Below, in pieces: positions 1-64,000 of a stretch of DNA of 64,000 nucleotides. The stretch is taken from contig PUQB01000591.1 of NCBI GenBank assembly GCA_003024785.1, positions 1-64,000 of the forward strand. The letters are read 5' to 3'. The DNA comes from Selaginella tamariscina (taxonomy: Eukaryota > Streptophyta > Lycopodiopsida > Selaginellales > Selaginellaceae). Every line of letters begins with the position of its first letter. Position 1 is the first letter of the stretch. The notes under the pieces were generated by a model. That model worked only from the letters and a program-made list of their open reading frames with translations. It was not told the origin of the DNA and did no database searches. Position numbers and translations under genes: made by a program.

Positions 1-1665
1 GCTGTTCCAACTGGACATCTATCTGCTTCATTGTCCGAATCCTCCTGAAAAGCCAAGCTCATTAGCACAACACGCGCGCAGGCACAAACACACGCACACG
101 CACAACGCACAGAGCGAGCTAGGACATGTTGTTTGTACCTGCAGAAGACATCAGGCCAAGGATTGGTATAAAAAGACTCAGGATTAACTCTCTTGTGTGG
201 ACCACCAAAAGCCGTGGTTTGCATAACACCTCTGATCAACTTCTCAAAGTTGGATGCGTATCCCTTCTCCCGAGCCATGAAAATAGGAGCCAATGCTTCC
301 TGTACACACATATACCCATTACACACAGATCCACACCACACACACACACACGCACATATACACAATCATATGTATACACATGTAGTAAATGTATAAACAC
401 AACATGGACACGTGTATGTAAGTATTATGTACGTGAAAAATACACACGGACATACAAAGTAATGGTTACCTGTTGGGCTGTATGGAAGTACGGAAACCGT
501 AATACAGCCTGTGCCCGAGGAGATTGTTGGCAAAGTTGCTGGGCCGTCATACGTGGGCATAAATGTCGGACAAGAGGCAGACCATGTAATCAACTGCCGG
601 TCCCAACAATCCTCTGCCCTCAGCTTTGACAGCTTCCAGCTCTTCAGGTGCTGCCACGGTTGACCGATTCTCCAAATGTGGAATATAACTCCTCAGTGGT
701 TTCATAAACCTGCATAATTACTAAATATACACCGGTACAGTGCTGTGTGTGTATGTGTTGAAATATAATGTGAATGCATATGTATCTATTACGGAAGGTG
801 GTTCTATTAAGTGTATATGCCACGTTTCGGTTCAAATGACATGTGTGTACCAAGTGTTGCAATATATCTAACAACATATACACACGCGTAGAGAGAGACA
901 GAGACCTTTCACCTCCGAAAGTGTCACCAGCAAGGTAGATGCGTGTGGAGTTGTCGAATCCGATAGCACGGAGGATGACGCCAACTTCTTCAGGTGTTAA
1001 GGGACATTTTCCTATTAGTTTCCGCTCGTCATAAAACTAATCGCTTCTTTGCGAAGTTCTGCTCCCTGTATTTCTTCAGAATCTTCTGTTCATGCTTGTT
1101 GAATATGTCAATGCAGCTGCAAAGGATACATAGCATTCATAATTCGCATGTATGTACTAGATGTGTGTGTGGGTGTGTGCGAGTGCGTGCGTGCGTGTGT
1201 GATTATAACCCGCAAGGACTTACCCTGCAAATGCAAGCATGTCCATCTCAAAACGGAGATGGATCGCCATGAAATGTCCTCGGCACGCAGTCGACTGACA
1301 ATCTTGAAACAAAAAGTTAGCGTGCATTGTACTGACACGAATGTATGTGTATTATGTCTGTGCGTGCATGCGTGAATCTTAGGAAGTTTACCTGGTTGCT
1401 GAGTTGCATAATTCCGGCTTGAAACGAAGTGCATGAAAATTAACGCGGCATCTAAGCCGTTGATACTCTGGATTACCAATTTTCAGCCAGCCGATGCGAG
1501 AAAGGTGTTAGATTATAGCCCATATTCCTTCATCTTCTCTAGTGCTATGGTCTCGTACCAACTCGGATCTGCATCCCGTGGTGGCTTAAGCTGCATGTAA
1601 TAATATATATATATATATATATATTATATTTATATATTATTATATATATATAATATAATATATAT

Positions 1666-1717
<52 letters not shown>

Positions 1718-2602
1718 TAAGTGAGTATATTCTTAGTAATAATTTCCATGCACATATACATAAAACAAGCATTTCTATACACCTGGAAAGGTTTGAGCTT
1801 TTCTTTTTCTGTCGGCGATGACGGTATTTGGAAGGGACTCGACGATTTTAACGTCATTCTTGAGGGATTTGGTGAAGTGCTCAACATCATATATACCCGG
1901 GAAGCCGCTGCATACACACGCAAGTCATTGTGTTGGTCGTGCGTGTGGGTGATATCTAAGTTACCCCTTGTCATTCCAGAAAGAGTTGGTGTCCAGCTCA
2001 GGTAGAACCAGAGTTGCGTTCATGATCCTTGCTGCCAGAACCGCATTACATATCTGAAGAAGAAAGTAAAAAAATCATATATCAGCGCGTGCACACACAC
2101 ACTATGTATGTACATGTAAAAACATATAGCAAACTTACAGCACTGCGCTGTTGATTAAGACCTCCGTTACAGCGGACAAGCAGATAACCATTGGTTTTCC
2201 TCGGAGGTGCTGCATATACTTAAGTCAGACACATGCTTGTCTCTCTCTCTCTTTCTTCCTGTATGTCTAAACATAGATATATACATGCATACACACACAT
2301 ATATAGACATAGATAACGTAATTTAGGCATGAAACAAGTACAGGCAGAAGACCTTGGAGATGAAGGTCTCCATCCGGATGAAGACGGGCTCAGCCAAAGC
2401 GCGTTCACATCGATCTACAAAATGTATATATGCTCACATACATGTGTATGAGTGTGCTTGCCCATTAACAAATGTGTGTGTGTGTACTTACATTGGCAGA
2501 TTGGAAGACAAGACCATCTCTATGAACTTGCGAGACAAGGGAGAGCATGCAAATGAGAAGAACAATTCCTGAGATTGAAAGCCGACCGACAAAACCTTTC
2601 AT
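1..2602 (-). CDS. O-fucosyltransferase family protein (plant OFUT), 11 exons, 3' end outside window, several frameshifts
   Basis: Likely Golgi type II glycosyltransferase of the plant O-fucosyltransferase family (GDP-fucose donor; acceptor unknown). Exons on the minus strand: 2602-2492, 2414-2342, 2209-2139, 2053-1965, 1907-1783, 1590-1392, 1302-1224, 1116-906, 709-470, 299-139 and about 45-1 (runs off the edge); introns are GT..AG. The first exon encodes a short basic N-terminus and a hydrophobic signal anchor (SGIVLLICMLSLVSQV). Family motifs follow in order: SGWRPSSPRSS, NGYLLVRCNGGLNQQRSA, NAVLAARIMNATLVLPELD, GIYDVEHFTKSL, LRFEMDMLAF, CPLTPEEVG, NNLLGHRLYYGFRTSIQPN, FGGPHKRVNPESFYTNPW. 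Oddities: apparent one-base indels near 1515, 1480, 1277, 1034, 540 and at the exon 9/10 junction, mostly in 2-4 base homopolymers, while residues on either side stay conserved. Either a recent pseudogene or uncorrected base-calling errors. Family call firm; intactness uncertain. Confidence 0.85.
1603..1718. repeat. (AT)n(AC)n microsatellite in an O-fucosyltransferase intron
   Basis: Alternating TA/AT with small interruptions followed by an AC run, in the intron between exons 5 and 6. The introns of this gene are generally rich in TG/CA and TATA simple repeats. Confidence 0.95.
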
Positions 2603-3089
2603 GCTCGCAGTCACCTGCTTCCATTGCCTGCTCCAAACCTTCAATTAATCAAACTGTACGTGCGTGCGTGGTATATCGTTTTGAATATGACTCGCAATGA
2701 CAACAAACTTATGAATAGAAGTTGTATATTATACATAAATAGTACATCCCATGTATATATATATATGTGTTGTTGCATTGGGACCTGTGGCCTCTGCGGG
2801 AGGATGCGAGCGATGAAGGGCCGTCGTGGCCAGCCGAAAGCCTACATTTTTGCAAGGAATTTAGTTAGAAGTGAAGAAGAAGGAGAATTCAGAAAAGATG
2901 CAACACACAGGCAAGGATCGGATCTGTTGCTTCTGAGGACGAGCACCATGTGAGTAGATCTATTCAAGCTGTATGTGTGTGCGTGCCCTAGAGAAATTCT
3001 TACCTGCGCATCAAGCGCTATTTGTTCTTCCCCTCGCTGTATTGTTTATTGTATAATACTCTTCATTATCTGATGTGATGTGCTTGCTT
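2603..3089. other. Upstream region of the O-fucosyltransferase gene
   Basis: No convincing protein gene. On the minus strand, about 2945-2785 is non-repetitive and has a possible 5' UTR intron acceptor (AAAAATGTAG) near 2845, so part of it may be 5' UTR of the O-fucosyltransferase gene. A TA/TG microsatellite lies at about 2753-2770. Confidence 0.35.
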
Positions 3090-3216
3090 CTATCTCAAGC
3101 TCTCAACAAACCCTATCTCTCTGGGTTTTTCTGTAATCCCCATTAACCACGCACACATTATACATGTATATGTATATCTTGGACACGCACAATGGATGTT
3201 CTCTCTCACACACCAG

Positions 3217-5413
3217 CTACCAAAAGTCTCCACAGGAACAAACGCCATTCTCAAACACATGAAACCGGCTGGCATCTCTACAAATGACAGTCCTTTGCTC
3301 AATCTTGGACACAAAACCAATAGCAGAGTGGCAGTCGTCACAAAACCTCAAGCTCTTCCCAATCCGTATGGTAGTCCCGGGCAAAGTATTCACAAGAGCA
3401 CACGCAACAGCCAGCCTTTCACTGTGCTCGCACAACGCTCTCTCCTTCTCCTCGTCTGCAATATTGTGTACAACACTCGCCATGTCACACACATACTCGT
3501 CCTTATTCTCCTGCATTATCAACTTCCACCTTGACTGTATTACTCTCTATCTGAGGATGGCTCGTGTCTCCGACTCTGAACCTGTGCACAAACCCGTATG
3601 CATCCGTCCACCAGCTCTGTCCGGCATGTGCATCCCGACGCGTCTTTGCCTTTGTCCTCATGTCAACAACCTTAGCTTGCTCTTCCCACATCCCGGCAGC
3701 GCCATATATATTTGCCATCAACACATACGCTGCATCCTCCTTGGCATCCAGCTGCACCACCTTCTCAAACGCAAGCTTACCGAAACCCACGTTCTTCCAC
3801 TTCCGACAGGCTCCGAGCACAGTCTTCCATGTTACGACTGTTGCCTTGTAAGGCATCGTATTGGCCATTTCTACAGCTTGTGCTATGTGGTTCGCTCTTG
3901 CCAACATATCGATCATGCAATGAAAGTGTTCAATCTCTTGGGTGAGTCCATGCTGTGTAACCATCGCTGAGAAGTAGTGCTTCCCGGTGTCTACATCACC
4001 CCCGTGACTGCAAGCAGTTAACACAGAGAGAAAAGCTATCCCGTTAACTTCCACACATGAGTTCTTCATCTTCTCAAACACCTCTTGTACACGTTCGGTG
4101 TCTCCTTGCCGGCTATACCCAGCTATAAGCGCACACCATGACACACAGCTTTTCTCGCTCCCCATTGCTTGGAAGACACGCTCTGCATCGGACATGCTCG
4201 AACATTTTCCATACAAGTCCACCAGGCAGTTTGCAAGGTAGACATCCCCTTGTAATCCAGCTCCATATGCTTGATTGTGTATTCTTCTCCCCATTTCATA
4301 TGCAACAAGGTTGGCACACGCTATAAGTGCAGCTACATAAGTTCGACCATCTGGAACACAACCCTGTCTTTGCATGCAAGCGAACAGCTCAAGAGCAAGC
4401 TCTGCTTCCCCATTCTCGGCATATCCCAGCACTAGAGATGTCCACGACACGACATCGTGTCTGCTCATCTGGTCGAAAACCTGTCGAGCTTCTGTCATGC
4501 TCCCGCACTTGCCATAAACATCCACCACAGTGCCGTCTACAAAGACGTTTGAAACGAAACCAGAGTCGGAGGCCCGTGCTCGAATCGATCTCGCCTTCTC
4601 CAAGCTGCTTGACTTTATGGAACAGCCTTGTTCGCTTACCGCCAACACTGCACATGCTCTCAGAGCAGCAACGAAACTCCGAGCATCAGGCTTCCAACCG
4701 TCGTACTTCATTCGCTCAAAGATTTCCAGGGCAGCAACTCCATCCCCATTATCAACGTATCCCAGCATCATCGTAGTCGAGGAGACCACATTCCGTCTGG
4801 ACATGCTATCGAAGACCTTTTTTGAATCCTCCACGCTCCCGCATTTCGCATACATATCTATCAAGGTGTTTGACACGAAAATGTCCGACTCATAACCAGC
4901 ATGTCTAGCTTGTGTGTGGATCCTTGCCCCTCTGTCGAGGCTAGACGCTTTCACCCCACGAACGGGTTCCTCTCTTGAGGCCAGCCCAATGCATGCCATG
5001 ATCGCTGCAACGTACGTCCGATCATTCGGTCTACATCTATCAACTTCCATCCTTTCCAAGAGCTCCAAAGCTGCATCGAACTCCCCTTGTTCTACGTGCC
5101 CCAGCATCAACGCAGTCCATGAAACAACATTCCGGCTTGTCATTCCATCAAAGACCATGCTGGCCTCTATCATGCTTCCGCCTTTTGCATACATATCTAC
5201 TAAGGTCGATGCAACATATATGTCTGTGTGTTTCCCGGATTCAACTGCGTTACGGTGGATCGTCCTACCCAGTTCTATGTCCCTTGAATTGCTGCAGGCC
5301 TTGAGTGCAGTTAGCAACATGGGTATACACGTTATGTGTACATGCTCTTGAGCTATCCATTCTTTTAGCTTGGTTTTCCGCACATTCTTTGTACCACATC
5401 TAACAAGACCCAT
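3217..5413 (-). CDS. PLS-class pentatricopeptide repeat protein with E and DYW domains (one frameshift)
   Basis: Probable organellar RNA-editing factor (DYW-type PPR; cytidine deaminase-like C-terminus). The main open frame runs 5413-3503 without introns, starting at an ATG at 5413, and holds at least five PPR repeat sets with the usual signatures (VDMYAKGGSMIEASMVFDGM, NVVSWTALMLGHVEQGEFD, DMYAKCGSVEDSKKVFDSM). An E region follows (TWKTVLGACRKWKNVGFGKL, AAYVLMANIYGAAGMWEE). At about 3520-3530 the frame shifts by one base in a GG run and continues to the stop at 3217 with the DYW domain: EHSERLA carries the H-x-E zinc motif, and FCDDCHSA carries C-x-x-C-H. The last residues are CSCGDFW, so the terminal DYW is DFW. 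Upstream, 5633-5414 in another frame encodes a Ser/Arg-rich segment that could be a transit peptide joined by a further indel. Divergent from the next PPR gene. Confidence 0.85.
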
Positions 5414-5491
5414 CAAACAGAAGCAGAGGTTTGCTACATGTGTTTCTCAAGACCTTTCCAGATTTTGATTTTGAGGTGAACACCAAATGCG

Positions 5492-8118
5492 ATGGAGCAA
5501 ATGCGTAAGTTTCCGTTTCTTCTCCTCTGTTTAGGAATCTCATACTCGTTCTATAGTGGGTACGAAATGTAAATCCACCCGAGTTCAGGAGTCCGACTCT
5601 TCCACTTCCAGGTAGCATAGAAGACGACCCCACTTACGTACAGCTCCTGATTGGTGCTCTTAAGGCATGCACCAGAACAAAGTCCGTGGAGACTGGCAGG
5701 TAAACCATATACCATGCTTAGATATGAATGAATGTAGATTTATATACACAGTGCAGGACAATTCACCGGGATGCTGTACAAACGGGAAGCTTGTCAAACC
5801 CATACATCGCAAGCGCACTGGTGCACATGTACTCCAAATCAGGGAGCCTCACATATGCCCGAGAGGTATTCAACAGCATTACATATCCGAGCTTAGCATC
5901 ATGGACAACTCTAATGACGGGGTACGCAACTCATGGGGAAGCCGAAACAGCGTTGGAGATGTTTTCACGGCTGGAAACAGAAGGGGTTCACCTACCGGAC
6001 GATCGAACTTTTGTGGCTGCAATCATGGCATGCTCCAGCCTTGCTGAGAGAGAAGCCGGACAAGCGGTTAGCGGGAAGCTTGTCAAGTTATCAAGCCTTG
6101 AGAAAGGGAGGGCTATACACTCCAAAGCAGTAGACTCAGGCTTTGACACGGACATAACGTCTCAAGCACGTTGATAGATATGTATGCAAAATGCAAAAGC
6201 ATGGCGGATGCTCGTATGGTATTTGAAAGGATGCCAGTTAACTATCGGAGAGACGTTGTTCCTTGGAACACGTTGATACTGGGCTATGCTGAGAATGATG
6301 AAGAGGAACTTGCTCTTGAGCTGTTTGATCGGATGCAAGACGAGAAATGTGAACCGAACCCTCGTACTTTTGTCGCAGCTGTCATTGCTTGTGGCAACTT
6401 TGCAACAAGAGAGGACAGCAGGCAGGCTGATGGGAAACTGGTAAAAGTTTGGTCTCTGGAGAGAGGGATGGCTATTCATTTGCAAGCTGAGAAGAGTTGT
6501 TACGGTGTCGACTTGTTCTTAGCAAGCAGCCTGATTAACATGTATGCGAAATGCGGTAGCATGGTAAACGCTCACTCCATGTTTGAGAAAATGTCTCGTA
6601 AGGATGTCGTTCTATGGAACGCTCTGATATTGGGATACGTAGATAATGGGGAACCTGAACTTGCTTTGCAGTGCTTCTTAAGAATGCAGAAGGAAGGCGG
6701 CTGTACACCTATAGCTCGTTCATTTGTACCTGTTCTCATGGCTTGTGCATCTCTGGCAACCAAGGCGGATCGTAACATAGACTTTGAGCTTTCTACGAAG
6801 CTCAAAGCTTTCTACCTGGAGAGGGTGAAGGCGATACACTTGGAGGCTGCAAGGGCTGGATGCGAGTTTGAAGTCTACGTTGCAAGCACACTGGTGGATA
6901 CATATGCAAAATGTGGGAGCTTAAGAGATGCTAAGAATGTGTTTGAGCGGATGCCGAATCACGATCTTGTATCGTGGAACTCCTTGATACAGGGGTATGC
7001 GGAGAACGGTGAGGGAGGCCTCGCTTTCGAATGTTTCCGGTGCATGCAAGCTCGAGGGGTGGTTCCAGATGCCCGGACCATTGTTGCTGCACTCATGTCG
7101 TGCCTAAGTGTTATACAGAGAGAGGAGGGTGATCAAGTGGAGACTGAGACTGATGTTAAGTGTCTGGAGAGCGCGATGGAGATACACTCTAAAGCTGCAA
7201 ACCATGGCTACTTGTCAGACATTCGTTGCCAGTGTCCTTGTTGAGCTCTACGTGAAGTGTAGGAGCATGTTAGATGCACGGCTTGTCTTTGACAGAGCGC
7301 CTTCCCACAACATTGTTTCATGGACTGCACTGATGATGGGATACGCAGAGAACGGGGAGCCAGGGATGGCTCTTGAGTTATATGGTTGCATGAGGAGGGA
7401 AAGCTGGTATTCCCCAAACTCTCGGAGTTTTGTTGCTGTGGTTGTAGCATGTGGAGACCTGGTGGGGCTAGAGATTGGAAAGGGTATCCACGCTGAAATC
7501 TGCCAGACTGCACTGGAGAGTGACCGTTTTGTAGCGAACAGCATGGTAGACATGTATGGCAAATGCGGGAGCTTAACAAGAGCCGAGTGTGTGTTTGAGA
7601 GTATGCAAAGACAGAACATGGTGTCGTGGAGTGCACTTATATCTGGATACAGTAGCCAAGGGTATGTTTCCAAGGCCTTGGAGAAGCTAGAGAAAATGGA
7701 AGAGGAGGGGTTTAGAGTAAACAGTATAACGTGCTTGTCTCTGCTTTCTGGATGCGGGCATGCAGGTCTGGTTGAGGCAGGCAAGAACTTCTTCTCCTTG
7801 ATAAGCTCCAGGTACGGGTTACAACCCGGTGTGGAGCACTACCACTGCATGATTGACATGCTGGGCCGCGCAAACTTGCTTGTTGAAGCTCTTGAGATGG
7901 CGAGCAAGATGCCACAGGGTGCCAATATGCTCACTTGGAAGACCCTGCTGGGTGCTTGCTGCAAGTGGAACAATGTGCGAGTCGGAGAGGTTGCATTTCA
8001 GAAGATTGTTGAGGTCGATGACAAACAGGCTTCTGCTTATGTGCTTATGGCTAACATTTACCGCAGCGCAGGGATGGACGTTGAAGAGTCGCAAGTACAG
8101 AGAAGAGTAGCTTCATGA
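5492..8118 (+). CDS. PLS-class pentatricopeptide repeat protein, E-type without DYW domain, two or more frameshifts
   Basis: Likely organelle-targeted RNA-binding protein. Exon 1 ends at 5699 (TGGCAG|GTAAAC) and exon 2 begins at 5757 (GTGCAG|GACA); the splice restores TGRTIHRDAVQTG. Repeats continue to 8118, e.g. LVHMYSKSGSLTYAREVFN, LIDMYAKCKSMADARMVFE, LINMYAKCGSMVNAHSMFE, MVDMYGKCGSLTRAECVFE. Long SLE(K/R)G..AIHS linkers separate repeat groups. The protein ends with an E-like region (TWKTLLGACCKWNNVRVGE, SAYVLMANIYRSAGM) and stops before any DYW domain. Frameshifts: near 6157 (DTDI-VSSTLIDM) and near 7222 (LSD-FVASVLVELY). The start is uncertain: ATGs at 5487 and 5492 open short hydrophobic or basic stretches that need another indel near 5560 to reach the PPR frame. 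With this many breaks in a clearly conserved protein it is either a young pseudogene or affected by sequence error. Confidence 0.75.
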
Positions 8119-8427
8119 CGTCTCTCCCACGCACACACGCATATGTACACGTGCACGTGCACGTGTACGAAAGAGAATGACATACTCGTGCGTACATGTA
8201 GTTGTGTTCTAAGAGAATAAAAAGAAAATCATCCTTCATTGATAGTGATTGTTATACACTGCAGATGTGTGCGTGCGTGCGTGTAATGACGCATATCGCG
8301 GCATATGATAAGCAGGTGCGTGTTGCAAGTTGACTTAATTTAAGTAAATATGGGGGGCTAATATATGGTTGCCACCGCACTGAGGGCTTTAGCTATGGCG
8401 ATAAACGAGTAGCAGCGCGTGTAGAGG
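8119..8427. other. Intergenic spacer between PPR gene and CDPK gene
   Basis: No gene seen. Contains TG/CA-rich simple sequence, a short palindrome-like run (GTGCACGTGCACGTG) near 8151, and presumably the CDPK promoter and 5' UTR. No clear TATA box could be assigned. Confidence 0.4.
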
Positions 8428-11558
<3,131 letters not shown>

Positions 11559-11667
11559 TTTCAAGTTAATTTGCTCTACATTCTACAACAAAATATTTAA
11601 TTAGTGACTAAATAATATTGTAATACACACACAAACATATTCACGTTGTAGAATATATCAAGTACGG

Positions 11668-11669
<2 letters not shown>

Positions 11670-11718
<49 letters not shown>

Positions 11719-11726
11719 TATATATA
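11670..11726. repeat. (AT)n microsatellite downstream of CDPK
   Basis: Nearly uninterrupted AT dinucleotide run between the CDPK stop codon and the F-box fragment. The second copy of this junction at about 14.15 kb lacks the expansion. Confidence 0.95.
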
Positions 11727-11814
11727 CGAGATTTGTTTGTAAAAATATATCCACGTCATTGTTTACACCCATATATAAATAGTAAAAAACGAGATACATT
11801 TAGGTTAGGTTAGA

Positions 11815-12077
11815 AGGGAAGAATGTCCAGGTGCAAAGTTAGGATTGTAGCGATCCTTGTATCCAAGGCATGTCTCCACGTTTTCATCTCTAGATTCCTG
11901 CTCCCCTGCTCCCCAGTGGATTGATGTCCGGACTTGGATCGATTTGAAGCTCAGCGGCGATACGCTTCTCCTCCCTCATCTACGCATCCTCAACATCAAG
12001 TGCAGGACTATCTCGACTAGCTGCTTGGAAAATCTTTGTAAGAAGCTGCCCTTTGCTGGAGCAGCTTAAGCTTTTAA
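11815..12077 (+). pseudogene. Truncated copy of the 5' part of the F-box/LRR-like gene
   Basis: Homologous to 14246-14670: the same words (GTAGCGATCCTTGTATCC, CTACGCATCCTCAACATC, GCTGGAGCAGCTTAAGC) occur in the same order, but the start codon region is altered and about 85 bp between GGCATGT and CTCCACG is missing. It ends abruptly at about 12077, where a PPR-derived block begins. This copy keeps the frame LPHLRILNIKCRTISTSCLE, which is broken in the 14.3 kb gene. Confidence 0.8.
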
Positions 12078-12097
12078 CTCGGCTGTTTTATGCAAGA

Positions 12098-13520
12098 TGA
12101 GGACAGTGGATGATAGATGATGAACGGTGTTATCCAACTGTTACAATGCACTGGCGGTTGACGATAGTGGAGGAAACAGGCAGCATCGGTTATGCAATTG
12201 ATATGCTTATGTTAATGACAAGAGCAAGAAGAACAAAAATAGAAGCTGAATGGCGTTCATTTCTCACATAAGCAGAGTCATCATTCATAAGATGATGTTG
12301 TCTCAATGTTTCAGAATAACTTGAACTCTTTTAGTTTTTAGTGGATAATACCCCGTGTATTGCAAGCCATAGCTTTGATCCTCTCTCAAGCACCTCAGAT
12401 TGCTCCAAATACATACCCACACTTGCATAGATATTTGCTATCAACAGATATGCACCATCCTCCTTGTCATTCGACCTTACCACCTTCTCAAACATCTCCT
12501 TCCCCACTTCCACCTTGTTTCATTTCTTACAAGCACTTAACACATCTTCCATGTAATCACATTAGCTCTTCCACCCATCAAATTTACCACCTCAACCGCG
12601 TCATGTACAAGATTTGCACGTCCAAGCGTATCAATCAAACAGTGGTAATGTTGTACACTAGGTTCCAGATGATACTTTTCAATCATCAAGTACCTCCTTT
12701 CTCTACCAAATCAGAGTGACTACAAGCCACAAACAAATGTTGCACTGTTAACTTGCAAACATACCCTGAAAGCTCTCAAACAGCCTTCCTGTGTTTCCAT
12801 CTCGGCTATACCCAGCAACCAATGAACTCCATGTGATTGAGTGTCTGCTACACATCGATCCGAAAACAGCCTCCGCATTGAGCATTGAAGTACATTTACC
12901 ATACAAATCTACCGAGTTGCCAATAAACACGAGTCCTTTCTACAAACCTCACCATGGACAGCCAGTCCTGTGTCAAACCCAGCTAATTACAGCATGATGA
13001 TAAAGCAGCCAGGACTGTCCGAGCATTTGGTTCACAGTTGATACACTGAAACAGCTCAAGAGCCAACTTGTCTTCCCCATTCTCTACACATCCCTGGATC
13101 AAACTAGTCCATGACACAGCACTGTGAGATGGCATTCCGTCGAAGACCATCCTCGCACTTACCATACTACCACATTTGGCATACATATCAACAAGGCTGT
13201 TACCAATGTAAACATCAGTTGTCGGTCCAGATATGCATCCCCTTCTCGAGAAGCTCTTGCTTTTCCCCTTTCCCAGCAAGAACACAACATGCTAGCAGCG
13301 CACCAACATAGGATGTAGAATCCGGTGGGCACGTCATATAGTTGAATAGCTCAAGAGCCAGCTCCGACTCCATACCACTTTGTGCATATCCCATTATCAA
13401 GTGATTCCATGAAACCACGTCATGCATCCGATCAAAAACCCGGCGAGCGTCAAGCATGCTCCCACATTCTACATACATTTCAATCAATGAGTTGGCAACG
13501 AAACTGTCAACACAAGACAT
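12098..13520 (-). pseudogene. Degraded partial duplicate of the PPR gene located at 46.3-47.8 kb
   Basis: Nearly identical to 46330-47750 in the same orientation, including 3' flank words (ATGATGAACGG, CAGCATCGGTTATG), the E region (MEVGKEMFEKVVRSNDKEDG) and PPR repeats (LVDMYAKCGSMVSARMVFD). Compared with the 46 kb copy it has deletions near 12530, 12700-12765 and 12930-13000, and loss of the CGTGAAGG stretch near 13426. It retains VENGEDKLALELF in frame, where the 47.3 kb copy is frameshifted. It stops within GTCAACACAAGACA at 13520. Not functional. Confidence 0.88.
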
Positions 13521-14148
13521 GTTGACATGTTACCTGTGATGATTGTTCTTGTTTGCAGGTAATAGCAGGATTAAAGGAAAAATTTAAGATGGTGGATACG
13601 GACAACAGCGGATCGAAACCTTTGACGAGCTAAAAGCTGGCCTCTAACTTAGTAGAATCCGAGATACGGGACCTTATGAACGCTGTGACTCTCTCTCTCT
13701 CTTACAGAATTGGACTATCTTCAGGCAGATGTGGATAAGAACGGAATAGACTACAAGGAGTTTATAACTGCGACGTTGCACTTGAACAAGATAGAGCGTG
13801 AGGAGCATTTGGTCGCGACTTTTTCTTATTTTGATAAAGATAAGAGTGGCTACATTACGAAGGATGAGCTACAACAAGCATGTCTTGAGTACAACATTGA
13901 GACGATGTTCGCATTGAGGACATGATGCGGGAAGCCGACGCTGACAATGTGAGCCTCTCTCTATATATAGGAGAGAGATTCTAACGATGTATTTATATAT
14001 GGTAGACATATGATAGAGGATCATAGATTACAATGAGTTTGTTACGATGATGAGGAAAGGAGCTGGTGGTATTGGGAGAAAGACGTTGTGCAACAGATTG
14101 AATATTAACTTGAGCAGCCTTAAGCTCGATCAACCTCAACCAAACTAA
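13516..14148 (+). pseudogene. Duplicated 3' fragment of the CDPK gene (EF-hand exons)
   Basis: Copy of 10822-11558 covering the last three exons and their introns. Small deletions remove part of EF-hand 1 (GSITFDE is broken at 13613), the LERVGSN segment at about 13645, a base in [10 protein letters not shown] and the GGD of the EF3-EF4 linker. The kinase domain is absent, so this is a dead fragment. It ends with the same SLxLDQPQPN-coding 3' end and flank as the parent gene. Confidence 0.9.
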
Positions 14149-14253
14149 TTTCAAGTTAATTTGGTCCTTTAAGCAAATACAGTCTACCCATACATATATA
14201 TAAATGGTAAAACGAGATACATTTAGGTTAGGTTAGAAGGTTAGAAGGGAAAC

Positions 14254-16869
14254 ATGGAGGCGGAGCTGCCAGAGGATGTCAAGGTACTGATTGTGTGCAA
14301 AGTTGGGGTTGTAGCGATCCTTGTATCCAAGGCATGTAGAGACATGTACATGTTGGGGTTCAGGGAGGTGGAGATCCCACACAGGCCTTCTAAGGAGAAG
14401 ATTGCTCAGATTAACCACAGCTTCTCCACGTTTTCCAATGTGCACCATGTACGCATATCTGGGGGTATGGTGTTCGATTTTGCGGCGCTCAGATCTTGCT
14501 CCCCTGCTCTCCAGCGGATTGATGTGATCGGGGATTTGAATCTCAGCGGCGATACGTTTCTTCCCTTCCTCATCTACGCATCCTCAACATCAAGTGCAGG
14601 ACTATCTCGACTAGCTGCTTGGAAAATCTTGTAAGAAGCTGCCCTTTGCTGGAGCAGCTTAAGCTTTTATGCCATGGGAGTCGACCGATTGATGCAGAGC
14701 GATGCCAGCTGCCCAGGTCTTTTCACTTGAGATGCCCCAAGATGACGGATCTCTCACTGACTTACGAGGCAGGGGCGTGGGAAGAAGGTTGGGGCCCTGT
14801 AGACGTGCACCTCGAAGCATGTGAGCTGCTCAACGTTTAGAGCTCAAAGGTTTCCGGCACTTTTATAGCCAGCATTCGCGTTTGAGTGGCCTCCGGTGCT
14901 TGAAGCTTGATAAGATTGTTTCAGAGAGTGAGATTGCTGACTTCCTTTCCAACTGTCCCCTCTTACGAGTGCTGGATATTGCGGTCTCTTCCAGCGTCTC
15001 CATCAAGAGCTCGACTGTTGTGTGCCTGGACGTTTTTATGAAGATGCCTAAAGAACAGAAGGCTAATGTGCTCTTGCGTATTGCGAACATGGGACTACAG
15101 CATGTTAATGCGGATGTTGCACAAGAGACAAGTGAGGAAGATGATCAGGATGATACAAGTGGAGATGAGGGTGCCGAAGAAAATGGTCAGCGTGGGATTG
15201 ACAATGAGAGTAATGATGATCTGGATGCTCGGACTGCCTCCGCCTCCGCCTCTGCCTCGCCCTCGTACTCTGACTCGGACAATGAAAGCAATGATCAAGC
15301 ATGAAAGATGTCGATGTAGACTCGGACTCGGACGGTGCTTTGAATGGTGTGAGGATGAGGAAGGTAGTGATCACGATGTGAATGTCAGTGATGAATCTGA
15401 GAATGATGAAGGTGCCTCAGACTCGGACAGAAACTCGGACTCGGACAGTGCGTTGGATTGTGGTGATGATCATATGGAGGAAGGTAGTGATCATGATGTG
15501 CGTGTTAGTCGGAAATCTGAGAATGATAAAGGTGAAAGTGATAGTGATGCTGATGATGATGCAAATGAAGATGATGAGCCTGTTGGTTTTGGTAACCTCG
15601 CACGAAGGGCTGTTGGTCTCACTCCAGAAACTATTGTGATTGATGTTGAGAATCTCACAGAGTTGAGAGTAGGTAAACACGTAGAAAGAAGCAGTGTTTC
15701 TGATAATGTAGTGGTGAGGGGCATGGGAGTTTTGGCTTCCTTGACGGTTGATGGCAACTTTTCATTTGAGTTCAGGCAAGAAGACTGCTTGCAAAACCTG
15801 GTCGAACTTCACTTCCTGAACCCTACCAAGTTGGAAAGTATCCAGCCGATACTAGAGTCTGCCAAACACATTCGTGAGCTCTCGCTCTGGGGCGGAACAA
15901 GCCAGTTTGTAAGGTGGCTCTCAAGTTCAAGTTTGACCTTCGATGCGTTAGAAAGGCTTAACCTGCAGTTTAGGAGGCAGTTCGGGTCATCCAAGTACCC
16001 CCTCTTCGCATAGAGTGCTCAATGCTGAAGGAGCTCTATATCGAGAATTACTCTGGATCTCTTAAAATCACGGGTGAAAGGCTCACTGAGCTTTTTGTGT
16101 CTGGGAAGGGAAGGTTCGAACTGCATGCACAAGAGTTAACCTCGCTTGAAATCGCTGGCGAGTTCTCGGTCAAGGCTGCTTTACCAATGGATAAGTTGAG
16201 GAAACTCAGGTGCGAGTTTGAGGGCATAAAGAGCTTGTGGGATGGCGTGAGTAACGTTAGGGAGCTGGCATGCCATGTAAAGGGAGGAGTTGGCAAGATG
16301 CCAATGCTTTTGTCCAAGTTTCAGGCTCTAGAGTGCTTGAAGGTGGATGGATTCTCACCTCCATTCTCCGTCGTCAGTTCGCAGCTCACCAAGTTAGATA
16401 TCGTAACGCAGTGTGATTCCGTCGAGAAGATTGTCATCCGAGGCGAGAAACTGAACAAGGTGAGCCTGCAGCAATTCGGTAATGGAAGAATCAAGCTAGA
16501 AACTACTGGAGAGAGTGTAACGCGTTTGAAGCTCAGAGGTAACTTATGTTGTGAGGATTTTCAAGAAATGAGCAAGGTGGTGAAGGTGGACGTGTGGTAT
16601 ATGAGCCTGCAGGATGTGGAGGCGATGTTAAAGGTAACTACGAGGATTCAGAGCTTGAACCTTATGTTCGTAAAGGGTACGTGCGAGCAGGAGTGTTTGA
16701 AGAAGATTATGGATGCATTTCCCGTTCCTTGGAAGCGTTAATCATTGGCCACGAGGAAGAGATGATTGAGAAGATTGATGACCTCCAGCATCCTAGGTAC
16801 TACATGGTCGACAGAGGCATTTCCTACAGCGTGACGGCCTCATCCTGTTCAGGAGCAAGTGAAAGGTGA
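14254..16869 (+). pseudogene. F-box/LRR-like protein gene with an acidic low-complexity insert, interrupted by frameshifts
   Basis: Begins MEAELPEDVKVLIVCKV, which resembles a degenerate plant F-box (LPEDV..I..KV...A..VSKACRDM). Leucine-rich, LRR-like segments follow (SCLENLVRSCPLLEQLKLL, LRCLKLDKIVSESEIADFL, LKELYIENYSGSLKITGERL). F-box/LRR proteins usually act as substrate adaptors of SCF ubiquitin ligases; that role is inferred from family only. In the middle (about 15120-15580) is a Ser/Asp/Glu-rich insert with two roughly 60-bp imperfect repeats coding SESENDEG-like units. Frame changes occur near 14570, 14838-14870, about 15300, about 15340, 15997 (a C5 run) and about 16720, after which the tail may run to 16869. 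Either a decayed gene or a gene damaged by sequence error. No introns recognised. The 5' part is duplicated at 11.8 kb. Confidence 0.6.
15355..15545 (+). repeat. Imperfect tandem repeat coding acidic Ser/Asp/Glu units
   Basis: Two units beginning GAGGAAGGTAGTGATCA, at 15357 and 15477, each followed by a similar ATCTGAGAATGAT word. Flanked by GACTCGGACTCGGAC simple-sequence runs. Confidence 0.75.
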
Positions 16870-18505
16870 CAAGATTTTGCTGCTGCTGTTATTAAATTTC
16901 TATGTTGATGATCATAACGTCGTTTTTCAATGTCGATTACTTTTCTGTACATACTATGTATTATTAATGCTTATATATTCTTTATTAATTTATTTGAAGT
17001 AAGTTTTTAATTGAAAGTATATTGTTCTCCTTGAAAATTATTTATGTGAGGGATACAGCATACGGTATATGCATGTGTATATACTACATGCACTACATAA
17101 GTGGTTGATTTGACTTCTATCTGTCAGTGCCACGTGTTTTATGTGTCTTACACGACACTAATCCAGTCGCTTCTTGTGTTATCAATTTGAATTTGGTTAA
17201 CTCTTGTTTACACATATCCCATGAATTTTAATAAATGTTGTTTGGGATAACCCTGTTATTTTAGACTTGATCATTAAAGACAATATTTTATTTTGGTAGG
17301 GTGGTTTTTTTTTTCAATTGTACTTTCATCTTAGATAGTGTCTTTTAAAGTTTGAGAATTAATTAATATAAGATGATTGTGTGGTAACATTTACTTAACA
17401 TTAATTATATATCTTATGCAATATATACTTTTTTAATTAAAGTTAACATTGATATTTCAAAACGAAATATTAATTTGCAATATAAAAATATATTATTTTA
17501 CAATATTCAATTCTAACAAGTAATTTATTAACTAGCAAGACAAACATAAAATAGCATGCATCCAAGTGTAGATACGTTTGTGTTTTATACATGTTTGTGC
17601 TCAAATGTATATTATACATTTCATTAATAATATATACTCTTAGAGTTGAAATTGTCATAGTTTCTACTTTTCACACTACACAACCCCTTAATATGCATGG
17701 GAAACAATTGGGCATAAACACAATTTTTGTAATACACATAGGAACTAAGGGTTTGGGTTTGGCTGGTATAAGTTAGTGCTCACTCACTGTAAAACCTACC
17801 TTCTTAGGGAAGTCTTAGAGGTATCAATAGTTAAGGTTAGTTCTTAGTCTAAGTGAATAGCATTTATCATGGAGATTTCATGCCAGCTCACTTGCTTAAT
17901 CCTTAAAAATGAGTGGAGGGGTAGTATTGTGAAACCTAAAATGCTTGGGTTGCTCATGTTGAGGAGGAGGAAAGGAAAGAGTGGGAAAGGGAGTGGGAAA
18001 GAAGAGAGAGGGACTAGGAAAGGGGAGTGGGTGTGAGAGTGGGTAGAGTGAAAACAAGGTGGAAGAGGGGAAAGGGGGAGCCATATTTGCTAGAGAGAGT
18101 TTAGAGATTTGTGGATGTTGGGCTTCTATAACAGGTTCATAAACATATTAATTAACAAACTAAACATAAATGCATCTTGAGTTAAGAGTTAAAGACATTA
18201 TATAACATCTCTTTAGGACACCGTAGAAATATCAACCCAGTGTGTTTGCACATTAGTTATATCGAACCTATTCCTAAGCATGGAATATCATATAACATAG
18301 GGTACATCACAACTAGGCGTTAAACTGACCCTTAACCTTAGCTTTTGCTAAGGTCACGGGCTAGACTTTAACACATGGTTGAGTAGCATGGTGTAGCCAA
18401 GGCTACCGTAACAAAGGCCAAGGCTACTAACTTGTTTGGGACATGAACATATGCTAACTCGTAAACATGTATGTTCTTGAGAATGGTTAAACCTTAGAGG
18501 TCTAT
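16870..18505. other. Intergenic AT-rich region with a purine-rich tract
   Basis: No gene recognised. The stretch 16870-17700 is AT-rich. About 17961-18080 on the plus strand is a nearly uninterrupted purine tract (GAGGAGGAGGAAAGG, GGGAAAGAAGAGAGAGGG). The left end of the Ty3 element follows at 18506. Confidence 0.5.
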
Positions 18506-19104
18506 TGTTAAGACCCGATACAGGATACAGAATTCCGGATACAAGATACGTTGCAGGATATTCCTACAAGGATTCCAGATACAGGATACGGTCACAGGAT
18601 ATTCTTACAGGATATACCATAGGATATGCCTAGAGGATAAGGGACATGTGGACTCATCTTAGCCTCATGCATGCAGCCACTTTACATGCATGCAACCACT
18701 TTTAGCACTCATGCCTAGATTAGCTCTTGGAGTTGTGAGCATAAAAGCTCCGACCTAATTGTTGTATAATCAGTTACTATCAACACCAGTCTTACTACAA
18801 TCAATCTTGTCTTGTCTTGTTCTTGTCTTGTTTCTTGTTTCTCCTTGTCTCGCTCATGGATCTGTCCTACTCCTGTCTCGCTCCTGGATCCTGTCCTTCT
18901 CCTGTCTTGTTCCGGATCCTGTCTTGTTTCTGTCTTGTTCCTGGATCCTATCCTGTGCCTTCCTGTTTTGCTCCCGGATCCTATCCTGTTCTGTCTTGCT
19001 CCTGAGTTGTTGAGTTCCTGTCTTGCTCTCCGTCCTGCTCTGAGTCAAACCTTCTTGTTCTTGGAATCCTGCTCTCTTCCTGGTTCCTAGATCGTGGCTT
19101 AACA
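18506..19104 (+). repeat. 5' LTR of the older Ty3 element
   Basis: U3 begins with degenerate GATACAGGATACAGG arrays. A TATA-like CATAAAAG lies at 18740-18747 and AATCAGTTACTATCAA at 18768-18783. R/U5 is made of repeated CCTGTCTTG..CCTGGATCC words. Ends GGCTTAACA. Confidence 0.9.
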
Positions 19105-19106
19105 GT

Positions 19107-19122
19107 TTGATAGTAACTGATT
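19107..19122 (+). promoter_or_regulatory. Putative primer-binding site of the older Ty3 element (self-complementary type)
   Basis: TTGATAGTAACTGATT begins 2 nt after the LTR end and is the exact reverse complement of LTR positions 18768-18783. It does not begin with the TGG expected opposite a tRNA CCA end. Confidence 0.7.
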
Positions 19123-19193
19123 TTATAGCTCTTCGTTTTCCAGCTACTTTTTTTCCTTGATTCTTTTCCTTTTTCTTTCAACGCGAGCACCAA

Positions 19194-19674
19194 ATGTTGC
19201 TTCATGAGCTAGCCACTTTGCGCCAAGTGGTCACCGATCTGCAAGGTTCCACCAATGCAGCACATGCAGCTGCTGATGCATCCTCCAAGGCTGCTGCGCA
19301 GGCTCTCTCTCAGGCATCGGTAGTTCCCTCTTCATCGAACTTTTCTTCGGAACCAAAGATCAACATGCCAGAAAAATTCAGTGGCAATTGTGTCAATTTC
19401 CAAGGTTTCATGAATTAGATCTGGCTCTTGATCCGCATGCAACCACATCGCTACTCGACTGATGCACAAAAGGTGAGTCTTTTGGCATCCTTACTAAGTG
19501 GATCTCCACGGGCTTGGGTTGCCCCCTTATTAGAGTTTGACAACCCATTAATGAAAGACTTTGAAGGTTTCGTGGCTGCCTTTGAAACCTACTTTGGAGA
19601 TCCTGATAAGTACCGTTCTGGATGCACGAAGTTACGGAAGCTCACTCAAGAATCCCGACCAGCTTCCATCTATG
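19194..19674 (+). pseudogene. gag, first part (older Ty3 element)
   Basis: Encodes the Gag N-terminal region (MLLHELATLRQVVTDLQGST, INMPEKFSGN). Relative to the younger copy, the first codons (ATGGCTGATTTTGAGCAC) are deleted. An in-frame TAG follows FQGFMN at about 19416. The sequence is cut at 19674 by the younger element and resumes at 25868. Confidence 0.85.
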
Positions 19675-20248
19675 TGTCACAACCCGATACAGGATACAGG
19701 ATGCAGGATACAGGATTCCGGATACAGGATACAAGATGCAGGATTTCGGATATAGGATACGGGTTACAAGATATTCCTACAGGATATACTTATAGGATAT
19801 GCCTATAGGATATGCTACAGGATATGCTACAAGATATGCCTAGAGGATAAGGGACACTATTCTTAGCTCATGACTAAATTAGACTCATGACTAGATTAGC
19901 TTGGAGTTGTGAGCATAAAAGCTCCGACTTAATTATTGTACAATCAGTTACTATCAACACCAGTCATTCTACGATTATTCTTGTTCCTTGTCTTGTCTTG
20001 TTCTTGTCTTACTCTTTCCTCCTGCTCCTGTCTTGCTCCGGATCCTGTCTAGTTCCTGTCTTGTTCCTGGATCTCCTGCTTCCTGTCTTGCTCCCGATCC
20101 TATCCTGATCCTGTCCTGCTCCTGGATCCGTCTGTTCCTGTTCCTGTTCCTGTTCCTAGTTCCTGTCCTGCTCTCGTCCTGTTCCTGAGTCAAGCCTTCC
20201 TGTTCTGGAATCCTACTCGCTTCCTGGTTCCTGGATCGTGGCTTGACA
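19675..20248 (+). repeat. 5' LTR of the younger Ty3 element
   Basis: Contains the U3 GATACAGG array, a duplicated CATGACTA(A/G)ATTAG segment, TATA-like CATAAAAG at 19914-19921, then CAGTTACTATCAA at 19945-19957 and CCTGTCTTG-type repeats in R/U5. Ends GGCTTGACA. Confidence 0.93.
19914..19957 (+). promoter_or_regulatory. LTR core promoter and predicted RNA 5' end matching the PBS
   Basis: TATA-like CATAAAAG at 19914-19921. About 30 nt downstream is CAGTTACTATCAA (19945-19957), where transcription would normally start. The same arrangement recurs in the LTRs at 18506 and 25293; in the LTR at 30310 the word has one change (CATTTACTATCAA). Confidence 0.65.
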
Positions 20249-20250
20249 GT

Positions 20251-20263
20251 TTGATAGTAACTG
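20251..20263 (+). promoter_or_regulatory. Putative primer-binding site of the younger Ty3 element (self-complementary type)
   Basis: TTGATAGTAACTG, 2 nt after the 5' LTR end, is a 13-nt perfect reverse complement of 19945-19957 in the LTR. No TGG start and no obvious match to a plant tRNA 3' end. Confidence 0.72.
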
Positions 20264-20341
20264 CTTTCATAGCTCTCGTTTCCTAGCTACTTTTTTTTCC
20301 TTGATTCTTCCTTCGTTTTCTCCTTTCTTTCTTTCATAATC

Positions 20342-21312
20342 ATGGCTGATTTTGAGCACTTTCAACGCGAGCACCAAATGTTGCTTCATGAGCTGGCCAC
20401 TTTGCGCCAAGTGGTCACCGATCTGCAAGGCTCCACCCATGCGGCACATGCAGCTGCTGATGCATCCTCCAAGGCTGCTGCGCAGGCTCTCTCTCAGGCA
20501 TCGGTGGTTCCTTCTTCATCGAACTTTTCTCCGGAGCCGAAGATCAGCATGCCAGAGAAGTTCAGTGGCAACCGTGCCGATTTCCAAGGTTTCCTGAATC
20601 AGATCCGGCTCTTGATCCGCATGCAACCACGCCGCTACTCGACGATGCACAAAAGGTTGGCCTTTTGGCATCCTTACTAAGTGGATCTCCACGAGCTTGG
20701 GTTGCCCCTTGCTGGAGCGTGACGACCCATTGATGGAAGATTTGAAGGTTTCGTGGCTGCCTTTGAAGCCTGTTTGGAGATCCTGATAAGTACCGTTCTG
20801 CATGCACAAGTTACGGAAGCTCACACAAGGATCCAGACCAGCTTCCGTTTATGCATCCGAATTTCAGCAATTGTGCACGAACATTCCATGGGACGAGACT
20901 GCATTGATCGAACACTTCCGTTTTGGGCTGAGGGATGACGTGAAGGACCTTCTCCTTACATTACCGGATGCTCAAACGTTAGCGGAGATCATGCAACAGG
21001 CCGTTCGCTGCGACAACCGTTTGTTCGAGCGCCGTCAGGAAAAATTCCGTCAGCAGTTCCTGCCAGCCAATCCTGTAGCCGTAGCACATGTTCCTACGAC
21101 ACCTTCTGGAGCAGTTCCTATGGAGGTTAACAAATCCAAGCGTGGCCCACTTTCAACTGCTGAGAAGCAACGTCGTCGGGGAGAACCTATGCTTGTATTG
21201 TGGTGCAGCAGGACACAAGGTGGCGGAATGTCCTAATAAAGCCAGAAAGTTCAAGACGCGTGAAGCCGAAGCTGAAGTTCAGTCGGAAAACTTCAATGTC
21301 CACTTCGTCTAG
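20342..21312 (+). pseudogene. gag (younger Ty3 element), frameshifted
   Basis: Starts MADFEHFQREHQMLLHELAT. It includes the Gag core (FSGNRADFQGFLNQIRLLIR, HFRFGLRDDVKDLLLTLPD, IMQQAVRCDNRLFERRQ), a CCHC zinc knuckle (CLYCGAAGHKVAECP) and a TAG stop at about 21310. Small deletions relative to the older copy occur near 20644, 20716, 20738, 20774 and 20807, and a further shift lies near 21190. As it stands it would not give a full Gag. Confidence 0.88.
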
Positions 21313-24300
21313 GAGCCGCGAAGTTGGACGTAGGTGCAGGCTCCATTGGTGCTATACTTCCAAGTTTCCTGTACACATTCGCCTCAATAACGAGAGCTCA
21401 AGGAGTTTGCCCTGTTAGACACTGGTGCAAATGCATGTTTCATGGATGACACTTTTGCAGCTCAGCATGGCATTCCGGTGGTGAAGTTGAAGCGTGCAGT
21501 TCCTGTAGAGGTGGCCGATGGTCGTTTGATTGCTTCTGGCGCAGTTACCCACGCTACCACACCTCTCTCTTGCAGTCATGGCGCATTCAACTGTTCGATT
21601 TCCTTCAACTTGATCAAGACTCGGTCGACTCCCATCATTTTTGGCATGCCATGGTTCGTTGTTGCAAATCCGCAGATCGACTGGAGGTCTAGGACGCTCA
21701 CGTTTTCCTCTCCAGCAGCCAGGATCAATCCTGTACCTTCCTGCGTGCAGGATACATCCTTGGTGTCTGAGGCAGTACAAGCTACAGGATTGACCGTGCC
21801 TGTTCCTGTACCAGTGTTGAAGACTCCTCCTCGACAGGATTCACCTCATGTCAGTTCCTCAGCACATCCGCAGGCTTCTCCACTCCTGTAAGTTTGCGGA
21901 TTCCTGTACAGGGTTCTTCCAATCCTGTATCAGTGTCGAAGGTTCCTCCTCAACAGGATCCACCTCCTGTTGGTTCGTCAGCACACTCACAGGCTCTCCT
22001 CACTCCTGTGCAACCACGGACTTCTGTACAGGATTCTTCCAATCCTGTACACTCGTCAACATCCACACTTTTCTCCCAATCCTGCCTCTTTTGTTACTCT
22101 GTTCTGTTCCACCCCCAAGATCCTTCCTCTTTTTCAGTCACAGCTCCCTCCTTCTCCTCTCCGAGTTCTTACCACTACCATGCATGAACTTACCACTGAT
22201 CCTGCTCCTTTCCACCTTTTTGCCTTTCAAGTAACTCCTACGTCCTCTTCTACCTTTCCTGTGTCTGACTCTCCTGTTTTTCAATCTCCTTCTCCTCTCT
22301 TTCCTTCTCCTCCTTCTTCCTACCATCCAAGTACCACGACTTTAAGGACGTTTTTGACAAGCACAAGGCTCAGTTCTTCCTGTTCACAGGTCCTACGACT
22401 GTCCTATTGATCTTGCAGAAGGAAAGACTCCACCGTTCGGACCGATTTACGCATTGTCACCCACAGAGTTGGAGGTTCTTCGCCAGTACATCGAGGACAA
22501 CTTGGCATCCGGCTTCATTCGTCACTCAAAGTCCCCTGCAGGAGCGCCTATCTTCTTTGTCAAGAAGAAGGATGGGAGCTTACGTTTGGTTGTGGACTAC
22601 AGGGGTTTGAATCAAGTACCATTCGGAATCGGTACCCGTTGCCATTGATCCCGGAACTTCTCGATCGGCTGCGAGGAGCAAAGGTGTTCACGAAGATCGA
22701 CTTACGAGGGGCCTACAACCTTGTACGGATTCGTCCAGGCGATGAGTGGAAGACTGCCTTTCGTACAAGGTATGGACACTTCGAGTACACGGTGATGCCT
22801 TTCGGCCTTACCAATGCCCCAGCCGTGTTCCAACACATGGTGAACGACATCTTTCGTGACTTCTTGGACCAGTTTGTGGTGATCTACCTCGACGACATTT
22901 TGATTTTCTCCAAGGACCAGGCGGCACATGACAAGCATGTACGATTGGTTCTACAGCGGCTTCGCGAGCATGGCCTGTATGCGAAGTTGGAGAAGTGTTT
23001 TTTCGATAGGGATTCTGTGGAGTTCTTGGGCTACATCGTCTCTCCTGCTGGCGTTTCCATGGACATGCACAAGGTGAAGACCATCGTGGAGTGGGAGAGG
23101 CCCAAGTCTGTACGAGATGTACAATGTTTCCTTGGCTTTGCAAACTTCTACAGGCGGTTCATACAGGACTTCTCCAAGCGTGTACTTCCACTCACGGAAC
23201 TCACCAAGCGCACAGAGGTTTTCTCTTGGTCCGACAAGGCGGAACATGCATTCACAACACTCAAGGACACCTTCACGACAGCTCCGATTTTAGCACATCC
23301 TGATCCTTCTCGTCCTTTCTTCGTTGAAGCAGATGCCTCGGATTTTGCAGTAGGATCCGTCCTATCACAAGTTGGAGAAGACAAGTTGCTTCATCCTGTA
23401 GCTTTTCACTCTCGTAAGTTCCTTCGGCGGAGATCAATTACGAGATTCATGACAAGGAACTCAAGGCCATTGTGGATTCGTTTGAGGAGTGGCGGCATTT
23501 CCTGGAAGGTGCTGCGCATCCTGTACAAGTTCTTACGGATCACAAGAACCTGGAGTATTTCAAACGGCTCGAGTTCTCAGTCGGCGACAGGCTAGGTGGG
23601 CGGAGTTCCTATCACGTTTTGATTCGTCATCGTCTACAGGCCCGGTTTTCGGAATGGCAAGGCGGACGCATTGTCTAGGCGCTCTTACCTTGCACCGCCC
23701 GGGCGATCCTGCATTGACTGTCAAAGGCAAGTGTTGTTGGGTCCTGATCGATTCCGGCTTGCGGCACTACAGGTTCATCAGGCTCCAGCAAATTCAACAC
23801 TCCTACAGGACATCCGTTCGCAGTTGGCTACAGACGACTTGGCAAAGAATGTGTTCTCACACATTCATCCTGACGTTGCAAGTTCCTCTTCCTCCAGTTC
23901 CCGTCAGACTACAACCTGTTCACCATACAGGATGGACTCCTGTACCGGGAAGGTCTCCTGTACGTTCCTGTTGGTGTTTGCAGGACTCGTGTGGTACAGG
24001 ATTGTCATGATACCCCGGCTACAGGACATTTTGGTGTGGCCAAGACAGTTGAGTTGGTGACTCGCAACTATTGGTGGCCTGGGTTGCGAGGTTTTGTGGA
24101 AAGGTTTGTACGGAGTTGTGACACCTGCAACAGGTCGAAGATGCCTCGTCATGCACCCTCTGGTCTTCTTCGTCCTCTTCCTGTTCCTTCTGCTCCTTGG
24201 AGATATTTTCTATGGATTTCCTCACAGATCTTCCTCCTTCTCGCGGATTTCGATGCAGTTCTTGTGGTGGTTGACCGTTTCACCAAACAGGCTCATTTCC

Positions 24301-25280
24301 TACCATGTAACAAGACTGCTACAGGCCAGACAACTGCTGAGTTGGTGATCCGTGAAGTGTTCCGACACCATGGTCTTCCTGAGAGCATTGTTTCGATCGA
24401 GGTCCACAATTCATGTCCAAGTTTTGGCGAGAGCTTCTTCGGAGTCTACAGGTTAAAGCGGATCTTTCTTCAGGATATCACCCGCAAACTGATGGCAGTC
24501 AGAACGCACAATTCAGACCTTGGAGCAATATCTTCGCTGCTTCATCAGTTACCAACAGGATAATTGGTTGGACCTTCTTCCTATGGCGGAGTTTGCCTAC
24601 AACAACTCCATTCACGCATCTACAGGCCAGACACCTTTCTTTGCTCTTACAGGCACCATCCACGTTTTGACTTTGCTCCTCCTGCTTCTCCTTCTTCCGC
24701 TCCTGCAGTACAGGATCGTCTTCAGCATCTTCGCAGGTACAGGATGATCTCCGGGTTCATCTTCAGCAGGCACAGGAACGGTACAAGCATCATGCTGATG
24801 CTCACCGTCAGCCGGCACCTGCATACAAGATTGGTGATCTCGTGTGGCTTCTTCGTCGACACATTCGCACCAACAGGCCTTCTTCTAAGTTGGATTTTCA
24901 ACGATTGGGCCCTTACAGGATCGTGGCGGAGGTAAATCCTGTAGCTTTCCGACTCGAGTTACCATCCACGGTGAAACTTCATCCTGTGTTTCACACCTCC
25001 TTGTTGGAGCCGTATCATCCTTCTTCTCTTCCTGGTCGTGCTTCTTCTCCTCCCCCTCCTGTGGTCATTGCTGGTGAACCTGAGTACGAAGTTGCAGCCA
25101 TCCTTGATTCTCGTCTTCATCGCCGCCAACTTCAATACTTGGTGGATTGGAAAGGTTATTTGCCTACCGATCGCACTTGGGAACCTGCATCCAACTTACT
25201 CCATGCTTCTTCCAAAGTTGCTGCTTCCATCGGCATTATCCTGCTAAACCAGGTCCTAAGACTCGTGGAACTCGTCCTTA
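21313..25280 (+). pseudogene. pol with protease, RT, RNase H, integrase and chromodomain (younger Ty3 element), frameshifted
   Basis: Domain landmarks in order: protease active site FALLDTGANACFMDD (about 21410); RT ([49 protein letters not shown] at about 22880); RNase H ([25 protein letters not shown]); integrase zinc finger (ATGHFGVAKTVELVTRNYWW, SCDTCNRSK), catalytic-core pieces ([53 protein letters not shown]); GPY/F-like LGPYRIVAEV; C-terminal chromodomain (YEVAAILDSRLHRRQLQYLV, DWKGYLPTDRTWEP). Frame changes occur near 21350-21400, 22330-22450, 22620, 23430, 23620, 23690, 24210, 24400 and 24500. Chromovirus lineage of Ty3/gypsy; clade not assigned. Confidence 0.92.
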
Positions 25281-25292
25281 GGGAGGAGGTGC
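25281..25292 (+). promoter_or_regulatory. Polypurine tract of the younger Ty3 element
   Basis: GGGAGGAGGTGC immediately precedes the 3' LTR start TGTCAC; the purine core is 25281-25289. The older element has AGGAGGAGG in the same place before 30310. Confidence 0.8.
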
Positions 25293-25862
25293 TGTCACAA
25301 CCCGATACAGGATACAGGATTCCGGATACAGGATACAGGATGCAGGATCAGGATACAGGATACGGGTTACAGGATATGCCTGCAGGATATTCCTACAGGA
25401 TATACCTATAGGATATGCCTATAGGATATGCTACAGGATATGCCTAGAGGATAAGGGACACTATTCTTAGCTCATGACTAGATTAGACTCATGACTAGAT
25501 TAGCTTGGAGTTGTGAGCATAAAAGCTCCGACCTAATTGTTGTACAATCAGTTACTATCAACACCAGTCATTCTACGATTATTCTTGTTCCTTTCTTGTC
25601 TTGTTCTTGTCTTACTCTTTACCTCTTGCTCCTGTCTTGCTCCCGGATCCTGTCTAGTTCCTGTCTTGTTCCTGGATCCGTCCTGCGCTTTCCTGTCTTG
25701 CTCCCGGATCTTATCCTGATCCTGTCCTGCTCTTGGATCCATCCTGTTCCTGTTCCTGTTCCTGTTCCTAGTTTCTGTCCTGCTCTCGGTCCTATTCCTG
25801 AGTCAAGCCTTCCTGTTCTCGGAATCCTACTCGCTTCCTGGTTCCTGGATCGTGGCTTGACA
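25293..25862 (+). repeat. 3' LTR of the younger Ty3 element
   Basis: Matches 19675-20248 with a rearranged number of GATACAGG units in U3. Ends GGCTTGACA and is followed by the CTATG target-site duplication. Confidence 0.93.
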
Positions 25863-25867
25863 CTATG

Positions 25868-26303
25868 CATCCGAATTTCACCAACTTTGCACGAACATTC
25901 CATGGGACGAGACTGCATTGATCGAACACTTCCGTTTTGGGTTGAGGGATGACGTGAAGGACCTTCTCCTTACGTTACCAGATGCCCAAACATTAGCGGA
26001 GATCATGCAACAAGCTGTTCGTTGTGACAACCGTTTGTTCAAGCGTCGTCAAGGAAAGATCCTGTCAGCAATTCCTGCAAACCAATCCTGCAACTGTGGT
26101 ACATGTTCCTGCACCACCTTCTGGAGTAGTTCTTTATGGAGGTTGAGAAATCCAAACGTGGCTCTCTTTCCGCTGCTGAGAAGTAATGTCGCCGCAGTGA
26201 GAACCTATGCTTATATTGTGGTGAAGCAGGACACAAGGTGGCAAAATGTCCTATTAAAGCTAGGAAGTTCAAGACGCGTGAAGTTGAAGCTGAAGTTTAG
26301 TCG
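25868..26303 (+). pseudogene. gag, second part (older Ty3 element)
   Basis: Resumes exactly where 19674 stops (HPNFTNFARTFHGTRLH in one frame; HFRFGLRDDVKDLLLTLPD in the working frame). The zinc knuckle region is CGEAGHKVAKCP-like. Carries an in-frame TAG near 26298 and other indels. Confidence 0.85.
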
Positions 26304-29300
26304 GAAAACTTCAATGTCCACTTCGTCTAGGAGCCGCGAAGTTGGACGTAGGTGCAGGCTCCATTGGTGCTGCTCATACCATTTCATCACTCAAGTTTCA
26401 TGTACACATTCATTTTAATAATCGAGAGCTCAAGGAGTTTGCCTTGTTAGACACTGGTGCAAATGCATGCTTCATGGATGACACTTTTGCAACTCAACAT
26501 GGCATTTCGGTGGTGAAGTTGAAGCGTGCAGTTCCTGTAAAGGTGGCCGATGGGCGTCTGATTGCTTATGGCGCAGTTACCCATGCTACCGAACCTCTCT
26601 CCTGCAGTCATGGCACATTCAACTATTCAATTTCCTTAACTTGATCAAGACTCGGTCGACTCCCATCATTTTGGGCATGCCATGGTTCATTTTTGCAAAT
26701 CCGCAAATCGACTGGAGGTCTAGGACGCTCACGTTTTCCTCTCCAACAGTTAGGATCAATCATGTACCTTCCTGTGTGCAGGATACATCCTTAGTATCTA
26801 AGGCAGTACAAGCTACAGGATTGACCGTGCCTATTCCTGTATCAGTGTTGAAAACTCCTCCTCGACAAGATTCACCTCATGTTAGTTCCTCAGCACATCC
26901 GCAGACTCTCTCCACTCATGTAAGTTTGCGTTTTTCTATACAGGGTTCTTCCAATCCTGTATCAGTGTCGAAGGTTCCTCCTCAACAGGATCCACCTCCT
27001 GTTGGTTCGTCAGCACATTCGCAGGCTTTCCCCACTCCTGCACAACCACGGACCTGTACAGGATTTTTCCAATCCTGTACACTTGTCAACATCCACATAG
27101 GTTTTCTCCAATCCTGCCTCTTTGTTACTCTGCTTCTGTTCCACCCCCCAAGATCCTTCCTCTTTTTCAGTCACAGCTCCCTCCTTCTCCTCTTCGAGTT
27201 CTTACCACTACCATGCATGAACTTGTCACTGATCCTGCTCCTTTCCACCTTTTTGCCTTTCAAGTAACTTCTACGTCCTCTTTTACCTTTCCTGTATATG
27301 ACTCTCCTGTTTTTCAATCTCCTTCTCCTCCTTCTTCCCTACCATCCAAGAATCACGCCTTTAAGAACGTTTTTGACAAGCACAAGGCTGCAATTCTTCC
27401 TGTTCACAGGTCCTACGACTGTCCTATTAATCTTGCGGAAAAAAAACTCCACAGTTGGACCGATTTATGCATTGTCACCCACAGAGTTGGAGGTTCTTCG
27501 TCAGTACATCGAGGACAACTTGGCATTCGGCTTCATTCGTCACTCAAAGTCCCCTGCAGGAGCGCCTATCTTCTTTGTCAAGAAGAAGGATGGGAGTTTA
27601 CATTTGGTTGTGGACTACAGGGTTTGAACCAAGTCACCATTCGGAATCGGTACCCATTGCCATTGATCCCGGAACTTCTGATCGGCTGCGAGGAGCAAAG
27701 GTGTTCACGAAGATTGACTTACGAGGGGCCTACAACCTTGTACGGATTCGTCCAGGCGATGAGTGGAAGACTGCCTTTCGTATAAGGTATGGACACTTCG
27801 AGTACACGGTGATGCCCTTCAGCCTTACCAATGCCCCAGCCGTGTTCCAACACATGGTGAACGACATCTTTCGTGACTTCTTAGACCAGTTTGTGGTGAT
27901 CTACCTTGATGACATTTTGATTTTTCCAAAGACCAGGCGGCACATGACAACACGTACGATTAGTTCTACAGCGGCTTCCGAGCATGGCCTGTATGCGAAG
28001 TTGGAGAAGTGTTTTTTCTACAGGGATTCTGTGGAGTTCTTGGGCTACATCGTCTCTCCTGCTGGCGTTTCCATGGACATGCACAAGGTGAAGACCATCG
28101 TGGAGTGGGAGAGGCCCAAGTCTGTACAAGATGTACAATGTTTCCTTGGCTTTGCAAACTTCTACAGGCGGTTATACAGGACTTTTCCAAGCGTGTACTT
28201 CCACTCACGGAACTCACCAAGCGCACAAGGGTTTTCTCTTGGTCTGACAAGGCGGAACATGCATTCACAACACTCAAGGACGCCTTCACGACAGCTCTGA
28301 TTTTAGCACATCCTGACTCTTCTCGTCCTTTCTTCGTTGAAGCAGATGCCTCGGATTTTGCAGTAGGATCCATCCTATCACAAGTTGGAAAAGACAAGTT
28401 GCTTCATCCTGTAGCTTTTCACTCTCGTAAGTTCCTTTCGGCGGAGATCAATTACGAAATTCATGACAAGGAACTCAAGGTCATTGTGGATTCGTTCGAG
28501 GAGTGGCGGCATTTCCTGGAAGGTGCTGCGCATCCTATACAAGTTCTTATGGATCACAAGAACCTGGAGTATTTTCAAATGGCTCGAGTTCTCAGTCGAC
28601 GACAGGCTAGGTGGGCGGAGTTCCTATCACGTTTTGATTTCGTCATCGTCTACAGGCCTGGTTTTCGGAATGGCAAGGCGGACACATTGTTTAGGCGCTC
28701 TTACCTTGCACCGATCCCGGGCGATCCTGCATATGACTGTCAAAGACAAGTGTTGTTGGGTCCTGATCGTTTCCGGCTTGCGACAGTACATGTTCATCAG
28801 GCTCCAGCAATTCAACACTCCTACAGGACATCCGTTCGCAGTTGGCTACAGACGACTTGGCAAAGAATGTGTTTTCACACATTCATCCTAACATTGCAAG
28901 TTCCTCTTCCTCCAGTTCCCGTTCAGACTACAAGTTATTTACCATACAGGATGGACTCCTGTACCGGGAAGGTCTCCTGTACGTTCCTGTTGGTATTTCT
29001 AGGACTCGTGTGGTACAGAATTGTCATGATACCCTAGCTACAGGACATTTTGGTGTAGCCAAGACAGTGGAGTTGGTGACTCGCAACTATTGGTGGCCTG
29101 GGTTGCGAGGTTTTGTGGAAAGGTTTGTACAGAGCTGTGACACTTGTAATAGGTCGAAGATGCCTCATCATGCACCCTTTGGTCTTCTTCGTCCTCTTCC
29201 TGTTCCTTTTGCTCCTTGGAGATCCATTTCTATGGATTTCCTCACAGATCTTCCTCCTTCTTGTGGATTTGATGCAGTTCTTGTGGTGGTTGACCGTTTC

Positions 29301-30300
29301 ACTAAGCAGGCTCATTTCCTACCCTACAACAAGACAGCTACAGGTCAGACAACTGCTGAGTTGGTGATCCGTGAAGTGTTCCGACATCATGGTCTTCCTG
29401 AGAGCATTGTTTCTGATCAAGATCCACAATTCATGTTCAAGTTTTGGCGAGAGCTTCTTCGGAGTTTACAGATTAAAGCAGATCTTTCTTCAGGATATCA
29501 TCCGCAAATTGATGGGCAGTCCGAACGCACAATTCAGACCTTGGAACAGTATCTTCGTTGCTTCATTAGTTACCAGCAGGACAACTGGTTGGACCTTCTT
29601 CCAATGGCGGAGTTTGCCTATAACAACTCCGTTCACACATCTACAGGACAGACACCTTTCTTTGCTCTTACAGGCCACCATCCACGTTTTGACTTTGCTC
29701 CTCCCGCTTCTCCTTCTTCCGCTCCTGCAGTACAGGATTGTCTCCAGCATCTTCGTCAGGTACAGGATGATCTCCGAGTTCATCTTCAGCATGCACATGA
29801 ATGATACAAGCATCATGCTGATGCTCACCGTCAACCGGCACCTGCATACAAGATTGGTGATCTCGTGTAGCTTCTTCGTCGACATATTCCACCAACAGGC
29901 CTTCTTCTAAGTTGGATTTTTAATGATTGGGCCCTTACAGAATTGTGGCAGAGGTCAATCCTGTAGCTTTTTGACTCGAATTACCATCTACGGTGAAACT
30001 TCATCCTGTGTTTCACACCTCCTTGTTGGAGCCGTATCATCCTTCTTCTCTTCGGTCGTGCTCTTCTCCTCCCCCTCCTGTGGTCATTGATATTGAATCT
30101 GAGTACGAAGTTGCAGCCATCCTTGATTCTCGTCTTCATCGCCGCCAACTCCAATACTTGGTGGATTGGAAAGGTTATTTGCCTACTGATCGCACTTGGG
30201 AACCTGCATCCAACTTACTCCATGCTTCTTCCAAATTGCTGCCTTTCATCGACATTATCCTGCTAAACCAGGTCCAAGACTTGTGGAACTCGTCTTTAGG
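26304..30300 (+). pseudogene. pol (older Ty3 element), frameshifted
   Basis: Same domain order as the younger copy: protease FALLDTGANACFMDD (about 26445), RT with VVIYLDDILIFP (about 27890-27930), RNase H through [20 protein letters not shown], and a long uninterrupted integrase stretch (28842-29804). GPY region and chromodomain (SEYEVAAILDSRLHRRQLQ) end near 30290. Frameshifts near 27430, 27630, 27690, 27925, 28175 and 28820; in-frame stop and frame change near 29805-29870. Confidence 0.9.
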
Positions 30301-30309
30301 AGGAGGTGC

Positions 30310-30893
30310 TGTCATGACCCAATACAAGATACAGGATTCCGGATACAGGATATGAGTTGCAGGATATTCCTATAGGGATTCCGGATACAGGATACGGTCA
30401 TAGGATATTCTTACAGGATATACCACAGGATATGCCTAAAGGATAAGGGATATGTGGACTCATCTTAGCCTCTGCATGCATGCAACCACTTTTAGCACTC
30501 ATGCCTAGATTAGCTCTTGGAGTTGTGAGCATAAAAGCTCCGACCTAATTGTTGTACAATCATTTACTATCAACACCAGTCTTACTACGATCAATCTCTT
30601 GTCTTGTTCTTGTCTTGTTTCTTGTTTTCTTCTTGTCTCGCTCTGGATCTTGTCCTACTCCTGTCTCGCTCCTGGATCCTATCCTGCTCCTATCTTGTTT
30701 CCGGATCCTGTCCTGTTTCTGTCTTGTTCTTGGATCCTGTCCTGCGCCTTCCTGTTTTGCTCCCGGATCCTATCATGTTCTTGTCTTGCTCCTGAGTTCC
30801 TGAGTTCCTGTCTTGCTCTCCGTCTTACTCCTGAGTAAGCCTTTTTGTTCTTGAATCCTGCTCTTTTCCTGGTTCCTAGATCGTGACTTAACA
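30310..30893 (+). repeat. 3' LTR of the older Ty3 element
   Basis: Starts TGTCATGACCC, ends GACTTAACA and matches 18506-19104. The predicted transcript-start word is CATTTACTATCAA, one substitution from the other three LTRs. Confidence 0.9.
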
Positions 30894-32914
30894 TCTGTTG
30901 GATGACCCAAAATATTAAGTTCAATTTTTTTAATATAAGCTTTCACATCCTATGTTTTCACAGAGGTGCTTACCTGGTGACACTACATATGTACTTATCA
31001 ATTGTTATTATTAATATTATGAGTGTTGTATTTGAAAATACCTTAAACAACTTGGGGCATGCACATGCAAAGTATTTGTATGTGGTCTTCTTTGCATTTA
31101 CCCTTGTAAGCTTCTTTGTTAGGCTAGACAAAACCTTTGCAAAGTTAAATATATTTTTGTCCCACATGATTAGCCAACCTTTGTTTACAACATCTTCAAA
31201 AGTTTAACAATTAGAATTATGAGCATCAATTCCCACACTCTTGCAATTGGGCTCTATCTTCTCTATGTAAACTGTCTTCTCCTTGTAACCTGTTGCACAC
31301 CATTCATCTAGTTAGTGATTGCTGCATATGCTACTATGGTTGAGTTGTTATTCAACATGTAAACTTCATCACCTAAGTCAAGGTTTATTTGCATATAAAA
31401 TAAAAAATAATAATTAGATAGAACTTGTATGTCTCTCTATATCTCTTTTCCTACTATGTCTCTCTCTTACTATTTTTCTCCTACCATCTCTCTCTCTCTC
31501 TCACACACACACACAAGCCCACACGAATGAGTTCCACACACAAGCAACCATGAGGCTTTATATAAAAAAAAATGGAAAATATTAAGCTTTCATTAAATAT
31601 AGTTTTATATAATAACATATGTATATATAGTGGAGCAATTACTATATTTATATACATTATATGCATTTATTTAAGTCATTATTTGTGTGTGTGTGGGGGA
31701 AAAGGTATGAGAAGGCTCTAGAATAAGGTCTCAAATATGACACAAGCACCAAGTACTTACTTCTAACTAACTACATATAGAATTGTATATACTCATTTAG
31801 AGCGTGTTTGTCTCCTCCTTGCCTAAACATCTTGGTTCTTAGTTGAGTTCAAAGATTTCTTTTAAGAAGATCTTGGAAGTGACTTTGTGAGAAGCTTGTT
31901 TTTTAACTCCTTATCCTTTGTTGTTTTTGCATTGTCAATGCTCTTTTGAAAGTTTTTATTGACTTGCTTTTGCTGCTGAATTTTATGGTCCCTATAGTGA
32001 CATGCTCCATCACCATCTCAAACTTCTTTGAAGAGGAATTGCTGCTCTTTTTCTAATAATGAAAACCAATTAAGCATGAAATTATGCATTATTACACAAG
32101 CATGCACGCATAAATATGTTTGTATATAATTTATTGGTTTTAGTATATGTATATCAACTTGTGTGTGTGTGTGAGAAAGAGACCTTTGATTTTGCATTAT
32201 TTTTTTTCCTTATTTTCTTTTTGTAGAAACTTTGGCTCACTGTTTTCCTCTACATCAATGTTCTTAATCTTCTTTAGATTAAATTGTTGAGTTTGGACAT
32301 ATTCCCATTAATATATATTGAGAGTGGAGATGAATGTTGTGGACTCTATACTAAGTATGGATTTATATTTTTTATAACCCATTGAAATAAAAATAAAACT
32401 ATCTTTACACATGCAAAAAAACACACACACATACTCATATAGTATATATACAAGTTTTATGTATGTAAATACATGTGACTTTGCAGTGTTGTTTGATAGA
32501 GGCATTTGCAAGTGGGCATTCACATGTGCTTCATTTTGTATGTCCATTTCATAGTGGCATGCACAAGTGTCAATGTTGTTCTGGTTAGAAACCTCTACCT
32601 AGAAAAAATATATAAAGTAAGTTAATACATATACAATCCACGACACATTCAATGTTTTTAGGCAAAAATTGTATGACACAATTAATCCAAATACTTGTGA
32701 GTTTGCAATGTTTTTCGTTATTGGTATGTTTGGTTTTGTAACAACTTTGGACTCTATAATCATTAATTTTTTTCTTCTTGTCAAGTTAGATCTTTAGCTT
32801 GTAATAATATTCTTCATATATATTATGAAGATTATATATATTGATCATATTCCATCTCTCTCTCCCTCCCTCTCTTTTTGCTCGATGCTGCCCTAATTAG
32901 CCTCCTATTGTAAG

Positions 32915-32916
<2 letters not shown>

Positions 32917-32961
<45 letters not shown>
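32917..32961. repeat. (TA)n microsatellite
   Basis: Uninterrupted TA dinucleotides. Confidence 0.95.
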
Positions 32962-32962
<1 letters not shown>

Positions 32963-35900
32963 CAAAACCATGAATAAATTTATGTATTCAAATAATAAAT
33001 TTATGAAGTAGCATGAATATATTAAATAGCTATTTATATGCATTTATATAACATTTAATAATGTGTGGTTAAATATATAAACCCATATGTACAAACAATT
33101 GAACATAGCATAGAAAATAAAGCAAGCGTTAAATAATATGTGTTTTGGTATGCCACAATTTATGAGTCTTACATGAATGATATGCCTTGAGGATGCTTTG
33201 GTATTGTCAATTGCTTGTTGCTTTTATTGCCCAATCCTAGACTGTGATTCTAGGCCTAGAGCACTTTACAGATGCTTTAATTGATTTTGTTGCCTTCACA
33301 TTAAAATAAGCACACACCCAAGCTAAAGTTGATCTACTTCCAGTAGCTTTCTTTTATCTTTATGAAAAGAAAATATGTGATGTCATTCTTCTCGATAAAA
33401 CCTATGTTATTATTCTTCTTGATTGGTTCTTAAATCTTAAGACTTGCGTTAATTTCTCCACACGATACCTATTTAGTGTGGTGCTATCCCAATTTCCCTC
33501 ATATCTCAGCCACTTTAAACCTAATGATGCCATGGGAAAAAGGCTAGGGTTTAATAAAGTTAGAACCCTTAACATACATGCCTTCAATGCTTGCTACACA
33601 AGTTTCAATTAGATTTCTCTCTCTATTAATCACAATAAATTTTTTAAAAAGACACATGGTGTGTAAATTCTATAAAATTATATCATATATAAGTCATATA
33701 TTAATAAAGTGGCAAAACGTAGCAAAAATGGCAAAAAACGAGATTGTTTTTAAACAAATTATAAATTATAAATTAACATAAATATTGAGAATATTCATAG
33801 AATATTCTTGAATATGCTTTATTAATTAATCTTTAATCTATTGAACTAAACAAAGTTGAAATGAATGAACTATGAAATAGCCATGAAATGTGTTTCATAT
33901 ACCATGAAAGATCCATCTCACTTGACACGATAATTATTACAAGCCATTCCCTTCATGCATTCACTGGGATAAGTGATTAGTTTGTTTGTGTTTTTCCATA
34001 TTTTTAGAAACTTAGACATTAATTAACACTTATTGTATATATATATTTATGGAAGAAGAATTATATTATTTACAAAGCTAGTCATTGAAGCCCTTTTGAT
34101 TTGCATATAAAGTGCCTTTTATGCATCTTCAAGGGAATGAGATCAATTTCTGCCTTTAGTGTTCGTATATCTATAGCCTCTGTAAGTAAGATGTGAACAC
34201 TTGTTTGGCAAGGTTATTGATTCGCATAGGCTTGATGCTATTTTTTCTATCCACCATATATAATGTTGGCCGTGTTTATCATTTGTTTGGCATTTGATAT
34301 ACTGACATCTAACAATGTATCTTCCTACTTGGTTGGCTTTGGTTGAGAATCCTTTGGTCAGCGTCATACCATCTCATGCATTCTTTTCCTATTAATGGAA
34401 TGCCATGTGATTCTTCTAATGCAAGACCTTTGCAGAGATTCACTAATGCCAGATATAAATACAACTTTATCTATGTGCCATTGCACAAGTCTTCCACTTA
34501 AAAGCTAGAGTGCCAGATCTTGCACGAATGTTAACAAAACAATAATCTCAAACCAGCCAAGAGTTCTATTTCCAATTGAGTCATTCAAATGTGTAATTAT
34601 GACAATCTCATTAGTAAATGACACATCATTCTCACCAAATAGCACCACCTCAATGCCTACCTATGTAATTTTTTGTGAATCACAATGGAAGAATCAGATG
34701 CTACATCAAGTGAGCTTGCATGTTGTCCCTAACTTTGAGGAGACCCAAGCACCCTCAATCTAAACAAAGACTAAGCAACAAGACATTTGTGGTGCGGTTC
34801 AAAATCAATTATGTTTATACCAGAAAGACTTGTAAAACTTTTATGTAAGCTTTGTTGTGTATCAAAGGTGCAAATAACATTTTTGCATAGGGTCTAGAGA
34901 TACAATGCTACCATTCACTTGATGAGTCAGCTCCACAAAGTTGATTCTGCAAATGTTATTGTTTCTAAAAAAGGTAAATTAAGATCATGTTGGGAACTAT
35001 TTAATATGAATTTTATGGCAAAATGTTTAAGAGACTATTCTCATTAAGAAATCAAATAGGCTAACAAGAATATTCTTGTTATATCTTATCTAGGTTGAAA
35101 AAGACTTTGAAAGGACTCATATGTTGAACGACACTAATCTTGTTAAACCAAGAATAAATGGTGTAACGAAATTGTTTTCTTAAGGCATATCTAGAAAAAC
35201 ACTTTGTTCAAGCGATTATGACTAAGGAAATACATAATGAGAATGTTTTCATTAATAAGTCAATTAGAATTATACAAATTTGAGTTTAAGGGTGTTTTTT
35301 AAAATGATAAATAAGATTATTCTCATCTTGGATGCATATATATCTACAATATAATATCCTTTATTAAATAGAATATCCTAAGGGAATATTCTTTATATGA
35401 ATTGAATCACAAAATGATCTCATTCTATGCATGTACTAAATAGAATATTCATAAGGAATATTTTAGGGGAAGTGAAACAAAAGAAGAGTCTTATTTTAAA
35501 TAATAACATGCTGAATGTAAAAGAATAAATGTTTAAGCTTACCAACTATAAGTTATGTGATGTTGTGAATGATGGTAGTTTGCTTTTATGTAAGGTGTTG
35601 TTAAAGAACAAGGGACTGAACATTGTAGTGTTTATCGTTCCTCATATGCAAAAATTTTATGTGCTTGTTGATATTTATGTTTGTTTGAAATTCAAATGCA
35701 ATTATCATTTATTCACCAATGCTCTAGATTGTGCAAGCCTATCAATTTTGCAACTCAGTGAACCAAATTTTAACAACTCATTGATCTTCTAACTATCTAC
35801 CATTTATATCAATCCTTTCACATCATGATTATTCTTATATGGTTAAAGTCTACTCTACTCTATTGTTTATTTTACAATTTAAATTGTACAGGTATGTCAA

Positions 35901-38900
35901 TACTTACATGTCCTTCATTATTATTGTCCAAGCTGCAGTGCTTCCAATTATTATGTCACCCTATTAATTTTGGTGCTACTAATTAGCTCATCAATTCATG
36001 TTGTAGCCTAAACAATGGAATAATATTTATGTATTTTTATTAAGTTCAAATAGAACTTCTACTACATGTCTCTTCCATTTACCACCACAAGTAGGACATG
36101 GAACTTTCACTACTTGTTCACCAAGTACTTTCTTAACATTTAACTCCACTCAAGGCTCTTCAAGGATCGTTGTTCTTCATTCACCTTAAGTGGAGCTTCA
36201 CTACTTGATGAAGATAAAAAAGGATTTATACACCTAATCGCTCCTATACACTTTGTTTCTTAAATCCATTTTCTTTTGTCCATTTATTCCCATGAAATAA
36301 AATACAAGTATTTAACACTCTCAACCCAAAAAAACTTTAGAAAACTTACTACATTTTCCTTCGTGCACCTCTCCTTTGTTACTAGTAACTAGCGTATACT
36401 TGAAATTAAAATATTCTACATATTCCTTGACTTTAGTCAAGTATATCTTCTCAATGACATCTCTGAATTGCATGAACTTAAGCTCTTTAAAATTTACTCA
36501 GCAAGCTTTACAACTTCTCTCTGAAAGGCTCCTTATCAAAATCTCACTTCCTTTTTCACCCTCCTCAACCCACACACAAACATATTTTGAACACTTTAAT
36601 GACATACATGTCATCTACACTAGTGGATATAATTTTCAAAACTTACCAAAACAACCTCTAAGAATATTTGAGGAATATCATATATAGGGAATATTCTTTG
36701 TGTAAATTTATACCACCAGCTTATTAGAGATTATACTTTGCTTATCTGGATTGATTAATCACATAATTTAAAAACAAAATAAAACAAAAAGACAAACATA
36801 AAAATTCAAGTTATTCCTAATAATTTTTAAAATAAAAGAAAATGACTAAAACAACAAAAACAAAACTCATTTACAATCCACTAATAATTTACTTTCCATA
36901 TCAAGGTCTTTGACGTGTGGATTATTCCTAAATCATTTTGATAATTTTACATTACATTAATATGGACACATGTTGCACATGCGTTTGGACACATGGTGCT
37001 TCGAAATTTGTGACTAAGGTTTGTGACATCGTCTTGTTAGGGCTTGCTGCCATTGTTGTTTTCTTATATTGGGGTTTTCCTATAGTTAGGTTTTCAATAG
37101 ATTTTCTGCGTATTTTCTGTACATTCCCTTTTATTCATTGATTGGTTTTCCATTGACTCATTGATTTCATCAATTATGTTTTTTCGATATTGATTTATTG
37201 ATTAGGGTTTCTTTAAATCTTGTAGATTGGATTGCCTGTCATTTGAATTTCTTAATTTCGCCATTGGGTTATCATAATTTCACTAATGAGGTGTTTGATT
37301 GGATTTTTTGCCATTATGGTATAAGGTTTGAATTCGCCATTGGGGTTCGCTGTTTTATCTTTGATTGCTTCTATAGTGCTTATATTGCACTTCCATAATT
37401 ACACCAACTCCACAATGGCGTAGAAGGTAATACTGTTTCATTATGTTAAATGATATAGTTTGATTTCTATTGTAAACATGGTAGAAGCATTTCATTCTAT
37501 AGATCCCCTCTTTGTTGTTGATGAGCAAATCCAAATATTTCTTCTGATGTGCAAGATTTGTTAATTTTGCAGTGCTTGTTTTCCAAAACAAGATTAAAAA
37601 TACATTTTTCCATTAACATAGAGAAATCTCCTTTTTAGCTGGAAAATAATGTTTTATAGAACGAGATACCGTTTGAGAAACCTTTAGGACATTGGTAACT
37701 AGTAGATGAATGTTTCTCGTTTTGAATTTTATTACTGAATCAATGTTACTAATATTTAAATACTATAACCAATATGTCATTTAGAACAACTAAGATGGTA
37801 TTCTACACTCCTACAGAACAAAATGCTTCTTATTCTATTATTTGATCCCTAGAACAACACTTGCTTTATGAATGAGGTAAAAAACAAAAACCATCTCACT
37901 CATATTTATGTTATTGACAATGTGATTGTCGTTTATGTATTAAAGCAGTCTCTATTCATTTGTAGACACTCATGCAATGTTATCATTTTCCATAATTAGA
38001 ATATAAAGAACTTAATTACTTTTTTCTTATGTAAGTATGACCCATCTTTCAAAAGTTGATTACATAACTTTATTTTGTTATTTATTTATTAATTTCAATT
38101 TACATGCAAATATATTAACATTAAAAATTATAACACAAGAACTACAATAATTTATTTAAATTTATGAAAGTGTACATGTAATCTTATGACTTTATATTTT
38201 ATAATTTTTATTTAAAATAATGAAAGGTAAAATATTATTAATGTATATATATGCAAATATGAGTAATAAATATAATTATGAATTGATTTACAAATTATAT
38301 TTATCAAATGAATATAAAAATTAGACCTTTTACTATGGAAGAAATTATGAGTTTACGAATTATAAAGTGACATGCTTATAGAAGTTTATTTACTAAAGTT
38401 TGTACACTTATAGTTTGTTTGATTATAACAAAGTCTAAACTTTCATTAATTTTTATATACATATGCATTTAAAAATTAATATAATTTTTAAATTAATTAA
38501 TATTTAAAGATATTAATGTTCTATTCATATTCCAACATCAATAATTTTTAACATTTCTTCATTTAAAATTAAAAGTTAGAAATGTAAAGTTATAAACGAT
38601 TACATAAACATTTCTATAAATTAATATGAAATAGTATGTTCTTGTTTTATGATTTTTTAATGTTGATATGGTACATATGTAATTTAATTTTTTTTTAGGA
38701 AAAAAAAAAACCCTATAATTTACTTATGGAAGATGAATCGTACTTACATAAGGAAAAAATCATTAACTATGCAGAACAAAGTCTAGACTTTTGCTAACTT
38801 TTATAGACATATGCATTTAAAATTTTATAGATTTTATAAATTATTTAATAAATAAACGTATTGTTTTTAAAGACATACATGAAAAAATACCCACTAGACA

Positions 38901-39943
38901 TTAAGTACTTTCAATTACCATTTAATCCAAGAAATTACTAGTCGAAGAAATGGCACTAGCAATAAGTAGCATAAGCAAATGCTTAAGAGTTTCAAGACAT
39001 ATTGGTGGTGTGGTAGATATAAGATCTTAAGTAGTGTCATTTGTTCGGGACATCTAAAAAATGTAAAACACTACGTTGTAGTCTATTGAACCAATTTTGC
39101 AATATTGTCTCGGTTCTTTCTTCGTACTAGTAAACAATAGCTATGTTGTTGAATGCGTCTATTCACCTTAGTTGAATTTGACATAAGTTTCTCTAAAAAT
39201 CAACATTTAAGATTGGATACAATGATAGCAATTGAAGAATTAATCTTATTTGAATAATTATGTTATACAATTTACTATGCATAGCTCAGAACAATATCAA
39301 TTGTGTGTGTGTGCATGCATGAGAGAGAGAAAAAGAGCTTTATAATGGTGTGTTTCTTTAACTTAAAGGTGTAAAGTATGTGATTGCCCCTAAGGAAAAA
39401 AGAAATACCGAATTAAATGAGAGCCACTAGTCTAGAGTTGATGTTCCTTACCTAAAGAAGACATTTTCGAAAGATATTTCACCCATGGGACATCCTAGAG
39501 TTATTTAGGAATGTTCTTATGTATGTATATATTGTGTATATACTTTATATATTCCAGACTTTCTAAGTATTATCATATCATGTAATAGCAAATGTTAAAC
39601 ATGCCTTTTTATATATAGATGGAATCACAAATACTATTACATATAGTCAAGAAGTATAAAATACAACATTCTTTATCAACTCAAAGAAAAATATATTTTA
39701 CATGGTGTATAAGTAATTATTATAATATTTTAAGAGACATGCATATAATATAGAAGTGTTAGTACACATGCATATAGCAAAGATAAAAAAAAGATTCTAA
39801 ATAGCTTGGAGCAATATCTAAAAACTTTCTAATTGTCATATTTTTAATTAAAATTTCAATTATATTTTCTTTTAAAAGATTTATTTTTTCAATATCTACA
39901 TTATTTATTAATGTTATCATATATGTATTCTATATATATTCAC

Positions 39944-39950
<7 letters not shown>

Positions 39951-39995
<45 letters not shown>
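39951..39995. repeat. (TA)n microsatellite
   Basis: Uninterrupted TA dinucleotides in the AT-rich desert. Confidence 0.95.
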
Positions 39996-39997
<2 letters not shown>

Positions 39998-41099
39998 CAT
40001 ATAAATACACTACATATTAATCTATGTACATGTGTAAACCTATATCAATAAAGTAACAAAATAAGTTTTACCATTTATTTAAATGTAATATTATAATTAA
40101 AAAAATATTAAAATAATATTAAGATGAGTTAATAAATTATTAAAAATTTAATTAATATAACATATCAATTTGTATTAATTCAACATATCTAGTATAATAA
40201 GATGTATCTCGTTATAATGTTAGCATGACTTGCAAGTTATATTCATGGTTTCAAGTTAAAAGATATGACTTTTATTGAATATTATTTTGTATATCATTTC
40301 AAAGAATAGTTTCACATGAAAAAATGAAAGAATTTAATTATTTAACACACAAGTAAAACTATACATATAGCAAAACTAGTCTTGTGTGAGTACACCAGAA
40401 ATTAATTTTATTTACACTAAAAAGATTGTGGCATATACATAATTGAAAAATTTAAAATTATAAATAGTAATTAGTAGTTCAATTTGTGTGTTAGTTGGTA
40501 TATGTGTTGACAAAAAGCGTCTCGTGACACATGTATTTATTTTGTTTTCATAAGTTGGACACTATGCAAATCATATATACAAGTACGCAATTATACATGA
40601 TGCACATAATTTACAAAATGGTTTGCAACTTAAGTTATGGCCATGTGGAAATTCACTTCCAACATTATTGCATGATTCCATCCCATTAAATTGCTTGTGT
40701 TTTGAGAAGAACGGATATTAAGGTTGAATTTCCCATCGAAAAATAAAGGAATAGAAAAGATTTTTGAATTCTAAATTATTGAATTACAAAAAAAGAAGAA
40801 AATTTTGTACAAGGAAGAATACTATATTTTCTTTTAAATTAGTGCGTTTATGGTTTGTTAGATTTTTCCTTATTCGTCCACTTATCACCTTCTAATTTGT
40901 CCACCTTAATAATATCTCAATTTTTTAGATTTTGTAGTGGATTCCCTGTGTTGGATGTTGTGCTCCTCGGTTTTCCCAAAGGAAATCTTTATTCTTCAGT
41001 AATGGTGTCATACTCGTGTGAATTGTCTTGTCCATATCTTTTGAAAAATCTTGCTTACATGTACCTTTCAGACATGAATGTTCTTTTTTTCACTCCTAT

Positions 41100-41675
41100 T
41101 TTCTATGGTATTAACGTGTCTTTCTAGTATTGCAGATACTTCTTGATTAATCTTTCGTACTTCTTTTGGTTCATCTATGGTATCATCTTTAATATTTTTA
41201 CGTAGTTCTCCCCATTCAATGTCTTCTTTAAGGTCCTTATCATTTTGTTTTATATCATTGGTTGATTTAATAGTTGTATATTTCCATATTCAATTGACAT
41301 TTGTTGTGATTATGACTCATGTAGAGTCATCCATGAGTATTATGATATTATTATGTCTCATCGAGCATAAGTTCAAACCAAAATGGTATGAACCATATAT
41401 TATCACATAAATACGATCAAATAATGCCATACCAACTCTCCTACTTGAAATATGGGTCGTTGTTGTACTCTTCTGAATCAATTGTGCCATGTGTGCTTGT
41501 ATAACTTATATGTTAAGCACAACTCATTGTCTTTTCTCATTCTAATTGTAATAACTTGTTCTGTCTCTCCAATATCATACTTTAGTAACATACGTAACAA
41601 CGGAATCATAAATTCGATTGGTGTAATTATCTCTAGCCCGTATATTAGTTGAAATGGTGTAAATTTTGTTATAAC
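41100..41675 (-). pseudogene. Ty3/gypsy integrase remnant, C-terminal part
   Basis: On the minus strand, 41675 downward reads KFTPFQLIYGLEIITPIEFM followed by a decayed integrase C-terminal/linker region (ETEQVITIRMRKDNELCL). The matching upstream half lies at 44953-45060; a solo LTR was inserted exactly between them. Many stops; a relic of a third Ty3 lineage. Confidence 0.7.
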
Positions 41676-44600
41676 TGTCATAGATTTTACTATGATTCGA
41701 CCCTTTGCTTTGAACATTAGCTGTTGTTACTTACTGTACTATGTTGATAAGCCCTAATGACACCCAGCTGGACCATCACTAAATATCCAAGTGCACTAAG
41801 TGGGCTTGTTTCTTCTACACCTAAATATTTGCAAGAAACTCTAGGCGAAGCTAGCACTTCCATATAGAAAACTCTTACCTTGGTTTTCTGTGTCCTAGTT
41901 AAGTTAATGGCTAGTTCCGGTGAGTTTGACATGTCAGATATGTTTAGAAATACCCTAGGTTTGACAGGTTAGGGTTTAGGGGTCGATGGATAACTCACCA
42001 AGTACATTCCCTCTGGGAATGAGATTCCGTGCCAGCCCACTTACGTAAACAGGAAAATGAGGGGGGGGGCTCTCTCTCACATAAATAAGGTAGTATATAG
42101 GAGTGAGGGTTCTTGGGTTCATGACTAAGCTTGTTACTCTTCTCCCAGTGCAAGCTCTAGCCTGTGTTGTTAAGGCACAACCTCTGTTGTGCTGCCCTAA
42201 CTTCCAGATGACAGTGGTACGTCCCACATTCGGGGTAGCTTACCTTTAAAATTGGCGAATCCATGCTTGGAAGGTCTTATCGAAATGCACGTTCCAAGAG
42301 GCAGAGGTTGAGGCTTGTCTCTAACCTCCTCCTCCACGTTAAGCTAGGTGTAGCACTCATGGCCAAGCAAGGCACATTCATATCCTTGTCCAACTGTGAG
42401 CATGGGATCTTGTTTGACGGGTTCACATTACCCAGTTCACTAAGGGATTCTAGAGTTAGCATTTAGGAGCCACGTTTGTGGCACTTGGTACAACTCTTGA
42501 ATCTAAGGGCTATGGCATGATAACCCACATTAGGGAAGGCAGTGTCACATGGAGATGTGACACTAGGCTAAATGTCACACGATACAACGCCCGAGGCACA
42601 TGTTGTGTCATGGGTTTGTCGCCAAGAGGTTGGATACTCTAGCAAATAGGCATGCTTGGGCTCGCACTAGGGTGCTAAGCCTTGAGCATCCAAGGGTTGA
42701 ACAAACTAGGAGCCCTTTCGTGAGGCACTCGCAAGGTCATGTACTTAGGGTTATCCAAACCTAGCCTTAAGGAATTTGCTTAGCAAGAACACTCGTGTCT
42801 GTCTACGGTGCACACTCATGTCTTAACTAAGTACTAACCCTAGGTCTAGGGTATGACTTGGCCACTCAAACCCTTAAGGGTTAGCCGTGGTTCAAGGTAC
42901 CCCTTGTTGTCATAAAGGGGTTGTATTCCTAGATGAAGGTGATTCCTCAAGGGGTAAGTTGTCAGAGTTTTAACCCAAAGGGCCAACACGTGGCTGCCAG
43001 GTGGCCATTCGGTGTCATCACCCTGTGTGAGCAACGCCAGAACAACCCCAACGACCCCTAAGGTTAGACTCTAATGCCCAAGTGGACAGGAGACTTAGGG
43101 TTTAGCCTAAGTCTCCTTAGAGTGTCTACCCCCAAAACCCTTGAGGAATAACCCTAGTTGACTTAGGGTTTAGCCTAAGTCTCCCTAGAGTGTCTGCCCC
43201 CAAAACCCTTGAGGGATAACCCTAGTTGACTTAGGGTCTTGCCCTAGAAGACCTAGACAGGCTCATGCCCTAACCCCCATCAAGGAGACGTGTGTTCCAC
43301 ACATACCCCTAGACAGAGCTAAGGCATCGTCACTTACCCCTTGAGGAATCACCCTCATCCGGGAGTACAACCCCTTTAGGGCGACAAGGGGTACCCTGAA
43401 CCACGACTAACCCCTAAGGGTTTGAGTGGCCAAGTCATACCCTAGACCTAGGCCTAGTACTTAGTGAGGACACCAGTGTTCTGCTAAACAAACTCCCTAA
43501 GGCTAGGTTTGGGATAACCCTAAGCACATGACCTTGCGAGTGCCTTACGAAAGGGTTTCTGCTAATGAGCTTAGGTTGTTCAACCCCTGGATTCCAAGGA
43601 GAACACTCCCTAGCCAAGTGTGCCAAAGCACACCTAGTTATGAGACCTAACCTCCCTTGAGCGGATGCCCAAGGCTTAGCACCCTAGTGCAAGCACAAGC
43701 ATGCATGTTGGTTAGAGTATCCAACCCCTTAGCGACAAGCCCATGACATAACACCAAAGGGCATGCCTCGGGCGTTGTACCATGTGACGTCTAGCCCAGT
43801 GTTACATCTCCATGTGACACTGCCTTCCATGATGTGGCTATCATGCCATAGCCCTTAGATTCAAGAGTTGCACCAAGTACCACAAACGTGGCTCTTAAAT
43901 GCCAACTCTAGAACCCTTAATGAACCTTCAGGAACTAGGTAACATGAACTTGTCAAACAAGATCCCACGCCCACAGTTGGACAAGGACACGGATGTGTCT
44001 TGTTTGGCCGTGAGTGCTACACCTAGCTTGACGTGGAGGAGGAGGCTGGAGACAAGCTCAACCTCTGCCTCTTGGAACATGCATTCCGACAAGACCTCCC
44101 AGGCATGGATTCGCCAACGTTAAGGGTAAGCTACCCTGAAGGTGGGACGTACCCTGCATCTGGAAGTTAGGGCGGCACAACAGAGGGTTGTGCCTTGACG
44201 ACACAAGCTAGAGCTTGCACCGGGAGAAGAGTAACGAGCTCAGTCATGAACCCAGGAACCCTCACTCCTATATACTACCTTATTTATGTGACAAGCCCCC
44301 CCCTGTTTTCCTGTTTACATAAGTGGGCTAGCACTGAAATCTCATTCCCAGAGGGAACATACTTAGTGAGTTATCCATCAACCCCTAAACCCTAACCTGT
44401 CAAACCTGGGGGTATTTTTAAGCATATCCGACATGCCGAACTCACCGAAACTAGCCATTAATCCAATCGAGACACGGAAAACCAAGGTAGGAGTTTTTAA
44501 AAGGTAAGTTCTAGCTTCGCCTAGAGTTTCCTGCAAATACCTAATAACACCCGGCCGGACCATCACCAGATACCCAAGTGCACTAAGCGGGCCTGTTTCC

Positions 44601-44952
44601 TACTACATCTAGAACTTATCAACATACAGTAGGTAACAACAGTCAACGTCCAAAGTAAAGAGGAGTCATAGTAAAAACTATGACATAAGTGAGCTCTGTC
44701 ATGGGGTATGTGTAAGGCACATCTCCTTGATGAGGTTAGGGCATGAGCCTGTCTAGGTCTACCGGGACAAGATCTTAAAGTTTACTCAAGGTTATCCTCT
44801 AGGGTTCCGAGGATGGTCATTCTATAGGACTTAGGGTAGGACTCTAAGTCTTTTGTCTAATTGGGCCCTTGATTCAGACTCTTAGGGTTATCTTGGAAGA
44901 CTTAGTATCTCACTTGGCAGCCACTTGGGCCCTTTGGGTTAAAACTCTGACT
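41676..44952 (+). mobile_element. Solo LTR (plus orientation) of a large LTR family, split by a second solo LTR
   Basis: The LTR begins TGTCATAGATTTTAC at 41676, runs to 42959, and continues at 44691-44952, ending AAAACTCTGACT (expected ACA). A 5-bp duplication ATAAC flanks it (41671-41675 and 44953-44957). No internal coding region is present, so it is a solo LTR. The integrase frame on either side rejoins when it is removed. A segment of about 70 bp near 41752-41825 is inverted relative to other copies. Confidence 0.85.
42960..44685 (-). mobile_element. Solo LTR (minus orientation) nested in the LTR above
   Basis: On the plus strand it starts TGTCAGAGTTTTAACC and ends AAAAACTATGACA, i.e. 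a complete minus-oriented LTR of about 1.73 kb. Perfect target-site duplication TAAGT at 42955-42959 and 44686-44690. Because host and insert are the same family in opposite orientation, the region looks like a roughly 3-kb inverted repeat. Rich in CCCTAA/TTAGGG-like words and short tandem duplications (near 43090-43230). Confidence 0.9.
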
Positions 44953-45060
44953 ATAACTTTGTACATAGTATGATACACTCGTAATGCTAAAGCTAGTTTT
45001 TCATTTCTAATTCATATTAGCTATACGGTCTTCAATATTTACTTATATTTATATGGTCTT
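44953..45060 (-). pseudogene. Ty3/gypsy integrase remnant, upstream half
   Basis: The minus strand reads EKLALALRVYHTMYKV up to the ATAAC duplication, the conserved integrase stretch that precedes TKFTPFQLIYG at 41675. Together they form one continuous integrase segment interrupted by the solo LTR. Confidence 0.65.
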
Positions 45061-46330
45061 TAACTTGTTTCTCTATTTTCACCTCTAAGAAATGTTGTGA
45101 AAGTTTTTGACAAACCTTTGAAGGTTTATGATTTTGATTATTTATGAATAATAAACCCTAAGTTATCCTAATATATATGTGTGTATAATAAATAATTGTA
45201 AAAAGTATTTATAAAAATTAAAGAATATTAGATTAAATTTATATATTTACTATATAAATTGGTTTGGTTTATTTCATGTTTTATTAAAATTGTTAATCTC
45301 GATAACAATCCACACTTAAAAGCAAACTTTAGGTGAACTATATTTGGCTCTGTCACGAACCAACGAGTCTTAAAAGTAAGTTGACCCGAGCTTTTATCGA
45401 GTTTTCAACTCTTAAACTGGGCTGGTATCCTTACTAATGACGAGTGACTTTACTACTGGAGAGAGAGTTGATCCCTAAAGATTAAAATGTACAATTGAAA
45501 AAGGTCGTGGTATGCTTGACGTTTGTTTGCAAGTACGACACATAGCCTCGCGCTTGCATGTCTTTGACGAGTCAAACGTTTGCATGGGCTGTGTGTTGGA
45601 TATAATAGTCTCAGCTAACATATAGACTGCTTGTTGTGCTTCAAAAGCTTTTGTGGATATACATGCAAGTTCCCGAAATTGTTCATGAGTAACCAAACTA
45701 CATTCATTCCTTGATAAAATTGCATCTAACCCTTAAAGGTTCTTGACTAACATGCTCCACGACTTTAACATCTCCATTGACTGTTATGGCCCTTTTAACG
45801 ATTGTGTGGGATGGGATTTTATCACTTCAATAGCATTCGGTTCCTTGGAATCCCCTTCTTGGGCATTTGTTGCAATGCCAAGGAATTGGCACATATGCCT
45901 ATGCATCTCACAGGTCCAGCAACCTCTCTATTCCTACCCCAAATACCTGCTCAATAGGTCAGGAAGTTTTATTTGTTTCAAATGTTTCCGGTGGTTTAGG
46001 CCAAATTGTGGAAGCTTTTATCCAAGCATCAAAGGCATCAACTTTGACGCTACCAGGTAATTATGTTAATGTTAATGAATGTTCATTTGTTAAGTACTTG
46101 CAAGAGTTTAGCACATTGGTTTCACGTTGTTCGTAGTGGTGATGCTGTTTTCACGAAAGTAAGTTAACCTGTTAGTATATATATATAGTGTGGTGTGTGT
46201 GTGTGTGTGTGTGTGTGTGAGTGAGAGAGAGAGAGAGAGAGATTGACATAGTTTAATTTGTACATGTGTGTAACTGTGTTTGCTTTTTAAGTTGTATTCC
46301 TATATATACAAATATATATTTAATTAGCTA
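45061..46330. other. Repeat-like region, unassigned
   Basis: Open frames at 45475-45696 (minus) and 45743-46136 (plus) show no family I recognise. The stretch is probably a continuation of decayed retroelement sequence. A (GT)n(GA)n microsatellite lies at 46192-46243 next to the PPR pseudogene's 3' end. Confidence 0.4.
46192..46243. repeat. (GT)n(GA)n microsatellite
   Basis: GT run followed by a GA run, downstream of the minus-strand PPR gene. Confidence 0.95.
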
Positions 46331-46524
46331 GGACAGTGGATATTGCACCAGGATAGATGATGAACGGTTACAATGCACTGGCAGAGAATGGCAAGGTGAT
46401 AACAGAGTGGAGGTTGTTTCGGAGGAACAAACAGCATCGGTTATGATGACATGAATGGCGTTCACTTGGGTTCCCTCCCCAAACAAATAATTGGTTGACT
46501 TCTTAACGTTTTCAGAATAACTAT

Positions 46525-48836
46525 TTAGTGGATTAATGCTTGACAATACCTCCTCTCAAGTACCTCAGATTGCTCCAAATACATACCCACACTTGCATAG
46601 ATATTTGCCATCAACAGATATGCACCATCCTCCTTGTCATCCGACCTTACCACCTTCTCAAACATCTCCTTCCCGACTTCCACGTTATTCCATTTCCTAC
46701 AAGCACTTAACACAATCTTCCATGTAATCACATTAGCTCTTCCACCCATCTTATTTACCACCTCAACTGCGTCATATATAAGATTTGCACGTCCAAGCAT
46801 ATCAATCAAACAGTGGTAATGTTCTACACCGGGTTCCAGATGATACTTTTCCATCATCAAGTCAAAATAGTACCTCCCTTTATCTATCAAACCAGAGTGA
46901 CTACACGCAGAAAGAACACAAACAAATGTTGCACTGTTAACTTGCACACCTTCTTCACACATACCCTGAAAGCTCTCAAACAGCCTTCCTGTGTTTCCAT
47001 CTCGGCTATACCCAGCAACCAATGAACTCCATGTGATTGAGTTTCTGCTACACATCGATCCGAAAACAGCCTCTGCATTGAGCATTGAACTACATTTACC
47101 ATACAAATCTACCAACGAGTTGCCAATAAACACATCATTTTCGAGTCCCTTTCTACAAACCTCACCATGGACAGCCAGTCCTGTGTCAAACTCAGCTAAA
47201 TTACAGCATGCTGATAAAGCAGCCAGGAATGTCCGAGCATTTGGTTCACAGTTGATACACTGAAACAGCTCAAGAGCCAACTTGTCTTCCCCATTTCTAC
47301 ACATCCTTGGATCAAACTAGTCCATGAAACAACACTGTGAGATGGCATTCCGTCGAAGACCATCCTAGCACTTACCATACTACCACATTTGGCATACATA
47401 TCAATAAGGCTGTTACCAATGTAAACATCAGTTGTCGGTCCAGATTGAAAGTGTATATGCATCCCCTTCTCGAGCAGCTCTTGCTTTTCCCCTTTCCCAG
47501 CAAGAACACAACATGCTAGCAGCGCACCAACATAGGATGTAGAATCCGGTGGGCACGTCATATAGTTGAATAGCTCAAGAGCCAGCTCCGACTCCATACC
47601 ACTTTGTGCATATCCCATTATCAAGTGATTCCATGAAACCACGTCACGTGAAGGCATCCGATCAAAAACCCGGCGAGCGTCAAGCATGCTCCTACATTCT
47701 ACATACATTTCAATCAATGTGTTGGCAACGAAACTGTCAACACAAGACAGGAGCAAAGCCTGAGAGTGTAAAGCCATCCCGTTCTCCAAGCCACCTTCCT
47801 CTTCTTCTTCTCTTGCGAGTCTCACACAAGCCATGAGTGCAGCAAGGAAAGTCCGTGGGTTGGGCACACAGCATCTCTTGAAGATGTCCAAAGCAAGCCT
47901 GTTATAACCATTCTCCACACATGCTAGCATCATACTTGTATAGGATACAACATTGTGAGATGGCATAAGTTCGAAGACAGCTTTAGAATTACTGAAGCTC
48001 CCACATTTCGTATAGGCTTCAACGAGTGTGTTCGCCACAAAGAGATCAAAGGAGCCGCTTATTATAGCTCGAAAATGAAGGTGTTTCACTTGTTCTTCTA
48101 CTTTTGCATGGTTACCAGCTTTATACGCCGTTAGTGCCGCAACAAAGGTCCGATGATTCGGAGCAAAGCCTTCATGCTGCATTTGTGTGAAAGACTCAAG
48201 TGCATGCGGCATGTCATTATTGTTTATGCAACCCATGATTAATGTGTTCCATGATACTAGATCAGGAGAAGGCAGCATGTTAAAAACAGACCAAGACTGT
48301 GCCAAACTACCACATTTTGCATACATATCGGTCAGTGCGTTTGTCAAGTAAATGTCCGTGTCAAAACCGATCCTTGCTGCTTGTGAGTGGATTTGCATTC
48401 CCAGCTCAAGTGACATACGATCGTTGGTCTTTGCTGCAAGGCTCGAGCAAGCTGTGACTGCAGCTACGTAACTCCTAGAATCTCAGGGTTCAGGAGTTGT
48501 GGTGAACAAGTTGAGTGCACAGAAATCTTCCCCATTCGCTGCGTATCCCAGGATCATGTTGTTATATGAAACCACTGTGTGGCATGGCAGCTTGGTAAAG
48601 ATGCCCTCAGCTTCTAGGAGACACTCACATTTGGCATACATATTGATCAGAGTGTTTGCAACTGTGATGTCCGAGTAGTAACCACTTTCTAGTGCATACA
48701 AATGCAGTTGCTTGCCTCGCTTCAGATCCTTAGAGTTAGCACATTCCTTGACCTCCTTGAGCAAGGTTGTCTTGTTGCACTGATTTACATGCAACTCCTT
48801 GAGAGATTTATAAGCACATTGCCTGGTCCATGTCAT
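46525..48836 (-). pseudogene. PLS-class PPR gene, E-type, with an in-frame stop and a frameshift
   Basis: Would encode an organelle-type PPR protein of about 770 residues starting at an ATG at 48836 (MTWTRQCAYKSLKELHVNQC). Repeats include LINMYAKCECLLEAEGIFT, LTDMYAKCGSLAQSWSVFN, LIEMYVECRSMLDARRVFD, LVDLYGKCSSMLNAEAVFG. The E-type end is ITWKIVLSACRKWNNVEVGK and GAYLLMANIYASVGMYLEQS; there is no DYW domain. An in-frame TGA at about 48483 interrupts PEP-DSRSYVAAVTACSSLA without changing frame, as a CGA-to-TGA change would. A one-base deletion near 47295 shifts CVENGEDKLALELF; the duplicate at 13.0 kb retains the frame there. No introns. Likely a pseudogene, although C-terminal parts are well preserved. 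Confidence 0.85.
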
Positions 48837-48848
48837 CGAGCACGTCAA

Positions 48849-49142
48849 ACAATGTGCTCATGTCGAATCATGCACATAATGAGGTTCTAGAATTTTAATA
48901 ATAAGGTAAAGTATGTGTATGCTATTGGTGGACAATACATACACAAAAAGCTTATAAAAAAAGATGTTAGCATTATCACTTCCATGTATCAGGTCAGCAC
49001 TAGGGCAAGTCCATAAATCCCCTTTGTTTCTGCGCTCTGCCCTTCCTCAACAAAAATAGCTCCTGCGCAATTCAGTAAAACAAGGAGATTCTGCTACGCC
49101 ATAGCCGCTTCTTCTTCGTCCTTGTCCTCATCTTCCCCGGCC
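48849..49142. other. Spacer between divergent PPR pseudogene and DHAR
   Basis: About 300 bp. No gene; presumably holds both promoters. No TATA box clear enough to assign. Confidence 0.4.
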
Positions 49143-50113
<971 letters not shown>

Positions 50114-50461
50114 AAATCAGATAAATACTAATAATATTTTTGCGTAATAAAGATATATATAAATCTGTAGTTATTACACAGTGGGAAGGGCCAATAAAAA
50201 TTCTAATCGGTATATTCGTACACAAACATAAGCTCACCGGAGTATCGAATTCGCTCCTATGTACACCGACTAGTACACCCAGTATCCCGTACGGAAACTG
50301 CCTGATAGTCTCTGATACGGCACCATGGCCCATATCAACGCAGGTCGAGTGGGGTTGAAACGAGACGACAAAGTCCTGAGAAACGACTTATAGAATGTTA
50401 GTAGATGTGTGCTTAGGTGTCCATAAATATACTATTATACACGTATGTATGTGCTCACCAG

Positions 50462-52114
50462 TTAGCCTTTCTCAGACGCAACGGATTCGGCATCCGAAGA
50501 TGAAGAGTCAGAACTGTCCGAGCCAGATGAGCTAGAATCACTGCTCGTGTCACTGTCCGAAGAAGAATCTCCGGCCTCCCCTTCCTTCTTCTCCTCTCTC
50601 TGAGGAGAATCCACTCCCACAATGTCTATGTTATCACTGTTCTCTGGTTGAGCCCCACTACCTTGCTTTTGAACACTGCCCTCCTGGTCGTCGCTTGCCA
50701 TCATAGTATGCCTCTTTGAAACCTTGTTCTTGCTCTTTTGCCAGTTCATAGCTAACCTGTAAATCTCAAACTGCGTGCTCTCATCTAACTTGTCCAGATC
50801 CAGCTCTATCTCTCCAGCCCCGTTACCCAAAACACCGGGGTTCCTCTCATTGAGTATCTCAATCACCTTCTCAGTCCTATCAGGTGGAAACGAATCCACA
50901 AGCTCGGTCAGCTTTGCCTTCTCCTTCTTACTAAGAGCACGACAACCGCCGTATGCCAGAGAGCCCGTGGATCGTCCCAGACGAGGATTCAGCTTCTTCT
51001 TCGACCGAGAGCTTGGTGTTGGAGTCTGTATATCGTCCACCGGAAGCGGAGGTGGAACTTCAATAATTTCGACTGTTGGCCTTCTCGGTGGTGGTGTATT
51101 ACACTTCTTCATAGGCAAATGTGAGGGTGGGGGTGCAGGTGCGGGTGTGGGCGCAGGCACCGGCACCGGCACGGCACAGGCAACAGGCACAACTGGCAAT
51201 GCAGCAGCTGCAGCTTCGGATACCGACCTTGTCTTCGACTTGCTCGGACGAGTCTTGACCATCATCCGCTCCACTGACTTGAACTGGTTATCAAACCTTG
51301 AAAGCAGCTTGTTAGCCAGCTTATGATAGATGGTACCCTTCGCATTGTACTTGATTGCGTTACAGAACGTAAGCCGGACATCCCTACCATATTCTCTTGG
51401 ATGAGAATAGTACCGAGTCTCGATCCTGTTCTTCACAGTCCCTAGGTCCATAGGCTTGTCAATAACCAGTTCGTATCCCTGTAGATCCGGCCACAGTTCA
51501 TGGACGGGCTGACAGAAAACCCATGCATCCTTGTCGGCAGTTCTGAGATCGGCCAGAATTCTGAGACACCTATCCCATGCTTCTGGGTTTTGCTCATATG
51601 TATCTCTTCTATGAGAGCTCGTTTCTTCACTCGAATGCAAAGTCGAGATTGTGTGATTGGACACATCCGCATCAAACCTCCGGCTCAAGTTCCCCTCAGA
51701 AACCTGCTCCTCCTTATGATACTGCCCGCTATTCTCTTCAAATTTAGGTCTTTTATTAATGGCAGGAGCCGAATCTGACTCCCGCCTCTGCCCTGTTGCA
51801 GCTCGGATGTCCGAGCTACTGGAAGCCACAGTCATCCTGGCTCCCACTGCACTACGCTCCTTGGTGAAGGCATCGTTCGCTGGAGGCTTACCTGGACCAT
51901 CGGCTACAGTACCGTGGGAAGAAGATTGCCCCTCATCCCATCTCTGGGGAGGCATTTCCTGCTCTTCTTCGTGCTGCTCCTTAGCATTTCGATTGTGTAG
52001 GTCTTGCTCCAGCTGACTGAGCCGGGCAAGGATCGACTCGACTTCTGCCAGATCGACCTCCAGCTTCTTGCGATTCCCCTCCGCGATGACGCCATTCAGA
52101 ATCGACGATGTCAT
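50462..52114 (-). CDS. GTE-type bromodomain and NET (extra-terminal) domain protein, single exon
   Basis: Plant BET/GTE family chromatin reader that binds acetylated histone tails. About 550 residues from the ATG at 52114 (MTSSILNGVIAEGNRKKLEV); the frame is uninterrupted. Features in order: N-terminal coiled-coil-like segment (VESILARLSQLEQDLHNR); Ser-rich linker with KRPKF, a possible nuclear signal; bromodomain at about residues 175-285 (VFCQPVHELWPDLQGYELVI, KPMDLGTVKNRIE, TFCNAIKYNAKGTIYH with the acetyl-lysine-binding Asn in KYN); Pro/Val-rich linker; NET domain at about 395-470 (KKEKAKLTELVDSFPPD, EIELDLDKLDESTQFEIYRL); C-terminal Ser/Asp-rich tail. WPF is replaced by CQPV at the shelf position. 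Divergent from the acetyltransferase gene about 100 bp away. Confidence 0.93.
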   Translation of the reverse strand: MTSSILNGVIAEGNRKKLEVDLAEVESILARLSQLEQDLHNRNAKEQHEEEQEMPPQRWDEGQSSSHGTVADGPGKPPANDAFTKERSAVGARMTVASSSSDIRAATGQRRESDSAPAINKRPKFEENSGQYHKEEQVSEGNLSRRFDADVSNHTISTLHSSEETSSHRRDTYEQNPEAWDRCLRILADLRTADKDAWVFCQPVHELWPDLQGYELVIDKPMDLGTVKNRIETRYYSHPREYGRDVRLTFCNAIKYNAKGTIYHKLANKLLSRFDNQFKSVERMMVKTRPSKSKTRSVSEAAAAALPVVPVACAVPVPVPAPTPAPAPPPSHLPMKKCNTPPPRRPTVEIIEVPPPLPVDDIQTPTPSSRSKKKLNPRLGRSTGSLAYGGCRALSKKEKAKLTELVDSFPPDRTEKVIEILNERNPGVLGNGAGEIELDLDKLDESTQFEIYRLAMNWQKSKNKVSKRHTMMASDDQEGSVQKQGSGAQPENSDNIDIVGVDSPQREEKKEGEAGDSSSDSDTSSDSSSSGSDSSDSSSSDAESVASEKG

Positions 52115-52215
52115 CTGCTGAATCAAGGAACCCTAAAAACAATGGCTTTGAGCCCTAAAAATGTGCACAGCCGCCACCTATTTATCTGGCGGTGGAAACA
52201 GAGGATTCCTGGAAG
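52115..52215. promoter_or_regulatory. Short shared upstream region between divergent GTE and acetyltransferase genes
   Basis: Only about 100 bp separate the two start codons (52114 minus, 52216 plus), so the genes probably share a bidirectional promoter. An AAACCCTAA-like telo-box word on the minus strand (AGCCCTAAAAA near 52151 and GGAACCCTAAAAAC near 52128) is of a kind often found near plant translation/chromatin genes. Confidence 0.45.
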
Positions 52216-52473
52216 ATGCGATTAGGGTTCTTGGTGGCTATGGCGGACGACATGTTTCGCCATGGCGACGCGTTTCTGAGCTACAAGAAGAAGAATGTCG
52301 GCGGCGCTATTGTGCTCGATCTGCAACACACTTATGTTCCTCCCAGCATGCGTGGAATGGGGATTGCCGGACAGCTATGTGAGACTGCTTTCAATCATGC
52401 TAAAACAAATGGTTACCGCATCATCCCTACTTGCTCTTACATCTCGGTATGATACATACACAAACACACACAC

Positions 52474-52529
<56 letters not shown>

Positions 52530-52618
52530 CTGTATGGCAGGAGACCTTTCTTCCACGTAATCCACAATGGAAAGATCTAGTTTACAACAGCATTGGAACT
52601 GAAAAAACTAGCTCATAG
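52216..52618 (+). CDS. Small Gcn5-related N-acetyltransferase-like protein (At1g77540-type), 2 exons
   Basis: Resembles the small single-domain plant acetyltransferase-like protein represented by Arabidopsis At1g77540. Exon 1 runs to 52446 (ATCTCG|GTATGA) and exon 2 covers 52541-52618 (GGCAG|GAGACC). The product is about 102 residues from the ATG at 52216, or 94 from the ATG at 52240 (MADDMFRHGDAFLSYKK). Conserved words: DLQHTYVPPSMRGMGIAGQL (the acetyl-CoA loop R-G-x-G-x-A), IPTCSYIS and ETFLPRNPQWKDLVYNS. Substrate is uncertain; histone acetylation has been proposed for the family. The intron holds a CA/TA microsatellite. Frame intact. Confidence 0.85.
52455..52530. repeat. (CA)n(TA)n microsatellite in the acetyltransferase intron
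   Basis: CA run followed by a TA run filling most of the 94-bp intron. Confidence 0.95.
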
Positions 52619-52959
52619 CAGTGTAAAGTTTTATAAACTCCCATATACATCACATAAATAAACTTTGTTTAAAACTTAACCATTCTTTTTTGAAAGAATA
52701 AGATATGTATAAAATTGATGTACTGTACAGGGAGAAACGTCCATTATATACTATATAACCCGCCACAGCTATGAGAACGTATTCACGATGGTGAGTGGAC
52801 CCTGGATCCGTACTGCTTGCTACTTCTCGACGGGGAAATAGCGTATGACACGGTGGACTGGAACTCGTGATGACGAGATTAGGGTTCCCGACGAGGTGCA
52901 GACAGTCGGCCAGTAGATTGGTCGTCAACAGATGGATATGACAATCGATACGCGAGCCC

Positions 52960-53705
52960 GTCGGCTCTTTACCTTTTCTTATGCTGAAGCATGCTCTGCG
53001 CGAGGCCACTTATGCCAAGGGGGATTCATTGCCAGCCTGCCAGGGGCCCTTGGACCACCGAGCGGGAGAGGTATTTGATAGTCTTTTCGCTGACGATACG
53101 GGCTTGTTGGTGAACCTGGATAGGGTGAAAAGGATGCTAGATCGGTTCAACCTAGCGGCTGGCGGCAAGACAAACTGGCACAAGTCCCGTGGTGTATGGC
53201 TTAGTGAACGGGGATTTGTGTGGATTGACCAGGTATTTAGGGTTCCAGCTAGGGGTCCGATATGATACCAGCCAGCAAAGTTCGTTCATCTTGCGAGCAA
53301 CATATGAGCAGTTGGGGCAACCGTAGATTGTCGCTCCCTGCGAGGTTAGTAGTGGTAAATGTTGTGCTGCAAGGTAGCCTCTAGTTCTACACTGGGGTGT
53401 GGAATCTCACTGCAACGGATCGAACAGCGTGTATATCTGGAAAGGCTCGAATTGCAAACGCTTGTGTGAGATGGGACTCCTGTGTGCGGCCACGAGCGGA
53501 AGGGGAGTTGGATTGATATCGCCAGGTTCGGCTGCACGTGCCCTCATGGCGAAGATGGTGGTTAGATGCTTCTTTCCAGGTACCCAGCCATGGAAAGTCA
53601 TGCTTCGTTCCCTTCAGGATTACGGTACCTCACAGTGGGATATTGCTGTGGTATTGGTCGGAACTTCGTACAGCTCTAGTCCCAGTATGACCGTCACAGC
53701 TTGAG
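52960..53705 (+). pseudogene. LINE (non-LTR retrotransposon) reverse transcriptase remnant
   Basis: Plus-strand frames give ALREATYAKGDSLPACQG and SLFADDTGLLVNLDRVKRML, the FADDT core of LINE-type RT with the following helix. GKTNWHKSRGVWLS is typical of the next RT block. Downstream in other frames are SNSVYIWKGSNCKRL and LISPGSAARALMAKMVVRCF, from the post-RT region. Several frameshifts; no ends, poly(A) tail or endonuclease seen. A dead fragment. Confidence 0.75.
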
Positions 53706-56397
53706 GAGATTGTTTCACTTTCGCTATTTCTCCATGAGCTAGTCCATGCTGCGGGCTGCGCACAGTGGGACAACTTTGAGACATGGAAATTTTCCTAAAA
53801 TTGAGGTGTTATCATTAACACGCCCATCATCAAAGACCATAACCAGATAAATAAATATGGCTTTATGATTATATCAATTCACCTAAATGCAAAGATTATA
53901 TTATTGATTTAGTAAGATAATATCTTCTACAATAATATTATCAGGACGTTAAAATGCCATGTTAATTTCATGTTTCAATTATATTTTATAATTTATTTAA
54001 TTCAATATGTCAAACTAAGATGTATTATACATTATGGACACCTAATTCCACAAAGTACTACATTGTTTCCTAAGTAAATGTATTAAAGTATTACATCGGA
54101 CTCAAATATCCTTTTTGAGTCTTCTTATTTATTGATTATGACCACCACATGATTATTATTAAATCACAATATTGAGCAATTTTGTTTCAATATTTAATAA
54201 ATATTATACTATACTTTGTTAAGTCATTCATAATTAATCTTGAGACAATCAAATACTTTTAAAATCTAAAGTATGAATATCTTAACATATAAGGTGATAA
54301 AAACCCCATGTTCTTGAATTGAACATTAAATTGAATATTAAGGACTTTTAATTATGATCATCAAGAAGGGAAACCAACTTCTTCTTTAAATTCTTAATAT
54401 TAAAATTAAGGAACAACAACATTAAACTTAAGAAACACTAATACCGTTACTCAAACCTTGAGACTAATTCGACATTAACCTCAAGGACACCATCAAACCT
54501 TGAGTCAAGAAAAATCTTACTTTTTAATATTTTAAAAGACTAAAGATACATATTTTATATGTTTTTTGTGAGCCCACATTTATGATTATGATGCAAGTTA
54601 AAAAACAGATTTCAAATAATCGTATTCAACTCCAAAATGAAGACACTAAAAAACAACATTAACTTTTAAATCTCATTTGATATTGACTTTTCTAAGGAAG
54701 CACATGCATTTAAACCTTTAATAAAAACCTGATTGCTTTTAGCTCTTCGACGTCTTCAAATATAACTTATCAAATTTAACAAGTTTTCCTATATAATTAA
54801 TAAGCAAAGTGGAAATCCTCTTATGTTCTTTGTTAGCTAAGGAATCACCCTTGATTAAGAAGTCAAATCAATCAAGTCCCACAATGCAAACATTTAAGCT
54901 TAAAGAGTTAACCATGAAATACATATGTATGCACTGAACACTTTCACAATATAAACTCAATAAACATGAAATGAAAACACATGTTTATAACATTTTTGTT
55001 TTTGGTAAATCACACTATTTACCTTAAAATTACACAAATAGGAATGCAATATTAAATCTTTTTATTGTCATAAAATCAAAAATTGACAATTTTGATTTAA
55101 ACCATGATTTAAACCACCAAATAAATCATGATGACTTAAATTAATAAAATTCAAACCAATTTATATAATAACTTTTTAATAATTTTGAATTAAATCAAAT
55201 ATATAATTTTAAATTTTTTAATTTTATGAATATTTTTTCCATTTATTCATTATATAAATTCTTAATATATCTAATTTTTATTAAAAATTAAGGTTTATTA
55301 TTCATGAATATTAAAAATTATAAAGAAATTAATCCTTGCATAATATATTATCCCATCTTCTTCTCATGATTTCACATGAGAGACAACTATAAACATAACT
55401 TGAATACAAAATGTACACTTATAACTAACTAAAATTTAACATTATACTTGTTTAAATCAAGGGACTTGAACTAACAATATAATCAACCTAATGTCACTTG
55501 TAATTAGCGTCATCAAAATAATGTGAACATCAAAATAATATTTTAATTACATTGCATCTTTGAACTAACTATTTAACATATTCATTATATGTTAATACAT
55601 GACTTTTGTTATATCATAAATTCAACACTAACTTCTTGAGTTACACTCTTAAAACATGCACTATAATAAAAACACATTTTACACTTTTTATCTAAATGTC
55701 ACATAGAGATGTGACACTAGACTAGACGTTACACGATACAACACCCAAGGCACACCTTTGGGGTTTTTCCCCATTTGAACACCATTCTCAAAACTGGCAT
55801 TGAATCTTGACCTAAACCAAAATTCAATGAACATTATCATGTTTTAAAATCATGTGTTATTTCAATTTCATACATCTTAAATAAAAAGAAAAAATTTCAA
55901 TAATGTGTAGACCTAATATATTACATGATCCATTTCACAAGACTTAATTTGTAAACTAAAACAAACTAGTTCATCTTGTCTTGTGAAAGTATATGATAAA
56001 TTAACATGTGGTAATGTAACATAAACAAATGTGAGGTAAAGTGTTTCATTTTGTATTCATTTCTTTCTTGAATACAATCTCCTCATTTCAAGGTTCCACC
56101 CTTGTTTTAAAGGTTTCGCCCTTTGCACAAGGTCGTGACATAAAGTAGCCTGGGAAAATGCAAGGTAAAGTAACTTACACACACCACTTATAAGTTGCCT
56201 TTCGAGTGCTACCTTCAACATTAAAGTCCATAACCCACATCCACTTACCATCTTTAAAGAGTTATAAATCTCATGACCAACTCTCTACACATAATTTAGA
56301 TGTGTTAGCCGAAAATAATAAAGTACTTCAAGAACTTAAAACTAATTAAACACTAAAACACACTACCACTGAGCACAAAAAATAGGCTCCAATATTA
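53706..56397. other. AT-rich intergenic region with small repeat fragments
   Basis: No genes recognised. It contains two identifiable scraps: 55695-55770, similar to the solo LTR family in plus orientation (compare 42543-42600), and 56049-56140 (listed separately). The rest is AT-rich. Confidence 0.5.
56049..56140 (+). repeat. Fragment of the LTR of the 59-62 kb Ty3 family
   Basis: Matches the reverse complement of 62133-62225: CAAGGTTCCACCCTTGTT, then TTTCGCCCTTTGCACAAGG and a GTGACA end. A partial LTR relic inserted in the AT-rich region, ending at the CA terminus. Confidence 0.8.
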
Positions 56398-57722
56398 TTA
56401 TCAAAGTTTTAACCTAAAGAGCCAACACATAACAACACATAATTATCAAGTGGCCATTCAGCATTAACACCTTAATATGACTATCCCATGAACCCCAAAG
56501 GATAACTTTAGAATCTTACCTCAAGAAACCTAGACAATCTAATGCCCTAACCCCACAAAGGAGATGTGTCTCACACATACCCTTGTGATAGAGTTAAGAC
56601 ATCATCACTCACTTCTTGAGAAATCACCTTCATCCATGAGTATAACCCCTTTAGGGTGATAAGGGGACCTTACCCAAGGGTCCTAAAACTAGGTTTGAAG
56701 AACCCTAGTAAGCGTGCAATCAAGCAAGTGCCACATGAAAGGGCTCTTGCTAATGAGCTTTGATTGTTCAACTCTTAAACATATTCACACACCCCCAAGA
56801 ACATATGATTATAAGACTTAACTTCCCTTGAGCAAATGTCCAAGATTTAACACCCTACCACGAGCACTAGCACACTTGCTTGTTAAAGTATCCAACCCCT
56901 TAACTTTAAACCCATAACACAACCTAAAAGAGCATGCATTAAGCAATTTACCGTGTGTCATCTAGCCTAGTGTCACATGAACATGTGTCATTATTTTCTA
57001 AGATGTGGGTTATCTTGTCATAGCCCCTTAGACTCAAGAATTACATTTGGTGCCACAAACATGGCTCACAAATGCCAACTCTAAAACCCCTTTATGAACC
57101 CTAATAAAAAGAACATGTCTAATTAGTGGAATATGTACTCCAACAAGACCATTTATGTGTGCGATCGACTTACTAGAGGAAAGGAGTTAATTGTACCATA
57201 CCCAAACACAACATTGTAAATCCACCAATGCTACGAGTAAGCTTACCCCTATTAGCTGGAAGTTAGGGTGGCACAAAAGGTGTGCCTTTACAACATAAGC
57301 TAGGCTTATGCTAGGGAGAGAAAAAAACTAAACACCTCTCAGTCTCTGGCATGTTTTCCCCACACCTATATATGCAATAGAGGTGCCATTCCTCCTTTCC
57401 CCCCCTTGCCCTTTATTTTTTTTTGTTTTGTAAAGTGGACTAGTACGAAAACTCATTCCAAATATAAATATACTTAATGAGTTTAACTTAATGACTCATC
57501 AATCCTAAACCCTAAATTGAGGGGTTTAGGCCATAGGGTTAGGTTAATCTTAAGGGTGTTTCTAACCATATTCGACACACCAAACTCACTAATTAGGACA
57601 TCAAAATGAGGGAGAGTTTTTAAGATGAAAGTGCGTAAAGGTTTATGCAAGTACCTAATGACACTTGGCCAGACTATTACTAGATACTCAAGTGCATTAA
57701 GTGAACTTGTTTTCTCAACACC
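56398..57722 (-). repeat. Degraded LTR of the large solo-LTR family, minus orientation
   Basis: Begins TATCAAAGTTTTAACC (degenerate LTR end) and follows the order of 42960-44600 with many C-to-T/G-to-A type differences. It is cut at about 57722 next to the start of a plus-oriented copy. Confidence 0.75.
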
Positions 57723-58591
57723 TATAGTGTCATAATTTTTATTATGACTCAACCCTTTACTTTAAAAAATGATTATTGTTACCTACTATACTATGTTGAT
57801 GGACCTTAGATGTAGTGAGAAACAACCCCACTTAATGCACTTAGGTGTTTAGGGGTAGTCCAGTCAACTGTTCTTAGATATTGCGAGAAACTCTAAGCGA
57901 AAATAACACTTACTTTTTAGAAAACTCACCCTCAATTTTGACGTCCCAATTAGGTTAATTGGTTAATGCAAGTGAGTTCGGCATATTATGTAGGGTTAGG
58001 AACACCCCTAGGGTTGCCCTAACCCACACCCTAAAACCCCCACCCCTTCGGGTAGGGTTTTAGGGGTAAGAATAAGGTTTCATTAATAACTCATCTCATT
58101 AGCCAAGGGACAGCATTCTATGCCAGTCCACTTACTCTATTAGGAAAACGAGGGGGGCGGAGCCATAGTTACGAACACGAACACAAAACACAAACACGAG
58201 CCTTAGATTCCAAGAACCCGACCACGGAACACGATCACGGCTCACGATGCTCACGAATATTCTAGTGAATATTAATGAATATTCTAACTCGCACACAATC
58301 ACTTTTATATTAAATTAATAAATATAAATCTCAAAGAAATAATTGTATTTAAAGAAACGTATACATGTCAAATTATGTATACATTAACCTTAAAAATGTG
58401 TTTTTTATCATATGTAAGCTGGTTGCCAAAACCTCTCTTATAAATATGCTGCATTCTTCAAAAATAAAATAAAATAAAATAAAATACATCATATACATGT
58501 CTAGCTTATATAAAAATATAATATTTGGATATGTTGTAACATATTATCTAAAACTCCACGTTTTTACATGTTGTAGTTTAAATTTTATATA

Positions 58592-58640
58592 AATATATAT
58601 GTGTGTGTGTGTGTGTTTATAAGTATTCTCATACATACAT

Positions 58641-58708
<68 letters not shown>

Positions 58709-58734
58709 ATATAATATATTATATATATATATAT
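58592..58734. repeat. (GT)n..(AC)n(AT)n compound microsatellite
   Basis: GT run at 58600-58616, AC run at 58640-58651 and AT run to 58734, inside the hAT-like element. Confidence 0.95.
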
Positions 58735-58903
58735 GCAAATGTACATGATTATATATACAAAATTACCACTGTCGCGAAGAAGGATGCTTTCACAGTGTTG
58801 AATTGCTGCGCCATGCTTGTTGTGCCTTGGATTGCTGCTGCCGTTCCTGTGTGATGCCGTGCACCCTAAAGTATATTCAACTAAGAATATTCTAAACATG
58901 TTT

Positions 58904-59025
58904 ATGTTACGAACACGGGCCGTGATCTTGGCCGTGGTCGCCGGGATCACGGCCCGTGTTCGTAACATGACACAACTGTTCACGAACACGGCCGTAGGAA
59001 CACGACCCATGGCCGTGTTCGTGAA
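58904..59025. repeat. Two adjacent perfect hairpins containing TIR-like words
   Basis: Hairpin 1 has 24-bp arms at 58904-58927 and 58945-58968 with a 17-nt loop. Hairpin 2 has 15-bp arms at 58979-58993 and 59011-59025. Each arm contains ACGAACACGG, similar to the terminal repeat. Confidence 0.92.
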
Positions 59026-59106
59026 ACACGGTGAACACGGCCGGGATCCCGGTCGTGTTCGTAACTATGGGCGGAGCGCTCCGTCACATAAATAAGGTAG
59101 AGTATG

Positions 59107-59507
59107 TGTCACGACTTTGTGCAAAGGACAAAACCTTTAGAACAAGGGTGGAACCTTGAAAGGAGGAGATTGTATTCAAGAAAGAAATGAATACAAAAAT
59201 GAAAACAAGGCCGGAGACTGTGTTGAATGATTCTAAAAAACCTGGAACTGGAACCCTGTTTATATATCTGAGGTCCTGAGAATTGTATGATCCACAATTG
59301 GTCTGGAATGTGTGATCCACAACTGGTCTGGAATATGTGGTCCACAACTGGTCTGGAACATGCGTATGAATATACGCCTTGCTGTTGATGGTGTAGTTCA
59401 GCATCTAGGATCATACAGACCAGTTGGTTAACACATGTGTGGTGTTAGCCAAAAGGTCTTGGATTTAAGTCCTGTGAAAGGCAAAAAAATAACCCATGAT
59501 CCTTACA
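59107..59507 (-). repeat. 3' LTR of the deleted Ty3 element
   Basis: Similar to 62133-62529 throughout. On the minus strand it starts TGTAAGGATCATGGG and ends GTCGTGACA. Contains triplicated GGTCCACAACTGGTC-like words. Confidence 0.9.
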
Positions 59508-59830
59508 CTATCTCCCCCTTCGATGACAAGCACCGTGCGTCATTGGTCCATGTTTTGTAGGATATCGTTGATGGAACTCGGCAACAAGATCAGGATCATG
59601 AACCATGATCCTTACACTATCTCCCCTTCGATGACGAGCACCGCGCGTCACTGGTCATGTTTTGTAGGATATCGTTGATGGAACTCGGCAACAAGATCAG
59701 GATCATGAACCATGATCCTTACACTATCTCCCCCTTCGATGACGAGCACCACGCGTCACTGGTCCAGGTTTTGCAGGATATTGTTGATAGAACTCGGCAA
59801 CAAGATCAGGAGCATGAACAAGATGAGTAG
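59508..59830 (-). repeat. Three tandem copies of a unit of about 108 bp spanning the polypurine tract and LTR start
   Basis: Units begin at 59508, 59617 and 59724. On the minus strand each holds the chromodomain tail, the purine tract (AAGGGGGAGATAG or a variant) and TGTAAGGATCATGG, i.e. the first 14 nt of the LTR. Only the copy next to 59507 abuts the full LTR. Confidence 0.85.
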
Positions 59831-60175
59831 CAGGCTCCCAAGTGCGTTCACCAGGTGGATAATCGATCCAGTTGGCCAATAACGCCGGAGGAGCCACACT
59901 TGGTCACCAATTGTGAATGCTGGAGGAGAGGAACGGGAACGATCAGCAGCTTGTTGTTGCAAATCCCGAGCGCATTGAAGATGATGCTGCACTTCTTCAT
60001 GGACCTGTCGGAGATGCTCAACACGATCATCGGCAGCAGTGGTGAGGCCATGAACCACGGGCAAGCTGTAGGACCAGCGAGGATGAACACCAGAGAAAAG
60101 ATGCATGTCAGAGACGAGCGGGAGAGGATACTTGTTTGGAATGGTGACCTTATTCAGATCTCGATAGTCCACCAT
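59756..60175 (-). pseudogene. pol remnant: RT start fused to integrase C-terminus and chromodomain relic
   Basis: [20 protein letters not shown] joins [14 protein letters not shown] at about 60108, continuing through [18 protein letters not shown] and [13 protein letters not shown]. The chromodomain-like [19 protein letters not shown] is present in another frame near 59850. An internal deletion product. Confidence 0.85.
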
Positions 60176-61347
60176 GAGCCGGAGACTTCCATCCTTCTTA
60201 AAACAAAGAATACTGGAGCACCAGCCGGTGATCGCGAATGACGGATAAATCCGGTGACAAGATTCTCCTCAATGTATTTCCTCAATGTCTCCAACTCTGT
60301 TGGTGAGAGACCGTAAATGGGACCGGAGGACGGCTGCTTACCCTCAACGAGATCGATAGGACAGTCGTACTCACGGTGCGGTGGCAAGGCAGAAGCTTTC
60401 TTTTTGTCGAAGACGTCTGCGAAATCGGCATACTGCTTTGGTAAGGCAGGAGGAACAGAAACATCCTTAGCAGAGCAGGGATAGACTTTGATCGCGAACA
60501 CGGATGCTGGGTCATGTCGGCTATCTTTCTTGAACTGCTTCAAGGTGATATGCGAGACTCGAAGTGGAGGAGGAACTGGAACAGGATCGGAATCAAAGAG
60601 TGTGGCTGGAGTTGAAACAGCTGGGAAACTGTTCATGAAACGTTCTCTCCAACCAGGATCCACCAACTCGATCCACGGCAAACCAAGGATAATCGTAGAG
60701 TCTGGAATAGAAACAACACTGAAGGAGATGTTGCACACAGCACCGCAAGCAACGACCTCAACGAACTCCGTGTCATTTTTACCGCTCCAGATTTGATCTC
60801 GTCCATCAACGACCCGTACAGAACCAGGAGTCTTCAAAGGATGTAGACGGATCCCGTGCCTGACAGCAAAATTCTTGTCGATGAAATTTGCGTTCGCTCC
60901 GCTATCCACCAAAGCTTTACCAGAGAACTCCACCTCTGGTGTCTTCAGCTGCACCGGAACATGGAACGGCTTGCACACCTTCGTGGATGGAATGGATCCA
61001 AGATGAGGAAGGGAAGATGTTATGAGTGAAGAGCCTTGAGGAACATGAGTTGTTCCACGGCAATCCAGCCGGACGGCTCCTATTCGGGCTGGATCTTCTC
61101 GTTTCCCGAGCACAGCAAGGGCCACTTCACGAGCTTGTTTTGGACGTCGATGACAATTCTCCAACTTGTGGTACGGGTCCCCACAGTACAAACAAAGCTT
61201 GTACTGAATCCGCTTCTGACGTTCGGTTGGCAAAAGCTTGCCTCGGCGTGATCGCCCTAATTCCATCGGGGATGGTTCTACTGAGGAAGATGATGAATCA
61301 GCAGATGAGGGAACAGGGACTGCAGAAATGGAAGAAGACGGCACCAA
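60176..61347 (-). pseudogene. gag zinc knuckle-protease-RT N-terminus in one frame (deleted Ty3 element)
   Basis: One open frame encodes the Ser-rich Gag end, zinc knuckle (CLYCGDPYHKLENC), protease active site (KALVDSGANANFIDKNFA), ILGLPWIELVDPGW and the RT beginning ([33 protein letters not shown]). Here the gag end and pol are in the same frame, unlike the 19.7 kb family, where a TAG separates them. Confidence 0.85.
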
Positions 61348-61972
61348 GAAGAAAGAAGGATGCCGACGTTCTTGTTTCCTCGATCAACCGGTTGTCACAA
61401 CGAATTGCCAACTCGATGCTGGTGAGGGTTTCCGGAACCGCAAAATTCAGCAACATGTCTTTGACCTCGTCCTGCAACCCCGACCGAAAACCTCCTTGAG
61501 AGCACGATCTCCCCATGTGACATCACAAGCAAGAAGTTGAAACTTCGATGCGTACTCTGCTACCGACATACCCCCTTGGTGAAGCTGACGGAGTTTGGTG
61601 ATGGCAGCACTCTCACGATCCACGTCACTGAACATCGCCGTGAACCATTCCATAAACTCATCAAAATTCCAAGGATCGATCATTGTTCTCTAGCAAGGCT
61701 GAGAACCATGAAGAGCAGAACCAGAAAGCAGCGACCCGATCAATCCAACCTTAATGGGTTCTGTGCTGTAGCGCCTCGGCTGCATCACGATCCGCAGACG
61801 AACTTGATTGAGAAAACCTCGGAACTTCGATCGGGTACCATCGAACTTTTCGGGCATGCTGATCTTCGGCTCTGGAGAATTCACGCTGTCGGAGCTGATC
61901 ATTCTCCAGGTGTAGTTGTTTGAGCTGCTGCTGGAGGGCAGCAACTTGCTCATGAAGAGCATGCTCGGACAT
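61298..61972 (-). pseudogene. gag N-terminal region (deleted Ty3 element), frameshifted
   Basis: Starts MSEHALHEQVAALQQQLKQL at 61972 (coiled-coil-like), then SPEPKISMPEKFDGTRSKF, FRGFLNQVRLRIVMQPRRYS and FRSGLQDEVKDMLLNFAVPE in changing frames. Clearly homologous to Gag of the 19.7 kb family (shared PEPKISMPEKF and MQPRRYST words). Frame changes near 61850, 61700 and 61490. Confidence 0.85.
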
Positions 61973-62118
61973 GATGAGTCGAAGAAGAAAAATCAAAAAG
62001 AAAAAAAAAAAAATCAGAAAAGAAAAAGAAAAGAAAAAAAAATCGAAAAGAAAATTGAAAAGAGAGAAAGAAAAAAATGGGATCGATGACAAGCGGAAAC
62101 AGAAGCTTGTCACTACCT

Positions 62119-62130
62119 AGAATCATTCAA
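62119..62130 (-). promoter_or_regulatory. Putative primer-binding site, self-complementary type (deleted Ty3 element)
   Basis: Minus strand TTGAATGATTCT, 2 nt (GT) after the 5' LTR end at 62133, is the exact reverse complement of AGAATCATTCAA at 62261-62250 in the LTR. No TGG start. Confidence 0.7.
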
Positions 62131-62132
62131 AC

Positions 62133-62529
62133 TGTCACGACCTTGTGCAAAGGGCGAAACCTTTAGAACAAGGGTGGAACCTTGAAAGGAGGAGATTGTA
62201 TTCAAGAAAGAAATGAATACAAAATGAAACACAAGGCCGAAGACTGGTGTTGAATGATTCTGAGAAACCTGGAACTGGAACCCTGTTTATATATCTGAGG
62301 TCCTGAGATTGTATGGTCCACAACTGGTCTGGAATGTGTGATCCACAACTGGTCTGGAATGTGTGGTCCACAACTGGTCTGGAACATGCGTATGAATATA
62401 CGCCTTGCTGTTGATGGTGTAGTTTAGCATCCAGGATCATACGAATCAGTTGGTTAACACATGTGTGTGTTAGTCAAAAGGTCTCGGGTTCAAGTCCTGT
62501 GAAAGGCAAAAAATAACCATATCATCACA
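62133..62529 (-). repeat. 5' LTR of the deleted Ty3 element
   Basis: Minus strand TGTGATGATATGG..GTCGTGACA. TATATAAA lies at 62293-62286, and AGAATCATTCAA, the expected transcript start, begins 32 nt downstream of its first base. Confidence 0.92.
62250..62293 (-). promoter_or_regulatory. LTR TATA box and predicted RNA 5' end matching the PBS (deleted Ty3 element)
   Basis: TATATAAA (62293-62286) followed by 24 nt and then AGAATCATTCAACACCAGTC. The CAACACCAGTC continuation is shared with the other Ty3 family, where CAGTTACTAT precedes CAACACCAGTC. Confidence 0.65.
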
Positions 62530-62555
62530 GTATGTAGAAGTGAGTGTTCTTGGGT

Positions 62556-63050
62556 TCATTACTTTTCATTTCTAGCTTGTGTCATTAAGGCACAACCCTG
62601 TGTTGTGCCGCCATAACTTCTAAACAATAGGGGTACGTCTCACTTTTGGGGTAACCTACCCTTAACATTGGTAAATCCATGCCTGGAAGGTTTTGTCAAA
62701 TTGCGCGTTTTAAGAGTTATAGGTTGAGGCTTAACTTCAAACTCCTCCTCCATGTCAAGCTAAGAGCAACACTCACAACTAAGCAAGACTAAGTTCATTA
62801 CTTTTCTCCATTACAAGCTCTAACTTGTGTCATTAAGGCACAACCCTGTGTTGTGCCGCCATAACTTCTAAACAATAGGGGTACGTCTCACTTTTGGGGT
62901 AGCCTACCCTTAATATTGGTGAATCCATGCCTGGAAGGTTTTGTCAAACTGCGCGTTTTAAGAGTTATAGGTTGAGGCTTAACTTCAAACTCCTCCTCCA
63001 TGTCAAGCTAAGAGCAACACTCACAACTAAGCAAGGCACGTTTGTGTCCT
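62556..63050 (+). repeat. Tandem duplication of about 250 bp inside the large LTR
   Basis: The segment with AAGGCACAACCCTGTGTTG at about 62589 is repeated at about 62839 with few differences. The solo LTR copies at 42 and 44 kb have one unit. Confidence 0.85.
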
Positions 63051-64000
63051 TGTCCAACTGTGGTTGTGGGTTCTAAGTTGACAGGGGTTTCCTTATCGAG
63101 TTCCTGAGGGATAACAGAGGGGTTCTAGAGTTGGCATTAAGAACCACATTTGTGGTACCTAGTGCAACTCTTGATTCTAAGGGGCTATAGCATGATAACC
63201 CATATATGGGAAACAATGTCACATCCCCATGTGACATTAAGCTCTATACAACGCCTAAGACACACCTTTTGGGGTTATCTCATGGGGGGTCGGATACTCT
63301 AGTAAGCAGGCATACATGTGTTCACATCAGGGTGCTAAACCTTAAGCATCGGCTCAAGGGAGTTTAGGTCTTGTAACTAGGTGTGGTAATGGCACACTTG
63401 GCTATGGGGTGTTCTCTAGGGATTGAACAACCTAAGCTCATTATAAGATCCCTTTTGTGAGGCACTTGTGGGGTTGTGTACTTAGGGTTATTCAAACTTA
63501 ATCTCTGAGAGTTTGTTTAGCAAAACACTCATGTCCTCATTAAGTACTAACCCTAGGACTAAGGTATAACTTGACTACTCAAACCTTTATGGGTTAGTTG
63601 TGGTTCAAGGCACCCCTTGTCACCCTAGAGGTGTTGTACTCCCTAATGAGTGCCTTAGCTCTATCGTGGGGGTATGTGCAAGGCATGTCTCCTTAGCGGG
63701 GTTGGGGAATGAATATGTCTAGGTCCTTGGCTGTCCAAGAACATTAGGAGTCCAAGTCCAAGGACCTCGGACTCTGGATTCAAGTCTATTAAAGTCTATT
63801 TGGATTATCTTATAAGATTCGAAGGATGGTCACTTTAGAAGATTTAGGGTGGGACCCTACGTCTTATGCCTATTTAAGCATTTGAGTTAGATGTTAGGGG
63901 TTGTCTTATAAGACTTAGTGTTGCTCACACATAGAATTGATGCTGGAAGGCCACTTGGTAGCCACATGTTGCCACGTGTCAACCCTCCAAGTTAAAACTC

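Follow-up and report, generated by a model that had tools for sequence, protein, structure and literature searches.

Probable self-priming of reverse transcription in a high-copy chromodomain Ty3 retrotransposon family of the lycophyte Selaginella tamariscina

With what does a plant chromovirus prime its minus-strand DNA when the sequence behind its 5′ LTR begins unlike a site for a tRNA 3′ end? The question is raised by the window, by which we mean the whole 64,000-nt stretch analysed here (positions 1 to 64,000 of contig PUQB01000591.1 from S. tamariscina), in which sequence reading and blastn place two copies of a single chromodomain Ty3 family, one nested in the other: an outer copy at 18506–30893 and an inner copy at 19675–25862 that was inserted within the gag region of the outer one. 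We conclude with high confidence that this high-copy family would prime minus-strand DNA with its own RNA, in the manner of Tf1.

Two nested copies and their primer-binding sites

The main parts of the two copies are as follows (window coordinates).

18506–19104, plus strand: 5′ LTR of the outer (older) copy, 599 nt, with TG..CA ends, 89.6% identical by blastn to 30310–30893
30310–30893, plus strand: 3′ LTR of the outer copy, 584 nt, placed by blastn against the outer 5′ LTR
19675–20248, plus strand: 5′ LTR of the inner (younger) copy, 93.4% identical over 19700–20248 to 25304–25862
25293–25862, plus strand: 3′ LTR of the inner copy, placed by blastn against the inner 5′ LTR
22639–23592, plus strand: frame with reverse transcriptase (RT) and partial RNase H, inner copy (PF00078, 1.7e-32; PF17919, 6e-22)
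24842–25411, plus strand: integrase C-terminal SH3_Tf2-1 and group I-like chromodomain, inner copy (PF24626, 3e-16; PF00385, 1.2e-12)
25280–25289, plus strand: polypurine tract AGGGAGGAGG, read from the sequence, directly 5′ of the inner 3′ LTR

The inner copy is flanked by an exact target-site duplication (TSD), CTATG at 19670–19674 and 25863–25867, and the outer one by TCTAT/TCTGT. K2P distances are 0.087 between the outer LTRs, 0.048 between the inner LTRs and 0.216 between the inner and outer 5′ LTRs, and the reading frames of both copies are fragmented. Pfam domains found in the family are RT, RNase H, integrase zinc and core, SH3_Tf2-1 and Chromo; LTRs with a TSD, RT and RNase H ahead of integrase, and a chromodomain at the integrase C-terminus identify it as a Ty3/gypsy chromovirus. 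The Y, W and Y of the window chromodomain align with CDYL2 chromodomains, and we take these three to be the aromatic cage residues.

Each 5′ LTR terminates in ACA, which is followed by GT and then by the primer-binding site (PBS) TTGATAGTAACTG. The first-pass annotation had claimed that the PBS behind this GT spacer is complementary to a word inside its own LTR, with a TATA-like box some 27–30 nt above the word, and the complementarity was recovered at the positions it had given, with 13 nt in the inner and 16 nt in the outer copy.

19107–19122, plus strand: PBS of the outer copy, 16 nt complementary to 18768–18783
20251–20263, plus strand: PBS of the inner copy, 13 nt complementary to 19945–19957
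18768–18783, plus strand: self-primer word of the outer 5′ LTR, at which R is proposed to begin, complement of the outer PBS
19945–19957, plus strand: self-primer word of the inner 5′ LTR, at which R is proposed to begin, complement of the inner PBS
25549–25561, plus strand: primer word of the inner 3′ LTR, exact
30561–30573, plus strand: primer word of the outer 3′ LTR, one mismatch
19914–19928, with the same at 18740, 25518 and 30530, plus strand: TATA-like box with conserved core promoter, within the longest stretch that is invariant among the LTRs

The box sequence CATAAAAGCTCCGAC is exact in all four window LTRs, and in each of them the primer word starts 30 nt after the first base of its ATAAAA. 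In the four-LTR alignment the longest invariant run (29 nt, from 19900) holds the TATA box, and the third-longest is the 18-nt TTACTATCAACACCAGTC, which is made of the end of the primer word and the following CACCAGTC. With up to one mismatch the 13-mer is present at 6 sites in the 64 kb, whereas 100 shuffles averaged 0.15 and never reached 6. A TGG-starting PBS of the tRNA 3′-end type is present after neither window 5′ LTR, as had also been claimed.

These positions fit the course of events known from Tf1, for which the available text of the cited studies reports that self-priming was established by experiment (PMC4600332), that the first 11 bases of the RNA pair with the PBS and RNase H cuts between bases 11 and 12 (PMC7175516), and that, of the three duplexes involved, one joins primer and PBS while the other two pair LTR sequences with sequences next to the PBS (PMC10085805). 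In the Selaginella family, transcription would start at or within 1–2 nt of CAGTTACTATCAA, with the TATA-like box some 30 nt above it, and the first 11–13 nt of the RNA would fold back onto the PBS, two nt past the 5′ LTR. This pairing may be assisted by a second helix, in which the sequence that follows the primer is joined to the end of the LTR. Cleavage by the element's RNase H after ...UAUCAA would then release the primer, from which RT would continue into U5.

The 13-mer is abundant in the host genome, with 2468 + 2482 = 4950 occurrences in the 300.7-Mb assembly and 1 + 7 = 8 for its reversed control. In a sample of 26 pieces of the same genome (260 kb), nine LTR words were located below the search anchor, six of them exact, two with one mismatch and one displaced by some 3 nt. 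The 260 kb also contained six more PBSs, with 0, 0, 0, 1, 1 and 2 mismatches; within 600 nt upstream, three had an exact complement of 12–13 nt, one had 6 nt and two had none, one of these last two having a single-change word upstream. Such mixed matches are expected of decaying copies and alone are no proof of maintenance. A divergent second family of the host genome (L035, 920–3800; 53% RT identity) has the same layout of TATA box and CAACACCAG, with no matching PBS in the one copy examined.

Covariation of primer word and PBS in related elements

The sampled copies of the host genome carry nearly one word. Searching bacterial genome contigs with an RT alignment yielded 31 loci, which evidently represent eukaryotic contamination of bacterial MAGs and assemblies. 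RT identity to the window family is 67–71% for L001–L007, from an uncultured Trichormus MAG, and for L008, from a Synechococcales MAG; for L029, also of the Trichormus MAG, it is 84%, over 89 residues only. The leader is missing in L003 and L006, leaving seven testable relatives (L001, L002, L004, L005, L007, L008 and L029). Any T[GA]ACA located 1700–2600 nt above the RT match was treated as a possible LTR end, the PBS was taken 2 nt later, and complementarity was counted from 6 nt up. With this anchor, whose form was picked after word–PBS matches had already been seen, the best values were 12 nt in L001 and L008, 11 nt in L002, L004, L007 and L029, and 7 nt in L005, all remaining anchors in these seven gave 0 nt, and the best value among other loci with anchors was 9 nt (L013). 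The first-pass annotation had looked to covariation of word and PBS as a check on its proposal, and the related elements bear it out: in six of seven the PBS stands at the same position and is an exact 11–12-nt complement of their own, differing LTR word. These words are ACTCTTGATCAA, AAGGCGAACAA (in three elements), AAGGTGAACAA and CAGTCTCGACAA, which makes five distinct primer words with that of the window. The mere 7 nt retained in L005 count against the self-priming reading, as do the PBSs of the host genome that have no full complement upstream and the L035 family with its unmatched layout.

Tallying the first 11 pairs in nine elements (the two window copies and the seven relatives) gave standard pairs in 95 of 99 cells, with all four failures in L005. 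Eight of the 11 pairs (4–11) vary with compensation, each showing two to four pair types, and pairs 1–3 (CAA/TTG) are invariant; L004 and L007 differ by a single change on either side of the duplex. When PBSs were permuted among elements, none of 20000 permutations reached the cognate pairing energy, and with six representatives the cognate arrangement alone (1/720) attained its score. Unlike words pair poorly with each other's PBS, and the near-identical AAGGCGAACAA and AAGGTGAACAA sets cross-pair. Moreover, the spacing from TATA to word is 27–32 nt in 11 of 11 LTRs, which is consistent with an RNA start at the word. In 7 of 9 elements the next bases after the word are CACCAG; L002 has CACAAG there, and L008 neither. 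The self-priming interpretation of the first-pass annotation is in this way backed in the relatives by covariation, PBS position and TATA spacing.

Several candidates were left outside the tally. In L024 a 14-nt match stands behind CTGACA and 3 nt; it was read by eye and missed by the automatic scans owing to Ns, its spacer length and the lack of a TATA motif; the 9-nt match near the LTR end of L015, also found by eye, is too short to count. Longer inverted pairs in L013, L014, L020, L023 and L027 are located elsewhere or AT-rich and were left uncounted, as was an AT-rich 10-nt pair in L011 that had passed a looser filter (CA and TATA). A loose criterion, CA 0–3 nt before any 11-nt inverted pair, gave 9 cases against a shuffle mean of 3.5 and maximum of 9 (200 shuffles), and hence no separation. 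Scans of IMG/VR with the RT piece and the RT alignment returned zero relatives.

Could the pairing be maintained for another function of the RNA, for instance in packaging, in dimerisation or in the control of translation? Minimum free energy (MFE) folds closed the word–PBS duplex in all eight leaders, fully or with 11 of 12 pairs, as any such complementarity would, so that these folds were not counted as independent evidence, and the support for priming is one of sequence complementarity. The downstream arm, however, sits exactly where a PBS is expected, 2 nt after the LTR end, and the related Tf1/sushi group self-primes according to the available text of PMC7175516 and PMC10085805; we therefore regard a role other than priming as improbable.

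It is still less probable that the primer is a tRNA of the host, whole or as an internal fragment, and that the LTR match is incidental. Leader reading by the LTR end can reveal tRNA priming, as one element illustrates: L026 (46% RT identity, from the same Trichormus MAG) has a TGGTATCAGAGC PBS 2 nt after its LTR, following GT, and we take TGGTATCAGAGC to be the ordinary initiator-tRNA PBS motif. The PBS of the window family does not begin with TGG, and each of the five differing PBS words is matched in the LTR of its own element; five word–PBS sets, the unlike ones pairing poorly across, are not expected of a fixed tRNA pool. In favour of tRNA, half-tRNA primers are described in plants, where 1/2 tRNA-Met or tRNA-Ile serves some copia lineages (PMC6317226, in the available text), and the search for host tRNA genes covered the window and the additional pieces, in which ARAGORN detected 0.

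That the words match merely because shared descent or chance has not yet let them decay is hardly credible: the two window copies do share descent and the copies of the own genome carry nearly one word, but six matches with up to one mismatch stand against 0.15 expected, the differing words of the relatives show compensating changes, and no permutation in 20000 was as good as the cognate set.

The sequences, the position, complementarity and covariation of word and PBS, the TATA spacing and the RT relationship are direct observations, from which we infer the RNA start, the cleavage and the priming, and Tf1-type self-priming, which is very likely, is the reading that they support best.

Predicted further helices of the leader

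In Tf1-type self-priming the primer duplex is accompanied by further pairing, and a candidate for its second helix (helix 2) was located in the inner copy.

19963–19976, plus strand: 5′ arm of helix 2 (U5-IR-like), GTCA and CTACGATT, coordinates derived from the predicted duplex
20234–20247, plus strand: 3′ arm of helix 2, adjoining the PBS where the LTR ends, in duplex with 19963–19976

The predicted duplex has −16.4 kcal/mol, where shuffled arms gave a mean of −8.5 and 5 of 1000 were as low. Across nine elements 30 of 20000 permutations were equally good, and 2 of 720 with the six representatives. In the shuffle control, 5 of 9 elements had at most 30 per 1000 shuffles as low; the counts were 102 in L004, 177 in L029, 469 in the outer window copy and 986 in L008, and by this control helix 2 is absent from the last two. 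Taken together, these energies support a predicted second helix of the Tf1 type. A third helix, which would involve sequence 3′ of the PBS, is not supported, since 4154 of 20000 permutations were equally good; L024 (5/500) and L007 (16/500) stand out individually, and 7 of 9 elements do not.

In L002, L004, L007, L008 and L029 the interval of U3 from the TATA box to R contains another inverted copy of the primer word. It forms with the word a U3/R hairpin of at least 12 base pairs and a 4-nt loop (−16.9 to −22.7 kcal/mol; at most 1 of 1000 shuffled arms as good), which covaries with word and PBS in these five elements. The hairpin is weaker in L024 (36/1000) and L005 (93/1000), and it was not found in the four window LTRs or in L001. 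Given an RNA start at the word, it would be present solely in the 3′ LTR of the RNA, where it might hide the second copy of the word and so leave the PBS to pair with the 5′ copy alone; alternatively, it might tie the two RNA ends together. That the hairpin is in either way a third arm of self-priming is a speculative suggestion, which we consider rather unlikely; such a hairpin goes unmentioned in the available text of the cited studies.

Placement of the family and other features of the window

RT matches were restricted to lengths of 0.55–1.75 of the query. Among the best 120 of 7531 such matches, 17 carry an organism label, one of them only as a code, and the labelled ones come from fungi, amphibians, fishes and a bacterial MAG, with no seed plant; the integrase search had no organism names among the 120 matches listed. 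A tree of 146 rows (117 of the 120 proteins, 27 of the 31 loci and the two window copies, the rest having been dropped for coverage), rooted on L026, joined the window copies with L001 and L006 (0.96), then with L002–L005, L007 and L008 (0.86), and then with Absidia (0.89). On the proteins and loci that make up this tree, membership of the Tcn1 clade is probable but not proven. Group I chromodomains are assigned by Novikov et al. (2012) to Tcn1 and also to Selaginella Galahad elements (PMC3350952, in the available text), and thus a group I chromodomain is not exclusive to Tcn1.

The first-pass annotation had hoped that self-priming was undescribed in plant chromoviruses, a hope that is disappointed by Neumann et al. 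(2019), who in the available text of PMC6317226 predicted it for the majority of plant Tcn1-clade chromoviruses. Like this clade of mosses and Selaginella, the window family has a group I chromodomain, no tRNA PBS, predicted self-priming and a lycophyte host. SM-Tcn1 of S. moellendorffii, in contrast, was without evidence of either tRNA priming or self-priming in the available part of Novikova et al. (2010; PMC2864245), whereas the match in the window is 13–16 nt long and covaries across relatives. Within the open-licence literature, a search for self-priming retrotransposons in Selaginella or ferns returned nothing on topic beyond these two studies. Among other predicted or proposed self-primers, Cryptococcus Tcn1 (PMC7175516) and the fungal and vertebrate Tf1/sushi elements Tj1 and sushi (PMC7175516, PMC4600332) share the proposed mechanism with the window family but differ in host kingdom, and the TAR-lineage copia elements of plants, Houba and Osr-1 (PMC6317226), are likewise predicted plant self-primers but belong to the Ty1/copia superfamily and are not Ty3 chromoviruses (all as given in the text available for these sources). 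With Tf1/Tf2 of Schizosaccharomyces pombe the window family shares a word at the RNA start that is complementary to the PBS and a PBS-adjacent helix; here, however, the host is a plant, the third helix of the pretzel is unsupported and the mechanism is deduced from sequence, whereas that of Tf1 is experimental. The window element is very likely a further member of the Tf1-type self-primers, with comparative support that exceeds what the available text of the cited studies gives: there, self-priming of plant chromoviruses had been predicted, with one published negative, and compensating changes, TATA spacing and a second helix are now added, in a family whose 13-mer is present thousands of times in one lycophyte assembly. 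With this, the mechanism becomes accessible to testing in a land plant.

The Trichormus MAG (source of L001–L007, L026 and L029) contains many eukaryotic LTR retrotransposons, and its name suggests the fern Azolla as their source. If so, such elements occur in ferns, where Novikova et al. (2010) had no Tcn1 clones and, in the available text, found Tcn1 elements confined to mosses and Selaginella among the plants surveyed (PMC2864245). The matches in this perhaps fern-associated cyanobacterial MAG hint at a range of the clade beyond mosses and Selaginella.

Other features were observed in the window. Four frames match PPR repeats, two of them also the E motif, and 12380–13519 is 91.8% identical to 46549–47749, the second of which overlaps a PPR frame; this pair is a duplicated PPR gene or pseudogene. 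Stretches of 41826–44539 and 62571–63650 are 76–87% identical, in inverted or direct orientation, and are probably further transposable elements. An open frame on the minus strand at 60154–61383 encodes a gag-polyprotein aspartyl protease domain. The Rfam search gave no match in the window or in L044, a further piece of the host genome. A BET bromodomain gene of the window has its best match in GTE3 of Selaginella moellendorffii (47% identity, 438 bits), followed by Diphasiastrum (223 bits); by these matches the host would be a Selaginella-like lycophyte, probably of a species other than S. moellendorffii. L044 itself contains direct repeats spaced about 2.95 kb apart and 97.6% identical over 7 kb, which form a tandem array.
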